In this document: positions 1-64,000 of the stretch, one piece after another | How positions within the stretch are numbered: the stretch's first letter is position 1 | Layout of the letters: each line of letters starts with the position of its first letter | DNA from: Antitrichia curtipendula | Taxonomy: Eukaryota > Streptophyta > Bryopsida > Hypnales > Leucodontaceae | Direction of reading: 5' to 3' | Assembly: GCA_951230915.1 (NCBI GenBank) | Contig: OX579636.1 | Location: 32,299,567 to 32,363,566 of the forward strand | Length of the DNA: 64,000 bases | Made by a program: the position numbers and the translations under genes | The notes under the pieces: model-generated | Told to the model about the DNA's origin: nothing | What the model saw: only the letters and a program-made list of their open reading frames with translations | The model's database searches: none

Positions 1-304
1 CTAGAGATAAATGCAAGTAATTGCGGGGGGTATATTTGAGAGTTAAGAAATGATGTACCTCCTGAATTGAATAAGTGAGCTTCTAGATGTCGACTCTAAT
101 TGATTTAAACTGAGAAAGAAATTGATGAGTATACTCATGTTTCGATCGTCCGAGCAGGGGATTGTCTTGATTGTTTTGATTTGTGGATTAAGTCTTCAAT
201 CTACTGGTAGATTGCTTCATAAATTTTTGTATCCTTCTTTTTCAAAGAAACTACTGTTTCAGGTTTATGAAAGCAAATACGCTTGGAAGCATCCGAATTC
301 AGAG
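1..304 (+). other. 5' region of the CID-domain gene
   Basis: This stretch lies upstream of the chosen start codon at 305. It is AT-rich and probably holds promoter and 5' UTR. The frame of exon 1 stays open upstream as far as an ATG at 122, but that leader does not look like the N-terminus of the family, which starts shortly before the conserved ADKLSKLN-like motif, so it is left out of the coding region. Confidence 0.4.
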
Positions 305-3283
305 ATGGAATCAACACCATCCAGTGGAGCATTTACTGGAGCAACATTAGCTGAGAAGCTAAACAAGCTCAATGCTTCGCAGCAAAGCATTGAGAGTATC
401 CTTGCGCGTCCCTTGGATTTATATTTATATTGGTTATTTATGTCGTTTTGATCTTGGATTCGCGTATTCATATGCTTACTGGGTTGGCCGCTATTTTGTG
501 TGCGCATTTTTTTGGAAACCTTGACTGAGTTCAGCTCTCTCACACTGGTGCATATTCCACCGAAAAAAAGCGAAGGAAATTGTAGACACCTGGGCTTCAA
601 AATTTCATGCGGCTCCCACGGACCAGCGTGTACCTTTCTTATATTTGGCTAATGACATTCTGCAGAACAGTCGGCGGAAAGGTCCCGAGTTTGTGAATGC
701 ATTTTGGACTGTGTTGTCTGCCGTTCTCAGAGACGTTCTTGAGTCTGGAGACGATTCAGTTCGTAATTCAGCCAACCGCTTGGTACGCAGAACAGCTATG
801 CTTCAAATTTGTTCTTTGGCAGCGGGTCTTAGGCCTGGAATGTTGATTGAGAGGGTGTTTTGTTCAATCTTGCTGTGTGTTTGGGCTGAAGGTAAAAATT
901 TGGGAGGAGAGGCGCGTTTTTGGTTCTCGTGGTCAGAATCTCCGTGAAGAGTTGCTTGGAAAGCGACTCCAGTCACCGAAGCAGGAGGTCAAGCAGACTT
1001 CTTTACGAAGTAATCAGGTTCGACTCTTGTTTGTGAACAGAATGTTATTTTTCCAGATATTGAACTCTGTATGTTCTTGAAGTTGGGTGAAAGTTCACTT
1101 GGGCTTTGAATAACATCGGCTTTGCTGGGTTCAAGGTTTTTGAAGGGACCTTGCTCGAACGTGTGGCAAAGTCATATCAAGCAGCTCAAGAGAAAGCTGT
1201 TGATGAATATGGAGCCCTCTCAAAGTGCAGTGCGGCTTTATCTTTGGTTGTGAGCTTAGAAAAAGAAGCTGAAAATGGAGCTGCTAATGGTATTTGGTCA
1301 TATCGATACTCTTTAACATTGAATCACGTTTTTCCAGTTTCTTATCTTGGACAATGATTTGAGTTTGATAAACTCTAATGATTATCTCTTTTTGAGGTCC
1401 CGTTTGTTAATTAGCGGACAATGATTGTAATTTCATACCCTCTTGCTTGATGATTTACTCTCATGAGATTTACCCAGTCGTGAGATTACGTATGTACTAT
1501 TCAGTGCCTGGGGCCTGATGGTGTCGTTCTTTCTGCCAGGTAGTGGACACCTCTTGGTTTGCACGCAATCAAGCGCTGAAATGGATTTATTTCCATTTCC
1601 ATGAAACTTTACATTGGCTCCGGGACTAACTGATTTCTACATGTTCTGATAATTGGTGAGCAGGCGATATCCATACGTCAGTGTCTGACGAGTTGCTGGA
1701 ACAAGAGCTAGTTATGCGGCAATGTGTAGAGCAGCTTGAATCGTGTGAGAAGAGCCATGCTATTCTCTGTTCTGATATGAAAGATGCTCTTCTTGAACAG
1801 GTACCAGCTTGATTCTGGCAACTGCCGATACGTTTATGTTACTGTTTTCTTTTCCATTTTCTTACATGCATTGTAACCACGCATGTGTGAAGTGTCCATG
1901 TGAAAAAAATATCTGTTCCTTACTAGCTGGTTTGTAGCCTGTCATTACTAATATATATCCAGAGTGGAAAGGGCAGTTAGAGGTACTTGTCTAGCATTTC
2001 TGCATAGATGACAACTAATGCTTATTTGTTTCCCGGCAGTCGTAACATTATCTAGCAATGGCAGCAGGGTGTCTTTGGGGTTCACGAAGGGAGAAATGGC
2101 TTTCACTAACATAGAGAAAATAATTGGTGAAGAACATTGCAACTTGTGTCAAATGCTCCTTCATTTTTGTTGCTTCTTTCACATGGTCCTTGACTGCATG
2201 ACATGGTACTCGTCTGTTGAGTTTGCAATATTTGGCAATTGTAGACTATTCTGTCTTTTATCTCTTTTGTAGTTAAGGGAGCCAAAAACCTTGTTGAATA
2301 ATGCTAGGTTAGTGTATTAACTACAGTACGTACATGGCACAGGAAAACAAGCTGGAGCAGTTGCGGGCACAGCTGCAGGTTTCTTTCTGTTCACAATTCA
2401 ATTTATGGTCCGATACAGTGCCTCGCATGTTATTGCTGTTTAGGTCTGTTTCTTCTGTGGCAGATCTTAGGACAAATTAATTCACTACGTCCTGTGACGC
2501 TGATGGTCTTTATTAATTTTAATTGTTGTTTGTTGCATGGGCTTACAGACAGCACAATTTCAGCTACAACGAGCTAGGGATGTGCAGCAACGCTTGACTC
2601 CTGGAGCTCTGAATCATACAAGCGACTATTCAACTGGTGTTCCATCAGCTGATAGGTTTGATGACGAGGAATCAGAATCGCAAGAGCGTAGCAATCAGGC
2701 ACCAGTAAATATGGATAGTGAGACCCATATATCAAGTGTATCAGCATCCGCAAGTAATCCTTCTGGTAGCGAACGGTCATTGGAACCAAGGGAATCTAGT
2801 CAACCACCGACACTGACACCTACGTCAACTCTAAGCACTGCTGCTGAGATTGCAGCCAAATTAACGGCTAGCGCGTCTTCAGCCGCCATGCTAACATCAG
2901 TCTTATCATCATTGGCAGCAGAGGAAGCAAGCAATGGTGTGCAAACGTCCAACTTTGGTATGGAGGGAGCGCAGAAGAGACCGAGGATAGATAACCATGC
3001 TGAGCAGACACCAACAACGGCACCTGCTCCATATCAGCTGCCTCCACACTTGTCTCAGTTTCTTGGTAGCACGATGTTCCCTCCAGGATATGCGTACCAG
3101 GCGCCTATGCCTCCCCCGCCTCCTATGCAAAGTCACATGATGATGACTCAAAATCCAATGGGTCCACCTCCTCCTCCTATGCCTCCAGGTTGCAACCCCT
3201 TGTATCAATTTCAGCAGTCACCCTCGCCTTACTACAGTCCACCCCCTCTCCCTGCTCCGCCTGCTCCTGCCCCTAGACAGTGA
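305..3283 (+). CDS. CID-domain (RPRD1/Rtt103-like) RNA polymerase II CTD-interacting protein, 7 exons
   Basis: Exons: 305-395, 535-782, 892-1017, 1136-1289, 1664-1800, 2343-2378, 2549-3283; about 508 residues. Phases join without a break, and all introns are GT-AG. Residues about 14-140 form a CID (ENTH/VHS-like) domain, with family signatures SHWCIFHRKKAKEIVDTW, FLYLANDILQNSRRKG and KIWEERRVFGSRGQNLREEL. Known relatives (yeast Rtt103, human RPRD1, plant ENTH/VHS proteins) bind the phosphorylated RNA polymerase II C-terminal domain in the nucleus and act in transcription termination and 3'-end processing. Residues about 155-285 are predicted coiled coil (the CREPT region). The C-terminus is low-complexity and proline-rich from about residue 440. 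The junction between exons 3 and 4 is the least certain: the donor could be at 1005 or 1018, and I chose the phase-0 pairing. Start chosen because MESTP leads straight into the conserved helix. The order of domains is normal for the plant family. Confidence 0.88.
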
Positions 3284-3402
3284 TTTTAGTGTTCACAATG
3301 ATTTTGCGTTGTACTTGGATTTGAACGGAATGTAACAATGATGTGTTTCTGGTGGATTTAGTGAGGACTTTTTTCTGTTCATGCCTAGATCCTGTTTACT
3401 TC
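3284..3402 (+). other. 3' UTR of the CID-domain gene
   Basis: This short T-rich sequence follows the stop codon and precedes the first repeat. It is the probable 3' UTR. No canonical AATAAA signal is obvious. Confidence 0.4.
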
Positions 3403-4618
3403 AGCTGTAAAGTCCCAAGGCCTTTTTTTCCATCAAAAACTGCTCAAAACTGTCATTTCTAGTGCAATGAGCACAAACTTTTTTAAAGTAATTTTTGGGG
3501 CATATGTAGCTGTAGGATCTTGCAATGGACGGGTACAAGAATGTGTGAGAAATTGCAGACACTCGTAGGATCTTGCGCTAGACTAGTATGAGAATGTGAG
3601 AAATTTCAGAAACTTTGAGCACATAGGCTGCAAGATTTTGGTGTACAAAGTGAAGAGTACATAGTTTTCTGGCACCACCGCAAATTAGGTTTTAAGACTT
3701 TGAATACTCTAAAAATTTGTACACTGCAGAATTTAAATTAAATTATTTTCACATTGAGGAATTGAGTTGAGAGTCTAGGGTAAAACATTCAAACAAAATA
3801 ATGTGATTTTTTCATCATTTAAAAAATTGTTAATTAGAATGAAATAGAGAAAAAATTAAATCATTAATCTCTAAAGGACCATTTGTCCCTTCTGGGGACA
3901 AGTGGGATTTGGACAGATACTTACAGTTTCATTTTTTGTCCTGATTTTTGTAAACTTTTTTTGAAGATAGAATAATTGATTAGCTTTGTGGAATATAATT
4001 ATTTTTTCAATCGGTGCTTGGGAAAAAGTTTTGCTAAAACAATGGGAAACATCTTCTTGAAAAAATAATCATTTTTTAATGTTATTTTTGCAGTTTAAAA
4101 TAAAAAGAAGAAGTTTCATTTGGTTTTAGATCACTTGTTAGAACAATCTCACCATTGGAATTAGTGCATTTTAATTCCATTTTAGAGATATCAATCATTT
4201 AGATTTTCCTTCTATCTTGTACCTATTTCTACCTAACAATTATTTTAAGTATGAAAATTAAGTTGTTTTGATTTTATTTTTCCTAAACCCTCAACTCAAT
4301 TCTTCACCATAAAGATTTAAAGCTCAAAACTCTAATTAGTGCAAAAAACTAAAGTTAAGAAGGTTCAAAGTCAAATAATCTAATCCCTCAATGTTCTGAA
4401 AAACTTGTTTTTTTTCACTTTAAACGCAAGTATCTTGCAATCTGAGCAATCAAAATTTCTGAAATTTTTTCTACACATTTTGATACTAGTCAGATGTAAG
4501 ATCCTACGGTTAGATGTGCACAAAAAACAATTTTAAAAATCTTTTTACTATTTACTATAGAAATGGATGTTTTTATTGTTTTTTGGCAGAAAAAAGGTCT
4601 TGGTCCTTTAGGGGTTAA
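3403..4618. mobile_element. TTAA-family foldback element, old copy
   Basis: The right end carries CCTTTAGGGGTTAA at 4605-4618, and the left end carries a decayed inverted version near 3405-3430. The two arms are related in inverted orientation: motifs such as GTAGGATCTT and CAGAAA near 3510-3620 recur reverse-complemented near 4400-4530. Part of the left arm is duplicated in tandem. No transposase is encoded. It belongs to the family for which TTAA duplication is shown at 57631-58901. Confidence 0.55.
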
Positions 4619-6909
4619 CCTCTAAGTGCCTAAGCCTTTCCAAGGGTGCTTTTTCTATGAAAAAAGAGCACAGGCTTTCCCCAATGAAGCAAATTGTTTG
4701 TTTTTTTCAAAATTTGATTGTATAGATGTTTAGAGAGCTTGCTTATTAATATGCATACCAATTTTGAGTATGCAATTGCATAGGAGTTGTGAGATTATAA
4801 CAAGAGAAATGTACGCATTCTATTTTGGATATACTGACCTTCCCTACAATGTTTCAGAAATTTGCATATAAAAGTTTTTGGGGATGGGAGGTGACATGAA
4901 CAACTACAAATAGTGTTATTACAGTGAAATGCACTTTCAAAAACTTGATTTTATATGAAAAGCTAACAAACTCGTTACACAATCCACCTTGCAATTGTTG
5001 TGGTGCAATTCTTTTATGAGTAGAAATTGCAAATAACTCCAAATCAACACTTGCAAGTTTACATTTTCAATGGTGAAAATCATGATAACACTTTACAGTT
5101 TCTATTGGAACCATTTTTAGAGCAATTGAATAAGTACAAGTTTTTAGATCTCAAGTCAAGTGAAATTGGAAGCTTTGCTCAAAGTCAAGAAATTGAGTAA
5201 GATTTGCAAGCTTTACGATTCCACTAATGGTACATATATGCCTTTGAGGACCTCTCAAAAATCTAATATTTATATTTTTCAATGAAATATAAAATCTTCC
5301 AATAGTTAACCTTTGATCTTGACCATAAATTTTTTTTCCCAAGCAAAGAAATATAATTGTCCCTCACCAAAATGAGCCTAAAATTTTGGAGCGACCATAT
5401 ATGGTTGCTCAGGCATTTAGGGATTAATATCTCTAAGATGGAATTGAAACAAACTAATTCCAATAGTGAGATTGCTTTAACAATCAAAGTGAAACTTGTG
5501 GAACTTTTCTTTTCTAAAAATATGAAAAGTGATCTCAAAACCAAATTCAGTATGTCATTTTTTAAGAAAATGCTCTAACTATCTACAAAAGAAGTAACTT
5601 TTTCATCACTCATGCAAATGAAACAAATCAGAGATGTCAATATAGCCCAAATTATAATCTATTAGAAATTTTAAAAATTTATTTTATTTGAAGTTTCTGT
5701 GATTTTTTATGGTTGCACCCTCTTAGCTCTTTTGAGCTTAGGAGGGCATAACTTTTTCTCCCGGATACTGATTGAAACAAAAATTATATTTCCAAAAAAA
5801 TTAAATATTTTTCTATCTTAAAAAAAGTTTACAAAATCATGCAAAAACTTTATATCTCAAGAGCTTGCTTAAATTGTCAAGTGTCTTTTGGAACTTTAGA
5901 GGTCAAGATTATCCACATATTCTTGAGTAGTTGAGTTTAACTTTGTGCCACGGTTGGTTTTTTTCCAAAGTTTCTAAGGTGAATCAAGTGATGTTCACTA
6001 CCTTCAAAGCAAGGAGACAACAAATTTTTTACTAGATTTATGTCTTGATCCTAGTTCTAAATTGGAGAATATGAAATGGGCTTACAATTTTCAATATGGA
6101 ATATAGTAGACAACGCAATGTAATAAACCTATACATATTAAAATAATCTAAAAAAATGTTAGTTGTTGCTAACATTTTACAATATTGAATTCATCAGCTT
6201 TAGATTGGAGCGAGAGGAGGTATTGTATTGACAATAACTCCATGTACATTGAATTGAATTGTGATGAGGTTTGTGTAGGCCTTGCTCAAGAGCAAACCAA
6301 CATTGCATTACAATAATTTAGTTGCGAAGTAGTTGTAGAATGAAATGGATACATTGTTTAAGTCACAAAGGAGTCACAGAATGAAGTGTAGGATTATGAA
6401 AGTTGTAACAAAGTTCAAATTTAGAATGAATGTGAGTTATTCTCCATCCAATATTTGTTGCAGTTGTTGATGTGGACTAGTCCACACTGTATGATATCCA
6501 CCGTGTTTATTTGCAGTCTCCAAAAAAGACTAAGAAATTACTAGCAAACAACTGCAACTATAAAATAACAATAGTCATTTCCTAGTTGTTTTGTAGTTGT
6601 TTCCTACATGTTTTCAAATCATTTTTCAATTGTCTTTTATCAATTATCCCATATTATTTGTCAAGAGTACCATTAGGTTGGATATATAAGACTTGTAAGT
6701 AGTTGTATCTTTATGTAATGAGTTCTAGTAATAGAATTCTAAGATTTCTACAATTTGTAGATTTTGAAATTTAAAATTCTTCAAATCACAAACAAGTCGC
6801 AAGTGTGCCACAAATAAGTTGCAAATGAGTCACAAACAATTTGCAATGACGTTATTGGCAAGTCACAAATAAGTTGTAAATGAATCACATACAAGTCACA
6901 ATGAAGTCA
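4619..6909. other. AT-rich intergenic DNA, no gene seen
   Basis: Only short open frames without recognisable domains occur. The stretch contains AT-rich sequence and decayed repeat fragments, including a stretch near 5700-5880 resembling the inner part of TTAA-family copies (the segment with 'cataacttttgctcc'-like text also seen near 14790 and 48410). Degenerate short direct repeats based on AGTCACAAATAAGTTG lie at about 6785-6910. Confidence 0.5.
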
Positions 6910-8439
6910 CAATGAAATCCTAGCTGCCATTTTTTAGGATCTTGAAACCCTAACCGCCACTTCTTTTGGCCCTTCTTCCTTGCCTTTTATTGTCTCTTAG
7001 CTCATACTTGTTATTGCTTCTTATTTTTTGCTTCCAAGTTGTTGTCTTTTGTTGTATCTTAACTCTTCTTTCTTGTTGCTTCTTAGTTCTAATCATGCTT
7101 CTTGTTTCTTGTTGTTGCATCTAAACTCTTTCTTTCTCTAGCATTTTAACTATTTCTTCTTCTTAGTTCTTGTTTTTAGTTTCTTCTTATTTCTTTTTAA
7201 TTCTTGCTTCTCGTTTCTTTTTGTTGCATCTTAACTCTTGTTTCTTGTTGTTTCTTAATTGTTGCTTCTTGTTTCTTTTTGTTGCATCTTGTTTCTTTTT
7301 GTTGCATCTTAACTCTTGTTTCTTGTTGTTTCTTGTTGTGTCTTAGTTGTTGCTTCTTGTTTCTTGTTGCATCCTAACTCTTGCTTGTTGTTATCTCTTA
7401 GTATTTGTCTATTTTTTTTTCTTGTTTTCTCCATTACCATTCTTATTTTTCCTACCCTAAACTTGAGCTAAATATTTTGTGTTGTTGTAAGCCTTTGAAG
7501 GTTGAGCTTTGTTGTTCATTCACTAAAAATTAACCTCCCATTTCTTTAATTATTTATGCAGACACCAAAAGCTGAAACAAAGTCATTGGAGGCTACTTGC
7601 AACCCAATAGAGCCATCTTCACATTATTGTAAGGAATATAGGCTTTATTGGATTTTGTGAATGATTCATTGTGGTATATATGTTTTGTATTGGTGACTAA
7701 TAAATGTCAATGAAGAGAATTGCTTTCCTTCTTGCATTCTCTCTCTCCAATATGATTATCTCTAGTATATCTCTAAAATCATATGTATTCGTTTTTAACT
7801 ATATAGAGTCTTCTCCAAAATATGACTTTGTATTTTCCAAAATATGACTGCAGTTAGTCATAAACTACCAATGACATCTATATGAACTACCACATCAACC
7901 AAAATATGACTCATAAGAGTCATATTTCACATTAGTAAAATATGACTCACAAGAGTAATATTCCACATCATTCAAAAAAATGATTAATAAGAGTCATATT
8001 CCACATCTACAAAAAATAGGACTGCACAAAGTCATATGCCACATTAGCCAAAATATGACTAACCGCAGTCATATGCCACATTAACCAAAATATGACTGAC
8101 CACAGTCATATTCCACGTCAGCCAAAAAAATGACTACATGGAGCCAGATGCCACGTAGGATTTATTTTTGTTTGCCCGGGCAATTTAAAAAAAAAGTCAA
8201 GCCCTCAAAAATAGTCAAAGTATACGCCTTGTTGGCAAAATATGACTAATTATGGATAATTATACCCTCCAAAATATGACTGCCAATATGACTAATGTCC
8301 GAAGCGACTCGTCGGTAATGACTCATGTCAGTCATATTGCAATCATCTACAGTGATTTCTGCGGCTAATCATATTTTTTGATTTTACGACTCATTGCAGT
8401 CATATTTTGCAGTCATAAAACATTGTTTTTGTTGTAGTG
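6910..8439. mobile_element. CACTA-like non-autonomous element, one end preserved
   Basis: The right end reads TTTTTGTTGTAGTG at 8426-8439, the complement of a CACTAC terminus. Inside lies an array of short palindromic units (ATATGACT..AGTCATAT) at about 7810-8410, then a polypyrimidine TTGTTGCTTCTTG tract at about 7000-7430 and AACCCTAA-type text near 6945. The same blocks occur in reverse order and strand in the complete element at 25023-27046. I could not find the second terminus, so this copy is probably truncated or rearranged. Confidence 0.65.
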
Positions 8440-9644
8440 AATAGTAATTCTCTTATCTCCCAAGTCAAGAAATGACCATTAAAGGAGCAAATCAATGTTG
8501 TATTCTGGTAGTAGCTCATATTATGTGTTCATGTCTTTTGAATGCATAGTCACTCATCTAGGCACATAGTCATTGTATTAACATTGCATTAATTTGTTTG
8601 TTTTTGATATGAATAACAATTGTTGATTTTTTTAAAACTACCCCCCTGCCCCTATTTGTAATTTTCAGGGGAATCCTCAGATACAAACCATATGGGATAT
8701 ATTGTTGAATCCATATCCTTGAATCCATATCTGTATTTGTATCCATATCCATCTATTGTATTTTATATTTGTATTCATATTTTGTATGCATATTTGTATT
8801 TGTACGTGAGTTCTGATAGTTATATCCATATTCGTATTCGTATTTTGTATTAAATTGGATCAACGGTGATCAAGAGGAGGGGGGGCAATTTTTTTATAAA
8901 AAATCAACGGCTCTGGATTTTTTACAAAAGGAGTGTGTGTGTTAATTGAACAAAAAAGGATGTTCGCATCTTTTGAGTGAATAGTAGCTTCTTTGGTACA
9001 TATTGGTGCCAAATATTTAATTACAATGGAAGAATAAAGGTTTGTAGTTTAGATATTGCCTTCCTCACAAGAAGCCCAAGACTATAGTATAGGGGTTCAA
9101 AATCTAGGAAATAGTCAAATAGTTTAAGGTTTTATGGCTAAAATCACTTGTATTTGAATTTAAAATGAAAGTTATACACAAAAATAATGCGCAATTCACA
9201 TAATACTATCCCAATTAGATTTTTACTCATATTTTCGAGGAGTAATTTTGTAGCTAGTTGTTAATAATGCGATGGATGCATGATTGCTCTTCTAGTCCTA
9301 GCTAGGGATGCACAACAATTTGTCTTGCAGCATATGCTCTAGACTTAAATACATACAATATATAGAAAAATATATTCATATTATACATTCATATATACTT
9401 CCTAATTTATTGGTGATAATTTTTTCCAAAACAGTTTGTCGCAATCACTACTGAGCTAGCATATTCACAAGTTAGGATGAGTAGGATTCCAATCTCAATC
9501 TTATATACAACAATTTGTCTGTACATGAGTGTGTGATGCAAACTTGGGGAGGTCACTTAGATTGTCCATTAGAAACCATGTGTGATCAAAATTTTGGACC
9601 CTCTATATACTTTTTGAATTTTAAATAACATAAATAAATAAAAA

Positions 9645-9678
<34 letters not shown>

Positions 9679-10371
9679 AATAGATTTTCTAACTTTGAAA
9701 GTTTATATTTTGAATTATTGATATTTTTATTTGTTAATAATAATTAGTTATAAATTTTTGAAATAAAAAGATATTCTATAGAATTGAAAAATAACTTTCA
9801 CATCCCTATATTATATAAGAAAAAATTGTCTAAAAAATGAACAAAAAATTCTTAAAAATAACTCTCTATTGAAAAACTTATTTTGAGTTGAATATTGATT
9901 CAATGGTCATCTAAATGTGTTCTCTATAATTATCTGAGTTGAAAAACATGCCATTTTAGTTCATTTTCAACCTCTTCTAGAAATCATTTCATATTTTATT
10001 TGAGTTGGAAATTTTGGCAATAGAAATCTATAGTCATTATTAAACAATTCTCAAAATTTAAGGTTGAAATTATAGTTTATTAGAAACCACTTGTTGGCAC
10101 GTGGTTTGTTGTAGTAGAACTAAGTGCACCCTCCGAGAGATGTTTTTGTTGATTTTGTCTTGGTTAAATAAAAGATTGAATTTTTTTTTAAACTTCTTTG
10201 CTATCCAAAAATTTTGGGCAACAAACAAACAAATTCTATGCCACCCATAAAATTTGGGCAACAAGCAAAAAAACTCTATTATGCATAGAAATTTTGAGCA
10301 AAAAAACAAAAAAAATCATTTACTGCCTAAAATCTCTAGGCATTGACACCATCAATCTTTTTTCATTGTCT
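8440..10371. other. AT-rich intergenic DNA with simple repeats
   Basis: No gene is seen. The stretch includes a degenerate ATCCATATC-type hexamer run near 8690-8860 and a TA dinucleotide run at about 9649-9677. Confidence 0.5.
9649..9677. repeat. TA dinucleotide microsatellite
   Basis: About 14 uninterrupted TA units lie in AT-rich intergenic DNA. Confidence 0.9.
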
Positions 10372-10381
10372 GGGTTTGAAC

Positions 10382-10637
10382 CGAGGGTTGCTATTACCGG
10401 TATGTGAGTATAGGAGTATGAGCCCATGAGCCTAGAATATTAAACAACTATGTTATAGGTGTATATACTATAGAAATCATCTATAATTATAGGATATATA
10501 TGTTACAAATATCCCTATCATAGGTGTTTATGATACATATATCTTCTATAGTGTCGGATATCTATATTACAAATACCTATATTATAGGCTCAATGCTCAC
10601 AAACTCACATTCTTGGGCTTCACATATTAGCATCATT
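10382..10637. mobile_element. MULE-type MITE, copy 1
   Basis: This element of about 256 bp has termini related to those of the large transposon at 18306-33155: left GGTTGCTATT followed by GTGAG and TGAGC motifs, right the complement of ATGCTAATATGTGA. The middle contains repeated 'tataggt' text shared with the copies at 34092 and 55192. It is flanked by GGGTTTGAAC (10372-10381) and GGGCTTGAAC (10638-10647), a 9-of-10 match that fits a 10-bp target-site duplication. It has no coding capacity. Confidence 0.72.
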
Positions 10638-10690
10638 GGGCTTGAACCTAAGACCTTGAAGCTACAGAGCCCAAACCACTACACCATGCT
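10638..10690 (-). repeat. tRNA-like (SINE-head-like) sequence interrupted by MITE copy 1
   Basis: On the minus strand, TGGTGTAGTGG (10676-10686) fits a pol III A box and GGTTCAAGCCC (10638-10648) fits a B box, 27 bases apart. The MITE insertion lies at the B box, and its other flank repeats the box as GGTTCAAACCC. I see no convincing full cloverleaf, so a tRNA-derived SINE fragment or tRNA pseudogene is more likely than a working tRNA. Confidence 0.45.
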
Positions 10691-13600
10691 TCAAATTCAA
10701 TCTAAATACTAGAAATTTTTATTTACTTATTCATTTCCAATTTGGCATTTTCCAAAGCCAGTAGACTTTGGTAGCCATATTTTCCTTTATACAATGTCCA
10801 TTTTTAATAAAATTGTTGTAAATTTTTTGTGTTTAAGTCTAATTTTTGTTATAAAAGTTTCAATTTAGTCTAATATGTTTTGAATTTTTAAGAATCATTT
10901 TTTTAGAACAAAATTTGGCCCAAAATGACATCTTTTTTTAAAGTTTTAAGTAAATATTTTTGAAGTACAAGAGAAATTTTCTTTATCGATCCAAATAATA
11001 CTATGTTGCTTGATCTCTTATTAAATTTTAGAGATATTGAAGTAATGTAGCATATCTTTCTACCTTCACAATCTTGGAAAAGAACAACTTCAAGGAACAA
11101 AACTTTCTATATTGATGTCTGATGGAAAAAGAAAAAGAAATTCTTACAAAACTCTTGAAATTCCTCACATTCATTGAAAATCTAAGAATAATAGACTCAA
11201 AATTGATATCATAGGAACCTACTTAGTTTAATAAATGTCCTAGATAGGACACTTAGTCCTTTAAAGGTTAATTTTGGAAGATGATTTTTTCATGAGCACT
11301 TTTCAACTAAATGCTTTGAACTAAAGTCCTAGAATTTTTTTAATGAATTATTAGAACATGAAATGAGACATAATTTTTTTACAAATTATCTTTTTAATTG
11401 TGGTTAAATGCATGAAGGTAACTTCCCATATTACTATACACAATATATATTTTTACTCTATTTTCATTGATTTTATGCATAAAATTAATATTTAAAATCT
11501 AGTTAAATATATTTTGTAAACTTGATGATTCATAAGTGTTTTCATGACAAAGCATTGAAAATGTATAATATCAAGTTGGAAGATGGGAGTTTGGGGCATT
11601 CCTAATATTCTAGCATTTATTTTTTGAATATAAAAATAGAAGGCTTAAAATTTTTATAAAACATTGTCATTATGTTTCATATAAATTAATTCTAAAATCC
11701 TAATAATAGCATTTGGATCACAATATAATTTTATTACTTTGTTATAGAAAACATGTACACAATGTGCGTAAATATTTTTTTGAAGATTATAAAAATAATC
11801 TAAAATATTCCAAAATACAATGAATATGCTAAATAAATTCCAAATATTTTGAAGATTCTAAAAATTTTCCAGAATTTTTCAAGAGATTCTTGAATTTCTT
11901 AAAAGATCCACATAATTCTGTTAAATTGGTCAAGTCACTGCCATTGCTTAAAACAACAGAAGATTGGACCAATATAAAACATTTTAGACCAATATAAAAC
12001 ATTGGACAATGGACAACCAGATTTGGTCTAAAAAATGCGTTGCATATCAAAAATCACTATTATGTTGATACCAACAAAGTTGTATTGTGTCTTTGTCTTG
12101 GTACTCAAAGTAGTAGTGTATTAGTTACAAGTTTCCAAACTCAAACAAACATTCAATTTCTATGCAACTTTATTTTTTATACTAATTCTAAAATTATTCT
12201 ATTATATTGGTTAAAATAGTGCACTATATTACAATAGTTGCATCCATCCAAATTCAAAGAAAAATTCAATTTCCAAGCCATCCTAAGGTACTGAAATCTT
12301 TTAGAATTTATTTTTAAAAAGGATTTTTATACCTTGAAATAGCTTTGAAACTAAATGTAGTTTGAATATTGTACGTGGCTATCAAAGTTAGCAAAAGATA
12401 AATAAATAAATAAATAAATAAAAATTGATTTTTGGGGGAAACTACTCTAAGAAGGAGCAAGAAAAAATATATACACAAATCCTACAAACATCAAACTATC
12501 AAATAATGGATCACATACAATCTGAGGAATACATAAATTTTCTACCCTCTTAGCTTTTCTACAATTAAGGGGTTGAATTCTTGAAAAAAATGAGAAAAAA
12601 AAGTGAAAAACTAATTGATTTTTAAAACAACCACCAAAACAATTTTTCCAACTTAAATTAATTATTTGACATGAAATGCCAACCTTAATAGCTAAGTACG
12701 ATATGTAAATTTTGAAATTAATTTAATGAAATACATTTCAGTTTGTTGTTCGTGCAACCTTCAAAATTGAACAAACTCATTGTTAACTTCCAACCTCTAT
12801 ATTCTTTATTCCAAACCTTCAATGTTTGAATTGATTAAAATTGAATCTATAGGCTTTTAATTCTTATGTAATAGAGGAGTATGCTATGTTGATTGTTAAA
12901 TTCACTTCATTGTAGGAGGTCAAAAGAATATTTATAAAACTAAAAACTAGTTGGCATTAAATTATCTTTCCAACCTTCATAGAAAAAATGGAGAAGTAAA
13001 AAATCAATTAATGACATAACCTTCAATCCAAAAATCAAAACACCTTACATGAATGTCATGTCATATTTACAAAAGAATAAATTATTGTCTCTTGACTCTC
13101 AATTTGAAGAAAATTCTATAATTACTCAAAATTTAACTAATGGATGCTAAATAAGTCTAATGAATCTTAACCCCTAAATTTTCAAGACCTTTTTTGAATT
13201 TCTTGGAATTTCCTCAACTAAACAGAAAATCCACTTTACAATTTTTATAAATGAATTTCTAATGTGATTTCTCCCTCATTTAAGATTTAGTGTATTTGAG
13301 GCTCATCTCGAAGAGCCTCCAATACTAAAGAATCAAAATTTGCAATGAATACCTTTATAGGAAATCTTCAATAGAAAAATCATGCATAATATTTTTCAAA
13401 ATCCAAATTTTGATGCTTAAAATAGATTTTAAAGTGTATGCAATCAAAAAATTACATACCAAAAATAATACACTTTGATAAGATTCTACAAAACTAAGAT
13501 TAATTGACACCCAAATATGGTGCCTTAGGCATTTAGAGGTTAAATAGGTCTCGAAGCAAAAATAAAAGATATATTGTCAGTGAGATAGTACTTGGCAAAA

Positions 13601-14371
13601 ACATTTACACTATGGATGCCATAGATTAAGTTTAAGGTATATCTATAGATTGACACTAAAAAATAGTTAAAAATTAAATAAATTAATTAATTCTATATCT
13701 ATTTAAGACAAATTTGTTGCTATAATATTTAAGCCTTAAATGAACAAATTTTGGCAAACCAATTTTAAACTAAACATTATTATTGGAGTTGTTTGGGCTT
13801 ATTTTTTTACAAATTATTTTTCATTGCCAAATTCATCATTGTTTTTTCTTAAATTTATTATATATTTGGATTTTTAAAATTCATATTTTTATTTTGGTAA
13901 AATTCACCTAATTATAGTAAATTTTTAGAATAAATTCTAAGAAGTATAGATTTCTAATATTTTTATGATATTATACAAGTATGTAGTTAATTGTAAAATT
14001 TGGTGAGTTATTGACTCTTTGGAGAAGCATTCCAATGAAGAATAGATCATTCTTTTTGTCTCCAACTTTAATAATAATACACTTGATGACTTGATGTGCT
14101 AAAATGTAATTTTTCATGCATATCGAGACATCTCTAACATTAAAATCTTAATGTTAGATATAACTTGTCTCATCAATATATTCGTATAAAGTTAAAATTG
14201 ACTCACATAGATATTTCCTAAGTTGTATTGATTGGCATTATGGTCAAAAAAATTTGGCAGCAAAGTAATATAAAGTCAAATCATACTAGTAAATATTTGT
14301 TCATATCTCTACTTCAAGAAGTTGATTGGAAACTACATTAACTAAAAGGATAGCATAGCAAATTAAAATAT
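10690..14371. other. AT-rich intergenic DNA, no gene seen
   Basis: No coding sequence is recognisable on either strand. A sequence resembling one TTAA-element end (CCTTTAAAGGTTAA) lies near 11258-11272, and an (AAAT)n run lies at about 12398-12424. The rest is unassigned. Confidence 0.5.
12398..12424. repeat. AAAT tetranucleotide microsatellite
   Basis: About six ATAA/AAAT units lie in tandem in intergenic DNA. Confidence 0.85.
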
Positions 14372-14932
14372 TTAATCCCTAAAGTCCCAAGGCCATTTTT
14401 TTGGTCAAAACAACTCAAAACTACCACTTTTGCTATATTCACCTACGAAATAAATTAAATAAACATTTTTTAGAATCTAACCAAAGGATCTTGAATGTTC
14501 TACACTTGTCTTAGATCATTTGATAAAAAAATTGTGATTTTTGACTGTACAAATTGAAAGATATTAGCATTCAAAGTGAAAGACACAAATTTCATTCGAA
14601 TAGTTGCACTTTGATTGCTCACAAAACAAGAAGTTCCATAACTTTCACATCACTAATCCAAATGGAATGAATCAAAGATTCTCATATAGAAAGAAAAAAA
14701 ATCTACAAGAAAAAAAATATTAATATTTTTATTTCAATTTTTTTTGGATTATTTTTGTTGCCCGGTCTCCCACGTTTGGAGGTTTATTGTAGCATAACTT
14801 TTGCACCTGAATACTGATTGGAATAAAAATTATATTCTCAAAAAGCTTATAAGTGTTTTTATCTTATGAAAAAGTTTCAGTAAAAATTGAGATCAAAGAA
14901 GCCTGCTTAAAATCCATTTTGTCCCTTGTTAA
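14372..14932. mobile_element. TTAA-family element
   Basis: The left end is TTAATCCCTAAAGTCCCAAGG. The segment runs to the next TTAACCCCTAAAGG at 14929. Inner text ('aaaactaccacttttgct', 'gtaacttttgcacc'-like) matches the copy at 47645-48577. The right end seems to be lost where the next copy begins. No coding capacity. Confidence 0.5.
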
Positions 14933-15505
14933 CCCCTAAAGGACCAAGACCATTTTTCTGCCAAAAAACACTCAAAACTGTCATTTCTACAGCAAAGAGT
15001 AAAAAAAGTTGAAAATTGTTTATTTTCCACATCTAACCATAGGATCTTATACCTAACTAGTATGAAAATGTGTGGAAAAAATTTCAGAATTTTTGACCGC
15101 ACAGATTGCAAGATATCTGCGTTTAAAGTGAAAAAAAACAAGTATTTCAGCACATTGCGGGACTAGATTTTATGGCTTCGAACATTTTTAACTTAAGGTA
15201 GGCACCCCCAAACTGGCACCTGACCTTAAAGCGCCATCTACAGGCTGTGTACATTTCCAAAATCAGTTATGTACCTATTTGGATGGAGCTCTTTCAGAAA
15301 CAAACTTTGACCCTTAATAACTTTTGCATATGATGTCCAAATGCCACGTTCTCTGGTGTGTTGGAACCTCCTTTCACTTGCCAACAAGAATGGATGAAAA
15401 TTTGACCAGTCTAATAGTAGTAACTAGGCTCAGTAGCAAAAAGTGGCGGTTTTGGGTGTACCCACCTTAAATGTTTTGCACTACAGAGTTTTGAGCTTTT
15501 AACCT
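14929..15505. mobile_element. TTAA-family element, probably truncated
   Basis: It starts TTAACCCCTAAAGGACCAAG. It then carries the family block CATTTCTACAGCAAAGAGT ... CTAACCATAGGATCTTA, followed from about 15195 by sequence not shared with the other copies ('aggcacccccaaactggcacc'). The right end is not defined. Confidence 0.45.
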
Positions 15506-16458
15506 TTAACCCCTAAAGGTTTTTGACTATGTTTTCTCAAAAAACGCCTCCAAACTGCCATTTCTAGTACAAGTACCAAATTTTGGAAAAAAAACATTTT
15601 TGAACACATGTAACCGTAGGATCTTGTAGTAAAATAGTTTGAGAAGATGTGGAAAAAATTTCAGAAACTTCCACCGTGTAGATTGCAAGATATTAGCATT
15701 TGAAGTGACAAAACCCCTTTTTTTGTCCCTGCAAAAAACCGGGCAGCTGCACTTCACATGGTCACATTTGTATGAAAAAATGTCCAAAATGGTGGTAACT
15801 CTTTGGATTCATTCTTCAAAGCAAGTTAGTTACATTCTTGAAAAATTTCAGATCATTTGAAATTGTACTACATATAGGAAAAAAATAGTAAGTAGAAAGA
15901 AGTAGAAAATGATTCAAAACACTAAATTGTTAAGGATTTAATTATGGAATTGAAAAATGCCAATCCAAACGATTGTAATGTTGTAATAAACAATCTACAC
16001 CTTGTGTTTATATTTATTTCCAAAAATATTGAAAATTGAGTTAAATAAAGGACTTCAAAGTTTATTTTAGAGTAGAGATTCCATAACTACCCGCAAACTA
16101 CCCACAACTAAAATTCCTCATAACTTTCATATCATAAATCAAAGTGGAATGATTCAAAGCTTTCCTTGTGCACATAAATCTAGAGAACCAATTTCAAAAT
16201 TTTATTTCTCTAGAAAATGATTTTTAAATAAGTTTTTTTTGCTGCCCGGGCTGCCCGCCGAACAATGAAAACTACATATCATACCATAACTTTTTAACCA
16301 TGTGGTCAAAAGTTATGAAAATTGTTGGGCCCTAAAGCTACTCCTTGGGCACATCTTGTGTGAAAATTTCAAAGGAAAAAAATAAAAATTCCAGTCGTGG
16401 TGAGCTGCCCCCAAACGCTATGTTGTCAAAAAAAGGTGTTTGGTCCTTTAGGGATTAA
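15506..16458. mobile_element. TTAA-family element, well preserved copy
   Basis: The element is bounded by TTAA at 15506-15509 (followed by CCCCTAAAGG) and at 16455-16458 (preceded by CCTTTAGGGA), and is about 950 bp long. It is a nearly identical inverted copy of 62340-63291, differing by scattered substitutions only, which implies fairly recent movement. A minus-strand open frame at 15527-15787 is shared with other copies but has no recognisable domain. Confidence 0.8.
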
Positions 16459-17080
16459 AGTGGAGAATTGAGTTGAGAGTCTAGGGGAAAAAAAAAATCC
16501 GAAAAAACTTAATTTTCATTATTAAAAAAATTGTTAAGTAGAAGTAGGTACAAGATAGAAAGAAAATCTAAAATATTAATATCTTTTATATGGAATTGAA
16601 AAGCACTAATTCCAATGGTGAGGTTGTTCTAGCAAAAAAGCTAAACCTTGTGGAACTTTTCTTTTTGAGAAAGTATAAAAACTGCATTCAAAAATGAATC
16701 CTACAAGTTATTTTTTCAGGAAGATGCTCTAAGTGTCCGAAAAACAAGATTGTCCATAATTTTCTCATAACAAATCCAAATGAAATGAACCAAAGCTTTC
16801 CAGATAGACAAAAATATAATCTACAAGAAAAAAAAAATTAAAAAAAAAAAAAAAAAATTAAATTTTTTTTTTTGCTGCCCCCCGATCCCTGTTTTGAGCT
16901 TATTTGGTCATAACTTTTGTTCCCAGGCACCGATTGTGAAAAAAATTGTATTCCCAGAAAGCTAATCAATTTTTCAATCTTCAAAAAAAATTCAAAAAAT
17001 CATGACAAAAATTCAGTCCGCAGGTACCTGCCCAAAATCCCATTTGTCCCCTGAAAGGACAATGGTCCTTTAGGGGTTAA
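16459..17080. mobile_element. TTAA-family element, partial copy
   Basis: The right end GGTCCTTTAGGGGTTAA finishes at 17080. Inner text (GAATTGAGTTGAGAGTCTAG, then 'ctgccccccgatccctg' and 'gaaaggacaatggtcc') matches 47930-48577 in the same order. The left end is replaced by the neighbouring copy. Confidence 0.55.
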
Positions 17081-18295
17081 GACAACAGGACTTTAGGGGA
17101 TAAAATCCATTATAGATTCTCACTTTTCCCAAAGTATCTAAAGGCCTACATTTGCTAGAATGTACTAGCATTCTATACAAAAAATATTTTTTCATTCTAA
17201 ATTGGTAGAAATAGATTCTAAAAAAATAAAAATATTGAATTTTAGTTTCTTTTTAATTTGTCTCCCATTTAACAAGTTTATCTTCTACCAAAAAGATTTT
17301 TGATGTTCTAGTGTGACAAAAAACCTCTAAAGATAAGTTGTGTTGAATGGACAAGAAATACAATCAATCATTATTTTGGAAATGTACATTATTCTATTGC
17401 AATGCTTGAATTGACTAATAATCAGTTGTACCTTTTGCTTACCCTAGTTGTAAAGAGGAGTCTAATCATTGTTAATTATGTATTTATTTGTATTTTTACA
17501 ATATTTAACCAGTTCACATCAATTATTTGAAGTATAGTATCAAACCTACAAGAACCAAATATTGTAAATAATAATACATATGATGTGCAGAAATGCAAGT
17601 TTCTGCACATACTAAGATACTTGTGATATTGCATCATTGCCATAACAGATCTAAACTAAGTCACATGGATATTTCCTATGATTGATACTATGGATTGGTA
17701 ATTTGGTATTACAGACTATACAGCCTTTGGTAGTTAAGCAATACAATTCTTAGTCATTCTAATAAATCATTAATGTTCAAATTTATAAAAAAAATTCAAA
17801 CACATCTCAAGCATGCAAAAATACATTTTTTCATCCATTCATTTTTTTTGGAAGATTTTTGTATTAGTTCTTTAACATTTGTATGGTATAGATTATAAAG
17901 ATATTTTTTTGGAGATGTTTTATAATTCAATGGATATCTTTACGTTTGACCTCAAAAAATAACTTTTCTAGGTCAAAAGATGATCTTTCAAAAATCACTT
18001 GAATAAAAAAATAAAAAATTCTTTAAAAATTCTTATGATTAGAATTTAATATTTTGAGCTTAAAAGGGAAAAAATCTTGCCAAACTCTCAAATATTCAAT
18101 TTACAATCAATTTTAGAAGAATTTTTTGAATTTTTTGCTTCAAATATTATTGAAAAATATTGGTTTCTATATTAGTTGATTTAATTGTATGGATATGATC
18201 TAGCATGGATTATATTTTACAATTAGTGTTTGAAACTTATCATTAAGTATTATTTTAAATTGCATTATATAATAAATCTAGACATATACCTTGTC
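17081..18295. other. AT-rich intergenic DNA, no gene seen
   Basis: Nothing recognisable lies between the repeat cluster and the large transposon. Confidence 0.5.
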
Positions 18296-18305
18296 CTTTG
18301 AGGGG

Positions 18306-18348
18306 CAGGGTTGCTATTCTGTGAGCTTGTGAGCGTGAGCATGTGAGC
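18306..18348 (+). repeat. Left terminal inverted repeat of the large transposon
   Basis: It begins CAGGGTTGCTATTCTGTGAG and is rich in GTGAGC repeats that continue to about 18366. The adjacent CTTTGAGGGG at 18296-18305 is the target-site duplication. Confidence 0.88.
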
Positions 18349-18859
18349 CTATGAGCGTGTGAGCGTACAGTTTTTTGGGATGAAAGTTGATGAGGTACCT
18401 ATTACCGTGGATTTAGGACAGATATTTATACTTCACAATTTATAATGAAAAAACATTAATGATCTTTTTTCTAACCTTTTTAAAAAGTAATTCAAGTCTT
18501 TTTCTTAAAAATTATTTATGGTTCAGGATGTAGTGTACTATATAATTGTGATTATAAAACTAATATAACCTGAAAATCCCTATTGAACTGAAGTGGTTTT
18601 AGATATTTACTATTGATTAGGACAATGCCTTCCTAATTCAACATGAAGTACTAAAATATAGTTCAGGAAAAGTAATTTAGGGTTCAATTCGAATTTTTGT
18701 ATGATTATGGAATTTTAGAACTTCTAAGCGACATGCAGTTGAACTTGAACCCATTTAGTAGGCATTTGAAGTTAGAATTTACTTATAATTGAGGAACAAA
18801 AAACAACAAGAATTAAACAATAATAAACCCAACAACACATGATCAATAAAAAAAACAAG
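18349..18859. other. Left subterminal region of the transposon
   Basis: This AT-rich stretch lies between the terminal repeat and the methylase gene stop. It includes further GTGAGCGT copies at its start and the 3' UTR of the methylase-like gene. Confidence 0.45.
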
Positions 18860-21800
18860 TCACATAGAATGAGAGTGTCCACTACTATCAGTGGACGAAG
18901 TCTCTATCTCTGATTCTAGGGCTGTGACATCTACAAACTGCAAAACCCTCGGATCTATAGTTGTAGACTTTTTCCGGCTTGGAAAATCCCTTTGAGACGC
19001 AAATGTCAAGGCTAAAGCTTCGGCATATTCAGGCAACACAAAGGACTTCTCCGGGCTCCGAAGAAAACTAGATAAAGTAAAAAATGGATGATGACCTCCT
19101 CCATTAGAAGTCATGCTGCAAGATGAAAACAAATTATTAGACATGGTTTTAATATCACATTAAACAAACATGCAACATAAATTCAAAAGGAGTAATGAAT
19201 TATAAAAATCTTCACATACACATAGGAAAACAATGCAAGCTATGGATAGACTTACTTACTGAAACGGGATTTCTTCACAATGTGGGGAACAATAACCTCC
19301 ACTGCATCTTCATCATCAGAATCCGCTATGATTGCTGCGATTGAAGGAGGGACATCTGGAACTGTACGTATCATTGGAGCCAAAATAGCATCAAAGATTG
19401 CCTTGTCCTCTTCGAGTGCAACTACATGCCTGCTCAAGATCCTACAAGCGTGGATGGAAGCCCCTAACACCAAGAAGACAAGAAAGTTAAGTACTACAAC
19501 ATTCAAGTTACATAAAAGGAAAATGAAAAGTCAGAATTACCAAACATAACTTATTAAGTCATCAAAAATTACCCGTTGCAGCAGTGCAATCGACAACAAT
19601 ATCATTGGAAAATGTTGATGCTTCTATCAACATCTGCAAGAAACGGGGATCATTTTCTCGTGCCCCTCTCCAAGCATTGAAGTTGCTGTCTATGGTCAAA
19701 GTTTCATTCTTTGTGAAATTTTGCAGAACATCATCCACAGCAACATCTATCCCTAATTCCTTCAACTTCGGACATGGGTGGAATTGGAATTTGGAAGGTC
19801 CAACACCAACCAAACTCCTCACCAATAGCATAACTCGAAAGAACTGGGTCTGCAAGAAAGAAGATAAATAAAAACAATTTTATTAAAAAAATGTAGAGAT
19901 ACATACTACCAACTGACTTGAGAAACTCAAGAAATCAGAAGTGACTAAAGAGATACAGCTAAAAGAAAGAGTCAACATTCAAACAAATCAAGAGAAAGAA
20001 ACTAAAAACTAACTATTGAAGATTGAAAGCATTTGGATCAGAACAGAACCTTTAAAATGAGATTTATGAGAAAATGAACATACCGTGCATCCCGTAGAAA
20101 CAGGTGATGTGAGATGTAACCAATTCGTTCCCCACCAATCCTTCATCTTTGTAAACGAGTACGTAGTAGCGTACTTCAGAATGGTGGCCTTTGCAACAGC
20201 GCATCGTGGATGAATAAGCACAATAGCTCCATCATCATGTAAATGGCCGTCCGCAAACTCAAATACCGCCTCCAACCACTCAGGTTTAGCCATGTTCCAC
20301 TTGGGAATACTAGTAGCTGGCATGGACAAAGAAGGGACAGGCAATCCCTCGGGCATATCCGCAATCACGAGGTCAACGCGAGGTTTATCACTTAGTTTAC
20401 CGTTAAAGTTACGCTGCTTGTCTCCTTTTTTCTACAACAACGTAGTCTCCATCAGTACAAAGACAAATGACATTCAAAAAAATAGACTATAGAGAAATCA
20501 TAAACACTGGTGAAGGCTACTAACCTTGTCAATAAAACTGAGAAGGTCGTCGTAGACTTTGGGGAGAGGATCCGCCAATACATCTGTAAGAGAATAGTTC
20601 AAAATCAACTCAGAGATAGTAATCTCTGAGTCCTTCAAGTAGTCCACAGCTGCAGGTCCATGGTGGATTTCCTCAAGACTGAGCGAAGCATACTCAGCGT
20701 CACGTTTGGTGCCACGGAAAAACGAGCGCTGGTGCTGTGAGCCCTCATCAATGGTTGATGAAGGCGGTTGTAGCTCCTTCTTCTTCTTCCCCTTCATCTT
20801 CACAACTGTCGGGGCACACTCCGTCTCAATCATTTTCTGTGTCCTCCTAGAAATCCTCTCTTTGGCTTTGTCCACCGCCTCGGAGTTCTTTTGAGCAATT
20901 CTCTTGTCCGCCTCATCTCTCCGCTTGATAGCTCTGGCTTTTGCATCCTCATCAAGTCCAACAAACTCATCAATCTCTTCAACAATCTGATGGGAGTTGA
21001 TTGATTGCTTAAGGTGCTCCTCTGGCAACAGCGTGAACTCCGGTGAACAGTCCAAATACCACGCTCCCAACTTCAAGTGCAAACTAGTCCACCACTTCAA
21101 CTGCGATGGCGAGAACATGCAATGCTCAGAAGATACATCTAACCAGGTTCCCAGAAATGGAGGAAGATCACGTTTCAAGATCGCACCCTTCGACAAAAGC
21201 TCATACTTGAAATACCTGAAACACCAAAGAGTACCCATTAAGAACTTTTACAACAGTTTAGAATCAAACAATAAAAAGTGTCAATGCCAACATCCACAAG
21301 AATGCATACCGGTAAATAACAAGTTTCACCACTAGATCGGAGCCCTTGTGCTTTTTGAAATCATCGGACTTCCTGAAGACATCGTGCCCTCTAAATTGAG
21401 TAATGAACGCGTGGTCCCAAACTCGAATTCTCCACCCCTCCAAATACTCGGCAAAACTCTCTAGCTCCAAGGGAGAATCCATGGTCAAATTCAGCTGGTC
21501 CTTCTTCACAATGTTGTCAAACATTTCTGTCCCAACTTCTTCAATCTGTACAATGAGATCACGGAATTAGCGGCATGCATTTGATTACATTCTGAAAAAG
21601 AAAAACTCCAATTCTTATAAGGCAGAGTTAAACAAAGACTTATTAGGATCCAATATGTAACAACAACTAAATCACTTACCCCTGCATACCAACAGGCTTT
21701 TGCCAAAAAGGACTTCAACTCGTTCTCCCCAACTGGCTTCAGTGGAAATCTTCTCGCTTCTCTGGTGTGAGTAGAACAATTCCACCACCGAAGCCACTTC

Positions 21801-23279
21801 ATCTTTTGATTGCTGCTAATGTTGCAAGTTGCAATTAACTGCAACTTCTCCAAAGTCATTTTTGGGGTGACTTTTGAACTCCAGTGGCGCTCAATCTAGA
21901 AAAAAGTGTAACTGTGTTAGGAAACATGTTACAACATCAAAAAGTAACTAGAAAACATGCAAATGTTAATACATACCTCAACAAGCCAATCAGTCCCAAG
22001 GCTTGGATTGGCGACGGCGGTTAACTTGCCCAACTTCTGTATCAATCTGGATGTTTTTTCCTTCGTACCCAATCTCATTGCAGCTAGTACACCCTCCTGC
22101 GACTGCTCTTCCTCCAGTGTTTCTTCCTTATATAATCGAACTGCAAGATCAGAGGCGACAACAATCTCGTACTGCGGAAGCACATGATCATTAGTGAACA
22201 TGGTAAACAAAGCATTTCAAATCAACGAAGTAGGAAGCAAATAAACCAGAATTACAGGATAGAGTACTTACCCGGAAAATGAATGAGGTGAAAACCTCAA
22301 GCGACATCGAGTACCAACTCTTTCGAAGGTTTTGATGACACTGCAACATCTCACTTTCACTCAAGTGTTCAGAGAACTTCTCAAGTGGTAACATCCTATA
22401 CTTGTGGACACAATACAATGTGTGTATCAAGATTGTCTTGATGAAGGAGTTCTCCGTGTGCCTGCACAGCATAATGAGATTGATAAGCTATCTTTACTGC
22501 GTTTAACAGAATAGGAAATAAAACTACAATGAGATGATCTATTTACTTGTTAATGTCATGCATGGCATGCATGACATCTCCAATTCGGCCCTTCGTCTCG
22601 AGAATGATTGAGTCCACCGAAATATGCCAATCTCTATCACGCTCATGGTGTTTCATGATGTACAAAATCCACGCAAGCAGTCTGTGATTTCCATCACAGA
22701 CAAAGAATTTCGACCTCAGAAGATCCTGCAAGCTTGGAGTTGCACTCAAAGTGGAGTTGAAGATGTCGTTTTCTTCATTCCACATGGGCCCCCACGCCTC
22801 TTTGTCTGCATCAGAAACCATCTCCGTCTCCCGTTATTCATTAGTAAGTGAAACGTAGAAAACACAGGAGCCATCTCTATACCCATGAACAAACTCTTGC
22901 TCTAGTTTAATGAGGTCACACTACAGCGCTGGCCTGACCATCGGCATTTGGGCAAGACGGCACAATGGAATCCTCAGTCGTGAAATGGAATGTGGTTTGA
23001 GTCGCAAGTTGGTAATGGATGCAACCGAATTAACCTTTTGAGCTCTCTTCAATGCGTCCTCGGATTTGAATTCATCATCAAACTCCTCCTCCTCGTGCTC
23101 AGTGACATTGACCATGTCGACTCTTTCGCTTGCCTTGACTTCTTCCTCAGTAATGTGAGGCTTCGGAAAAATTAAACTGCCCGCCATCTACATTGGAGAC
23201 AACATAATGCATTCAGGCTACAGAAGCGACAGTGACAGGCAACACCACAAAGAATTTCTGGAAGGGATAATAATAAATC

Positions 23280-24545
23280 GCACGGCGAACTCACCTCTGA
23301 TCGATCCCCCGTGAGGCCCTCATCGGCGCCGAGGGGACCCTGGCTACCCAACAGCGAGCGCAAAAATCCCCCAAGAAAAAGAGCAAGGGTAGAGAACTCA
23401 CCTCTGATCGGTCTCCCGTGAGGCTTCCGTCGGCGCCAAGGGGACCCAAGCAGCCCCACAGCGAGTGCAACAATACATCATGAAAACGAGAGGGGCTAAG
23501 TGCTTACCTCAAGAGTAGTGCCCGTGACGGTCTCATCGGCGCCGAGGGGACCAAGTAGCCCCACAGAGCAAGCGAAACAACCAAACGAAAAGATGAGAGG
23601 GGCGAAGTGCTGACCTCAAGATCGGTCCCCCGTGAGGCTTCCGTCCGCGCCGAGGGGACCCCAACAGCCCCACAGCGAGCGGAGAAATCAACCGTGAAAA
23701 CTTGAGACGGGCGAAGTGCTAACCTCAAAATCGGTCCCCTGTGACGGTCTCATTGGCGCTGAGGGGACCCAGTTGCCCCACAGCGAGCGGAGAAATCAAC
23801 CGTGAAAACGAGAGGGGCGAAGTGCTGACCTCAAGATCGGTCCCTTGTGACAGTCTCATCGGCGCCGAGAGGGCCAGGCAACCGACAAAGCAAGCGAAAC
23901 AACCAAATGCCAAGACGTGTGGGCGAAGTGCTTACCTCAAGATTGGTCCTCTATGACAGTCTCATCCGCGCCGAGAGGGCCAGGCAGCCGACAAAGCAAG
24001 CAAAACAACCAAATGCAAAGATGAGTGGGCAAAGTGCTGACCTCAAGATCGGTCCCTCGTGAGGCTTCCGTCGACGCCGAGGGGACCCGAGTAGCCCCAC
24101 AGTGAGCGGAGAAATCAACCATGAAACGAGAGGGGCGAAGTGCTTACCTCAAAATCAGTCCCCCGTGACAATCTCAACGGCGCCGAGGGGACCCAATAGC
24201 CCCACAGCGAGAGGAGAAATCAACCAGAAAGACGAGAGGGGCGAAGTGCTTACCTGAAGAGCAGTCCCCCGTGACGATCTCATCGGCGCCGAGGGGGCCA
24301 GGCAGCCCCACAGAGCAAGCGAAACAACCAAACGCAAAGACGAGTGGGCAAAGTGCTTACCTCAAGATTGGTCCCCCGTGAGGCTTCCGTCGGCGCCAAG
24401 GGGACCCCGGTTGCCCACACAACGAGCGCAACAATCAAACGAAAAGACGAGCGGGGTGAAGAATTGAGCTGAAGATTGGTCCCCAGTGAGGCTTCCTTTG
24501 GCACCGAGGGGACCCAAGCAGCCCACACAGTGATTCCGAACATAG
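23280..24545 (-). repeat. Tandem array of 12 GC-rich units, period about 106 bp, in intron 1 of the methylase-like gene
   Basis: The GGCGCCGAGGGGACC-type core recurs at about 23324, 23431, 23537, 23650, 23753, 23859, 23967, 24071, 24179, 24284, 24389 and 24497. Each unit also contains GTGAGGCTTCC or GTGACGGTCTC and, read on the minus strand, a GAGGTAAGC splice-donor-like motif. Units diverge by scattered changes. The array lies wholly between the coding exons ending at 24891 and starting at 23187. It is much richer in GC and CpG than the surrounding DNA. Open frames across it reflect the repeat only. Confidence 0.85.
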
Positions 24546-25022
24546 AACGAAGCGAAGATCAGAATTGAAAGTTCGTGGGTACATTCATTATCTGACCCCG
24601 AGGATATTACATCGGCTGTAATTTGGAACACCAAGACAGTGCTGTACAAGGGAATTGGTGGAGGGCATTTCTAAGCTAGCGAACCACTTCAGAGATCATG
24701 TCTTTCAATTTAGTTTCCTAATACGCACCAAGCTGTCAAGGAGAAGATGTACGTGAGGAGGAGGTCAACTTTATCTACTTTGCCACCATGAAACCCTGAC
24801 TCACAACGGTTTCAACAGATAGACATGACAAACACAACTCACGATTTGATTCATTTACAAATGTGGATTCTGATATTGAAGTTATCATACCTCTGATTCC
24901 GCGGCACTGCGGGAAGGCGTGACCTCAATTCCAACATGTTGGCCCGAGCCAGCATTGTTGTCGTTGCTGTGAGTATCTTCTTGTGTCTCTTTCATCGTTG
25001 AGCGCCTAGTTGCAGGTTGTCT

Positions 25023-27046
25023 CGCTACAACAAAACCAGTGTTTTATGACCGCAAAATACGACTGCAATGAGTCGTAAAATCAAAAAATATGACTGGCCG
25101 CAGAAATTACTGTAGATGACTGCAATATGACTGACATGAGTCATTACCGACGAGTCGCTTCGGGCATCAGTCATATTGGCAATCATATTTTTTGGGGGGT
25201 ATAATTATCCATAATTAGCCGTATTTTGCCAACAAGGTGTATATTTTGACTATCTTTGAGGACTTGACTTTTTATTGAGTTGCCCGGGCAAACAAAAATA
25301 AATCCTACGTGGCATGTGACTCCACGTAGTCAATTTTTTTGGATGATGTGGGATATGACTGCGGTCAGTCATATTTTGGCTGACGTGGAATATGACTGCG
25401 GTGAGTCATATTTTGGCTCGTGTGGCATATGACTGCGGTCAGTCATATTTTGGCTAATGTGGCATATGACTTTGTACAGTCATATTTTTTTTAGATGTGG
25501 AATATGACTCTTGTGAGTCATATTTTATTAATGTGAAATATGACTCTTATAAGTCATATTTTGGTTGATGTGGTACTTCATGTGGATGTCATTGGTAGTT
25601 TATGACTAATTGCAGTCATATTTTGGAAAATACAAAGTCATATATTGGAAAAGACTCCATGTAGTTAAAAATGAATACGTATGATTTTAAAGATATACAA
25701 GAGATAATCATATTGGAAAGAAAGAATGTAAGAAGGAAAGCAACTTTCATCATTAACATTTATTAATCACCAATACAAAACATATATACTACAATGAATC
25801 ATTCACAAAATTCAAAAAGGCCTATATTCCTTACAATAATGGGAAGATGACTCTATTGGGTTGCAAGTAGCCTCCAATGACTTTGTTTCAACTTTTGGTG
25901 CCTGCATAAACAATTAAAGAAATGGGAGGTTAATTTTTAGTGAATGAAAAACAAAGCTCAACCTTCAAAGGCTTACAACAACACAAAATATGTAGCTCAA
26001 GTTTAGGGTAGGAAAAATAAGAATGATGATGGAGAAAACAAGAAGAAGAAATAGACAAGTACTAAGAGATAACAATAAGCAAGAGTTAAGATGCAACAAG
26101 AAACAAAAAGCAACAACTAAGACACAATAGGAAACAAAAAGCAACAACTAGGATACAACAAGAAACAAGAAACAACAACTAGGACACAACAAGAAACAAG
26201 AAACAACAACTAAGACACAACAACTAAGACACAACAAGAAACAAGAGTTAAGATCCAATATAAAGAAACAAGAAGTAAGAATTAAAAAACAACAAGAAGA
26301 AACAAAAAAAAGAACTAAGAAGAAGATAAGAGTTAAAATGGTAGAGAAAGAATGAGTTTAGATGCAATAACAAGAAACAAAAAGCATGATTAGAACTAAG
26401 AAGCAACAAGAAAGAAGAGATAAGATGCAACAAAAGACAACAACTAAGAAACAATAACAAGTATGAGCTAAGAGACAATAAAAGGCAAGGAAGAAGGGTC
26501 AAAAGAAGTGGCGGCTAGGATTTCAAGATCCTAAAAAGTGGCGGCTAGGATTTCAAAACCCTAAAAAAGTGGCGGCTAGGGTTTCAAAACCCTAAAAAGT
26601 GACGGCTAGGGTTTCAAAATCCTATAAAAAGTGGCGGCTAGGATCTCAAAACCCTAAAAAAGTGGTGACTAGGTTTCAAAATCCTAAAATATAGGTGAGT
26701 AGGATTTCAAAATGTTAAACAATGATTTTTCTAATTTTTTTTGAATTGCCCGTATTTTTCTTGGGTTGCCCAAAACAAAAAAATGTCACTACTATAGAAA
26801 TATGACTGACAATGTGACTCAACATTCCCCAAACATTTTCCCTACGTTCCCTATGAAGTACTTTGGTGTTCCTAATGGTCGTATAGTGTATACTTATGAA
26901 GTAGAAGGCCCAAAAATGACTGACAGTCATATTTTGCAGTCATATTTTTCCTCAATGTGTTGGCCTTCAAGAATATGACTGCAACTAGTCGTCAGTCATC
27001 CTCAGTCATATTTTTGCAGTCATAAAATACCTGTTTTCTTGTAGTG
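25023..27046. mobile_element. CACTA-type non-autonomous element, complete, 2,024 bp
   Basis: The ends are CGCTACAACAAAACCAG (25023) and the complement of CACTACAAGAAAACAGG (27046), matching En/Spm-type termini. The flanks carry the 3-bp duplication TCT (25020-25022 and 27047-27049). Inside are palindromic ATATGACT..AGTCATAT units (about 25080-25640), a purine-rich AACAACAAGAAACAAG tract (about 26040-26480) and a 30-bp tandem repeat (26508-26712). No transposase frame. It is inserted in coding exon 1 of the methylase-like gene. Confidence 0.88.
26508..26712 (+). repeat. Seven tandem units of about 30 bp inside the CACTA element
   Basis: The unit is GTGGCGGCTAGGATTTCAAA followed by ACCCTAAAAA, with scattered changes. 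Several units contain AAACCCTAA, which equals the plant telo-box. Similar text occurs once or twice in the truncated copy at 6925-6965. Confidence 0.75.
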
Positions 27047-27202
27047 TCTTTCCATTCCTTTAAGTCGTATTGAAAAAAACAATGCAAATCCAATGAGTAA
27101 GATTGAGCATAACAATTTCCGACACATAGAATCCTATTATGACCTTTCAGCTTTTGGAGTAGTTGTTTCTGCACTGCGAAGGTCAATCTCTACTCGGGCG
27201 TA

Positions 27203-27828
27203 TCAACGGTGTAAAGGGATCAAGAGTTTGGTGACTGGTGATGTCTTCGCGACGATGGTTATGATTAACGAGGCCTGTCTAGTAGTTGCGGCGCACAGGT
27301 AATCCTAGGGTTTGGGATGAGATATTGAAGTGCTTCTCCACTCTTGGAAGCCCTTTCAATTTTTATTAATTATCCAAAATGTGCAATTGAGTAGATCTAA
27401 AAAGATTAGAATGACTAATTTGGAGCCGACTCTGCTTTTGTGTTTCACTAGCCCATCACATTAGAATTCTAAAATTCCTAGAAGGTACTGGACGTTGCAA
27501 TATATAACCACAACACAGAGTAGCGTACGGGACTTACAATAAAAAGTGATGGTGAACCCAAAGTACAATGATTTGTCGACTCCTCCTTAACGTTGGTTAC
27601 CATTCGCTCACTCCCGTCTACGGAGAATTGGAAGTCTTTATGTCCGTGATTTGGATGGACAAATGATCCCCTGTTAGAAAGTGACTCGCAAAATAGAGTA
27701 GTTTTGGTACTTCTAATCTTGGACCTCTGCAATTGCTTCCTCGATGAGTACAAGAGCTTACCTCTCTTTTTCCTCTTTCTACACTTTGGACAAGGATCAG
27801 AATCGCCTATGCTATCTAGTGTATGCAT
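27203..27828 (-). CDS. Unrecognised small protein gene inside the transposon, two exons proposed
   Basis: Exon 27828-27538 (97 codons) ends at a canonical donor GTAAGT. An acceptor after CCCTAG at 27305 opens an exon 27304-27203 that stays in frame for 33 codons and ends TGA, giving about 130 residues. The N-terminus has a CPKC pair followed by a strongly basic run (CRKRKKRGK) that could bind nucleic acid or be a nuclear signal. No known domain is recognised. It lies upstream of the methylase-like gene on the same strand, 148 bases before that gene's original ATG, so it could instead be a 5' part of that transcription unit. Codon content looks better than the flanking DNA but is not decisive. 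Confidence 0.4.
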
Positions 27829-28761
27829 AAGACTAAATGTACATATGCTAAAACAATACTAGACACAAACATGTGTGCACATCAAGAGACACAGAGCATG
27901 AGAGAAGGAAAATACTCGCTTTGTGTTTTTAACATTGTCTAACCAATTGCTAATATACGGAATTTTATAGTGTAGGGACCGTAGATGTGTTTCTTGGCCT
28001 CCTCCAGACACTATTTGGGGTGTCCTTCAAAAGTCCTAAAACGGCGGGCGTATTAGTGTTTTGTATTCAAATTGGGTTTGGCTAGTACTTTTTGATTGTC
28101 TAATCCAATCTAAGTAATAATGATCTTATAAGCACATTAAAAGATATTTTAATTTTTACATTATGACCGTCATAGCTTTCCAAACTAATAATGTTGCGCC
28201 GGTAGTTTTTAAAACTACTATGCAAGGCTATTGGTCATAATATTTCAAATCAGCCGTTGCTTACGTATAATATGACGTTGCTGGTTACAATGGACGCTTA
28301 CAGATTCTACATAATATCGTACTACCTCCAAGCTTCCGAGGGGCCCATATTTGATGGCTTATCACATTACTCTTATTCATGAATTAGGTGAGCTTCACTA
28401 CTAATTAGCTGTGGCGGAGGCAGGATATTGTAGTTCTATAGATCTTGTTATTAATAACTACAACTATAGTATTGATGACGGTGGAGTACAATGACTTTGA
28501 ATTTCAAATTCATGTTAGTCGCATGTGTATATAGTGATTTTGGACGCTCACCCTAAGTTTGCATGTTCTCTTTATCTATATCTCGCTTTCTGTATTCGTT
28601 TCTTCTACTTCTATGGCCTCCATTCGGGCCGATGGCCATGAGCCCATGAGATTCCACTAGTAATTCGTTTAGGAGATGAGGGTTTTGCTGTACTATCGTC
28701 TCACCTTCTTCATGTTCGGTTCGGTTTTATACAGTCTAGTATCTACGTTGAAGAAGAGGTC
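27829..28761. promoter_or_regulatory. Divergent intergenic region between the two gene arms of the transposon
   Basis: This stretch of about 930 bp separates the outward-reading gene arms and should contain both promoters and 5' UTRs. I see no clear repeated operator-like motif. Assignment rests on position. Confidence 0.45.
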
Positions 28762-31700
28762 ATGTCCGAGTTTGGTTCTTTGAAAGAGTCTATCCACATT
28801 CCGGAAATTGTAGTTGACCTCGGTCATGTCTGGCACCTTTGTTCCGGGAGATATCGAGCTTATGGTTTACCATATAGCGTTACGCTACCTTCCACTCATA
28901 TTTTCGTTCGGCAGTCAGAACATTCAACTGTGGACATGCCTTTTACCCGTCGTGAATGTGGAAACTCTACTAAGCGCAAGTTGGCGACGAATGCGAATAC
29001 ACCTGTTCAACTCGTCCGCATAAAGCAAGAGCATGTGGATCTTGTTGTAGATCTGTCTAGTGAGTCCGAGGGAGAATCACCTAGTCAACCTGTTTGTCAA
29101 GCAACGTTTCCAAGTAGAGTCTCCAACGATGTCGTGCAGACAACATCTGATGTATTGTGCGCGCCTTCTCATAGTCTAGCTTTGTCAAGTTACTCTCGAC
29201 CACCAACTTACCCGAGTGGTCCATCGTCAATTAGTATCGTTGGATGCTTACGCAAGCTAGCAACACTTCGTAAATCTCGGAACGAGATTGCTGCTTTAAA
29301 CTACAACTCTCTCAATCACCAAAAAGTGCAGTATCTTCCTGCTGAGTTTGATGGTGATGTAGTCTTTGAATTGCCCAGTCTTCGTGGTTCATCTTCTTCA
29401 TCCGTTGTTGGGAGTCTACAGGGCATGGATAAGAAATACGATGGACATGCATGGTGTCGAACCATAACCTCGAATATTAGCAACGAAGATGGCCTCAAGT
29501 TCAGGAAGTCCTCGTGTGCAGGACATCTGATTTGTAACAACTCTGACTGCGACTACTTCAAGAGATCTTTGAAGCGGAATGAAACTGAGTGGTGTGGTTA
29601 TACTCCTATTCCCTTTCAGATTGGCGGAAACCCTCCAAAGGATTCATGTCTTCTATGCAAGATATGCAAATTTCCTCCGCATTGTGTTAATATATGTGAT
29701 GCTAGAATATATTACGTTTTTGGCGATATAATGCAGATGACTAGAGCATGCATTCACTTCGGGTTTCATATGCATCCTGTAGCTTCCGGAACTTGTAAAA
29801 AGTCGGTAGACACTATTTCTGGCCTCATTGCCGGCGAGGTTACTAAAACACCCTCTGCTACTAACTCTGCAATTGCTCTAGCAGCCAGTAAACAATTTCT
29901 AGACAACCACCTCATCCATAATGGGGAAGGCCTTAAAGAAATGTTGCGGGGGAACTCGCTAGAGGACGTCATGGATAAGTTTCAGATTCTGAGTTCTCCA
30001 ATCATCCAAAACGTTATTTCCTCTTTTCGTACTAGCGGGAAAAGCGGGGTTATAGATAGCATCATGAATATGAAACGCAATTTGAGGTTTGAGTATATTC
30101 ATGATAGTGTCTTTCCTGGACAAGGAAAGGAAAAGGTCTATTTGTTTAAGATGTTGGTAGAAGGTCCAAGCAGTGGAGTGGACTTGGTCACTCGTATACA
30201 ACCTGGAGGAGATTTAGAGAATGCATGGCTTATGTTTGACCATGTCAAACGCGTCAAAGATTGGACAACCATGGCTTGCCATGTGTATGATACTAGATGC
30301 AGAAAAGTCATGACAATCGCAGTTTGTGACATGCAATCCGAGGACACGGAAGTACAGTGCATCATGTGGAAGTTATTGAACGGGGTCATGAGCTGCAATG
30401 GGATACAGAATCCAAACTTCAAAGGCTTTATGGCAGATAGTGCACAAGCAAATTGGAATGCTGTGCGTATTGTATACGGATCAAGGGATTACAAAGTAGA
30501 GATGGAAAATCGTGAGCAAACATGTTTATTGCATTGGAGTACTTCATTGCATCGCCATACGCAGAAGCTCATTAAATCGGACTTTCAACACCAACATATC
30601 CGTCTCTGCAAGCAATACAAGGATTCTAAAGCTATGGATGAAGCTAAGACGCGGTATTTGGCGATTCGATCATGGTGGCTATCATCTGGAGCACCTTCTG
30701 AAGATGCTCTAAGGGAACTGGAGTTGTGGCTTGCATTTTGGCACTTTCGATATCGCCAATGGGGCGGATTCATGCAAATGGTATTTCATATTTTCTTTTT
30801 AACTTTTTTTCATTTTCATTTTCTTTTTTCATTTTTTATTTCATTTTTTATTTCATTTTTTTTTAATGTTATTATATATATATTCATATACATATATTTC
30901 AATAATTTCCTTTTGGGTCGCATCGAATTATACTATGTATTGATTTGTTTGATCAACTCAAGTAGTGGTTGCCCTTCCTTCGGCGCCGAGGGGACTCTAC
31001 AGTGCTTAGTAGCTACTTGAAAACTAGTAAAGGACATTCTCATTTGTAATATTTATGAATTGCAATTTTTAATGATGGTCTTGCATCTTATTCTTTGTTT
31101 TACTGATTCCTAGATATACGCTTGGTAGTGGTTGACCTTCCCCTCGGCGCCGAGGGGACTCTACGCAGATTATGCAACAGTTCAAAAACTACTTCATTAC
31201 TTGCTTATTAGTAATTTTTCTAGATTAAATGTCTTAGTGAATATCTTGCATTTTATTCTTTATTTTGCTTCTTCCAGGATTTAAGTGTTGAGGAGATGGC
31301 GGACATGCCATCATGCAACTTATCCGAAACAGTCCATAACAGATGGTTGCAGCAATCCGGTAATCGAGGTAATGATCTATTTGCCGCCACTTCGGATGAT
31401 TGCATTCGAGCCTTCATGCAGATGACAAATTATCGTGCTTTCCTTAAAGGCAATATATCGAGATCAAGGCCATCTAAAGAAGAGTTAAAGTTAAGAGGTC
31501 CTAGACGTAGCGGAGACCCGAAGAAGATTGCCGAAGCTTTAAATGACCTTCCCGGAGCAGCTGATGTCGGAACATGCATTCCGCATTTGGAAGGCGAAGA
31601 GATTTTTGGTAGCAGTATGCGCGAGCTTAACCTCCCAATTGGATCGGATGGTGACTCCCATCGTCCAGACAAGGTGAACTTCTCACAGCCACGTGTCCAA

Positions 31701-32681
31701 ACACGATCTACACATACGCCCACAGTGGCGTCCAATGAACACTTAGTGGCTGGTATTGCGCATGTACCACACGTTACGACAGCAATGGAGAGTGATTGTG
31801 ATACTTCACATTGGCACATTGCAAGAATTTCGCACAAGTCTGCTTGCAAATGTCACGCCCAACAAAGGGGTTCCAACATTCGCTGTGTTGCCAAAATTGC
31901 AAAGGGATCTAAAGGCACTCCAGCTCCGACGTATCGTGGTAGAAAAAAACAGTATGGCAGAAATAAGGAGATCATCACCGACTTCTGGTTCTGCCCAGAT
32001 GATATTGACCGATGTGTACGAGGCTCTAAACGTGGTTGGGTAATTGACTGGCCTCAAGTACCTGATGTATGGCCTATATTAACAGGTACTAGTTTGACTC
32101 GCCAAAAGACATTGCTACTGCAAGAGGCTGGCTTTCAACTTCAACAGCGACCACCTATGTCACCTCGACGTTTGTTCACAATGTCCAATGTTTTCCATGC
32201 AATCCCTTATGATCAATCTAGTCCTTTGCATGCGGACACATACCCAACAACTCGAAGAAGCAAGGCTATTCGACGTATTGCGAATGCTCCTACTACAGAG
32301 CATCGCAATAAATGGGAGAGTGCTGGTAATGTCAAAGGATCCATCTTGGGAGTAACTATGCTCCCCTTTCCAGGACTTGGAGCTATAATTTCTCTTCAAT
32401 CCGGAACCAAGCCTACACAGAAGATTTATCGTATCACACTTGGCATGTACTCAGAGTGTAATTGTCCCGATTTTGTAGACATGGCCGTCTCAGCAATTGG
32501 TGGGCGGCAGCAATACGTTAATTGCAAACATTTGTACTACTTATTTCGTTACTTCTGCAAGATGAATCCCGAAAATGATAAGTTCATACATTCTCTAAGC
32601 TTCAGCTTCAATGAAGTGAAACTCCTTCTTAGTAGGGCTGGTATCATCAAGGTGGCAAATGAGAGTCTTCCAAATGTTTAG
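28762..32681 (+). CDS. MULE-like transposase with zinc-binding region, DDE core and SWIM zinc finger
   Basis: Exons 28762-30780 and 31278-32681 give 1,140 residues with no internal stop; the GT-AG intron falls between whole codons. Residues about 85-120 include a KRK basic patch and VDLVVDL followed by acidic SESEGE, resembling a SUMO-interacting motif. Residues about 230-350 form a cysteine/histidine-rich region (CAGHLIC, CDYF, CLLCKIC, HCVN, HFGFHMH) like the WRKY/GCM zinc fold placed before MULE cores. The RNase-H-like core includes LMFDHVK (Asp493), FMADSAQANW (Asp559) and the TCLLHW motif; the third acidic residue is not assigned with certainty. The C-terminus has a SWIM finger: CNC (1067-1069) and CKH (1089-1091). 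Known MULE transposases bind terminal repeats and cut and join DNA in the nucleus. It is probably the autonomous source for this element and may act on the related MITEs. Confidence 0.86.
30781..31277 (+). repeat. Transposase intron with two copies of the array core motif
   Basis: This intron contains a TTTCATTTT-rich tract, then two related blocks of about 43 bp at 30960-31002 and 31125-31168, each with GTAGTGGTTG, CCTTCC and CGGCGCCGAGGGGACTCTAC. The core is the same as in the 12-unit array of the other gene arm, so both introns of the transposon carry it. Confidence 0.8.
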
Positions 32682-33112
32682 AGAACGAAAAATGTCAAAG
32701 TGATAGACATATGAAATTGGAAGATTATAGACTGAAGTTAGTTTTATAGCTTTAGAAGTATCAGTTTGTATTTGGATGAATACTCTAGTTTTCCGAAGTA
32801 TTCAATACAAACTGTCTTCAGATCCGACTTGCATTTATGCTCTACAGTTGTTTGCCTTCAAATTTTTTACTTTTCATCCTTCAGCTAATTTGTAAAATTA
32901 GTGTCATCCTGCAAATAAAAAATAATGACGGTAATATGTCCACGGTCATAGGTCCACGGTAATAGGTCCATGATAAGAAGTTCAAAATTTCTAATAGAAA
33001 TAGAAATTATTTTCAATATTGTTATGATATTGTTAACTTTTTGAAATATGACTGACTTCCCTAAGGTATTTTTTAAATTCAGACCTCTATGCTCACATAT
33101 TCCCCGCTCACC
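32682..33112. other. Transposase 3' UTR and right subterminal region
   Basis: AT-rich sequence without a gene lies between the transposase stop and the right terminal repeat. Confidence 0.5.
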
Positions 33113-33155
33113 GCTCGTATGCTCACGCTCGCAAGCTCACAGTCTAGCACCGTTG
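33113..33155 (-). repeat. Right terminal inverted repeat of the large transposon
   Basis: On the minus strand it reads CAACGGTGCTAGACTGTGAG and continues with GCGAGCGTGAGC. It is followed on the plus strand by CTTTGAGGGG (33156-33165), the second copy of the target-site duplication. Confidence 0.88.
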
Positions 33156-33165
33156 CTTTGAGGGG

Positions 33166-34091
33166 TAATCAAAAGGATGATTAATAGATAAAATTAGCAT
33201 ATTTAGAATCTATTACAGATTTTTTTTTGCAAACCTATAAATTTAATTGAATAACTAGAATGTTCTTGCATTCTACATGAAAAATCATCTTTTGCAAATA
33301 CCATTTACACTAATTCTTTATGAGAATGATGCAATAAGAATTATTGAATCTTTGTCGCCAAATAATCTTCTCATGATGAAGATATAATCTGGTTGTGATT
33401 AAAAAAAAATCCAATGAAGAGTCAAGATAATGTTCTAGAGGTTTGAAATTCCTTTTTTGTAATCTCGATGATTATTCATTTATTCATGAACCTTGGTCCA
33501 ATAACAAAATAAAACTCATCTTGACATTAGATTTATCTTAAATGTCATGTAATGCCACCTTCTCCTAGACATAATTATAGAGTCTACCTTCAAAAAGAGG
33601 CAACAAGGGTAGACCTTGCTATTTACACTCTAAAGTATAAGTGGTCGACCTATGTCCACCAAACTTTTCATTTAAGATAGCCTTAGGATCAAAATTGTTA
33701 CTATTATGTCACTTTCTCTCACTACCTAGTTTGTTTCAAATTTTATATTGATTTTGAATTTTTATTCAACGTGTATATGTTTCCTGATATTTTTAGAATG
33801 ACAACAATCCATGATCTATCATATGTAATTACATTAAGAAGTGTTAAAGTAGGAAAATGAAAAAGTAATATTTGCTCTTCTTTCAAGGAAAGACAAATAT
33901 TTGTGTTGTTTTCTTCTAAAGTTTAGCTTTAGGTTCCATCTTTGTAAGATAAGGATATCAAATACAAATTAGCACTTGAGGTAAAAAATCCTATTTTTGC
34001 CATGTTACTACACTTTTCATTCTATTTAGTGTAGTCCACACTAAATACCATTACAATATTTGAGATAATTTTGTTTAGTTTGTCTCACTAT
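33166..34091. other. AT-rich intergenic DNA, no gene seen
   Basis: Nothing recognisable in either strand. Confidence 0.5.
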
Positions 34092-34329
34092 CAACAATGC
34101 TAGAATACGCAAGCATTATAGAAATGCGAGCACAAATGAACATATGTATAAGTAGATATCCTATAACCATTAAAAGTGCTTACTATATAAACACCTATAA
34201 TATAGGTATCAATAACATAAGTACTATATAATCATGTAAAGTTTATATAATATAGACACCTATAACATAGGTGTATAATCTTCCAGGCTCATGTGCTCAT
34301 GATCCTCGGCTCACATATTAGCAACCCTC
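34092..34329. mobile_element. MULE-type MITE, copy 2
   Basis: The left end is CAACAATGCTAGAATACGC, and the right end is the complement of GAGGGTTGCTAATATGTGAG. GAGC-type motifs lie next to each end, and the centre has 'acctataatataggta' text shared with copies 1 and 3. The flanking 10-mers match only about 6 of 10, so the duplication is not clear here. Confidence 0.62.
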
Positions 34330-37308
34330 TTCCTACAATATAAAGAATCCACATTATTCCTCCCACAATATAAGAAATTCATGTTATTCAGTGATTGAGT
34401 TTTTATTTTAACTTTGTATAGCGTTAGAGTTACTTGTATAGTGTGGTTTTTGACATTCATGGTGTTTGCAATGTATTGATTTGCAAATCTAAGGTGAAGT
34501 ATAGTATACAATACTTGATGATATAAGCTCTACAATAATTGATGTTAAAACCCTATTTAGTGTGGCCCCCATGTTTGTAGGAATAACACTATTTGAGAAG
34601 TGACACCGTAAATAGAACAAAGAGTGTGGTTGTGCCATATTTGTAGCCATTATGTACTGCTAAAATGTATACTACCAGTACATAGTACCACAAATATATT
34701 GGCTTTTCAATTGTAGCATAAAATTAAAAAAAAATTAAAAAAACAAAAAAAATATGATGTGCCGAATGAAAAAGTAGAAATTCTTGGTCTTGGCCCTCGA
34801 AAAGAAAACAGGTTCAAGGTCCCTTATGTAGCTTCTTCCACCAAATTCTTTTCAAAATTTGTAATATCCCATCCAAGGCAACGGCAGGCAGGGGCCCACT
34901 CTTTGACCAATCAAATCGCCACGTCGACTTTCCCACCCCATCCCGATTGGGATCCCGCCGCGTGGCCCGCATCTCCGTTGGCTCCGTTCCTCCTCGCCTC
35001 GAGTTGCAGTGCTACTGCAGCTCCACGGCAAGTCAGCCGACGCCAGCGGCCATCTCCGTCCCAGAATTGCAGGCTCTCCGTCAGTGCGACGCCATCGCCG
35101 TCGCCATCCATCACGCCCCTCCCTCCCACGTCGCACAAGCTTCTCGCCTTCTGCACACAGATTGATTCTGCCCCCCCCTTGACTGCTGCTCACTGCTCAC
35201 TCCCTTGCCTTGACCGACGGAATTCCAATCCTCAGGGCTCCGCCATGGCCACATGACGAACATCTCCATGCTCGCACTCTGAATGCTTCACTGCTAGCTG
35301 GTCGAACGAGCCTGGCAAGAAAGACCTCATGTGCCGGTGACGTCGGGCTCGGTTGGCGGTACGTGTTCAATCCTCCCCGGTTGGCTCACTGGGTTCCAAT
35401 CGTCGCGGATTATGCGCAGTTGTTCCCGAAATTCCCCGGATTTCCCGGGGTTTGGGGTCATTTCTTGAGTGTCTTGGAAGTGTTGGGAGGCAGAGGTTGT
35501 GTGGAGGGGGGGAGGAGGGGGGCAGGGAGGTGTGGGTTGGGTGCGCACGAGAGAGAGGGAGAGAGAGATAGTGAGCAGGAGCTGAAAACGAAGGGTTCGG
35601 ATATGGTATCCTAGCCTGGCTACATTGTAGTATCTCAGCGCTCTGTTGGATTGCTCTGTGTTTCAGGAAGAGTGGCGATCGCTTACGGTGTTTGGTTGTG
35701 TTGTGTGTTTGCTTCCTTTAGTTGGTTTTGTTGCAATGGCGTGTAGGAGGGAGTCTCTGTGTGTTTGTTGGTTCGGGGTTCGGGGTTGGCGTTCGGACGG
35801 TCGGTGCGTAGAGTCCATTGATTTACTGTTGAGCTAGCCCCCCTGGGGCATTGACTCGTCAGAGTGCGTGACGTGGGCAAGGGCCAAAGGAGGGGTGCAT
35901 TGCTTTTGTACTACGTAAGGAATCTTGAGCAGCCGTTCTTGTCCGCAATCCCCCAGCAGCTCAGGAGCTTCTGTTGCGCGTCTCTTGCCTTTGGCCGACT
36001 TAATTTGCTCATCCTGCCGACTATTTCCTTTCCGATCGAGGTTTTGAATTTGTCGTGCTCTCTCTCGCACTCTGTCAAAGGCAATGCTGCCGTGGTCGTG
36101 ACCTGTCTTTCTCTTTCCCTGTCGCTGTTTTATCGATCGACCGAGCTGGAGAGTTCTGTAATCGATAGTCACGCGCTCTGTGCATCCGCATTTCTGCTAC
36201 ACGCATGACGAGCAGCTGCTATTCCCAAATTTGGTACCGTTTCCTGTTAGAATATCCGTGATCTACAGTGCAGCGAAGGTCAGAATCGAAACTCTGGGCT
36301 GTAGAAGAGAGTTTGTACCGTGATGTCACGAGGGAATATGCAATTTGGAACCCTTCCTTGTACCACAATGTGTTAGGGTTGAATGAAGGTTTGCTTATTG
36401 GGACTGGGCTTTTTATGACTTGAAGCTGCAGGGGAAGGGGAAGCGAGCAAGGAGCACGTGCAATGTCAAGTGCCAGTGGTTCGGCGTCCAATGGAAGTAA
36501 GATATGCGTGTCTGACACCCTTCAGATACTTTGAATGCGAGGATCATGTACCTTTGCTAGAATCTCCAAATCACGCTTGTTTCGGAGCTATGTGTTTGAG
36601 TATCGGGCACAGAGTGAACTATAGTGACTAAGAAATTCACGAGTACCGACGCTTGGTCATCGCAACGGGCCTGTCGGTCTGGAAGTTGTAATGTTAGACT
36701 ATTGATGTTCCAGTTCAGTGGGAGGTGGATGAATTCTGAAATCTCTAGGCTTACGTAAGTGGGATTCAGAGTAGATTAGGAGATAGAGAATGTTCATTGT
36801 TGAGTGCTTCCAATGGTGAAATGGAAAGATGAATACCGTAAGGCAAAAGTGGGGTGTGCTGTGAAATCCCATGTTCTTTCAATCTCCTCTCAATTTTCTA
36901 GTAGAGGAAGATGATTCCCCTCTCAAGTATTGGAAGCATGAAGATGAATTTTCGAAGTGTCCACTCCTTCCAAGAGCCATTGAAAAATATGAATGGGTAG
37001 TATTGTCGAATGATGAGAACCTCCAAGGATGAAGTGGCTACTCTGGAACCCACTGTTGTGGAGATTCTCTTTCATCTCATGCTTGTGTGTGTGTGTGGAG
37101 TTGGGGGTTGGGGGTTGGGGTTGGAAGGCGACATCCATGCCGCCTTCCTGGTTTGGAATTCTAAAAGAACTCCTGTTGCATTTGAGGAAAAAGAGTGACG
37201 TTAGTCCTAGGGCTATGGTGAAAGAGGAGCCTGCTGGGGTTAATCAAGCTGACACGCATGGCTTGCGCATGTACCCTAACCTGCTATTAGCCTGTTATGT
37301 TCTTTCAG
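34330..37308 (+). promoter_or_regulatory. SGS3 upstream region and probable 5' UTR with intron
   Basis: The first 400 bases are AT-rich. From about 34870 to 36200 the DNA becomes GC- and CpG-rich with CT-rich tracts, as at plant promoters. A GTAAGATATG donor-like site near 36499 could splice to the acceptor TTTCAG at 37308, giving a 5' UTR intron. Open frames here (such as 34759-35256) show no domain and are treated as chance. A short GT repeat lies near 37085-37097. Confidence 0.45.
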
Positions 37309-37316
37309 ACGGAGGA

Positions 37317-40300
37317 ATGAATTACAGTGTCAATTATCCAGCCTATAACCAATCAATACAAGGTGCAAGTGGCGCTGGCCCGTCAGAGTCAAATTGGAAC
37401 GTGGATCCAGGTACTGGAACACCACGGCAATTTTATGATATTCTCCGTCTGATGGATTAGGGCAAACCACAAATTTGAATTCAGTCAACGAGGCATGATC
37501 TGATTATTGTATAAATGCCCACGGATGGTCTGCAGGGCCGTCACAGACCTTGAACGGATGGGACGACCCTGTTGACGGCTGGGAGCTTCACCCTTCCTCT
37601 AACTCCTACGGCGACCTGAACAACGGCAAAGCCCCCTGGGACACGCTCTCCAACGGCTCCGGCTACTTCACCAAAGTGAAATCTTCCCGCAAGGGAGGGA
37701 GCTCCATCGCCTCCGCCTCCCAGTACTCAGGCCGAGGAGCCGGCCGAGGCTCCAACCGCACCAACACCAACACCAGTCCAAGAGGCCGAGGCACCCCGCC
37801 CGGCAGGGGAGCCGGTCGAGGGAAGAACTTCAATGGCGGAAGAGCGAAAGGGAACTCCTCGTGGGGGCAGAACCAGAATGCGAGGCAGTATGAGGAGTAC
37901 GGGGCTCCAGCCACACGAGGGTGGGAGAATGGGGCTGCCTTTCCGGCACCTTCTCTCAGTCCTGAGAATAATGGATGGCAACATGTAGGGAGTCACAAGA
38001 GCCGCAACGGCTCCGAAAGCTCCTCCCGAAGCGCACCAGGGGGCCAGAACCCGAAAGCCTGGCATCAGGGGGCCAGGGCATCGACGCAGCTCGTCTCGGC
38101 TGGGTCGTCAGGTAGGAAAGGATCCACGTGTTGAAATTCATGTAATTCATGTCCTTCGCAGATGATCATGTCATTGTTGAAAGCCACAACTTTCATCATC
38201 TGTGGGGTTTTAGGGTTTAGGGTGACACTTTGGACGTGGGAGGTCTATGTCGGTAGCGAGTTTCGTCATCGTGATCTGCTGGGTTTGGGGGTTAGGGATA
38301 AGGGGTCATTTTTGACGCGTGAATGATGTTGACGATTGATGATTAGAAAGTTAGTATGTTTCGGAGATTCTGGTTGTTGAATGCTGTTGTGCTCAATCGT
38401 TGAATACTGGTTTTCAAACTTCGTTGTGAATGCAGTATATTCTAAGGTGAATGCTGTCAACAGAGAATGAGTATGTTCAAGTGGACACTAAAGTCTTCAA
38501 CGTTAAGCTTGGTTTCCATCTCTGTGACTTGAGTAATGGCATTGTATTGAAGTGAATATCAAAGTGTGCATCATCTCTCTCGTACCGATGTCCGCGAATA
38601 TTACCGATGTCCGCGAATATTGTTGTGCGCAGGAAGTTCTTTGCCGCAAGCGGAGGGTGGAAACGCCGAGGTGTATGACTACCCAGCGAGCCCGTACTCC
38701 GACAGCCAGTGCTCGGACCTGGACCACGTGGAAGACGACAGCGACGACGCGTTCTTCAGCGACGACTCGTACACGCAGGAATCTCACGAGGAGCAGAAGA
38801 AGATCAAGTGGTTCCGCGACTTCTTCCAGGACCTGGACAGCATGACGGAGGTCCAGTGCACCGAGCACGACCGGCAGTGGCACTGCCCGGCGTGCAAGGG
38901 CGGCCCAGGTGCCATCGACTGGTTTCGTGGCCTGGCTCCACTGGCTACGCACGCTCGCACCATGCGCTCCCGGCGGGTGAAGCTGCACCGCAAGTTTGCC
39001 GAAGTTCTGGAAGAGGAGCTCCGCATCCGTAGATCTGGCGCCCCAATTACTGTGGACGGGACGCAGCTGGCGTTTGGGAAGTGGAAGGGGCTGAGCGAGG
39101 AAAACGAAGTGCAGCAACAGCTGCTCGTGATCTGGCCTCCCATTGTGGTTATCCAGAATACGCAACTGGAGCAAGACGAAGAAGGAAAGGTATGGATGTG
39201 TCGGTAGTGAAGGTGCCAGTTTTGCCTGGAGAAACAATGGGGTGGTGCAGTGGATTGGAAATGTACGGTAGTAATGCCCAATATGACCACGATGAGTGAT
39301 CCGAATATTTCAGAGAAGACATGAAGAACCATGTTTTTCAGTAACCGATGGATTTGCTATGAATTTTTGAAGTGTGCTACCCTACAGGTCACTCCAAAGC
39401 CAACAATTGTTTCCATATTGGTCACTTTACTCATCTATCGTGGTCACGATATTTACTTAATAACCAACTCAATGTCCGAGTGGTTTCATTCCTTGCAGAA
39501 TATTCTGTTATGACCTGACTTAAAAAAGGTAGAAGATCCTATTGTTGCTAATAATTCTAATACTCTTAGACTGTCACTGGAAACTTTGACTGGCGCCGCG
39601 TTCACCCCCCCATTGTAGCGCAATCTCAGATACTCAAGAGGGAGATTTGACCCCAAATTCATGGCCCGCTACCTTATGTTTCTGTAGCAAGCTACGTCCT
39701 CTCCTGGTTTTGATGTGCAGAGGCCTTGATTGATGCCAGTTTTGACAAGTGAGTCAACTGGTTTGCAGTGGATTGGAATGGGGAACAAGGAGCTGGTGGA
39801 CATGTTCAAGGATTACAACCCTGTGAAGCCTCGCCATGCTTATGGACCTCTCGGTCACCGTGGGATGAGCCTGCTCACCTTTTCAGATTCTCCGGCTGGT
39901 TACCACGATGCCGTCCGTCTTGGCAACCATTTCGTGAAATTGCGAAGAGGGAGAGACGACTGGACTCGTCCTAGTAAGGCTATTTTTCGTCCTGGGGGTA
40001 ATCGGGTTCTTTACGGCTACTTGGCTGTGAAGGAAGATCTGGATGTTTTCAACAGACACAGCAGAGGTACTCACCTTTCTAAACCTAGCTTCATATTTCA
40101 GAGGATGTTCAAATTGGTCATTTATTAAAAATCCAGTTCTCTCCAATAATTGTCTACCATCAAGAGTGCGTGACATGTCCTCAAAACCCGGTTATTGTCA
40201 GTGGGGACCACTTTTAAAAAATAACTGAATCTTTTTTGCATCTCGTTTCTGGTGCAATCACATGAAGTTGCTGTCTTGTACCTAAAAGGTTTGCATGTAT

Positions 40301-42391
40301 AGGTTGCATGTGAAAGCTATCTCTTATTTACCTCTGGTTGTTGCACTGTGTCTAAGGTAGGTGCACCTAAAAGTACCAATACACCTAATCACACCAGCAT
40401 GTAAATTTCATCTTCACTTCAGAATTCTAAACCTGGGATAGTCTAAACCTGGGACTTGTCTTACGAGATTTGAGCCACATGAATGATTGCTCTAAATTCA
40501 GCTTATAAAATGAAGAGGATGTACGTCGTGGTGCAGTTAGGTTCTCCTACTTTAATCTCTGAGTTCTTAATTACTCATTTAAAACGTACTCTTGAGTCCC
40601 ACTATTGTACTTTATTTCACAATTGCTTGTTTTGTTTGTATTTCTGACACTCGTGAGCACAGGTAAGACGTTGGTGAAATATGACATGAGGAGGCTGCAG
40701 GAGGTGGTGGTGGAACCAATGCAGCGAATGGAGCAAGAGAATCAACAAATGCAGTCTTTGCAGAGCGAGCACAACACTCTCAAGAAAGCAGTCTCTGAGA
40801 CATCTAAGAATTTACAGCTCCGTGAGGAGGAGCTGCAAGTGATGCGAGATCGGGGGGAGAAGCAGCACCTTGAGAACAAGCGTCAGGTATGCATGGAGGG
40901 TGTTCAACAACATAATATCAGCACTTCACCCTAATAATGACAAAATTGGTTTAGTAATTTATGAGTTATTTTGAATTTTAACCTCTAAAAATATACGTAA
41001 ACTGAATTCTTATAATGCAATTACATATTATTTACGTCGTGTGACATCTAAAAAATGGAAATGACAATAATTTTTCTGTTATGAACAATTCATGGTCATT
41101 GTTGTCCTTTAAAGGTTAAATTTTAATTATGGGCATGAATGGTGGTAGTCACCAAGTCCCCATATATTTTCTTGTTCTCTTATAGGTTTGTTTGCAACCC
41201 TATTCCCTTGCCGACCACTACTTTGCAAACATGTTCTCCCATTGGATTGTTTGCAATTCTATCTTCTTGTGTAGTGGCGCATTGCAAACCGATTCTCAAG
41301 TTTGTTTGCAACCCTATCCGCTTGTCTACCATCGCTGTCCAAACCGAATCTCCCGTAGCCTTGTTTGTAACCCTATCTTCTTGTCATCTGTTGCTTTGGG
41401 CTATCAATTAGTATTTGCATTTAGATCATAGAACTCCATTAAATTTGAAGAGGTATTTGAATCCAAGGTAGGTAATGAGACTTCGTAGTAGCGACACTTT
41501 TGGGTTCCAAGCTTGCATTAGGTAGTTGATTAGACGTTATAGTTGATTTGAACAATCGCAAATTTACAAGCTCATTTTCAGGAGTTGGCATGCCTTTCAT
41601 ACCTTGCGCTTTCTTTAATGATCAAGCAAATACTGGGTAGAGTTCAACCCGAAAATTCTGTTGTGCTCACAGCTTGCGGACATGGAAGAGTTTTTCCATA
41701 AGGAGAGTGCTCATTGGGCAGATGAGGTCGCTTCCAAGGACACTGAGTTGCAAAAGTTGAGAGACGATTTCGACAAAATGTACCAAAACCGTTGTCAAGA
41801 ACTGGATGCTCAGCGTTCCAATCTTCTCAACAGTCGAGAGCAGCAATCCATGTAAGACTCTAACTCTTGAAACATCAGCACTAGATCGATCGCGTAACTT
41901 GAATGTGTTTTTGCCGTTGCAAATGGCCTTGTGCTAAGATTGGGAAGCCATTTCTGTGTCTGTCACCGGTTTTGAGTTCTTTCCTTGTTTTCATGTTTTG
42001 GTATGTCCCCGTTTTCAAGGTGCTTACAATGCACCAACAACATCTGTTAGTGCATTGTAAACATCTGCGAGTTCATAGTCTCTTGTTTTTGAATGACATA
42101 TATGTTATATGGGTGAAATTTTTCAACCCACGATATCCCAGAATTGACCCTTCCATTTTGATATGCAGAATGGCGGACGACATTCAACAAAAGACGAAGA
42201 AAGTGGAAGGCAGTTTGCTGGAGGCACAAGACTTTGAGAATAAGCTGAAGGAGCTGGAACAAAGGCACCACGAGGAGCGAGTTCAGTTCCACAAGCAGCA
42301 GCATGAGGGAGCCGTGGCCTTTGAGCAGCGGATCAAGACCGAGAGGACGGAGTTTCTGCACAGCTTTGAGAAGCAAATCCAAATTCGGTAA
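37317..42391 (+). CDS. SGS3: SGS3 protein (zf-XS, XS and coiled coil), 7 coding exons
   Basis: Coding exons: 37317-37410, 37536-38111, 38633-39189, 39769-40066, 40663-40886, 41673-41851 and 42169-42391; 716 residues, all phases matching and all introns GT-AG. The N-terminus is glycine/arginine-rich (RGAGRG, PRGRG; about 95-140) with GW dipeptides; an acidic serine-rich stretch follows. The zf-XS domain near 305-355 reads WHCPACKGGPGAIDWF then HARTMRSRRVKLHRKFAEVLEEEL. The XS domain (about 365-508) includes WIGMGNKEL, HAYGPLGHRGMS and LYGYLAVKEDLDVFN. The rest is coiled coil. SGS3 is known to bind double-stranded RNA with a 5' overhang and to protect cleaved transcripts for RDR6, in trans-acting siRNA production and gene silencing, in cytoplasmic siRNA bodies. 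The ATG was chosen because it follows an acceptor and opens a continuous frame. Intact and ordinary for the family. Confidence 0.93.
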
Positions 42392-44089
42392 AGGAGACGT
42401 TGTGTTCTCTCTCTCTGTCTAGCTGGAAATTGGTGCTTAGTTTTCTATCAATTTACTGCATAAGCCCTCTGCTCAAGTTTCTGTTGTGGCTAGTGCTGGC
42501 ACTTTGAAAAGGAAATTGAGGACATGGGCTGCCAAGCTACAAGCTTGTATTTGCACTTATAATAGATTTATGACTATCCCCTTGAGCTAATTTGTTTTAA
42601 CAGTTGAGGAAGCAGCGTATTTGCAATGCTTATTCTTTCATAATCATCAATCATTCTTAATTTTCTGCTTCTTTGATCTGAGGTTTATGACGGTTTGTGA
42701 ACTTTAAATTATTGAGTTTTATATCCTCTAGTGGCAGTGCAGTTTGCAGTTTTCATTATTTCAAAAAGTCATTGAGGTAATGACCCCTTTCAAGAACTAA
42801 TTCTTGTCTAAAATGTATTGCCTCTCTTCATGAGAATCGCTTTTGGATACACTTATTTTCAGCGCATTAAAATCTCATAGTTTTCCCATGCAATGTACAA
42901 AAAATGAAGTAAGAAGAGAACCTAGAGTGTTCTTTTGACTTCCAATAAAATCCAACATTTAATTAAATAATCCCAAAATAAGAACAGTAATCAATTGGTT
43001 TTGTTGATGCAATTAGGTAGAGGGGAAACATGAGAAGAAATGTTTGTCATGAGGTAAGCTATTGCTATATATGATGCCATTCAGGCAGAGAACTTTGTAT
43101 AACTTATTCCTTGGGGACCTCTCTACAGTAGTTTAGGTACAGTGAGCTTGCAATGTGTATTGTATTCAACCGATGAAGGACAGTTTTTTATTCAAGAGAA
43201 ATTGTTGGTGTATTGTCCAAAACTGAAAATTAATACATTATGTAGAAAAAAATTTAGAATATTTGACAGCAAGGTTGCAAGATTGTGGATTTCAAGATTG
43301 AAAAAAAGTTATTTTAAACCCAACTAGCCGATACTTTATAACATTTGAAGTTTGAAAAAAAGTTATATTTAACCCAACTAGATTATACAGATTACAAGAT
43401 TGCAAGATTATAACATTTGAAGATTATAAAAAAGAAGTTAATATTGACCCAAATAGATAAAGACAATAGACTTTTTGTCCTCTTGGATTAAAATTTTATT
43501 TACATAGAAATGAGGATTTATTTTAGCCCTCATGGGTTCAATTTTTTTTCTAATTAGAAATTAATATTTATACCATTCATTAGTATTTCTTGCTAGGTAC
43601 ACTCATGCAAAATTTCAAAAGCAAATAAGGCGTCTAACTTACTCTAATCACTCTACAATACAAGGAGATCAAGTAATATGGCAATATACTAGCCAGCTTT
43701 TGATGATTTCTTTTGTATTGTAGAATTTGTTTTTTTGAAATCCAAATGGTGAAAACATAAGGTCAAACAATTAGAATATGTGAAAATTGGATAACATATG
43801 AATTTCAATCTTAAGAATTCAAAGAATATGTGGAACATTTCACCAAGGTATTTAATTGGATTTTATTTTTCTTCTCATAAAGGTGATTAGTATTTGCTAG
43901 GGTGTGTGTACCTTAGCAATAATTTTCAAGAAATCTCTGTGTAAAATTGACTTTGTAATAACCAAACTTTCAATTGTCCAATTGACAAACAAATACCTTT
44001 AGAGGGCTAATTTGTAAGCTTTGTAGAGTTTGAATGAAACAAACAAGAAACTCTTTCGATTATAATGTCTTACAGTTCTTTCATTCAAT

Positions 44090-44305
44090 AATTGGTAGTT
44101 CTTTGGTCAGACTGAATTGTAGCTTTCTTCATCAAACTATCCAAAGGTACACTAAAGAATCTTGGGAGATTCTTTTGTCCTCAATTGTAATGCTTTAAGA
44201 TTCTTCCATCCAATTATTGACAACTCTTTTATCAAATTGAATTGTAGCTTTCTTTATCAAACTATCTAAAGGTACACTAAAGAATTTTGGAAGATTCCTT
44301 TGTTC
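44090..44305. repeat. Two tandem copies of about 127 bp
   Basis: The block around CAAACTATCCAAAGGTACAC, followed by 'aaagaatcttggga', recurs with a few changes about 127 bp later. Confidence 0.7.
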
Positions 44306-44384
44306 TACGAAGATAATTGCAATAGCTAGCAACCTTTGATTCTATATTATTGCATGTCACCCATTGTGCTTACCACCTAAGCCT

Positions 44385-44515
44385 TCCTTCCAACCAACCA
44401 ATTTTTTGATTTGTAACTTTCTTGTTGTTATGTATTAATGTCTAAGACTTCCTTCCAACCAACCAATTCTTTGATTTGTAACTTTCTTATTGTTATGTAT
44501 TAATATCTTATTCTG
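44385..44515. repeat. Two tandem copies of about 71-75 bp
   Basis: CTTCCTTCCAACCAACCAAT followed by TTTGATTTGTAACTTTCTT and TTATGTATTAAT occurs twice back to back. Confidence 0.75.
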
Positions 44516-45849
44516 GTGTCTAGCATAGAACAATGTAGTGCAATGCAATTTTGTCTTTATATGGTTTGATTCCCTTTGGATAGTTTGATGGAATGAGTAC
44601 AATACAGTTCATAATTATTAAGAAACTAAAGATTGATAAGTTTAGTTTCTATTCTATTTTGTTGTTAATGTACGGTTTCAAAATTGAAACTGAAGTTGAA
44701 AAGTATCCACTTAGTTAATTCTTTAGATCCCAAGCACGTTTTTAAGGTTGTGCAAATTTAAAGAGCATCTCTATAAATAAGACCATGTAAAAAGATTGAG
44801 AAGATGATTTTAGTTTAGAATTGTATAGAAAAAATAAAGGCTTGATAGATGAAATGTGATCTAGAAACCAATAACATCCACCTTGAAAATTCACAAAGAA
44901 TGTAGTGTAAAGTTGAGGTATAAAAATCTAGGATATTATTTGTACAATGTAGTGTAGTAAATACATTGCAATGTTGCTATCAAATGGAAGACTTATTGAG
45001 TAGGAGATATTTTGGATTCAAAAGTCCTACCTCATGTATAGAAAACAAGGTGCAAATTAAAATGTAAGTGAAGAATTTGCAGACCAAAATACAAAATTTA
45101 TACAAGAATGTGAAGGCAAAGGTAGATAAGGAATCTCTCATTACAATGTTGATAATGAATAAAGCATCTCCCACAATGTAGGTGCATTAGATAATGAAGG
45201 AATATAGTAATTGGAAGCATACATTAGATGGATTAGTTGGAAGTGAGAAAAATACAAATAATCATATTGAAAAAATATCAAATATAAGAAAATAATTTGT
45301 AGTGTACTAAAAACAACAAGTTTTATTCCATCACTCCTGAGCTCCTTCATGCAACCACATAGTGACATAGACAATCCTTACATTATAGTTTTTTAAAATA
45401 AAATGCAATTGGTTGTAATGACTCTAATCATGATTGTATTAGAGTAAAAAACTTAGCCAATTCTTTGGAATCAATGCTACAAAGAAAGGAGCAAAGCTAA
45501 ATCCTAGTGTAATCATGCTACAACAATAAAACTTATAAAAATAAAGCAAGGGGTAGAATGATATTAATATCCAAAAGATGCATAGATTACATCTTATGGG
45601 TGCATAGGCATAGTAACAAACTGTTATTTTTTGAGAAATCTATACATGAATTACAGAAAAGATAAATTTGTCATTTTTTCAATTGTTATAAAAATTTTAC
45701 ACAAATTCTAAAAAGGGTACACGTGTCATTTTTCCATTGAATGTAAAACTTTTATTTTCAGAAATTCTCAAAGGAGATCAAGTGTAGTCTTTTTTTCTTA
45801 AATTTATTTAAAAAAATTTGCCACAACTGAGCTTGTAGTTCTATTCAAT

Positions 45850-46740
45850 CCTAAAGTCTTTGCGACTTTTTGTACTTAATGATGTCCTTAAATCTTGCAA
45901 ATCTTAACCACAATGATTTTGCACACATTCTTCGAAACTTTGGCAATCTTTTGCTTTGAGCACTTGGAAGAGTATACAAGGATTTCATTAATACTAGACA
46001 TTTATTAGACAACATTATTTTCACTCTAATCATGCAGAAAATACTAGAACTAAAAACCCCTTGTAGAGTGAGCATTTGACGAGTAGACAATAAATGTGTA
46101 ACTTTCACTTCCACCACCTCTGTATCTATGGAACAGACTCAGACCACATGAAATGCAATCAACAAAACTGAGAAATGAGTGCATTGGAAAGAATGTACTT
46201 GCTTGAATAAAATTGTAGCTTTCAAACTTTCTAAATTTAGCATTAATGTCATTAGGGATTTTTCAAAAACCATCTTTCCCAAGGGCCTTCCAAGTCAAAT
46301 TGAAAGGGTAGTAATCTCTTGCCACCACTTGAGCAATAAAAAACATGAGATACAAAGATGTTGGAGATCGTTTACCTTGCAAAAATAAAAATGAAGTCAT
46401 AAAAAATGGAAAAGATTATAACCATTCACAATTTCACCCTATCTACCTTATTGTACCGTCTTCTTTGATCGGTATAGATACCTGGTAAAGCTCCAATCAC
46501 ACCTTGGCCAATCCAAATTTCCATGCAACCTCTTCACAGCCCTAGAATGCATTGATAATCCGTAGATCAACAGGTCCTCTTTTTTCTTTGAATGTTGTTA
46601 CATCAACTGTTGTGCGGAGCCCTGTGACCTTTTTCATCAAGATCAATGATGCAGGTGCAACACATCATTTTTGGTTCTTTCAAATGAAATCAATGGCTAT
46701 TGAGAGGGTTCCATTTCATTTTGTGCACATTGATGGCTAG
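45850..46740 (-). pseudogene. Decayed coding remnant, unidentified
   Basis: Minus-strand frames between stops read like protein in several patches, for example VTGLRTTVDVTTFKEKRGP near 46570-46630 and a frame at 46117-45851 with an uneven but protein-like composition. Stops and frame changes break it. I could not assign a family; a retroelement fragment is one possibility. Confidence 0.25.
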
Positions 46741-47644
46741 GATTTTTGTTTAGCGTAGGGGATAGGCACAAAAGTACGTGTATTTTTTGGGTGCATAGAG
46801 GAATAGTTACAAGTGTCTAATGTTAATTACATTGATTCAAAAGAGGATGTGTTCTATCCCTACTATTAGGCTCCATTTTTTTGTGAGCCTATACAACCCA
46901 TCTCATAATACAAACCTCTAAAAATGAAAAACAAGTTACATATATAGTATTATAAAATTTTCACAAATTTTTTTTTTTATATTCTTTATCATAATTCTAA
47001 AAATTTAGTACTATCAACGTTTTCCGTAACAATGATCTTGACATCAACTTCTCCATACACATAAGGTATAATTGGCTATAGATGGCATACAAGCTAGAAA
47101 TCAAACTAGTAGATAAAAATTGACGGTACATTCTCAATTTCCTCTGTCGTAAGTATTTTTGTGTCAAGTGTCACATACAATAATCTCACAATGAGTAGAA
47201 TATATATTCAATTGTTTTTTTAAATGTATGCTTTGATAACATCTTCAATCTCGCAAATTTGTAGTTTTCTAGAGGAATCTAAACTTTGGATCATACCCAC
47301 TAAATTGTTCTCCAACCCCTGCCATTTAATCAATTATCGCTTTCAAAATCCTAATTTGTAAAGTTTTGGTTCTCTAAATCATTATTTTTTGGTCTAGTAT
47401 TGGAAGGTTTAATAAAACTTAAACATCATTGTCTATTTGGTGTCGTCATGCAAAAGTTTTTTTGGAGATAAATCAAAGGGTACCACAACAATAGCTTCCC
47501 ACTTCAACATACAAATATGAAGATTTCCTCTCTACACAACGTGACCTTTAAAGTTCATATTATTGAGATGTCACAATTGCATAAATACAAGTGGATGGAG
47601 AATGATTCATTAGGTCCAAACGCTTCAATTCCAAATGAGCATGC

Positions 47645-48577
47645 TTAACCCCTAAAGTCTCAAGGCCATTTTCTGGCCAGAAACCACTGAAAACTGCCAT
47701 TTTTGCTGCGTTCATCCAAGAAAACAAAAAAAACATTTTTTTTCAATATCTAACCGTAGGATCTGATACTTCACTTGTCTCAGATCATTTGGTAAAAATT
47801 TCATCAAGTTTGACCATACGGATTGGAAGGTATCAGCATTCAAAGTTGGAAAAGTAGTCTTTTTGAATGCTGTTTTTTCAATTTCAGCTGACTTTGGCCG
47901 CCATTTGGAAAAAAAATTTACACTACAGACTTTGAATTAAATAAAATTTGTATTGAAGAATTGAGTTGAGAATATAGGAAATTTAAAAAAAAAATAAGCA
48001 CTCGATTTTCATTCTTTAAAAAATTGTTAAGTAGATGTAGGTCCAAGATTGAATTAAAAACTAACCTATTAATAGCTTCAAGGTGGTATTGAAACACAAT
48101 AATCCCAATAGTGAGATTGTTCTAGCAAGAAAAAACAACCATGTCTAGCATTTGTTTTTGAAAAATTGTGAAAATTGCATTCAAAAATGAATCCTATAAG
48201 TTATTTTTTCAAGAAGATGCTTAGATTGCTCCGAAAAACAAGATTGTCCATAACTTTTTCATTATTAGTCCATATAGAATGAATCAAAGCTTCAGACGTA
48301 TATAGAAATATAATATTTTAGGCAGAAAAAAAAATTTAATTTATTTTGACTTTTTTTTATTTTTTTTGTGCTGCCCGCCGAGTTTGGTTTTGGGCTTTTT
48401 GTAGTATAACTTTTGCTCCCGGGCACCAATTGAAATAAAAATTATATTCCCACAAAGATAATCAGTTTTTCTATCTTCAAAAAAAATTTCAAAAAATCAG
48501 AACAAAAATTCAGCCCGTAGGTACCTGCCCGAACTCCCATTTGTCCCTCGAGGGGACAATGGGACTTTAGGGGTTAA
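47645..48577. mobile_element. TTAA-family element
   Basis: It is bounded by TTAACCCCTAAAGTCTCAAG (47645) and GGGACTTTAGGGGTTAA (ending 48577), about 930 bp. Inner blocks match 14372-14930 and 16459-17080, including the TTGTCCC..AGGGGACAAT inverted pair next to the right end. No coding capacity. Confidence 0.75.
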
Positions 48578-50487
48578 GACATCCTCAAGTAACACAAATT
48601 GCAAACTTAGCTTTCTATATATTGAATGCAATGTAATGCATAAACACAATGGATTGCCTATGATAGCACCTAGATACATTTAGGCAGTTGATTTGTCCCC
48701 ATTCCAAATTCCTAGCCACTATGCAAACACTTCAAGAGTTAAAAGTCTTCAACAATAGCATAAATGAAAAGTCATTTTGTCTTAAGCAACTTATTTACAT
48801 TCTACTGAATCGGTAAAGATTTGATATACTAGCTTCCATCTTAGTCGCAAGATTTATCCAATACATTTAATCAAGAGAGAAACCATACATAACCACTCAT
48901 TTGTCACTTTTTCATTGTCTATAATTTGCTTCTACTTAGTGACATCTGTAATGTACCTTCTTTTTGTTTACAAGTCCAATGATTACAACGGTTTCAAACT
49001 TTTTTCAATAACTTTAAATATTTTATACAATTAGACTTTTGGATACTAGAATCAACATTCACAAGGACAACGATGATGCAATTTCTATAGGATATTAGTG
49101 CTTACCTCCAAATAAAGTGTCAAAATTGCTCACAACCTTGGTAGTGCAAGCATACTTTGCTACTTCAAACATCTAAGGAATAAAATCAATCATCACTTCC
49201 ATTGTGGCATACATCAAAACAATGATTCAAGATGTGTGTGACCTTTCTACCCCTTGCAAACCCCAATCGTTATATGCCCTATAATTTTGTTGGGCTTTGG
49301 ATCTAAAATTATAGTAATGAATCCAACAACCTGAAACTACTATCCTTGGATGAATCTTCTTAATGAATTTTCTTTGGACCCACATTAGATTCCACAATAC
49401 ATGGTCAACACGATCTAATGATTGTTGTTGTTCTAGAGCTTGGATTCTATCAATGTTACGGCCATTTGTATTTGAAAATCTTAATTAATAATATATTTCT
49501 TGTTATAGTAGTTCAAGCCTTGTAAATTCAATACATACGTATAGTAAGTATATGTGATGCTCTTCAAGAAAAGAAGAGCAAGTGCCTCTACTTCTTAGTG
49601 GCTATGGATAGAAATTTCAAGTTTGGTCATAGACATCTATTTCATGCATATACTTAGAGTAAATCACTTGTATAGGGACGGTACGATAGGAACAATGAGT
49701 TTTGCATCTCCATTATTTTAAGGAGCATTGATTTCCTTTAACTAAATTGGATTTGGCGTAGTAGACAAAAAATGGGCGTCTTTACAAGTGTTCAAAATAT
49801 AAAACAATTGTTAGTTTTATTGTATTAGGCCATTTTGGAGGATAGTATTGAAAGTAATATGAGCTTTAGAAGAAATATTTAAAAATATGGATAATTAAAA
49901 AAAGTATAAAAATCATATTCTCAAAATTTTAGGCGTGAGAAAAAAAATTCAAAAGTTATGCACAAAACAAGTTAATAGAAAATATCAAGCAAAAAGATGC
50001 TTTTATGTTTAAATTGTTAGAAAATAATGAATTCATTAAAAAAAAATTAAATCATTTCTAGAAACTTAATGGAAATGAAATGCAACCAAGGAAATGATTG
50101 AAAGTCTTTTTGAGTGTCTAAAATGCTCTTGCAAGAGAGACTTCTTTGCACATATATGGAAGACAAAGAAATTTCTATTTTCAAAAAATTGTTGATAAAT
50201 AGTTGCAACCCAAGTGGAAGAACGTTCTTTCTAAATTTCCAAGTGAAATTCATTCACACCCACGATTCCCATTCTTTCACCAATATTCCTTCGTTTGAGT
50301 AAATGACAAAGATCATTGGTTTAGTTTCAAAAAACCAGTAGCCTCACAAAGTTACAGCAACCGTTGCCGCCATTAAGCTGATGATAGCAACAACTCACGC
50401 AATGGTGACCAAAACAACTGCACATGACAGCTTCAAACTTCACAACTATTTCTGTACAATCTAAAATGGTTAATCCTCCAGCATAAA
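48578..50487. other. Intergenic DNA with a possible coding remnant
   Basis: No intact gene. Minus-strand text at about 49090-49460 contains protein-like patches (LMWVQRKFIKKIHPRIVVS) broken by stops; family unknown. The rest is AT-rich. Confidence 0.4.
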
Positions 50488-52221
50488 TCAAACACCAGAA
50501 ACCTTTCTCAAAACGGCTCGAAGATGAGGTTGCTGCTCATGACCATGAATAGCCATCTCCACAGTGTATCTCAACTCGTCCCCTTCCACTTCAAACACAC
50601 GCCCAATGTCCAAAACCTGCATGCATTCTAGAGGGTAAGAAATTGAGGCATGCTCGTTGTCTCCTGTTAATCATTTTCCACTGTTCCATATCACAACATA
50701 AAAGAGAAAATCCAATGAAATTTGGATTCATGCGGGGGCCATCAAAACCGTTTCTAACCTTTGAAGCGTTACCGACAAGACTAGTCTGTAGTTGCACTCT
50801 CTTCTTTTCCGCATCAAAGGATCCTTTCTGCACAAAGAAATTAGGCGAATTAGGATACAAGGTCAGAGCAAGCTTTCAAAATACAACTGCGTTCACATGG
50901 TATGGCACGTTGACTCAGTTCGATCTTCCCAGACCAGACCAGTCCTGAGAATTCCATGAATGTGTGCTTTCCTTTCCAGATACATTCACTGCTTTATATG
51001 TTTCACATCAAAAGTACAACGAACTCCTGACAAAGAAGATCAGACAAGAATATATGTCTTCGTGCCTGAACTTCAGCCAGACCAGTGCTCTGAGCAATGA
51101 CGACTTCAATAGAACCATCCGGCTTGAGACGCCAATATCCACTCTCTGCATGCATGGGCTCCCCTGAAGCTGCTTTCCATGTCTTCTGGGAATAAGCAAT
51201 CACCGGCTGCATCAAACCATGTCCAGTGAGAAACTAAACCAATCAAATAAACGAAAGAGAAGCACAAGCCTAGGCACTCGAGACAGAGCACACATACCAA
51301 AGCTGCATCATTACAGTAAAAGAACCGGTCCCGAGGCTGCACCCATATCTCATTTCCATTTCAAGCTTTTCTCAAGTCAAATCTCACCACGTATTTCACA
51401 ATAAATTGTCACATTCAAGACCCTTTATGAAACTTCTGAAATTTCCACTAGCTACCAACTGCTCTCGATCACGAGCTTAACATATTGCTCTCAACGATTG
51501 GAACAAACCAATTTCTTCACAGGTGCACAAAGCCATGTGCAAGTTTTCCTGCCTTATTATCTCATTCCAACAGGGTGTTTAAACCCAAAGGGTAGATGGC
51601 CACCCACGCCCTTTCCCAATATCTCAGACGATCATGTTTTTGCGAAAAAAACGGTGACGAGAATTTCCCCTTACGCACTTTCAAAAATCCAAGTGCACTT
51701 GTAACAAATTCATTGGCTTCTAAAAGCATCTGCAAATGTCAAAATGATGCTGCAAAAACACATTCTCCACCAGTTCGTAGCGGACATGACGCGATCACTA
51801 GAAAAACGATTACTGGATGAAACCACTCCGAAATTCAAGCATCTTCGTGTAATTGTCAAGATTAGGGTTAGAAAAAAGGCATGAGCAAGAACAGAGGTTT
51901 ACTCCGAAATGAGCAGAACCCAACCCCAGAAGCCCTTTTTAAAATTCAAACGATTCCGAAACCTCGAAAATCTTATCAAGGTCAGATCTAGATCGCCGGG
52001 ACCCAAAATTAACAGGAGTTTCGAAACCAATTGTACAAGACATCCAAAATTGAATCAAGCCGAGCAAGAGCCACCTTGCCAGAATGCCAGAGCTTGATCT
52101 CCTCGCCGTACTTGAACGACTGAATGGTCGGGAAACCTCCTTCGCCTTCGCCGCGCCAGGTGCCGAGCAGAAACGATATCGGCTGCAACAGCGGGTGAAG
52201 CGGGGGCGGACCTTCCGCCAT
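50488..52221 (-). CDS. Nitrobindin-like heme protein, 4 exons
   Basis: Exons 52221-52075, 51206-51066, 50827-50759 and 50616-50488 give 161 residues, close to the 166 of Arabidopsis At1g79260. Nitrobindins are small all-beta barrel proteins that bind ferric heme and nitric oxide; the plant role is not well defined. The signature GTWRGEGEGGFPT is near the N-terminus (residues 20-32), followed by FKYGEEI, HAESGYWR, PDGSIEVVIAQSTGLAEVQ and LVGNASK, all typical. His in the C-terminal QPHLRAVL matches the region of the known heme-binding histidine. Exon junctions keep phase 0 throughout. Intron 2 has a GC donor (CAG followed by GCACGA) instead of GT; the frame and family alignment both require it. 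No transit peptide is visible, so a cytosolic protein is likely. The gene appears intact. Confidence 0.92.
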
Positions 52222-52443
52222 GGCTAATATCTTAAGTCCTGGGCTGTGAGTGTGTTCACCCCGTGCTTGTTTGTCCCGTTTCGGATTCTAGAACAATGCG
52301 AGAGGCGATGCTCTCGGGCGTCCAGCAGTCGCACCAGATTCAATGGAAAATTGTAGGAGGAACAGCTGAACCCTGGCCTGCGACCAGTAGTCGGCACTAT
52401 CGCTATCTTCTGACACACAATCTTAACACTGCCAATTGGCACC

Positions 52444-52909
52444 GGCCAGGGAGGATTGACCCCTGTATTGGGCCGGGGTGAACTGACCCCCTCGCTCGTA
52501 AACCCTGAAATTTTTTATTTTCCATGCATGAATTTTTTTGCAAATTCTGAATTCATATTTGCAATCAGAGGCCCCGAATTAGCTGGGGGGGTTGTAGAAA
52601 ATAGATTTTACACGGCACAAATAGGGGGCTTTTTTTTATGTGCACCCTGGATGGACTTTGGCAGTACGAGCGAGGGGGTCAGTTCACCCCGGCCCTGTAT
52701 TGCCCCATCGAAGGGTAAATGTAAAAATTGCCCCCTATTTTGTGCCGCTTAAATTTTGAATTTCTTTACACCTCCTAGCTAATTTGGGGTCTCTAATTTG
52801 GGTTCTCTGACCGCATGTGATAAAATTTTACAATTTTATCATATGTGGAAAATATAAAATTTCAGTGTTTTAAAACACGGGGCAATATAGGGGTCAATCC
52901 TCCTTGGCC
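52444..52909. mobile_element. Outer MITE with GGCC-type terminal repeats
   Basis: The left end GGCCAGGGAGGATTGACCCC (52444) matches the complement of the right end GGCCAAGGAGGATTGACCCC (ending 52909), continuing to CTGTATTG/CTATATTG. The flanks AATTGGCACC and AATTGCACC resemble a target-site duplication with a one-base difference. It is interrupted by the inner MITE. It lies 220 bp upstream of the nitrobindin start codon. Confidence 0.7.
52471..52694. mobile_element. Inner MITE, 224 bp, perfect 30-bp terminal repeats
   Basis: The left end 52471-52500 (starting GGCCGGGGTGAACTGACCCC) and right end 52665-52694 are perfect inverted repeats over 30 bp. The flanks carry the exact 8-mer CTGTATTG (52463-52470 and 52695-52702). 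It is inserted inside the terminal repeat of the outer element. The shared GGCC start and GACCCC motif suggest one family. An 8-bp duplication would fit hAT; 9 bp is possible and would fit a MULE. Confidence 0.88.
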
Positions 52910-53713
52910 AATTGCACCAGAGTGTTTTGGGAAGTGCATTTTTGTTAAAAAGCAATGAATTTTTTTTTCCAAGGAATATTTGGGCCAGATATTCTTTCTT
53001 TCACATTGAATGAAACCGAAAAATACTAACAAATCTTGGAACAATGTCACTCTATTTTGGATGAATGTACACTCTTTGGGATGAATAAATAAAATTCCAT
53101 CCATGTTTTATAGGTTTCATCCATTTACATGGATGTGAATAGCTTCTACACTATAATGAAGATCACTTTTTGCAGTCATAATGCCAAGTTCAATTTTCAA
53201 GGTAGATTTGTCACCATTTCGTTGGATAGTTAGAAAAGTGTTATAACTCATAACGCAAAAACCCCTTTCTACACCCTCAAATTTGCGAAAAGTATAGATA
53301 CGAACATTTGTGATCAACTATTAGACTTGGCATTATGTCCCATAATGCTCTTGAGCCTCCAGGCTCTTTAGCATTACCTAATCCATTTCACAACACGCAA
53401 TAGATACGGAATATATATTTGGGTACCGCACGGTCTAAAAAAATTACATAACTTAATTCCTGCTTTTCAGTCACAACAACGTTTGAAGACACCGGCAATT
53501 TGGACTTGCTATTGCAGGCTGAAAACAGCATGCAATTGAGAGCTGCCTAATGCAAGTGAGAAATAAGGTAAAGGTAAGAGAGTTCATTAGGGTCAAAACC
53601 CACCTATGGTTTTTTTGGAGCAAAAGTTTACACTCTTTGACAGGTTTGAGCCTATCACAATCTGTTCCTCTAGAATTGTGTTAGTGTTGTGAATGCTTGT
53701 GGCAAATATTGTT
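52910..53713. other. Intergenic DNA, no gene seen
   Basis: AT-rich sequence without recognisable features follows the nested MITEs. Confidence 0.5.
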
Positions 53714-53970
53714 CATTAAAAAAAAACCCATCATAAACACCTAGGGAATGACTCCATTAAAAAAAATCCATCACAAACACCTAGGGAATGACTCCATTAA
53801 AAAAAAAACCCATCACAAACACCTAGGGAATGACTTCATTAAAAAAAAACCCATCATAGACACCTAGGGAATGACTCCATTAAAAAACAAACCCATCACA
53901 AACACCTAGGGAATGACTTCATTAAAAAAAAAAAAACATCACAGACACCTAGGGAATGACTCCATTACAA
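53714..53970. repeat. Six tandem units of about 42 bp
   Basis: The unit is CATTAAAAAAAACCCATCAC followed by AAACACCTAGGGAATGACTC; the CCTAGG core recurs at about 53741, 53781, 53823, 53864, 53905 and 53949. Length of the A run varies between units. Confidence 0.88.
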
Positions 53971-55191
53971 GTTTTTTTTCATTAAATGAGATTTGGGCCC
54001 CAATCAATGTCTTAGCCTTTTAGGTGACAGTAATGGAGTGATTAGTGACTACAGTACTAACTTTCAGCTTTTGAGTGTAAATTCATTCCATTGCAAGAAG
54101 TGGGTTTTTTAGGCCTTCACGTTGTGGCCATGTTAGAAAATATTGTAACTGCTCGAGGTGAGTAAGATGAGCATTTTGGATACAACTTTTGTTGGGTTTG
54201 TAGGTAGTCTAAAGATTTTTGGACAATACACTTTTTAAATTCATTAAAAAAATTCGTACTTTGTCAAGAAAAGGTAATTTCAACTGCTCTCATTGTTTCT
54301 CACACTTGTCTTTATGTTAAAAAAATGTTTTAAAAATTCAACAATGGTATAAGGGCAAACTCCTAATTTTGACTACAATAGATTGTTCTACCTTACAATA
54401 GTTCACTTCAAACTAGTATTATAACATTGGATTCAAAAGAAGATAATTCATAACAAGATGTTTGGTTAGGGAGTACTTTGTTGAAATCAAAATGTTGAAA
54501 TCGGAATGCTCAAAAGTGCTCCAAAAATTCTTATTTTTTCCCACATATGCATATCATCATAATATTGATGTGTAATTTTTTCAAATCATTTTGAGGTGTA
54601 GAAAAAAAAGATATGAGGATGTGAAGTAATGGACCACAATGCCTTTTCCATTCTCAAAAAATTCACCAAAAATTACACACTCAATCATTTATCAATGTGT
54701 ACCGATGGATTCAATAGAGAAAATCATCTAGGGTATTTTGTTGCTTACGGACCTTTAGTGAGGTTCACATATCAAGTTTTGTACAAATGTAGTTGTAGAA
54801 GCTATAAAGAAGCCTTATGGTCCTTTAGGGGTTAACTTGTATAGCTCAAAATATACCTAAAAGAGATGATGGGCCAAAAAAATGCTTTCATCCACTAAGC
54901 GTGTTTTTTCATCCATTCAAATTTTAAATATAGAATATGATATTTATATATTTTATTTCTATGGCTTTCTTGCTTTCTTGCTTTATAATAAAAATTAAAT
55001 TGAAAAAATGATTATAGTTAAAATTTTACATTTCAAGTTTGCTACAAAAAATCATTTGAAAATGTCCCAAATTTGTTTGTAATAAAAATTTGAAATATAT
55101 GCTGTTACTATTTTATTTTATATTATATAAAGTTATTGATGATAATTTGGGCATATCTAACTGTTTCGAGCATTTCTACAGTGCTAGTAGG
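53971..55191. other. Intergenic DNA with a lone TTAA-element end
   Basis: A CCTTTAGGGGTTAA end lies at 54822-54835 with no clear partner. Text near 54110-54240 resembles 59150-59290, so a larger old repeat is duplicated. No gene. Confidence 0.45.
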
Positions 55192-55439
55192 CAACGGTGC
55201 TAGTATGTGAGTCCAAAAATGCGAACTTTTGAGCATTGAGCCTACAATATAGGTACCTATAATATAGATACCTCACACTATAGAAGGTGTATGTATCATA
55301 AACACTTATAATATGGGTATTTGTTACATATATATCCTATACTCATAGACGGGTTCTATAGTATATACATCTATAACATAGTGTATAGTATTCTAGGCTC
55401 ATAGGCTCACTTTCCTATGCTCACATAATAGGAACCTTC
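55192..55439. mobile_element. MULE-type MITE, copy 3
   Basis: The left end CAACGGTGCTAGTATGTGAG is nearly the same as the right end of the large transposon (complement of 33136-33155). The right end is the complement of GAAGGTTCCTATTATGTGAG. The centre has the 'tataggta' text of copies 1 and 2. The flanks share CTAGT but not a clean 10-mer. Confidence 0.68.
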
Positions 55440-56079
55440 AACTAGTGGAGGAAACTCAAAAATTGGATGATAAAGGAACTTAGCAAGACATTAGCCAAAC
55501 AATCAACCAAATACTCTTGGTTTTAGGCCAAGTACATGCTTGCAAATGAGCTATGTTTTAAAGCTTAATTGACTTTTAGGGGTTGTTTTGTCAATACACC
55601 ATCCACTTTTAAAGTCAGGTGGTTTGAGTTTCTCAGGTCGGATGCAAAGGTTCATTTGTTTTTCAAGACAAGTAGGCATATTCTTAGACTAAAAAGCATC
55701 ATTGCAGGTTTTTGTACCCAGGTGTCCTAACCACATGCTTTTGTCTACAGCAAACATAGAGGAAATCAATGTGTTTGAAAGGAAAAACTTGGAGGAGAAA
55801 ATTAAATCGGGATAAATTTAAATATTATGATAACTACGCTTAAAATCATCTAAATATTAAGCTTTGTAGCATAACTGATATACTTTAGAAAATGAACAAC
55901 AAATTTTGCATATCAGTGAAGGACTATGAATCAAAATTTAAGTGGTTTCATAATTTTTGAGAGCATTGTGAATTAGTTACAAATTTTCAAAGATGCAAGG
56001 CGTAGGAGGCTATAATTGTCATGTAGGTGATGCCAAAATCAATTTGATGCATGTTAAGAAATGACACTAGCATAACATT

Positions 56080-57290
56080 TAGTAGTCTTCAAAGAAGCTG
56101 CCTTTTCCTCTTTGGAGGCCTCATCCACAAAAAACATCTACACTAGGACTTAAAATAAGCTTCAATATTGGGTGCTAGGATCGTGGCAGTAGATTTATGG
56201 TGTATACTATTCTTTTTTCTAAATCTTGGATTAGTCAAACAAATCAGCAAATAAATATTAAACCCTAAAGAACCGTGACTACTATGTATTCACCAAAATT
56301 GCTCCAAAATTGCCATTTCTAGTACAAGCTCCAAATTTTTGAAAAAAACTTTTTTTTGACTTATGTAACCTTAGGATCTTATAGTACGCTAACTTGAAAA
56401 AATGTGGTAAAAATTTAAGAAACTTCCACCATGTGGATTGCAAGATATGAGCATTCAAATTCACTGAAACCATTTTTTTGGCCTTGTAAAAAACAGGGCA
56501 GTTGCACTTCAAAGGCTCACTTTTGTATGAAAAGATGTCCAAAAATGGTGGTCATTCTTTGGGTTCTTTTTCCTAAACAAGTTGGCTACATATTTGAAAA
56601 TTTTCACATCACTTGAAAATGTACAACATATAGGAAAGAAATAGTAAGTAGAAAGAAGTAGAAAATGATTCAAAGTACAAAATTGTTAAGGATTTAGTAA
56701 TGGAATTGAAAAATGCCAATCCCAATGGTCCCAATGTTGTAATAAACATTCTACATCCTATAATTTTATTTTTTTCAAAAAATATTGGAAATTGAGTAAA
56801 ATAAAGGATTTCAAAGTTTATTTTAGAATAGGAAATCCATAACTACCCGCAAACTAAAACTCCTCATAACTTTTGACTCATATTTCCAAATGTTATGAAA
56901 TTTAATGCATGTGAAAGATATTCCTTGTTCCCTCCTTCTATAAAATTCTACTTTAAAATATGGAAATCTCTAGTCACACATATCCGCCCAAGATTTCTAT
57001 GTTGCCAAAAAACAATATTTGATCCTTAGGGGTTAAGACGATTTGCCAAAAATCTTTAGAATCCTTTGAATCAAAATCCAATGTCATTTAACCCTTTGCC
57101 ATCAAAAAATAATTTTGATGGTCCAATTAAGGAATTGCTTAGAAAATATTGATAGGACTGAAAGTTGAAAATGTCATTTTTATATTGAAATCAATTGTTC
57201 ACCATGAATCCTCAAAAGATATGGAATAATTTGACAATAAGAACTTGACTGTTCATCTTCAAAATGTAAAAATTGTGTTTGATGTAGAAT
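56080..57290. repeat. Repeat block interrupted by a TTAA element; related block at 59860-60270
   Basis: Sequence on each side of the insertion (GGAGGCCTCATCCAC, then GATCGTGGCAGTAGATTTAT, and after the insertion GATTTGCC and ATTTTGATGG) occurs uninterrupted at 59900-60125. The uninterrupted copy has one TTAA at the matching place (about 60039-60042). Confidence 0.7.
56258..57036. mobile_element. TTAA-family element
   Basis: It is bounded by TTAA (56258-56261, followed by ACCCTAAAG) and TTAA (57033-57036, preceded by CCTTAGGGG). The minus-strand frame at 56282-56542 is clearly related to those at 15527-15787 and 63011-63262. About 780 bp. Confidence 0.75.
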
Positions 57291-57299
57291 TTCAAATTC

Positions 57300-57605
57300 C
57301 ATCTTGTCATAGTAGAATAACTTTTTTTCAATAAAAATTAGGAAACCAAGTTACATCCATTTGATGTATTAATCATCCAATCGAAAGTTACAGACAAAAT
57401 TTAGAGAGGATGTTTGAAAATGTAAAAGAAAATGTCCATTCCAACCCCTCTCTGAAATATGTCTATAACTTTTTATTGGAGGCATGAAATATGAAATGGA
57501 ATTTTAGAAATGAAATTTAACTTGATTTTTCAAAAAAAATTTGTTCATAGTTTTTTGAAAAAAATTATTCTTCTATAATAAAATGGAACCTAAAATTCTA
57601 CTTCA
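57300..57605. repeat. Foldback (inverted-repeat) sequence, copy 1
   Basis: The arms around GAAAGTTACAGACAAAATT and TATAACTTTTTATTGGAGGC are inverted copies about a centre near 57430. It is related to 60290-60600 and 61277-61655. Confidence 0.6.
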
Positions 57606-57630
57606 AATAAAATTGTTGCTTTAATTTGAC

Positions 57631-58901
57631 TTAACCCCTAAAGGACCAACATTACATGTTTTTCAGCCCTTGTGGAGGGCTGCAAGTTCCCCAGGGTTCC
57701 TAGAGTCTGAAGTTGTCTGGAATTGTGCCGCAGCAGCTGCATGACATGGCACAGCAACTGCCACATCATACAAAAATATTTTCTTTTAAAAAGAAATTAA
57801 AAAGAAATTTGTTCATCTTGTTTTTCCAATTTAAGATTTTTTAATTTTTTAATTTTTTTTTAATTTTTTTTTTCTGACAGCGGCCGTTCTTTTGCTGCCG
57901 GAGGGACAACACCGGGAACAGGTCCAAAACGGCCTTCCAGACCCCCCCCAAAATCATCTAATGACTGCGTTTTTTGGCAACATAGCAATTTTGGGCAGTT
58001 CACTACGGATGGAGTTTTTCATTTATTTCTTTGAAATTTTCACACAACATGTGCCCGAGGAGTAGCTTTGAGGCCCAAATTTTTTTGTAACTTTTGACTA
58101 CATGGTTAAAAAGTTATTGCATGATATGTGATTTTCTTTGAACTTTGGGCAGCCTGTGCAGCTCAAAAAATTTCTTTAAAAATGACTTTTAAAAAAAATA
58201 AAAATTTGAAATTGGTTTATTAGATTTTTATCTAAGTAGGAAGCTTTGGATGATCCCATTTTGATTGATGAGTCAAAAGTTATGAGGAGTTTTAGTTTGG
58301 GGTAGTTTGCGACTAGTTATAGAATCTAACTTATACATTACAAAAAAAGTTTGGAATTCTTATTTAATTCAGTTTTTAGTATTTTTGGAAAAAAACAATA
58401 GCAATAGTTGTAGATTGTTTATTAAAACATTTTTACCATTGGGATTGGAATTTTTCAATTCTATAAATAAATTGTTTATAATTTAGTATTTTGGCTCATT
58501 TTCTACTTCTTTCTACTTACTATATTTTTTGTACATGTTGTACAATTCCAAATGATTTGGAAATTTTCAAGCATGTAGCCAACTTGAATTGAAGAATGAA
58601 TCCAAAGAGTTACAATCATTTGGACTTTGTTTCATACAAATATTGCCTTCTGAAGTGCAGCTGCCCGAATTTTCGCAGTGGTAAAAAAAGGATTTTTGTA
58701 ACTTCAAACACTAATATCTTGCACTCTACATAGCGGAAATTCCTGAAATTTTTTCCACATCTTTTCAAATCAGTTTACTAAAAGATCCTATGGTTAAATT
58801 TTTCCTAAATTAATTTTTTTCTAAAATTTGGTGGTTGTCTTAAAAATGACAGTTTTAGAGTGGTTTTGGTGAAAACATAGTCAAAAACCTTTAGGGATTA
58901 A
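57631..58901. mobile_element. TTAA-family element with an empty site in the same window
   Basis: It is bounded by TTAA 57631-57634 (followed by CCCCTAAAGGACC) and TTAA 58898-58901 (preceded by CCTTTAGGGA), with 1,263 bp between. Left flank TTTAATTTGAC and right flank CTATGAGCGATTGAGCTCCT are contiguous around one TTAA at 60646-60649 (TTTAATTTGACTTAACTATG), which is the unoccupied site. Insertion therefore duplicated exactly TTAA. Confidence 0.88.
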
Positions 58902-60289
58902 CTATGAGCGATTGAGCTCCTACTAATTTTAATTTATATATCCCACATTGTTTGTTTTACCTCCTACCATCCTATATGTAAGGTAGAACAATCTATTGTA
59001 GTTAGATGACCCATAGCGGATATTTAGGAAAATGGTCTTATTATGGATTTTTTTCAATTTGTGAGATTTTGACTACAATGCATGGCTTAGATGACAGTAA
59101 TAGAGTACTTAGTGACGTCATTAGGAACTTCCAACTTTTATATATGAATTCATTTTAAGAATTGACTTTTTAGGCCTTCCATGTTGGAAAATACTATGAC
59201 TGCTTTAGATGAGCAAAGTGAGAATGATGGATTCAGATTTTGTTGGCTCTAAGGTAGTCTATAGACTGTTTTGGGCCATGATGCATTGAACACTTCAAAA
59301 ATTTGTAGCAAATTCATATTTTGACAAAAAAACATAATTTCAATTGCTCTCATTGTTTCTCAAACTTGTACTACTTTGGGAAAAAAATTGAAAAATTTCA
59401 GCAAGCACACGAGGTCAGACTCCTAATTCAAACCACAATGAGATGTTTTACTTTACATAAAGAATTGTCCTTTCATTTCGAAAACACAAATCATAAATGG
59501 CGTTCAAAACATACTGAGAAATTGAAACATTGAGTTCAAAATTTTGATTTTGTTACTAACCCAGCTGAGTGCATTGTTTATTACTAATCCATTTTGTTAC
59601 TAAGCTTAACTGCAGTCCGCATGACATTCAATAGCCTGAGAGTCTACCTTTTCCTCTCCAAAGTCTTCATCCACACATCATTAATGCAAGCTTTGGAACA
59701 TAAAAAGTAGCAGATCATTCATGGTGTGTCCATTGTTTTTTGGCTAATTCTAGGATCAGAATTACAAACCAACAAATAATTGTAAAGAAAGACTTTTTGC
59801 CAAATGTCCCAGGAATTCATTGAATTATATATCAATGCAATATAGCTACATAACATTCAATAGCCTTCAGAGAGCCTGCCTTTCCCTCTTTGGAGGCCTC
59901 ATCCACGAAAAACATCCACCTGAGAATTAAAGTAAGTTTCAGTACCCAGCACCAAGATCGTGGCAGTAGATTTATGTACACTATTCTTTTTGCAAAACCT
60001 TGAACCAGCCAAACAATTCAAATTGGGCCATCAAAATTCTTAAGATGATTTGCCGAGAATCTTGAAAACCCTATCCCAATGTCATTTTACCTTAAGTAGC
60101 CAACAATAACAATTTTGATGGACCAATAAGGACATTTGTAGTAAAGAAGGTAGGAGCTGTCAATTTTATATTGAAATCAATTGTCAATCATGATTCCTCA
60201 AAGGATATGGGATAATTTGAAAATGAGAGATTGACCACTCATTGTCAAAATGTAAAAATCATGTTTGATGTAGAATTTTAGACCTCATT

Positions 60290-60600
60290 TAGTCATAGTA
60301 GAATAATTTTTTTTTAAATATTTTGGACAAGTAAAAGTTGTTAAATCAATGTAAATTTTATCTCCAAAAATCCGTTTGATATTTCAAGCCTCCAATCAAA
60401 AGTTATGGACAAAATTCAAAGAGGATGTTTGAAAATGTAAAAGAAAACGTCCCTTCCAACTCCTCTTTGAAATTTATCTATAACGTTTAATTGGAGGCTT
60501 GAAATATCAAACGGATTTTTGGATATGCAATTTAACTTGATGTTTTAACTTTTTTTAGTTCAATTTTTTTTGAAAAAAGTTATTCTACTATGACTAAATG
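60290..60600. repeat. Foldback sequence, copy 2
   Basis: Left text 'cctccaatcaaaagttatgg' near 60388 is mirrored by 'tataacgtttaattggagg' near 60480-60498. The outer arms around CGTTTGATATTTCAAGC also pair. Confidence 0.65.
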
Positions 60601-61033
60601 AGGTCTGAAATTCTATTTTAAATACAATTCTTGTTTTAATTTGACTTAACTATGAGTGATTGAGCTCCTACTAATTTTAATTTATATGTCCGACATTGTT
60701 TGTTTTACCTCCTCACACCCCATATGTATATAAAGAGTTGTCTTCTCATTGTAAAGTCATGAATCATGAGTGGCTTTCAAAATGATGTGAGGAAATTGCA
60801 ACTTAGAGTTCAAAGTTGAATGTTTTTATTTTGAAAATTTTATTCAAAATATTTATTCTGTTGCTAACCTAGTTAAGTGCAATTTTTTTACTAACCCGGT
60901 TGAGTGCAATATTTTTTAGTAACCCAGCTTGGGTTAGCCTTGAGTGTTCTCTAGTTTGTTCACCAACCCCCTTTTGCTTGCTTCTGAACAGAGTTTGTCA
61001 GACAAATTTCGACGCGTGCCCCCATAGCTACTG

Positions 61034-61057
61034 ATGGTGTGGAATATTCCACACCAT
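61034..61057. repeat. Perfect 24-bp palindrome
   Basis: The half-site ATGGTGTGGAAT is followed directly by its complement. Related imperfect versions with TGTGGAATATTCCACACC-like cores lie near 63328-63395 and 63508-63528, next to similar CCCTTCC / GAATGTTATGTA text, so this belongs to a repeat family. Confidence 0.8.
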
Positions 61058-61276
61058 TCTGTCAGGGGGAAGGCAGCCCTTCCCTCTGCTACTGAATGTT
61101 ATGTATATGCCACCATAAACATATTTTGATGGTATTATCAAAAAATCACTTTATTGACATTTGTAGGGAAGATGGATAGAGACATTATTTTTATATTGAA
61201 ATCCATTATCCATCATAAATCCACGAAGAATATGGGATAATTTGAAGATGAGAGCTTGACCACTCATTGTTAAAAT

Positions 61277-61655
61277 GTAAAAATTGTGTTAAAATTAGAA
61301 CTTTAGACTTCATTTAGGCATAGTTGAATAACTTTTTTCATTTAACTTTGAATGAAATAAAGTTGGAAAATCAAACTAAGTTTTATCTTCAAAAATTCGT
61401 TTGAAATTTCAAGTCTTCAATCAAAAGTTATGGACAAATTTTAGAGAAGGGTTGGAAGGAACATTTTTTTGACATTTTCAAACTTCCTCTCTAAAATTTG
61501 TCCATAATTTTTTATTGAAGACTTGAAATTTCAAACGAATTTTTGAAGATAAAACTTAGTTTGATTTTCCAACTTTATTTCATTCAAGTTAAATGAAAAA
61601 AGTTATTCAACTATGCCTAAATGAAGTTTAAAGTTCTAATTTTAACACAATTTTT
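61277..61655. repeat. Long foldback (hairpin) sequence, copy 3
   Basis: The arms of about 170 bp are nearly perfect inverted copies around a centre near 61460. For example AAATTCGTTTGAAATTTCAA (61393 onward) is matched by TTGAAATTTCAAACGAATTT (61525 onward), and the arms stay paired out to AATTAGAACTTTA. A transcript would form a long hairpin. Confidence 0.85.
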
Positions 61656-62339
61656 ATATTTTATTTAACTATGAGCCATTGGGCTCCTTCTATTTCTAAT
61701 TTACATATTCCACATTGTTTAATTTACCGTCTACTATCCCAAATGTATATATACAACTTACCTCCTCACCTAACATTTGAAATGTAATTGACCTTTACAT
61801 TTATACAAGGTGTTTACTAAGTTTATTAATATCGATGAATAGAAAGTTGATTTCTTGAAGTTTCTCATGTTTTGGCACTTGAAATTATTGTATAAGGTAG
61901 GAGGCTCAGAAAATGGCACATTAAGGGCTGGTTCGCCTTTTTTGTGTATTTCATTGGATGGGAATAATTTTAGATCGTTTTTTAGACAAAAAAAATAGAC
62001 GAGGAATCTAAACCAAGTGGTTTCGCATTTTTCCAAACATTTTTGAATTACTTATAAATTTCCAAACAAGTTGGATCATAGGTCCCTACTTATAATCCTA
62101 GGTCTTTTATAAATGGTTTGCTTGCAATTCTAATGAAAGATGAGGAAAGAAAAACAAATGATTGGCTCTTGCAGTTGATAATGTTTTTTTCCTTGATTCA
62201 TTCAATGACTATACATGTCAATTTCAAAACCAACTCATGTCCATCTCACAGCCATTTGTAGGGTCCATTCTTAATGCCTGTTCCATTTCAGAGCCTCCTA
62301 CCTTAGTATAAGTTATCCAGCAGCTTTCACTTCAATTCT

Positions 62340-63291
62340 TTAACCCCTAAAGGACCAAATACCGTTTTTTGACAACATAGTGTTTTGGAGCAGCTCACCA
62401 CAAATGGAATTTTTATTTTTTTTCTTTGAAATTTTCACACAAGATGTGCCCGAGGAGTAGCTTTAGGGCCCAACAATTTTCATAACTTTTGACCACATGG
62501 TTAAAAAGTTATGGTATGATATGTAGTTTTCATTGTTTGGCGGGCAGCCCGGGCAGCAAAAAAAACTTATTTAAAAATCATTTTCTAGAGAAATAAAAAT
62601 TTGAAATTGGTTCTCTAGATTTATGTGCACAAGGAAAGCTTTTAATCATTCCACTTTGATTTATGAGATGAAAGTTATGAGGAATTTTAGTTGTGGGTAG
62701 TTTGCGGGTAGTTATAGAATCTCTACTCTAAAATAAACTTTGAAGTCCTTTATTTAACTTAATTTTCAATATTTTTGGAAATAAATATAAACACAAGGTG
62801 TAGATTGTTTATTACAACATTACAATCGTTTGGATTGGCATTTTTCAATTCCATAATTAAATCCTTAACAATTTAGTGTTTTGAATCATTTTCTACTTCT
62901 TTCTACTTACTATTTTTTCCCTATATGTTGTACAATTCTAAATGATCTGAAATTTTTCAAGCATGTAGCTAACTTGCTTTGAAGAATGAATCCAAAGAGT
63001 TACCACCATTTTGGACATTTTTTCATACAAATGTGACCATGTGAAGTGCAGCTGCCCGGTTTTTCGCAGGGACAAAAAAAGGGGTTTTGTCACTTCAAAT
63101 GCTAATATCTTGCAATCTACACGGTGGAAGTTTCTGAAATTTTTTCCACATCTTCTCAAACTATTTTACTACAAGATCCTACGGTTACATGTGTCCAAAA
63201 ATGTTTTTTTCCAAAATTTGGTACTTGTACTAGAAATGGCAGTTTGGGAGCGTTTTTTGTGAAAACATAGTCAAAAACCTTTAAGGGTTAA
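62340..63291. mobile_element. TTAA-family element, well preserved copy
   Basis: It is bounded by TTAA 62340-62343 (then CCCCTAAAGGACC) and TTAA 63288-63291 (preceded by CCTTTAAGGG). It is a nearly identical inverted copy of 15506-16458. The frame at 63011-63262 corresponds to 15527-15787, with a frame change towards its end, so it is not maintained as a protein. Confidence 0.82.
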
Positions 63292-64000
63292 TATATTCTG
63301 ACGCGTGTATATATAGTTATTGATGGGATGTGGAATATATCACATCAATTCATCCCTTGGATGCAATGATGTGGAATATTTCAAATCATTCTATCGCGGG
63401 GTAGGCAGGAGTACCAACTGGTAGTGAATGTTATGTAGCCCACGTACACAAGTAAACGAGCTTCAATTTGCTGACAATTTGCAACACATGGATTATTAGT
63501 TACTGATGGATGTGGAATATTCCACACCATTTAGTTCAAAGGAAGACAATCCTTTTCATTGCTACTAAAATTTATGAACATGGTAGAACCACCCATAGTC
63601 TACCACTTAAGCAATTATGTGTATGTCCTGGAGCAATAGAAGTCAATGTGAATTTACAACCTTGTAAGAAGATAGAAATGATGGGCATTGCCAAGTTTTC
63701 ATGATTTTTTTCCTTAAATTGAATTTTCTATGAATTTTGGAAGTCAAAAGTTAGCCTCAATCCATACCCAAGATATAGAGTCTTCCAATTTCGACCATCC
63801 ATAACTACTTTCCCACTTACTGCTCCCTACTTTCTTGCTCACTAAATCATGACATGTGTCATGACTTTATAGTGCCCAGCTTCCAAAAGAAAAAAAAATC
63901 ACATTCCAAATTATGGTTGGAATCTATACCAGCCTTGGTTGGAAATAGCTGCACCCTACAAGGTAGTTATTGATGGCCAATTGGTAATGGGTGGTTCTAC
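63292..64000. other. Repeat-like intergenic DNA at the window edge
   Basis: It holds TGTGGAATAT-type inverted motifs and GAATGTTATGTAG text shared with 61030-61110. No gene is recognised. Confidence 0.45.

Follow-up and report, generated by a model that had tools for sequence, protein, structure and literature searches.

A two-gene family of MULE-superfamily transposons in a moss genome carries a methyltransferase-like partner gene with an altered active site

In the VANDAL MULEs of Arabidopsis a MULE is combined with a dedicated further protein, VANC, and the targets of VANC are tandem repeats in non-coding regions (PMC5735166 and PMC10398659). The SET-domain MULEs and HarbingerS of Phytophthora are DNA transposons with an epigenetic-enzyme gene, a histone methyltransferase in these oomycetes (excerpts of PMC12730594 and PMC6446971), and in fungal TET/JBP dioxygenase transposons (IS3EU and others) the second gene comes from the phage-type DNA-modification repertoire (PMC12730594, in part). 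A methyltransferase-type gene of their own is also carried by C5-methyltransferase retrotransposons of dinoflagellates and charophytes and by DIRS elements with Dam-like adenine methylases (PMC5890265, in part), and the Mariner elements of algal giant viruses join a DDE transposon to a methyltransferase gene (PMC3627910, in part). Here we analyzed a stretch of 64,000 nucleotides from the moss Antitrichia curtipendula (hereafter the window), in which an element of 14,850 bp (18306-33155) encodes a transposase and a second protein that derives from a beta-class amino-methyltransferase. The element resembles the VANDAL MULEs by its dedicated further protein and its non-coding tandem repeats; it differs in that the second protein has this beta-class origin and its gene is divergently transcribed. 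The Phytophthora enzyme acts on histones, whereas the protein described here is DNA-methyltransferase-derived; the fungal elements encode an oxygenase and belong to other transposase superfamilies; the C5 and DIRS elements are retroelements with C5 or Dam-like enzymes, and the passages of PMC5890265 at hand describe no altered motif IV; the giant-virus Mariner elements are viral, contain an endonuclease and have other methyltransferase domains. A MULE with a methylase-like second gene was not found in searches of the open-licence literature.

The element is bordered by imperfect inverted repeats with GTGAGC-like motifs in a row, the left terminus at 18306-18367 (plus strand) and its inverted counterpart at 33094-33155 (minus strand). 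The left end and the reverse-complemented right end are identical at 35 of 43 positions without gaps, and the local score of 50 was reached by 0 of 4677 random window pairs (null maximum 33), which rules out chance similarity. Six GAGC motifs are found within 80 bp at either end. Within the 64 kb, the 10-mer CTTTGAGGGG is found at just two places, each directly abutting an end of the element (18296-18305 and 33156-33165), as a perfect 10-bp target-site duplication. Both the inverted termini and the identical flanking 10-mer had been claimed in an earlier sequence-only reading of this DNA, and both were borne out. The first 195 bp of the left end matched 40 places in the moss's own 400-Mb genome (42 rows, two of which are split fragments), with 78-100% identity, and the right terminus was present in 8 of 11 copies read over 20 kb, the window included. 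A duplication of 10/10 bp flanked 7 of the 8 two-ended copies; in the exception (C3:13.07) only 4/10 bp matched. The ends, the 10-bp duplications and the many copies indicate that the element is one copy of a large two-gene family of DNA transposons of the MULE superfamily.

The transposase gene lies on the plus strand and has two exons, giving 1140 aa when counted from the in-frame ATG at 28762. Exon 1 (28762-30780) encodes a GCM-like zinc domain, the first two D of the DDE triad and a CxxH, and exon 2 (31278-32681) encodes the third catalytic residue (CNLSETVHN) and a SWIM finger (CNCP...NCKH). The position of the intron (30781-31277) is identical in L001, the one contaminant contig found among prokaryote genomes, within a cyanobacterial MAG; the SWIM finger CxC...CxH is present in the window, L001 and P0002. 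A CxxH between the second D and the E is a motif of MULE transposases, and here it accompanies a DDE triad on a predicted RNase H fold. The best structural match of the predicted fold was ISCth4 (top Foldseek match, E 4e-4, with low TM-scores of 0.19/0.32), which we take to be a member of IS256, presumably the bacterial relatives of MULEs. The remaining Foldseek matches were mostly noise. Together these residues and the predicted fold identify the plus-strand product as the cut-and-paste transposase. The transposase had no significant match in Pfam or NCBIfam, as could be expected of an element outside the MULEs, whether it belongs to a different DDE superfamily or to one that is new; such a placement is nevertheless improbable in view of the 10-bp duplications, which lie within the 8-11 bp given for MULEs in part of PMC6446971, the DDE triad with CxxH, the SWIM finger, the GCM-like zinc domain and ISCth4 as the best structural match. 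The earlier description of the element as MULE-like is thus supported. Sequence searches of the PDB gave nothing useful, and among viral contigs no relative was confirmed for the transposase or for P0001, a relative of the methylase-like protein.

The second gene runs divergently on the minus strand, so that two large divergent genes indeed lie between the ends, as first read from the window. Its ten exons lie between 22833 and 18860, are bordered by GT-AG and encode 967 aa, and a same-frame N-terminal part (23187-22834) joins the gene start without an intron. The first exon (22547-23187) thus holds M2 and the N-terminal part; it is followed by M3 (22272-22461), M4 (21977-22171), M5 (21680-21895), M6 (21310-21545), M7 (20525-21215), M8 (20084-20431, with the altered catalytic motif IV ADMPEGLPVP), M9 (19573-19849, with motif I, ..DCTAATG), M10 (19256-19463, with the remainder of motif I and a motif X-like stretch, ASIHACR..ALEED) and M11 (18860-19115), the last exon. 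The gene starts of the window copy are both broken. The N-terminal part of the methylase-like protein is interrupted by two in-frame stops (22921-22923 and 22834-22836), absent from those points in most other aligned copies, with one recurring in one other copy. The start of the transposase gene (28613-28641, plus strand) is put out of frame by an 8-bp insertion that, in an alignment of 9 copies, is private to the window copy.

In most copies in the genome the two genes occur together. The methylase-like gene, including exon M11, was present at all 28 left ends that were read, and the remaining 12, compared by coordinates, each had an exon-8 match 1.9 kb inside; copies were gathered by their left end, so that those retaining the right end and no methylase gene may be missed. 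Exon M8 itself was found at at least 150 loci of the genome. Using the best 150 of 1136 candidate exon-8 loci, a methylase exon was located divergently 2-25 kb upstream at at least 58 of 66 transposase loci, compared with 0.92 expected by chance (random mean, small contigs taken as 50 kb long), and the two stood in the same orientation at 0 loci among the matches listed. Eight transposase loci had no partner among the matches listed, and at some of these a pair may have been overlooked; at C218:3629 the contig extends less than 4 kb upstream. In a second subfamily (74-78% identity) at least 28 of 33 transposase loci were paired divergently. These counts made redundant an early hint of pairing from P0021 (transposase) and P0083 (methylase exon), both on contigs of 18,151, a coincidence that concerned a single row out of the 18 transposase rows whose contigs reached 15 kb. 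dN/dS was 0.22 for the methylase-like gene and 0.25 for the transposase, against 0.62-1.43 for the intron control, and both genes are thus under similar purifying selection; methylase exons 8-10 were under weaker constraint (0.34) than the whole protein. MULEs are prone to acquire fragments of host genes (PMC6446971, in part), and the methylase-like gene might have been a host-gene capture or passenger in the Pack-MULE style, present by chance in the window copy. The 28 of 28 left ends and the paired loci rule out a composite or passenger gene, and with two subfamilies and purifying selection they make a chance capture exceedingly improbable. A single ancient capture is the likely origin of the gene. 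The methylase-like gene is therefore a regular second gene of the element, and copies lacking it, or ends without internal genes, which would have spoken against the sequence-only reading, were not what the 28 left ends showed.

Compared with phage beta-class amino-methyltransferases, the second protein gave an hhalign probability of 93.4% (E 2.4e-7 over 192 columns; control 0.1%), and the homology spans motif IV followed by motif I/X, in the order of that class. This was further supported by a PHROGs match to DNA methyltransferase and by Pfam N6_N4_Mtase matches below that profile's cutoff (E 5e-4 and 0.034). The assignment of a methylase fold rests on sequence profiles, because the structure model of P0001 was poor (pLDDT 43.7). 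The profile comparisons show descent of the minus-strand gene from a beta-class amino-methyltransferase of phage/bacterial type. The catalytic [DNS]PP[YFW] of this class is mostly replaced by D-x-P-E: among 45 readable rows, D was found in 43 and the third-position P in 44, and the last position was E in 39, D in 3, S in 2, R in 1 and aromatic in 0. Changes likewise affect the SAM-binding loop of the two full sequences (DCTAATG and DWSASTG), where the GxG of motif I has become AxG or SxG. Since the catalytic motif is replaced, we regard the protein as derived from beta-class amino-methyltransferases and not as an active member.

An active DNA methyltransferase that marks the element's own DNA with 6mA or 4mC would agree with the retained order of motif IV ahead of motifs I and X, the acidic residue retained after motif I (ALEED), the purifying selection and the methyltransferases encoded by other elements (passages of PMC5890265 and PMC3627910); 2 of 8 phage proteins also deviate at motif position 2 (ADIPYG, CDLPYE). 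The lack of an aromatic residue in motif IV in 45/45 rows and the AxG or SxG in motif I argue against it, and rotifer N4CMT lost activity when SPPY was changed to APPA, with both S and Y altered (PMC8885841, in part). The alteration of motif IV therefore makes self-methylation doubtful; base methylation has most likely been lost, we judge an active enzyme unlikely, and the earlier idea that the protein methylates the element is unsupported. The accompanying notion of a ParB-methylase fusion is supported in its methylase half; for a ParB-like domain, searches against Pfam, PHROGs, the PDB and phage and plasmid sequences gave no match. By eye the N-terminal part may be ParB-like, the sole pointer being the stretch CDGNHRLLAW, which we take to be suggestive of ParB. 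Codons 65-117 are strongly conserved (dN/dS 0.11), and codons 1-117 taken whole gave 0.38.

Upstream of the methylase-like gene lies a minisatellite (23299-24530; 11.5 copies of a unit of ~106 bp) whose unit includes TCGGCGCCGAGGGGAC. This 16-mer is also found twice in the transposase intron (30980-30995 and 31144-31159), a sharing seen in 0 of 1000 shuffles, and it was kept in 7 of 7 independent transposase introns. As the intron is conserved overall (349 of 532 columns invariant, TCGGCGCCGAGGGGAC no more so than the rest), and exact 16-mers were present in only 4 of 11 copies at the minisatellite position, a conserved site is suggestive. Another transposon of ~1.5 kb is nested at 25022-26555 and is 88% identical, inverted, to 6913-8440. 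This insertion, the minisatellite and the broken gene starts add to what the sequence-only reading had described.

Taken together, our results moderately favour a two-gene MULE family in which a methyltransferase-derived accessory protein with altered motif IV would keep the element active. This protein, composed of the conserved, possibly ParB-like N-terminal part, a middle part and the methyltransferase-derived part, may be a DNA-binding and possibly SAM-binding factor with specificity for repeats of the element itself, and would either counteract silencing by the host, in the manner of VANC in VANDAL MULEs, or assist the transposase. Such a putative anti-silencing or transposition helper fits better than self-methylation. 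A helper of transposition only, which binds the ends, stabilises the complex or acts on excision repair and has no role in silencing, would account for the regular pairing with the transposase and for the conserved GAGC-rich ends, and extra ORFs occur in some MULEs (PMC6446971, in part); the same observations fit anti-silencing equally and methyltransferase ancestry would be superfluous for a helper, and we give this restriction a low probability. Conceivable, if still rather doubtful, is the more specific proposal that a phage DNA methyltransferase gave rise, in moss-type MULEs and separately from VANC, to an element-specific means of anti-silencing, in which the ParB-like/methyltransferase-like protein with its rewired site would read the ends, the minisatellite and the intron TCGGCGCCGAGGGGAC and block or erase silencing.

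Transposons bearing their own epigenetic-type gene are described from a handful of groups in the passages available from the open-licence literature. Here such a gene regularly accompanies the transposase, in two or more subfamilies and in dozens of copies within one plant genome, and its altered, methylase-like product suggests a role in helping the element to move or to withstand the host. With selection measurable and the active site altered, the family provides a case, open to testing and from outside the angiosperms, in which a modification enzyme would have taken on another use as transposons and the silencing machinery of their host compete.

The inverted termini proposed for the element (18306-33155, 14,850 bp) were borne out by 35/43 ungapped matches, with a TIR local score of 50 against a maximum of 33 in a null of 4677 random pairs, and within the window the flanking 10-mer was present only at 18296 and 33156. 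Between the ends lie the two large genes of the sequence-only reading: a methylase-like gene on the minus strand, whose 10 exons give 967 aa with no stop, and a plus-strand transposase of 2 exons and 1140 aa. Both were spliced by eye on GT-AG borders, and the transposase exon structure was confirmed by the same intron position in a related transposase on the 4.1-kb contig L001. That contig, from a 'Synechococcales' MAG, holds a eukaryotic transposase with an intron and is contamination of the prokaryote bin. A ~1.5-kb transposon is present in two inverted copies (88%), one nested in the element (25022-26555) and the other at 6913-8440; one of its ends is CACTACAACAAAA, which we take to be CACTA-like. 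Inverted repeats at 15506-16460 and 62338-63291, 97% identical and ~46 kb apart, are related to 57968-58901. A few kb from the right end lies an SGS3-like gene, presumably extending in full over 37499-42391; it is of plant type, and its stretch 38551-39207 matches zf-XS above cutoff and XS below cutoff. SGS3 is an RNA-silencing factor.

The left 195 bp of the element matched at least 40 places in the 400-Mb genome (in 42 rows that include two split fragments), a lower bound from the best 40 of 341 candidates. Copies lacking the methylase-like gene, which would speak against the sequence-only reading, were not seen, as exons of this gene directly adjoin each of the 28 left ends examined, the window's own among them; the sequence was examined over 20 kb for 11 of these and over 2.5 kb for 17. 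The other 12 are all in one array on C1, each with a match to exon 8, the motif IV exon, ~1.9 kb inward by coordinates. This region (C1 41.44-42.12 Mb) is a large segmental array of the element, with 14 left ends and 16 transposase rows among the matches listed; its units lie mostly at 40-48-kb steps, in both orientations. Among the 11 long copies, transposase exon 1 was found in nine and the right end fell within the 20-kb stretch in eight; at C2:32.10 (contig:position in Mb) the transposase lies ~2 kb outside this stretch, and at C5:4.58 no transposase was seen. The eight two-ended elements are 12.8-18.3 kb long, and the expected 10-bp duplications were perfect in seven of them. These seven represent six distinct sequences, one being common to two C1 copies that are a segmental duplicate, and C3:13.07 has no target duplication (4/10 bp matching). 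The duplication in the window, CTTTGAGGGG (18296-18305), is similar to that of copy C3:20.09, CTTTAGGGGT, and from this likeness a target preference is possible.

Of the best 66 transposase loci among 1787 candidates, 58 were divergently paired with methylase exon 8, which lay 2-25 kb upstream on the other strand, when the best 150 of 1136 candidate exon loci were considered; random placement gave a mean of 0.92 pairs and a maximum of 3 in 500 trials. Pairing was found in 30/33 best-match transposase loci of the window's subfamily (85-100% identity), in 28/33 of a second subfamily (74-78% identity), there at 5.3-8.4 kb, and in 44/50 when the C1 array (41.4-42.2 Mb) was left out. No same-orientation pair occurred among these 66 transposase and 150 exon loci. 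Taken together, our results show that the element belongs to a mobile two-gene family in which the gene pair is conserved.

Pooled dN/dS in the methylase-like gene was 0.22 (54 pairs among 11 copies) and in the transposase 0.25 (27 pairs among 8 copies); a control in which the transposase intron was treated as coding gave 0.79, 0.62 and 1.43, one value for each reading frame. Within the methylase-like gene the values were 0.34 for exons 8-10 (55 pairs), 0.38 for the N-terminal 117 codons (44 pairs) and 0.11 for codons 65-117 (36 pairs). Single copies are mostly decaying, with stops in the methylase exons of 9/11 copies and in the transposase of 5/8. In the window copy, exons M2-M11 and the transposase from 28762 onwards are open; two stops at the start of the methylase-like gene and an 8-bp insertion that shifts the transposase start mean, therefore, that this copy is probably not autonomous now, though the family has been. 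Other copies are open at the gene starts, apart from one that has the same first stop and another that has a gap.

Among the 7993 candidates scored in a full-length search with the methylase-like protein there was one relative, P0001 from the moss Ceratodon purpureus (E 2e-60, 33% over 34% of the query). This relative and the SGS3-like gene were the two signs of a land-plant host, probably a moss. Exon 8 gave 45 metagenome relatives; of the 44 rows readable at this point, 41 have a valine compatible with a GT donor directly after the exon. Additional methylase-like exon groups at ~54-66% identity, many without stops, occur in the own genome and were included in the pairing count; their degree of identity suggests that there may be subfamilies beyond the two named. 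The claimed ParB fusion was not confirmed, as the ParB part had no match in Pfam, PHROGs, PDB, phage and plasmid searches. Pfam N6_N4_Mtase matches (5e-4 and 0.034, below the Pfam cutoff) fell on the C-terminal stretch, and the PHROGs DNA methyltransferase and phage matches likewise fell there only. A profile comparison with eight annotated phage methyltransferases, some of them picked as weak matches of the query, gave an alignment of 192 columns that spans motifs IV to X (93.4%, E 2.4e-7); the same comparison with the transposase gave 0.1%. Over 45 readable rows motif IV had D in 43 and P in 44, followed by E (39), D (3), S (2) or R (1), and an aromatic residue in none. D-x-P-E was retained in 11/11 long copies and in 14/16 short copies with the motif displayed. 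Since position 2 varies in two phage enzymes as well (ADIPYG, CDLPYE), loss of the aromatic residue is the telling change. Active base methylation by the protein is the less likely reading.

The 16-mer TCGGCGCCGAGGGGAC occurs both in the transposase intron and in the minisatellite unit that lies upstream of the methylase-like gene (0/1000 shuffles). At least one exact copy was present in 7/7 independent transposase introns, and exact 16-mers at the minisatellite position in 4/11 copies. The targets of VANC, the anti-silencing protein of VANDAL MULEs, form tandem repeats in non-coding parts, as described in PMC5735166 and PMC10398659; the element's non-coding repeats resemble these, a parallel rather than proof. 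Searches of the open-licence PMC literature brought up no MULE that carries a beta-class methyltransferase gene; the passages of PMC6446971 consulted name no group of this kind, and its main text has 'methyl' 0 times. We propose that the element would move by cut-and-paste through its transposase, and that the methylase-like protein may bind the element's DNA, which would allow escape from silencing or help transposition.
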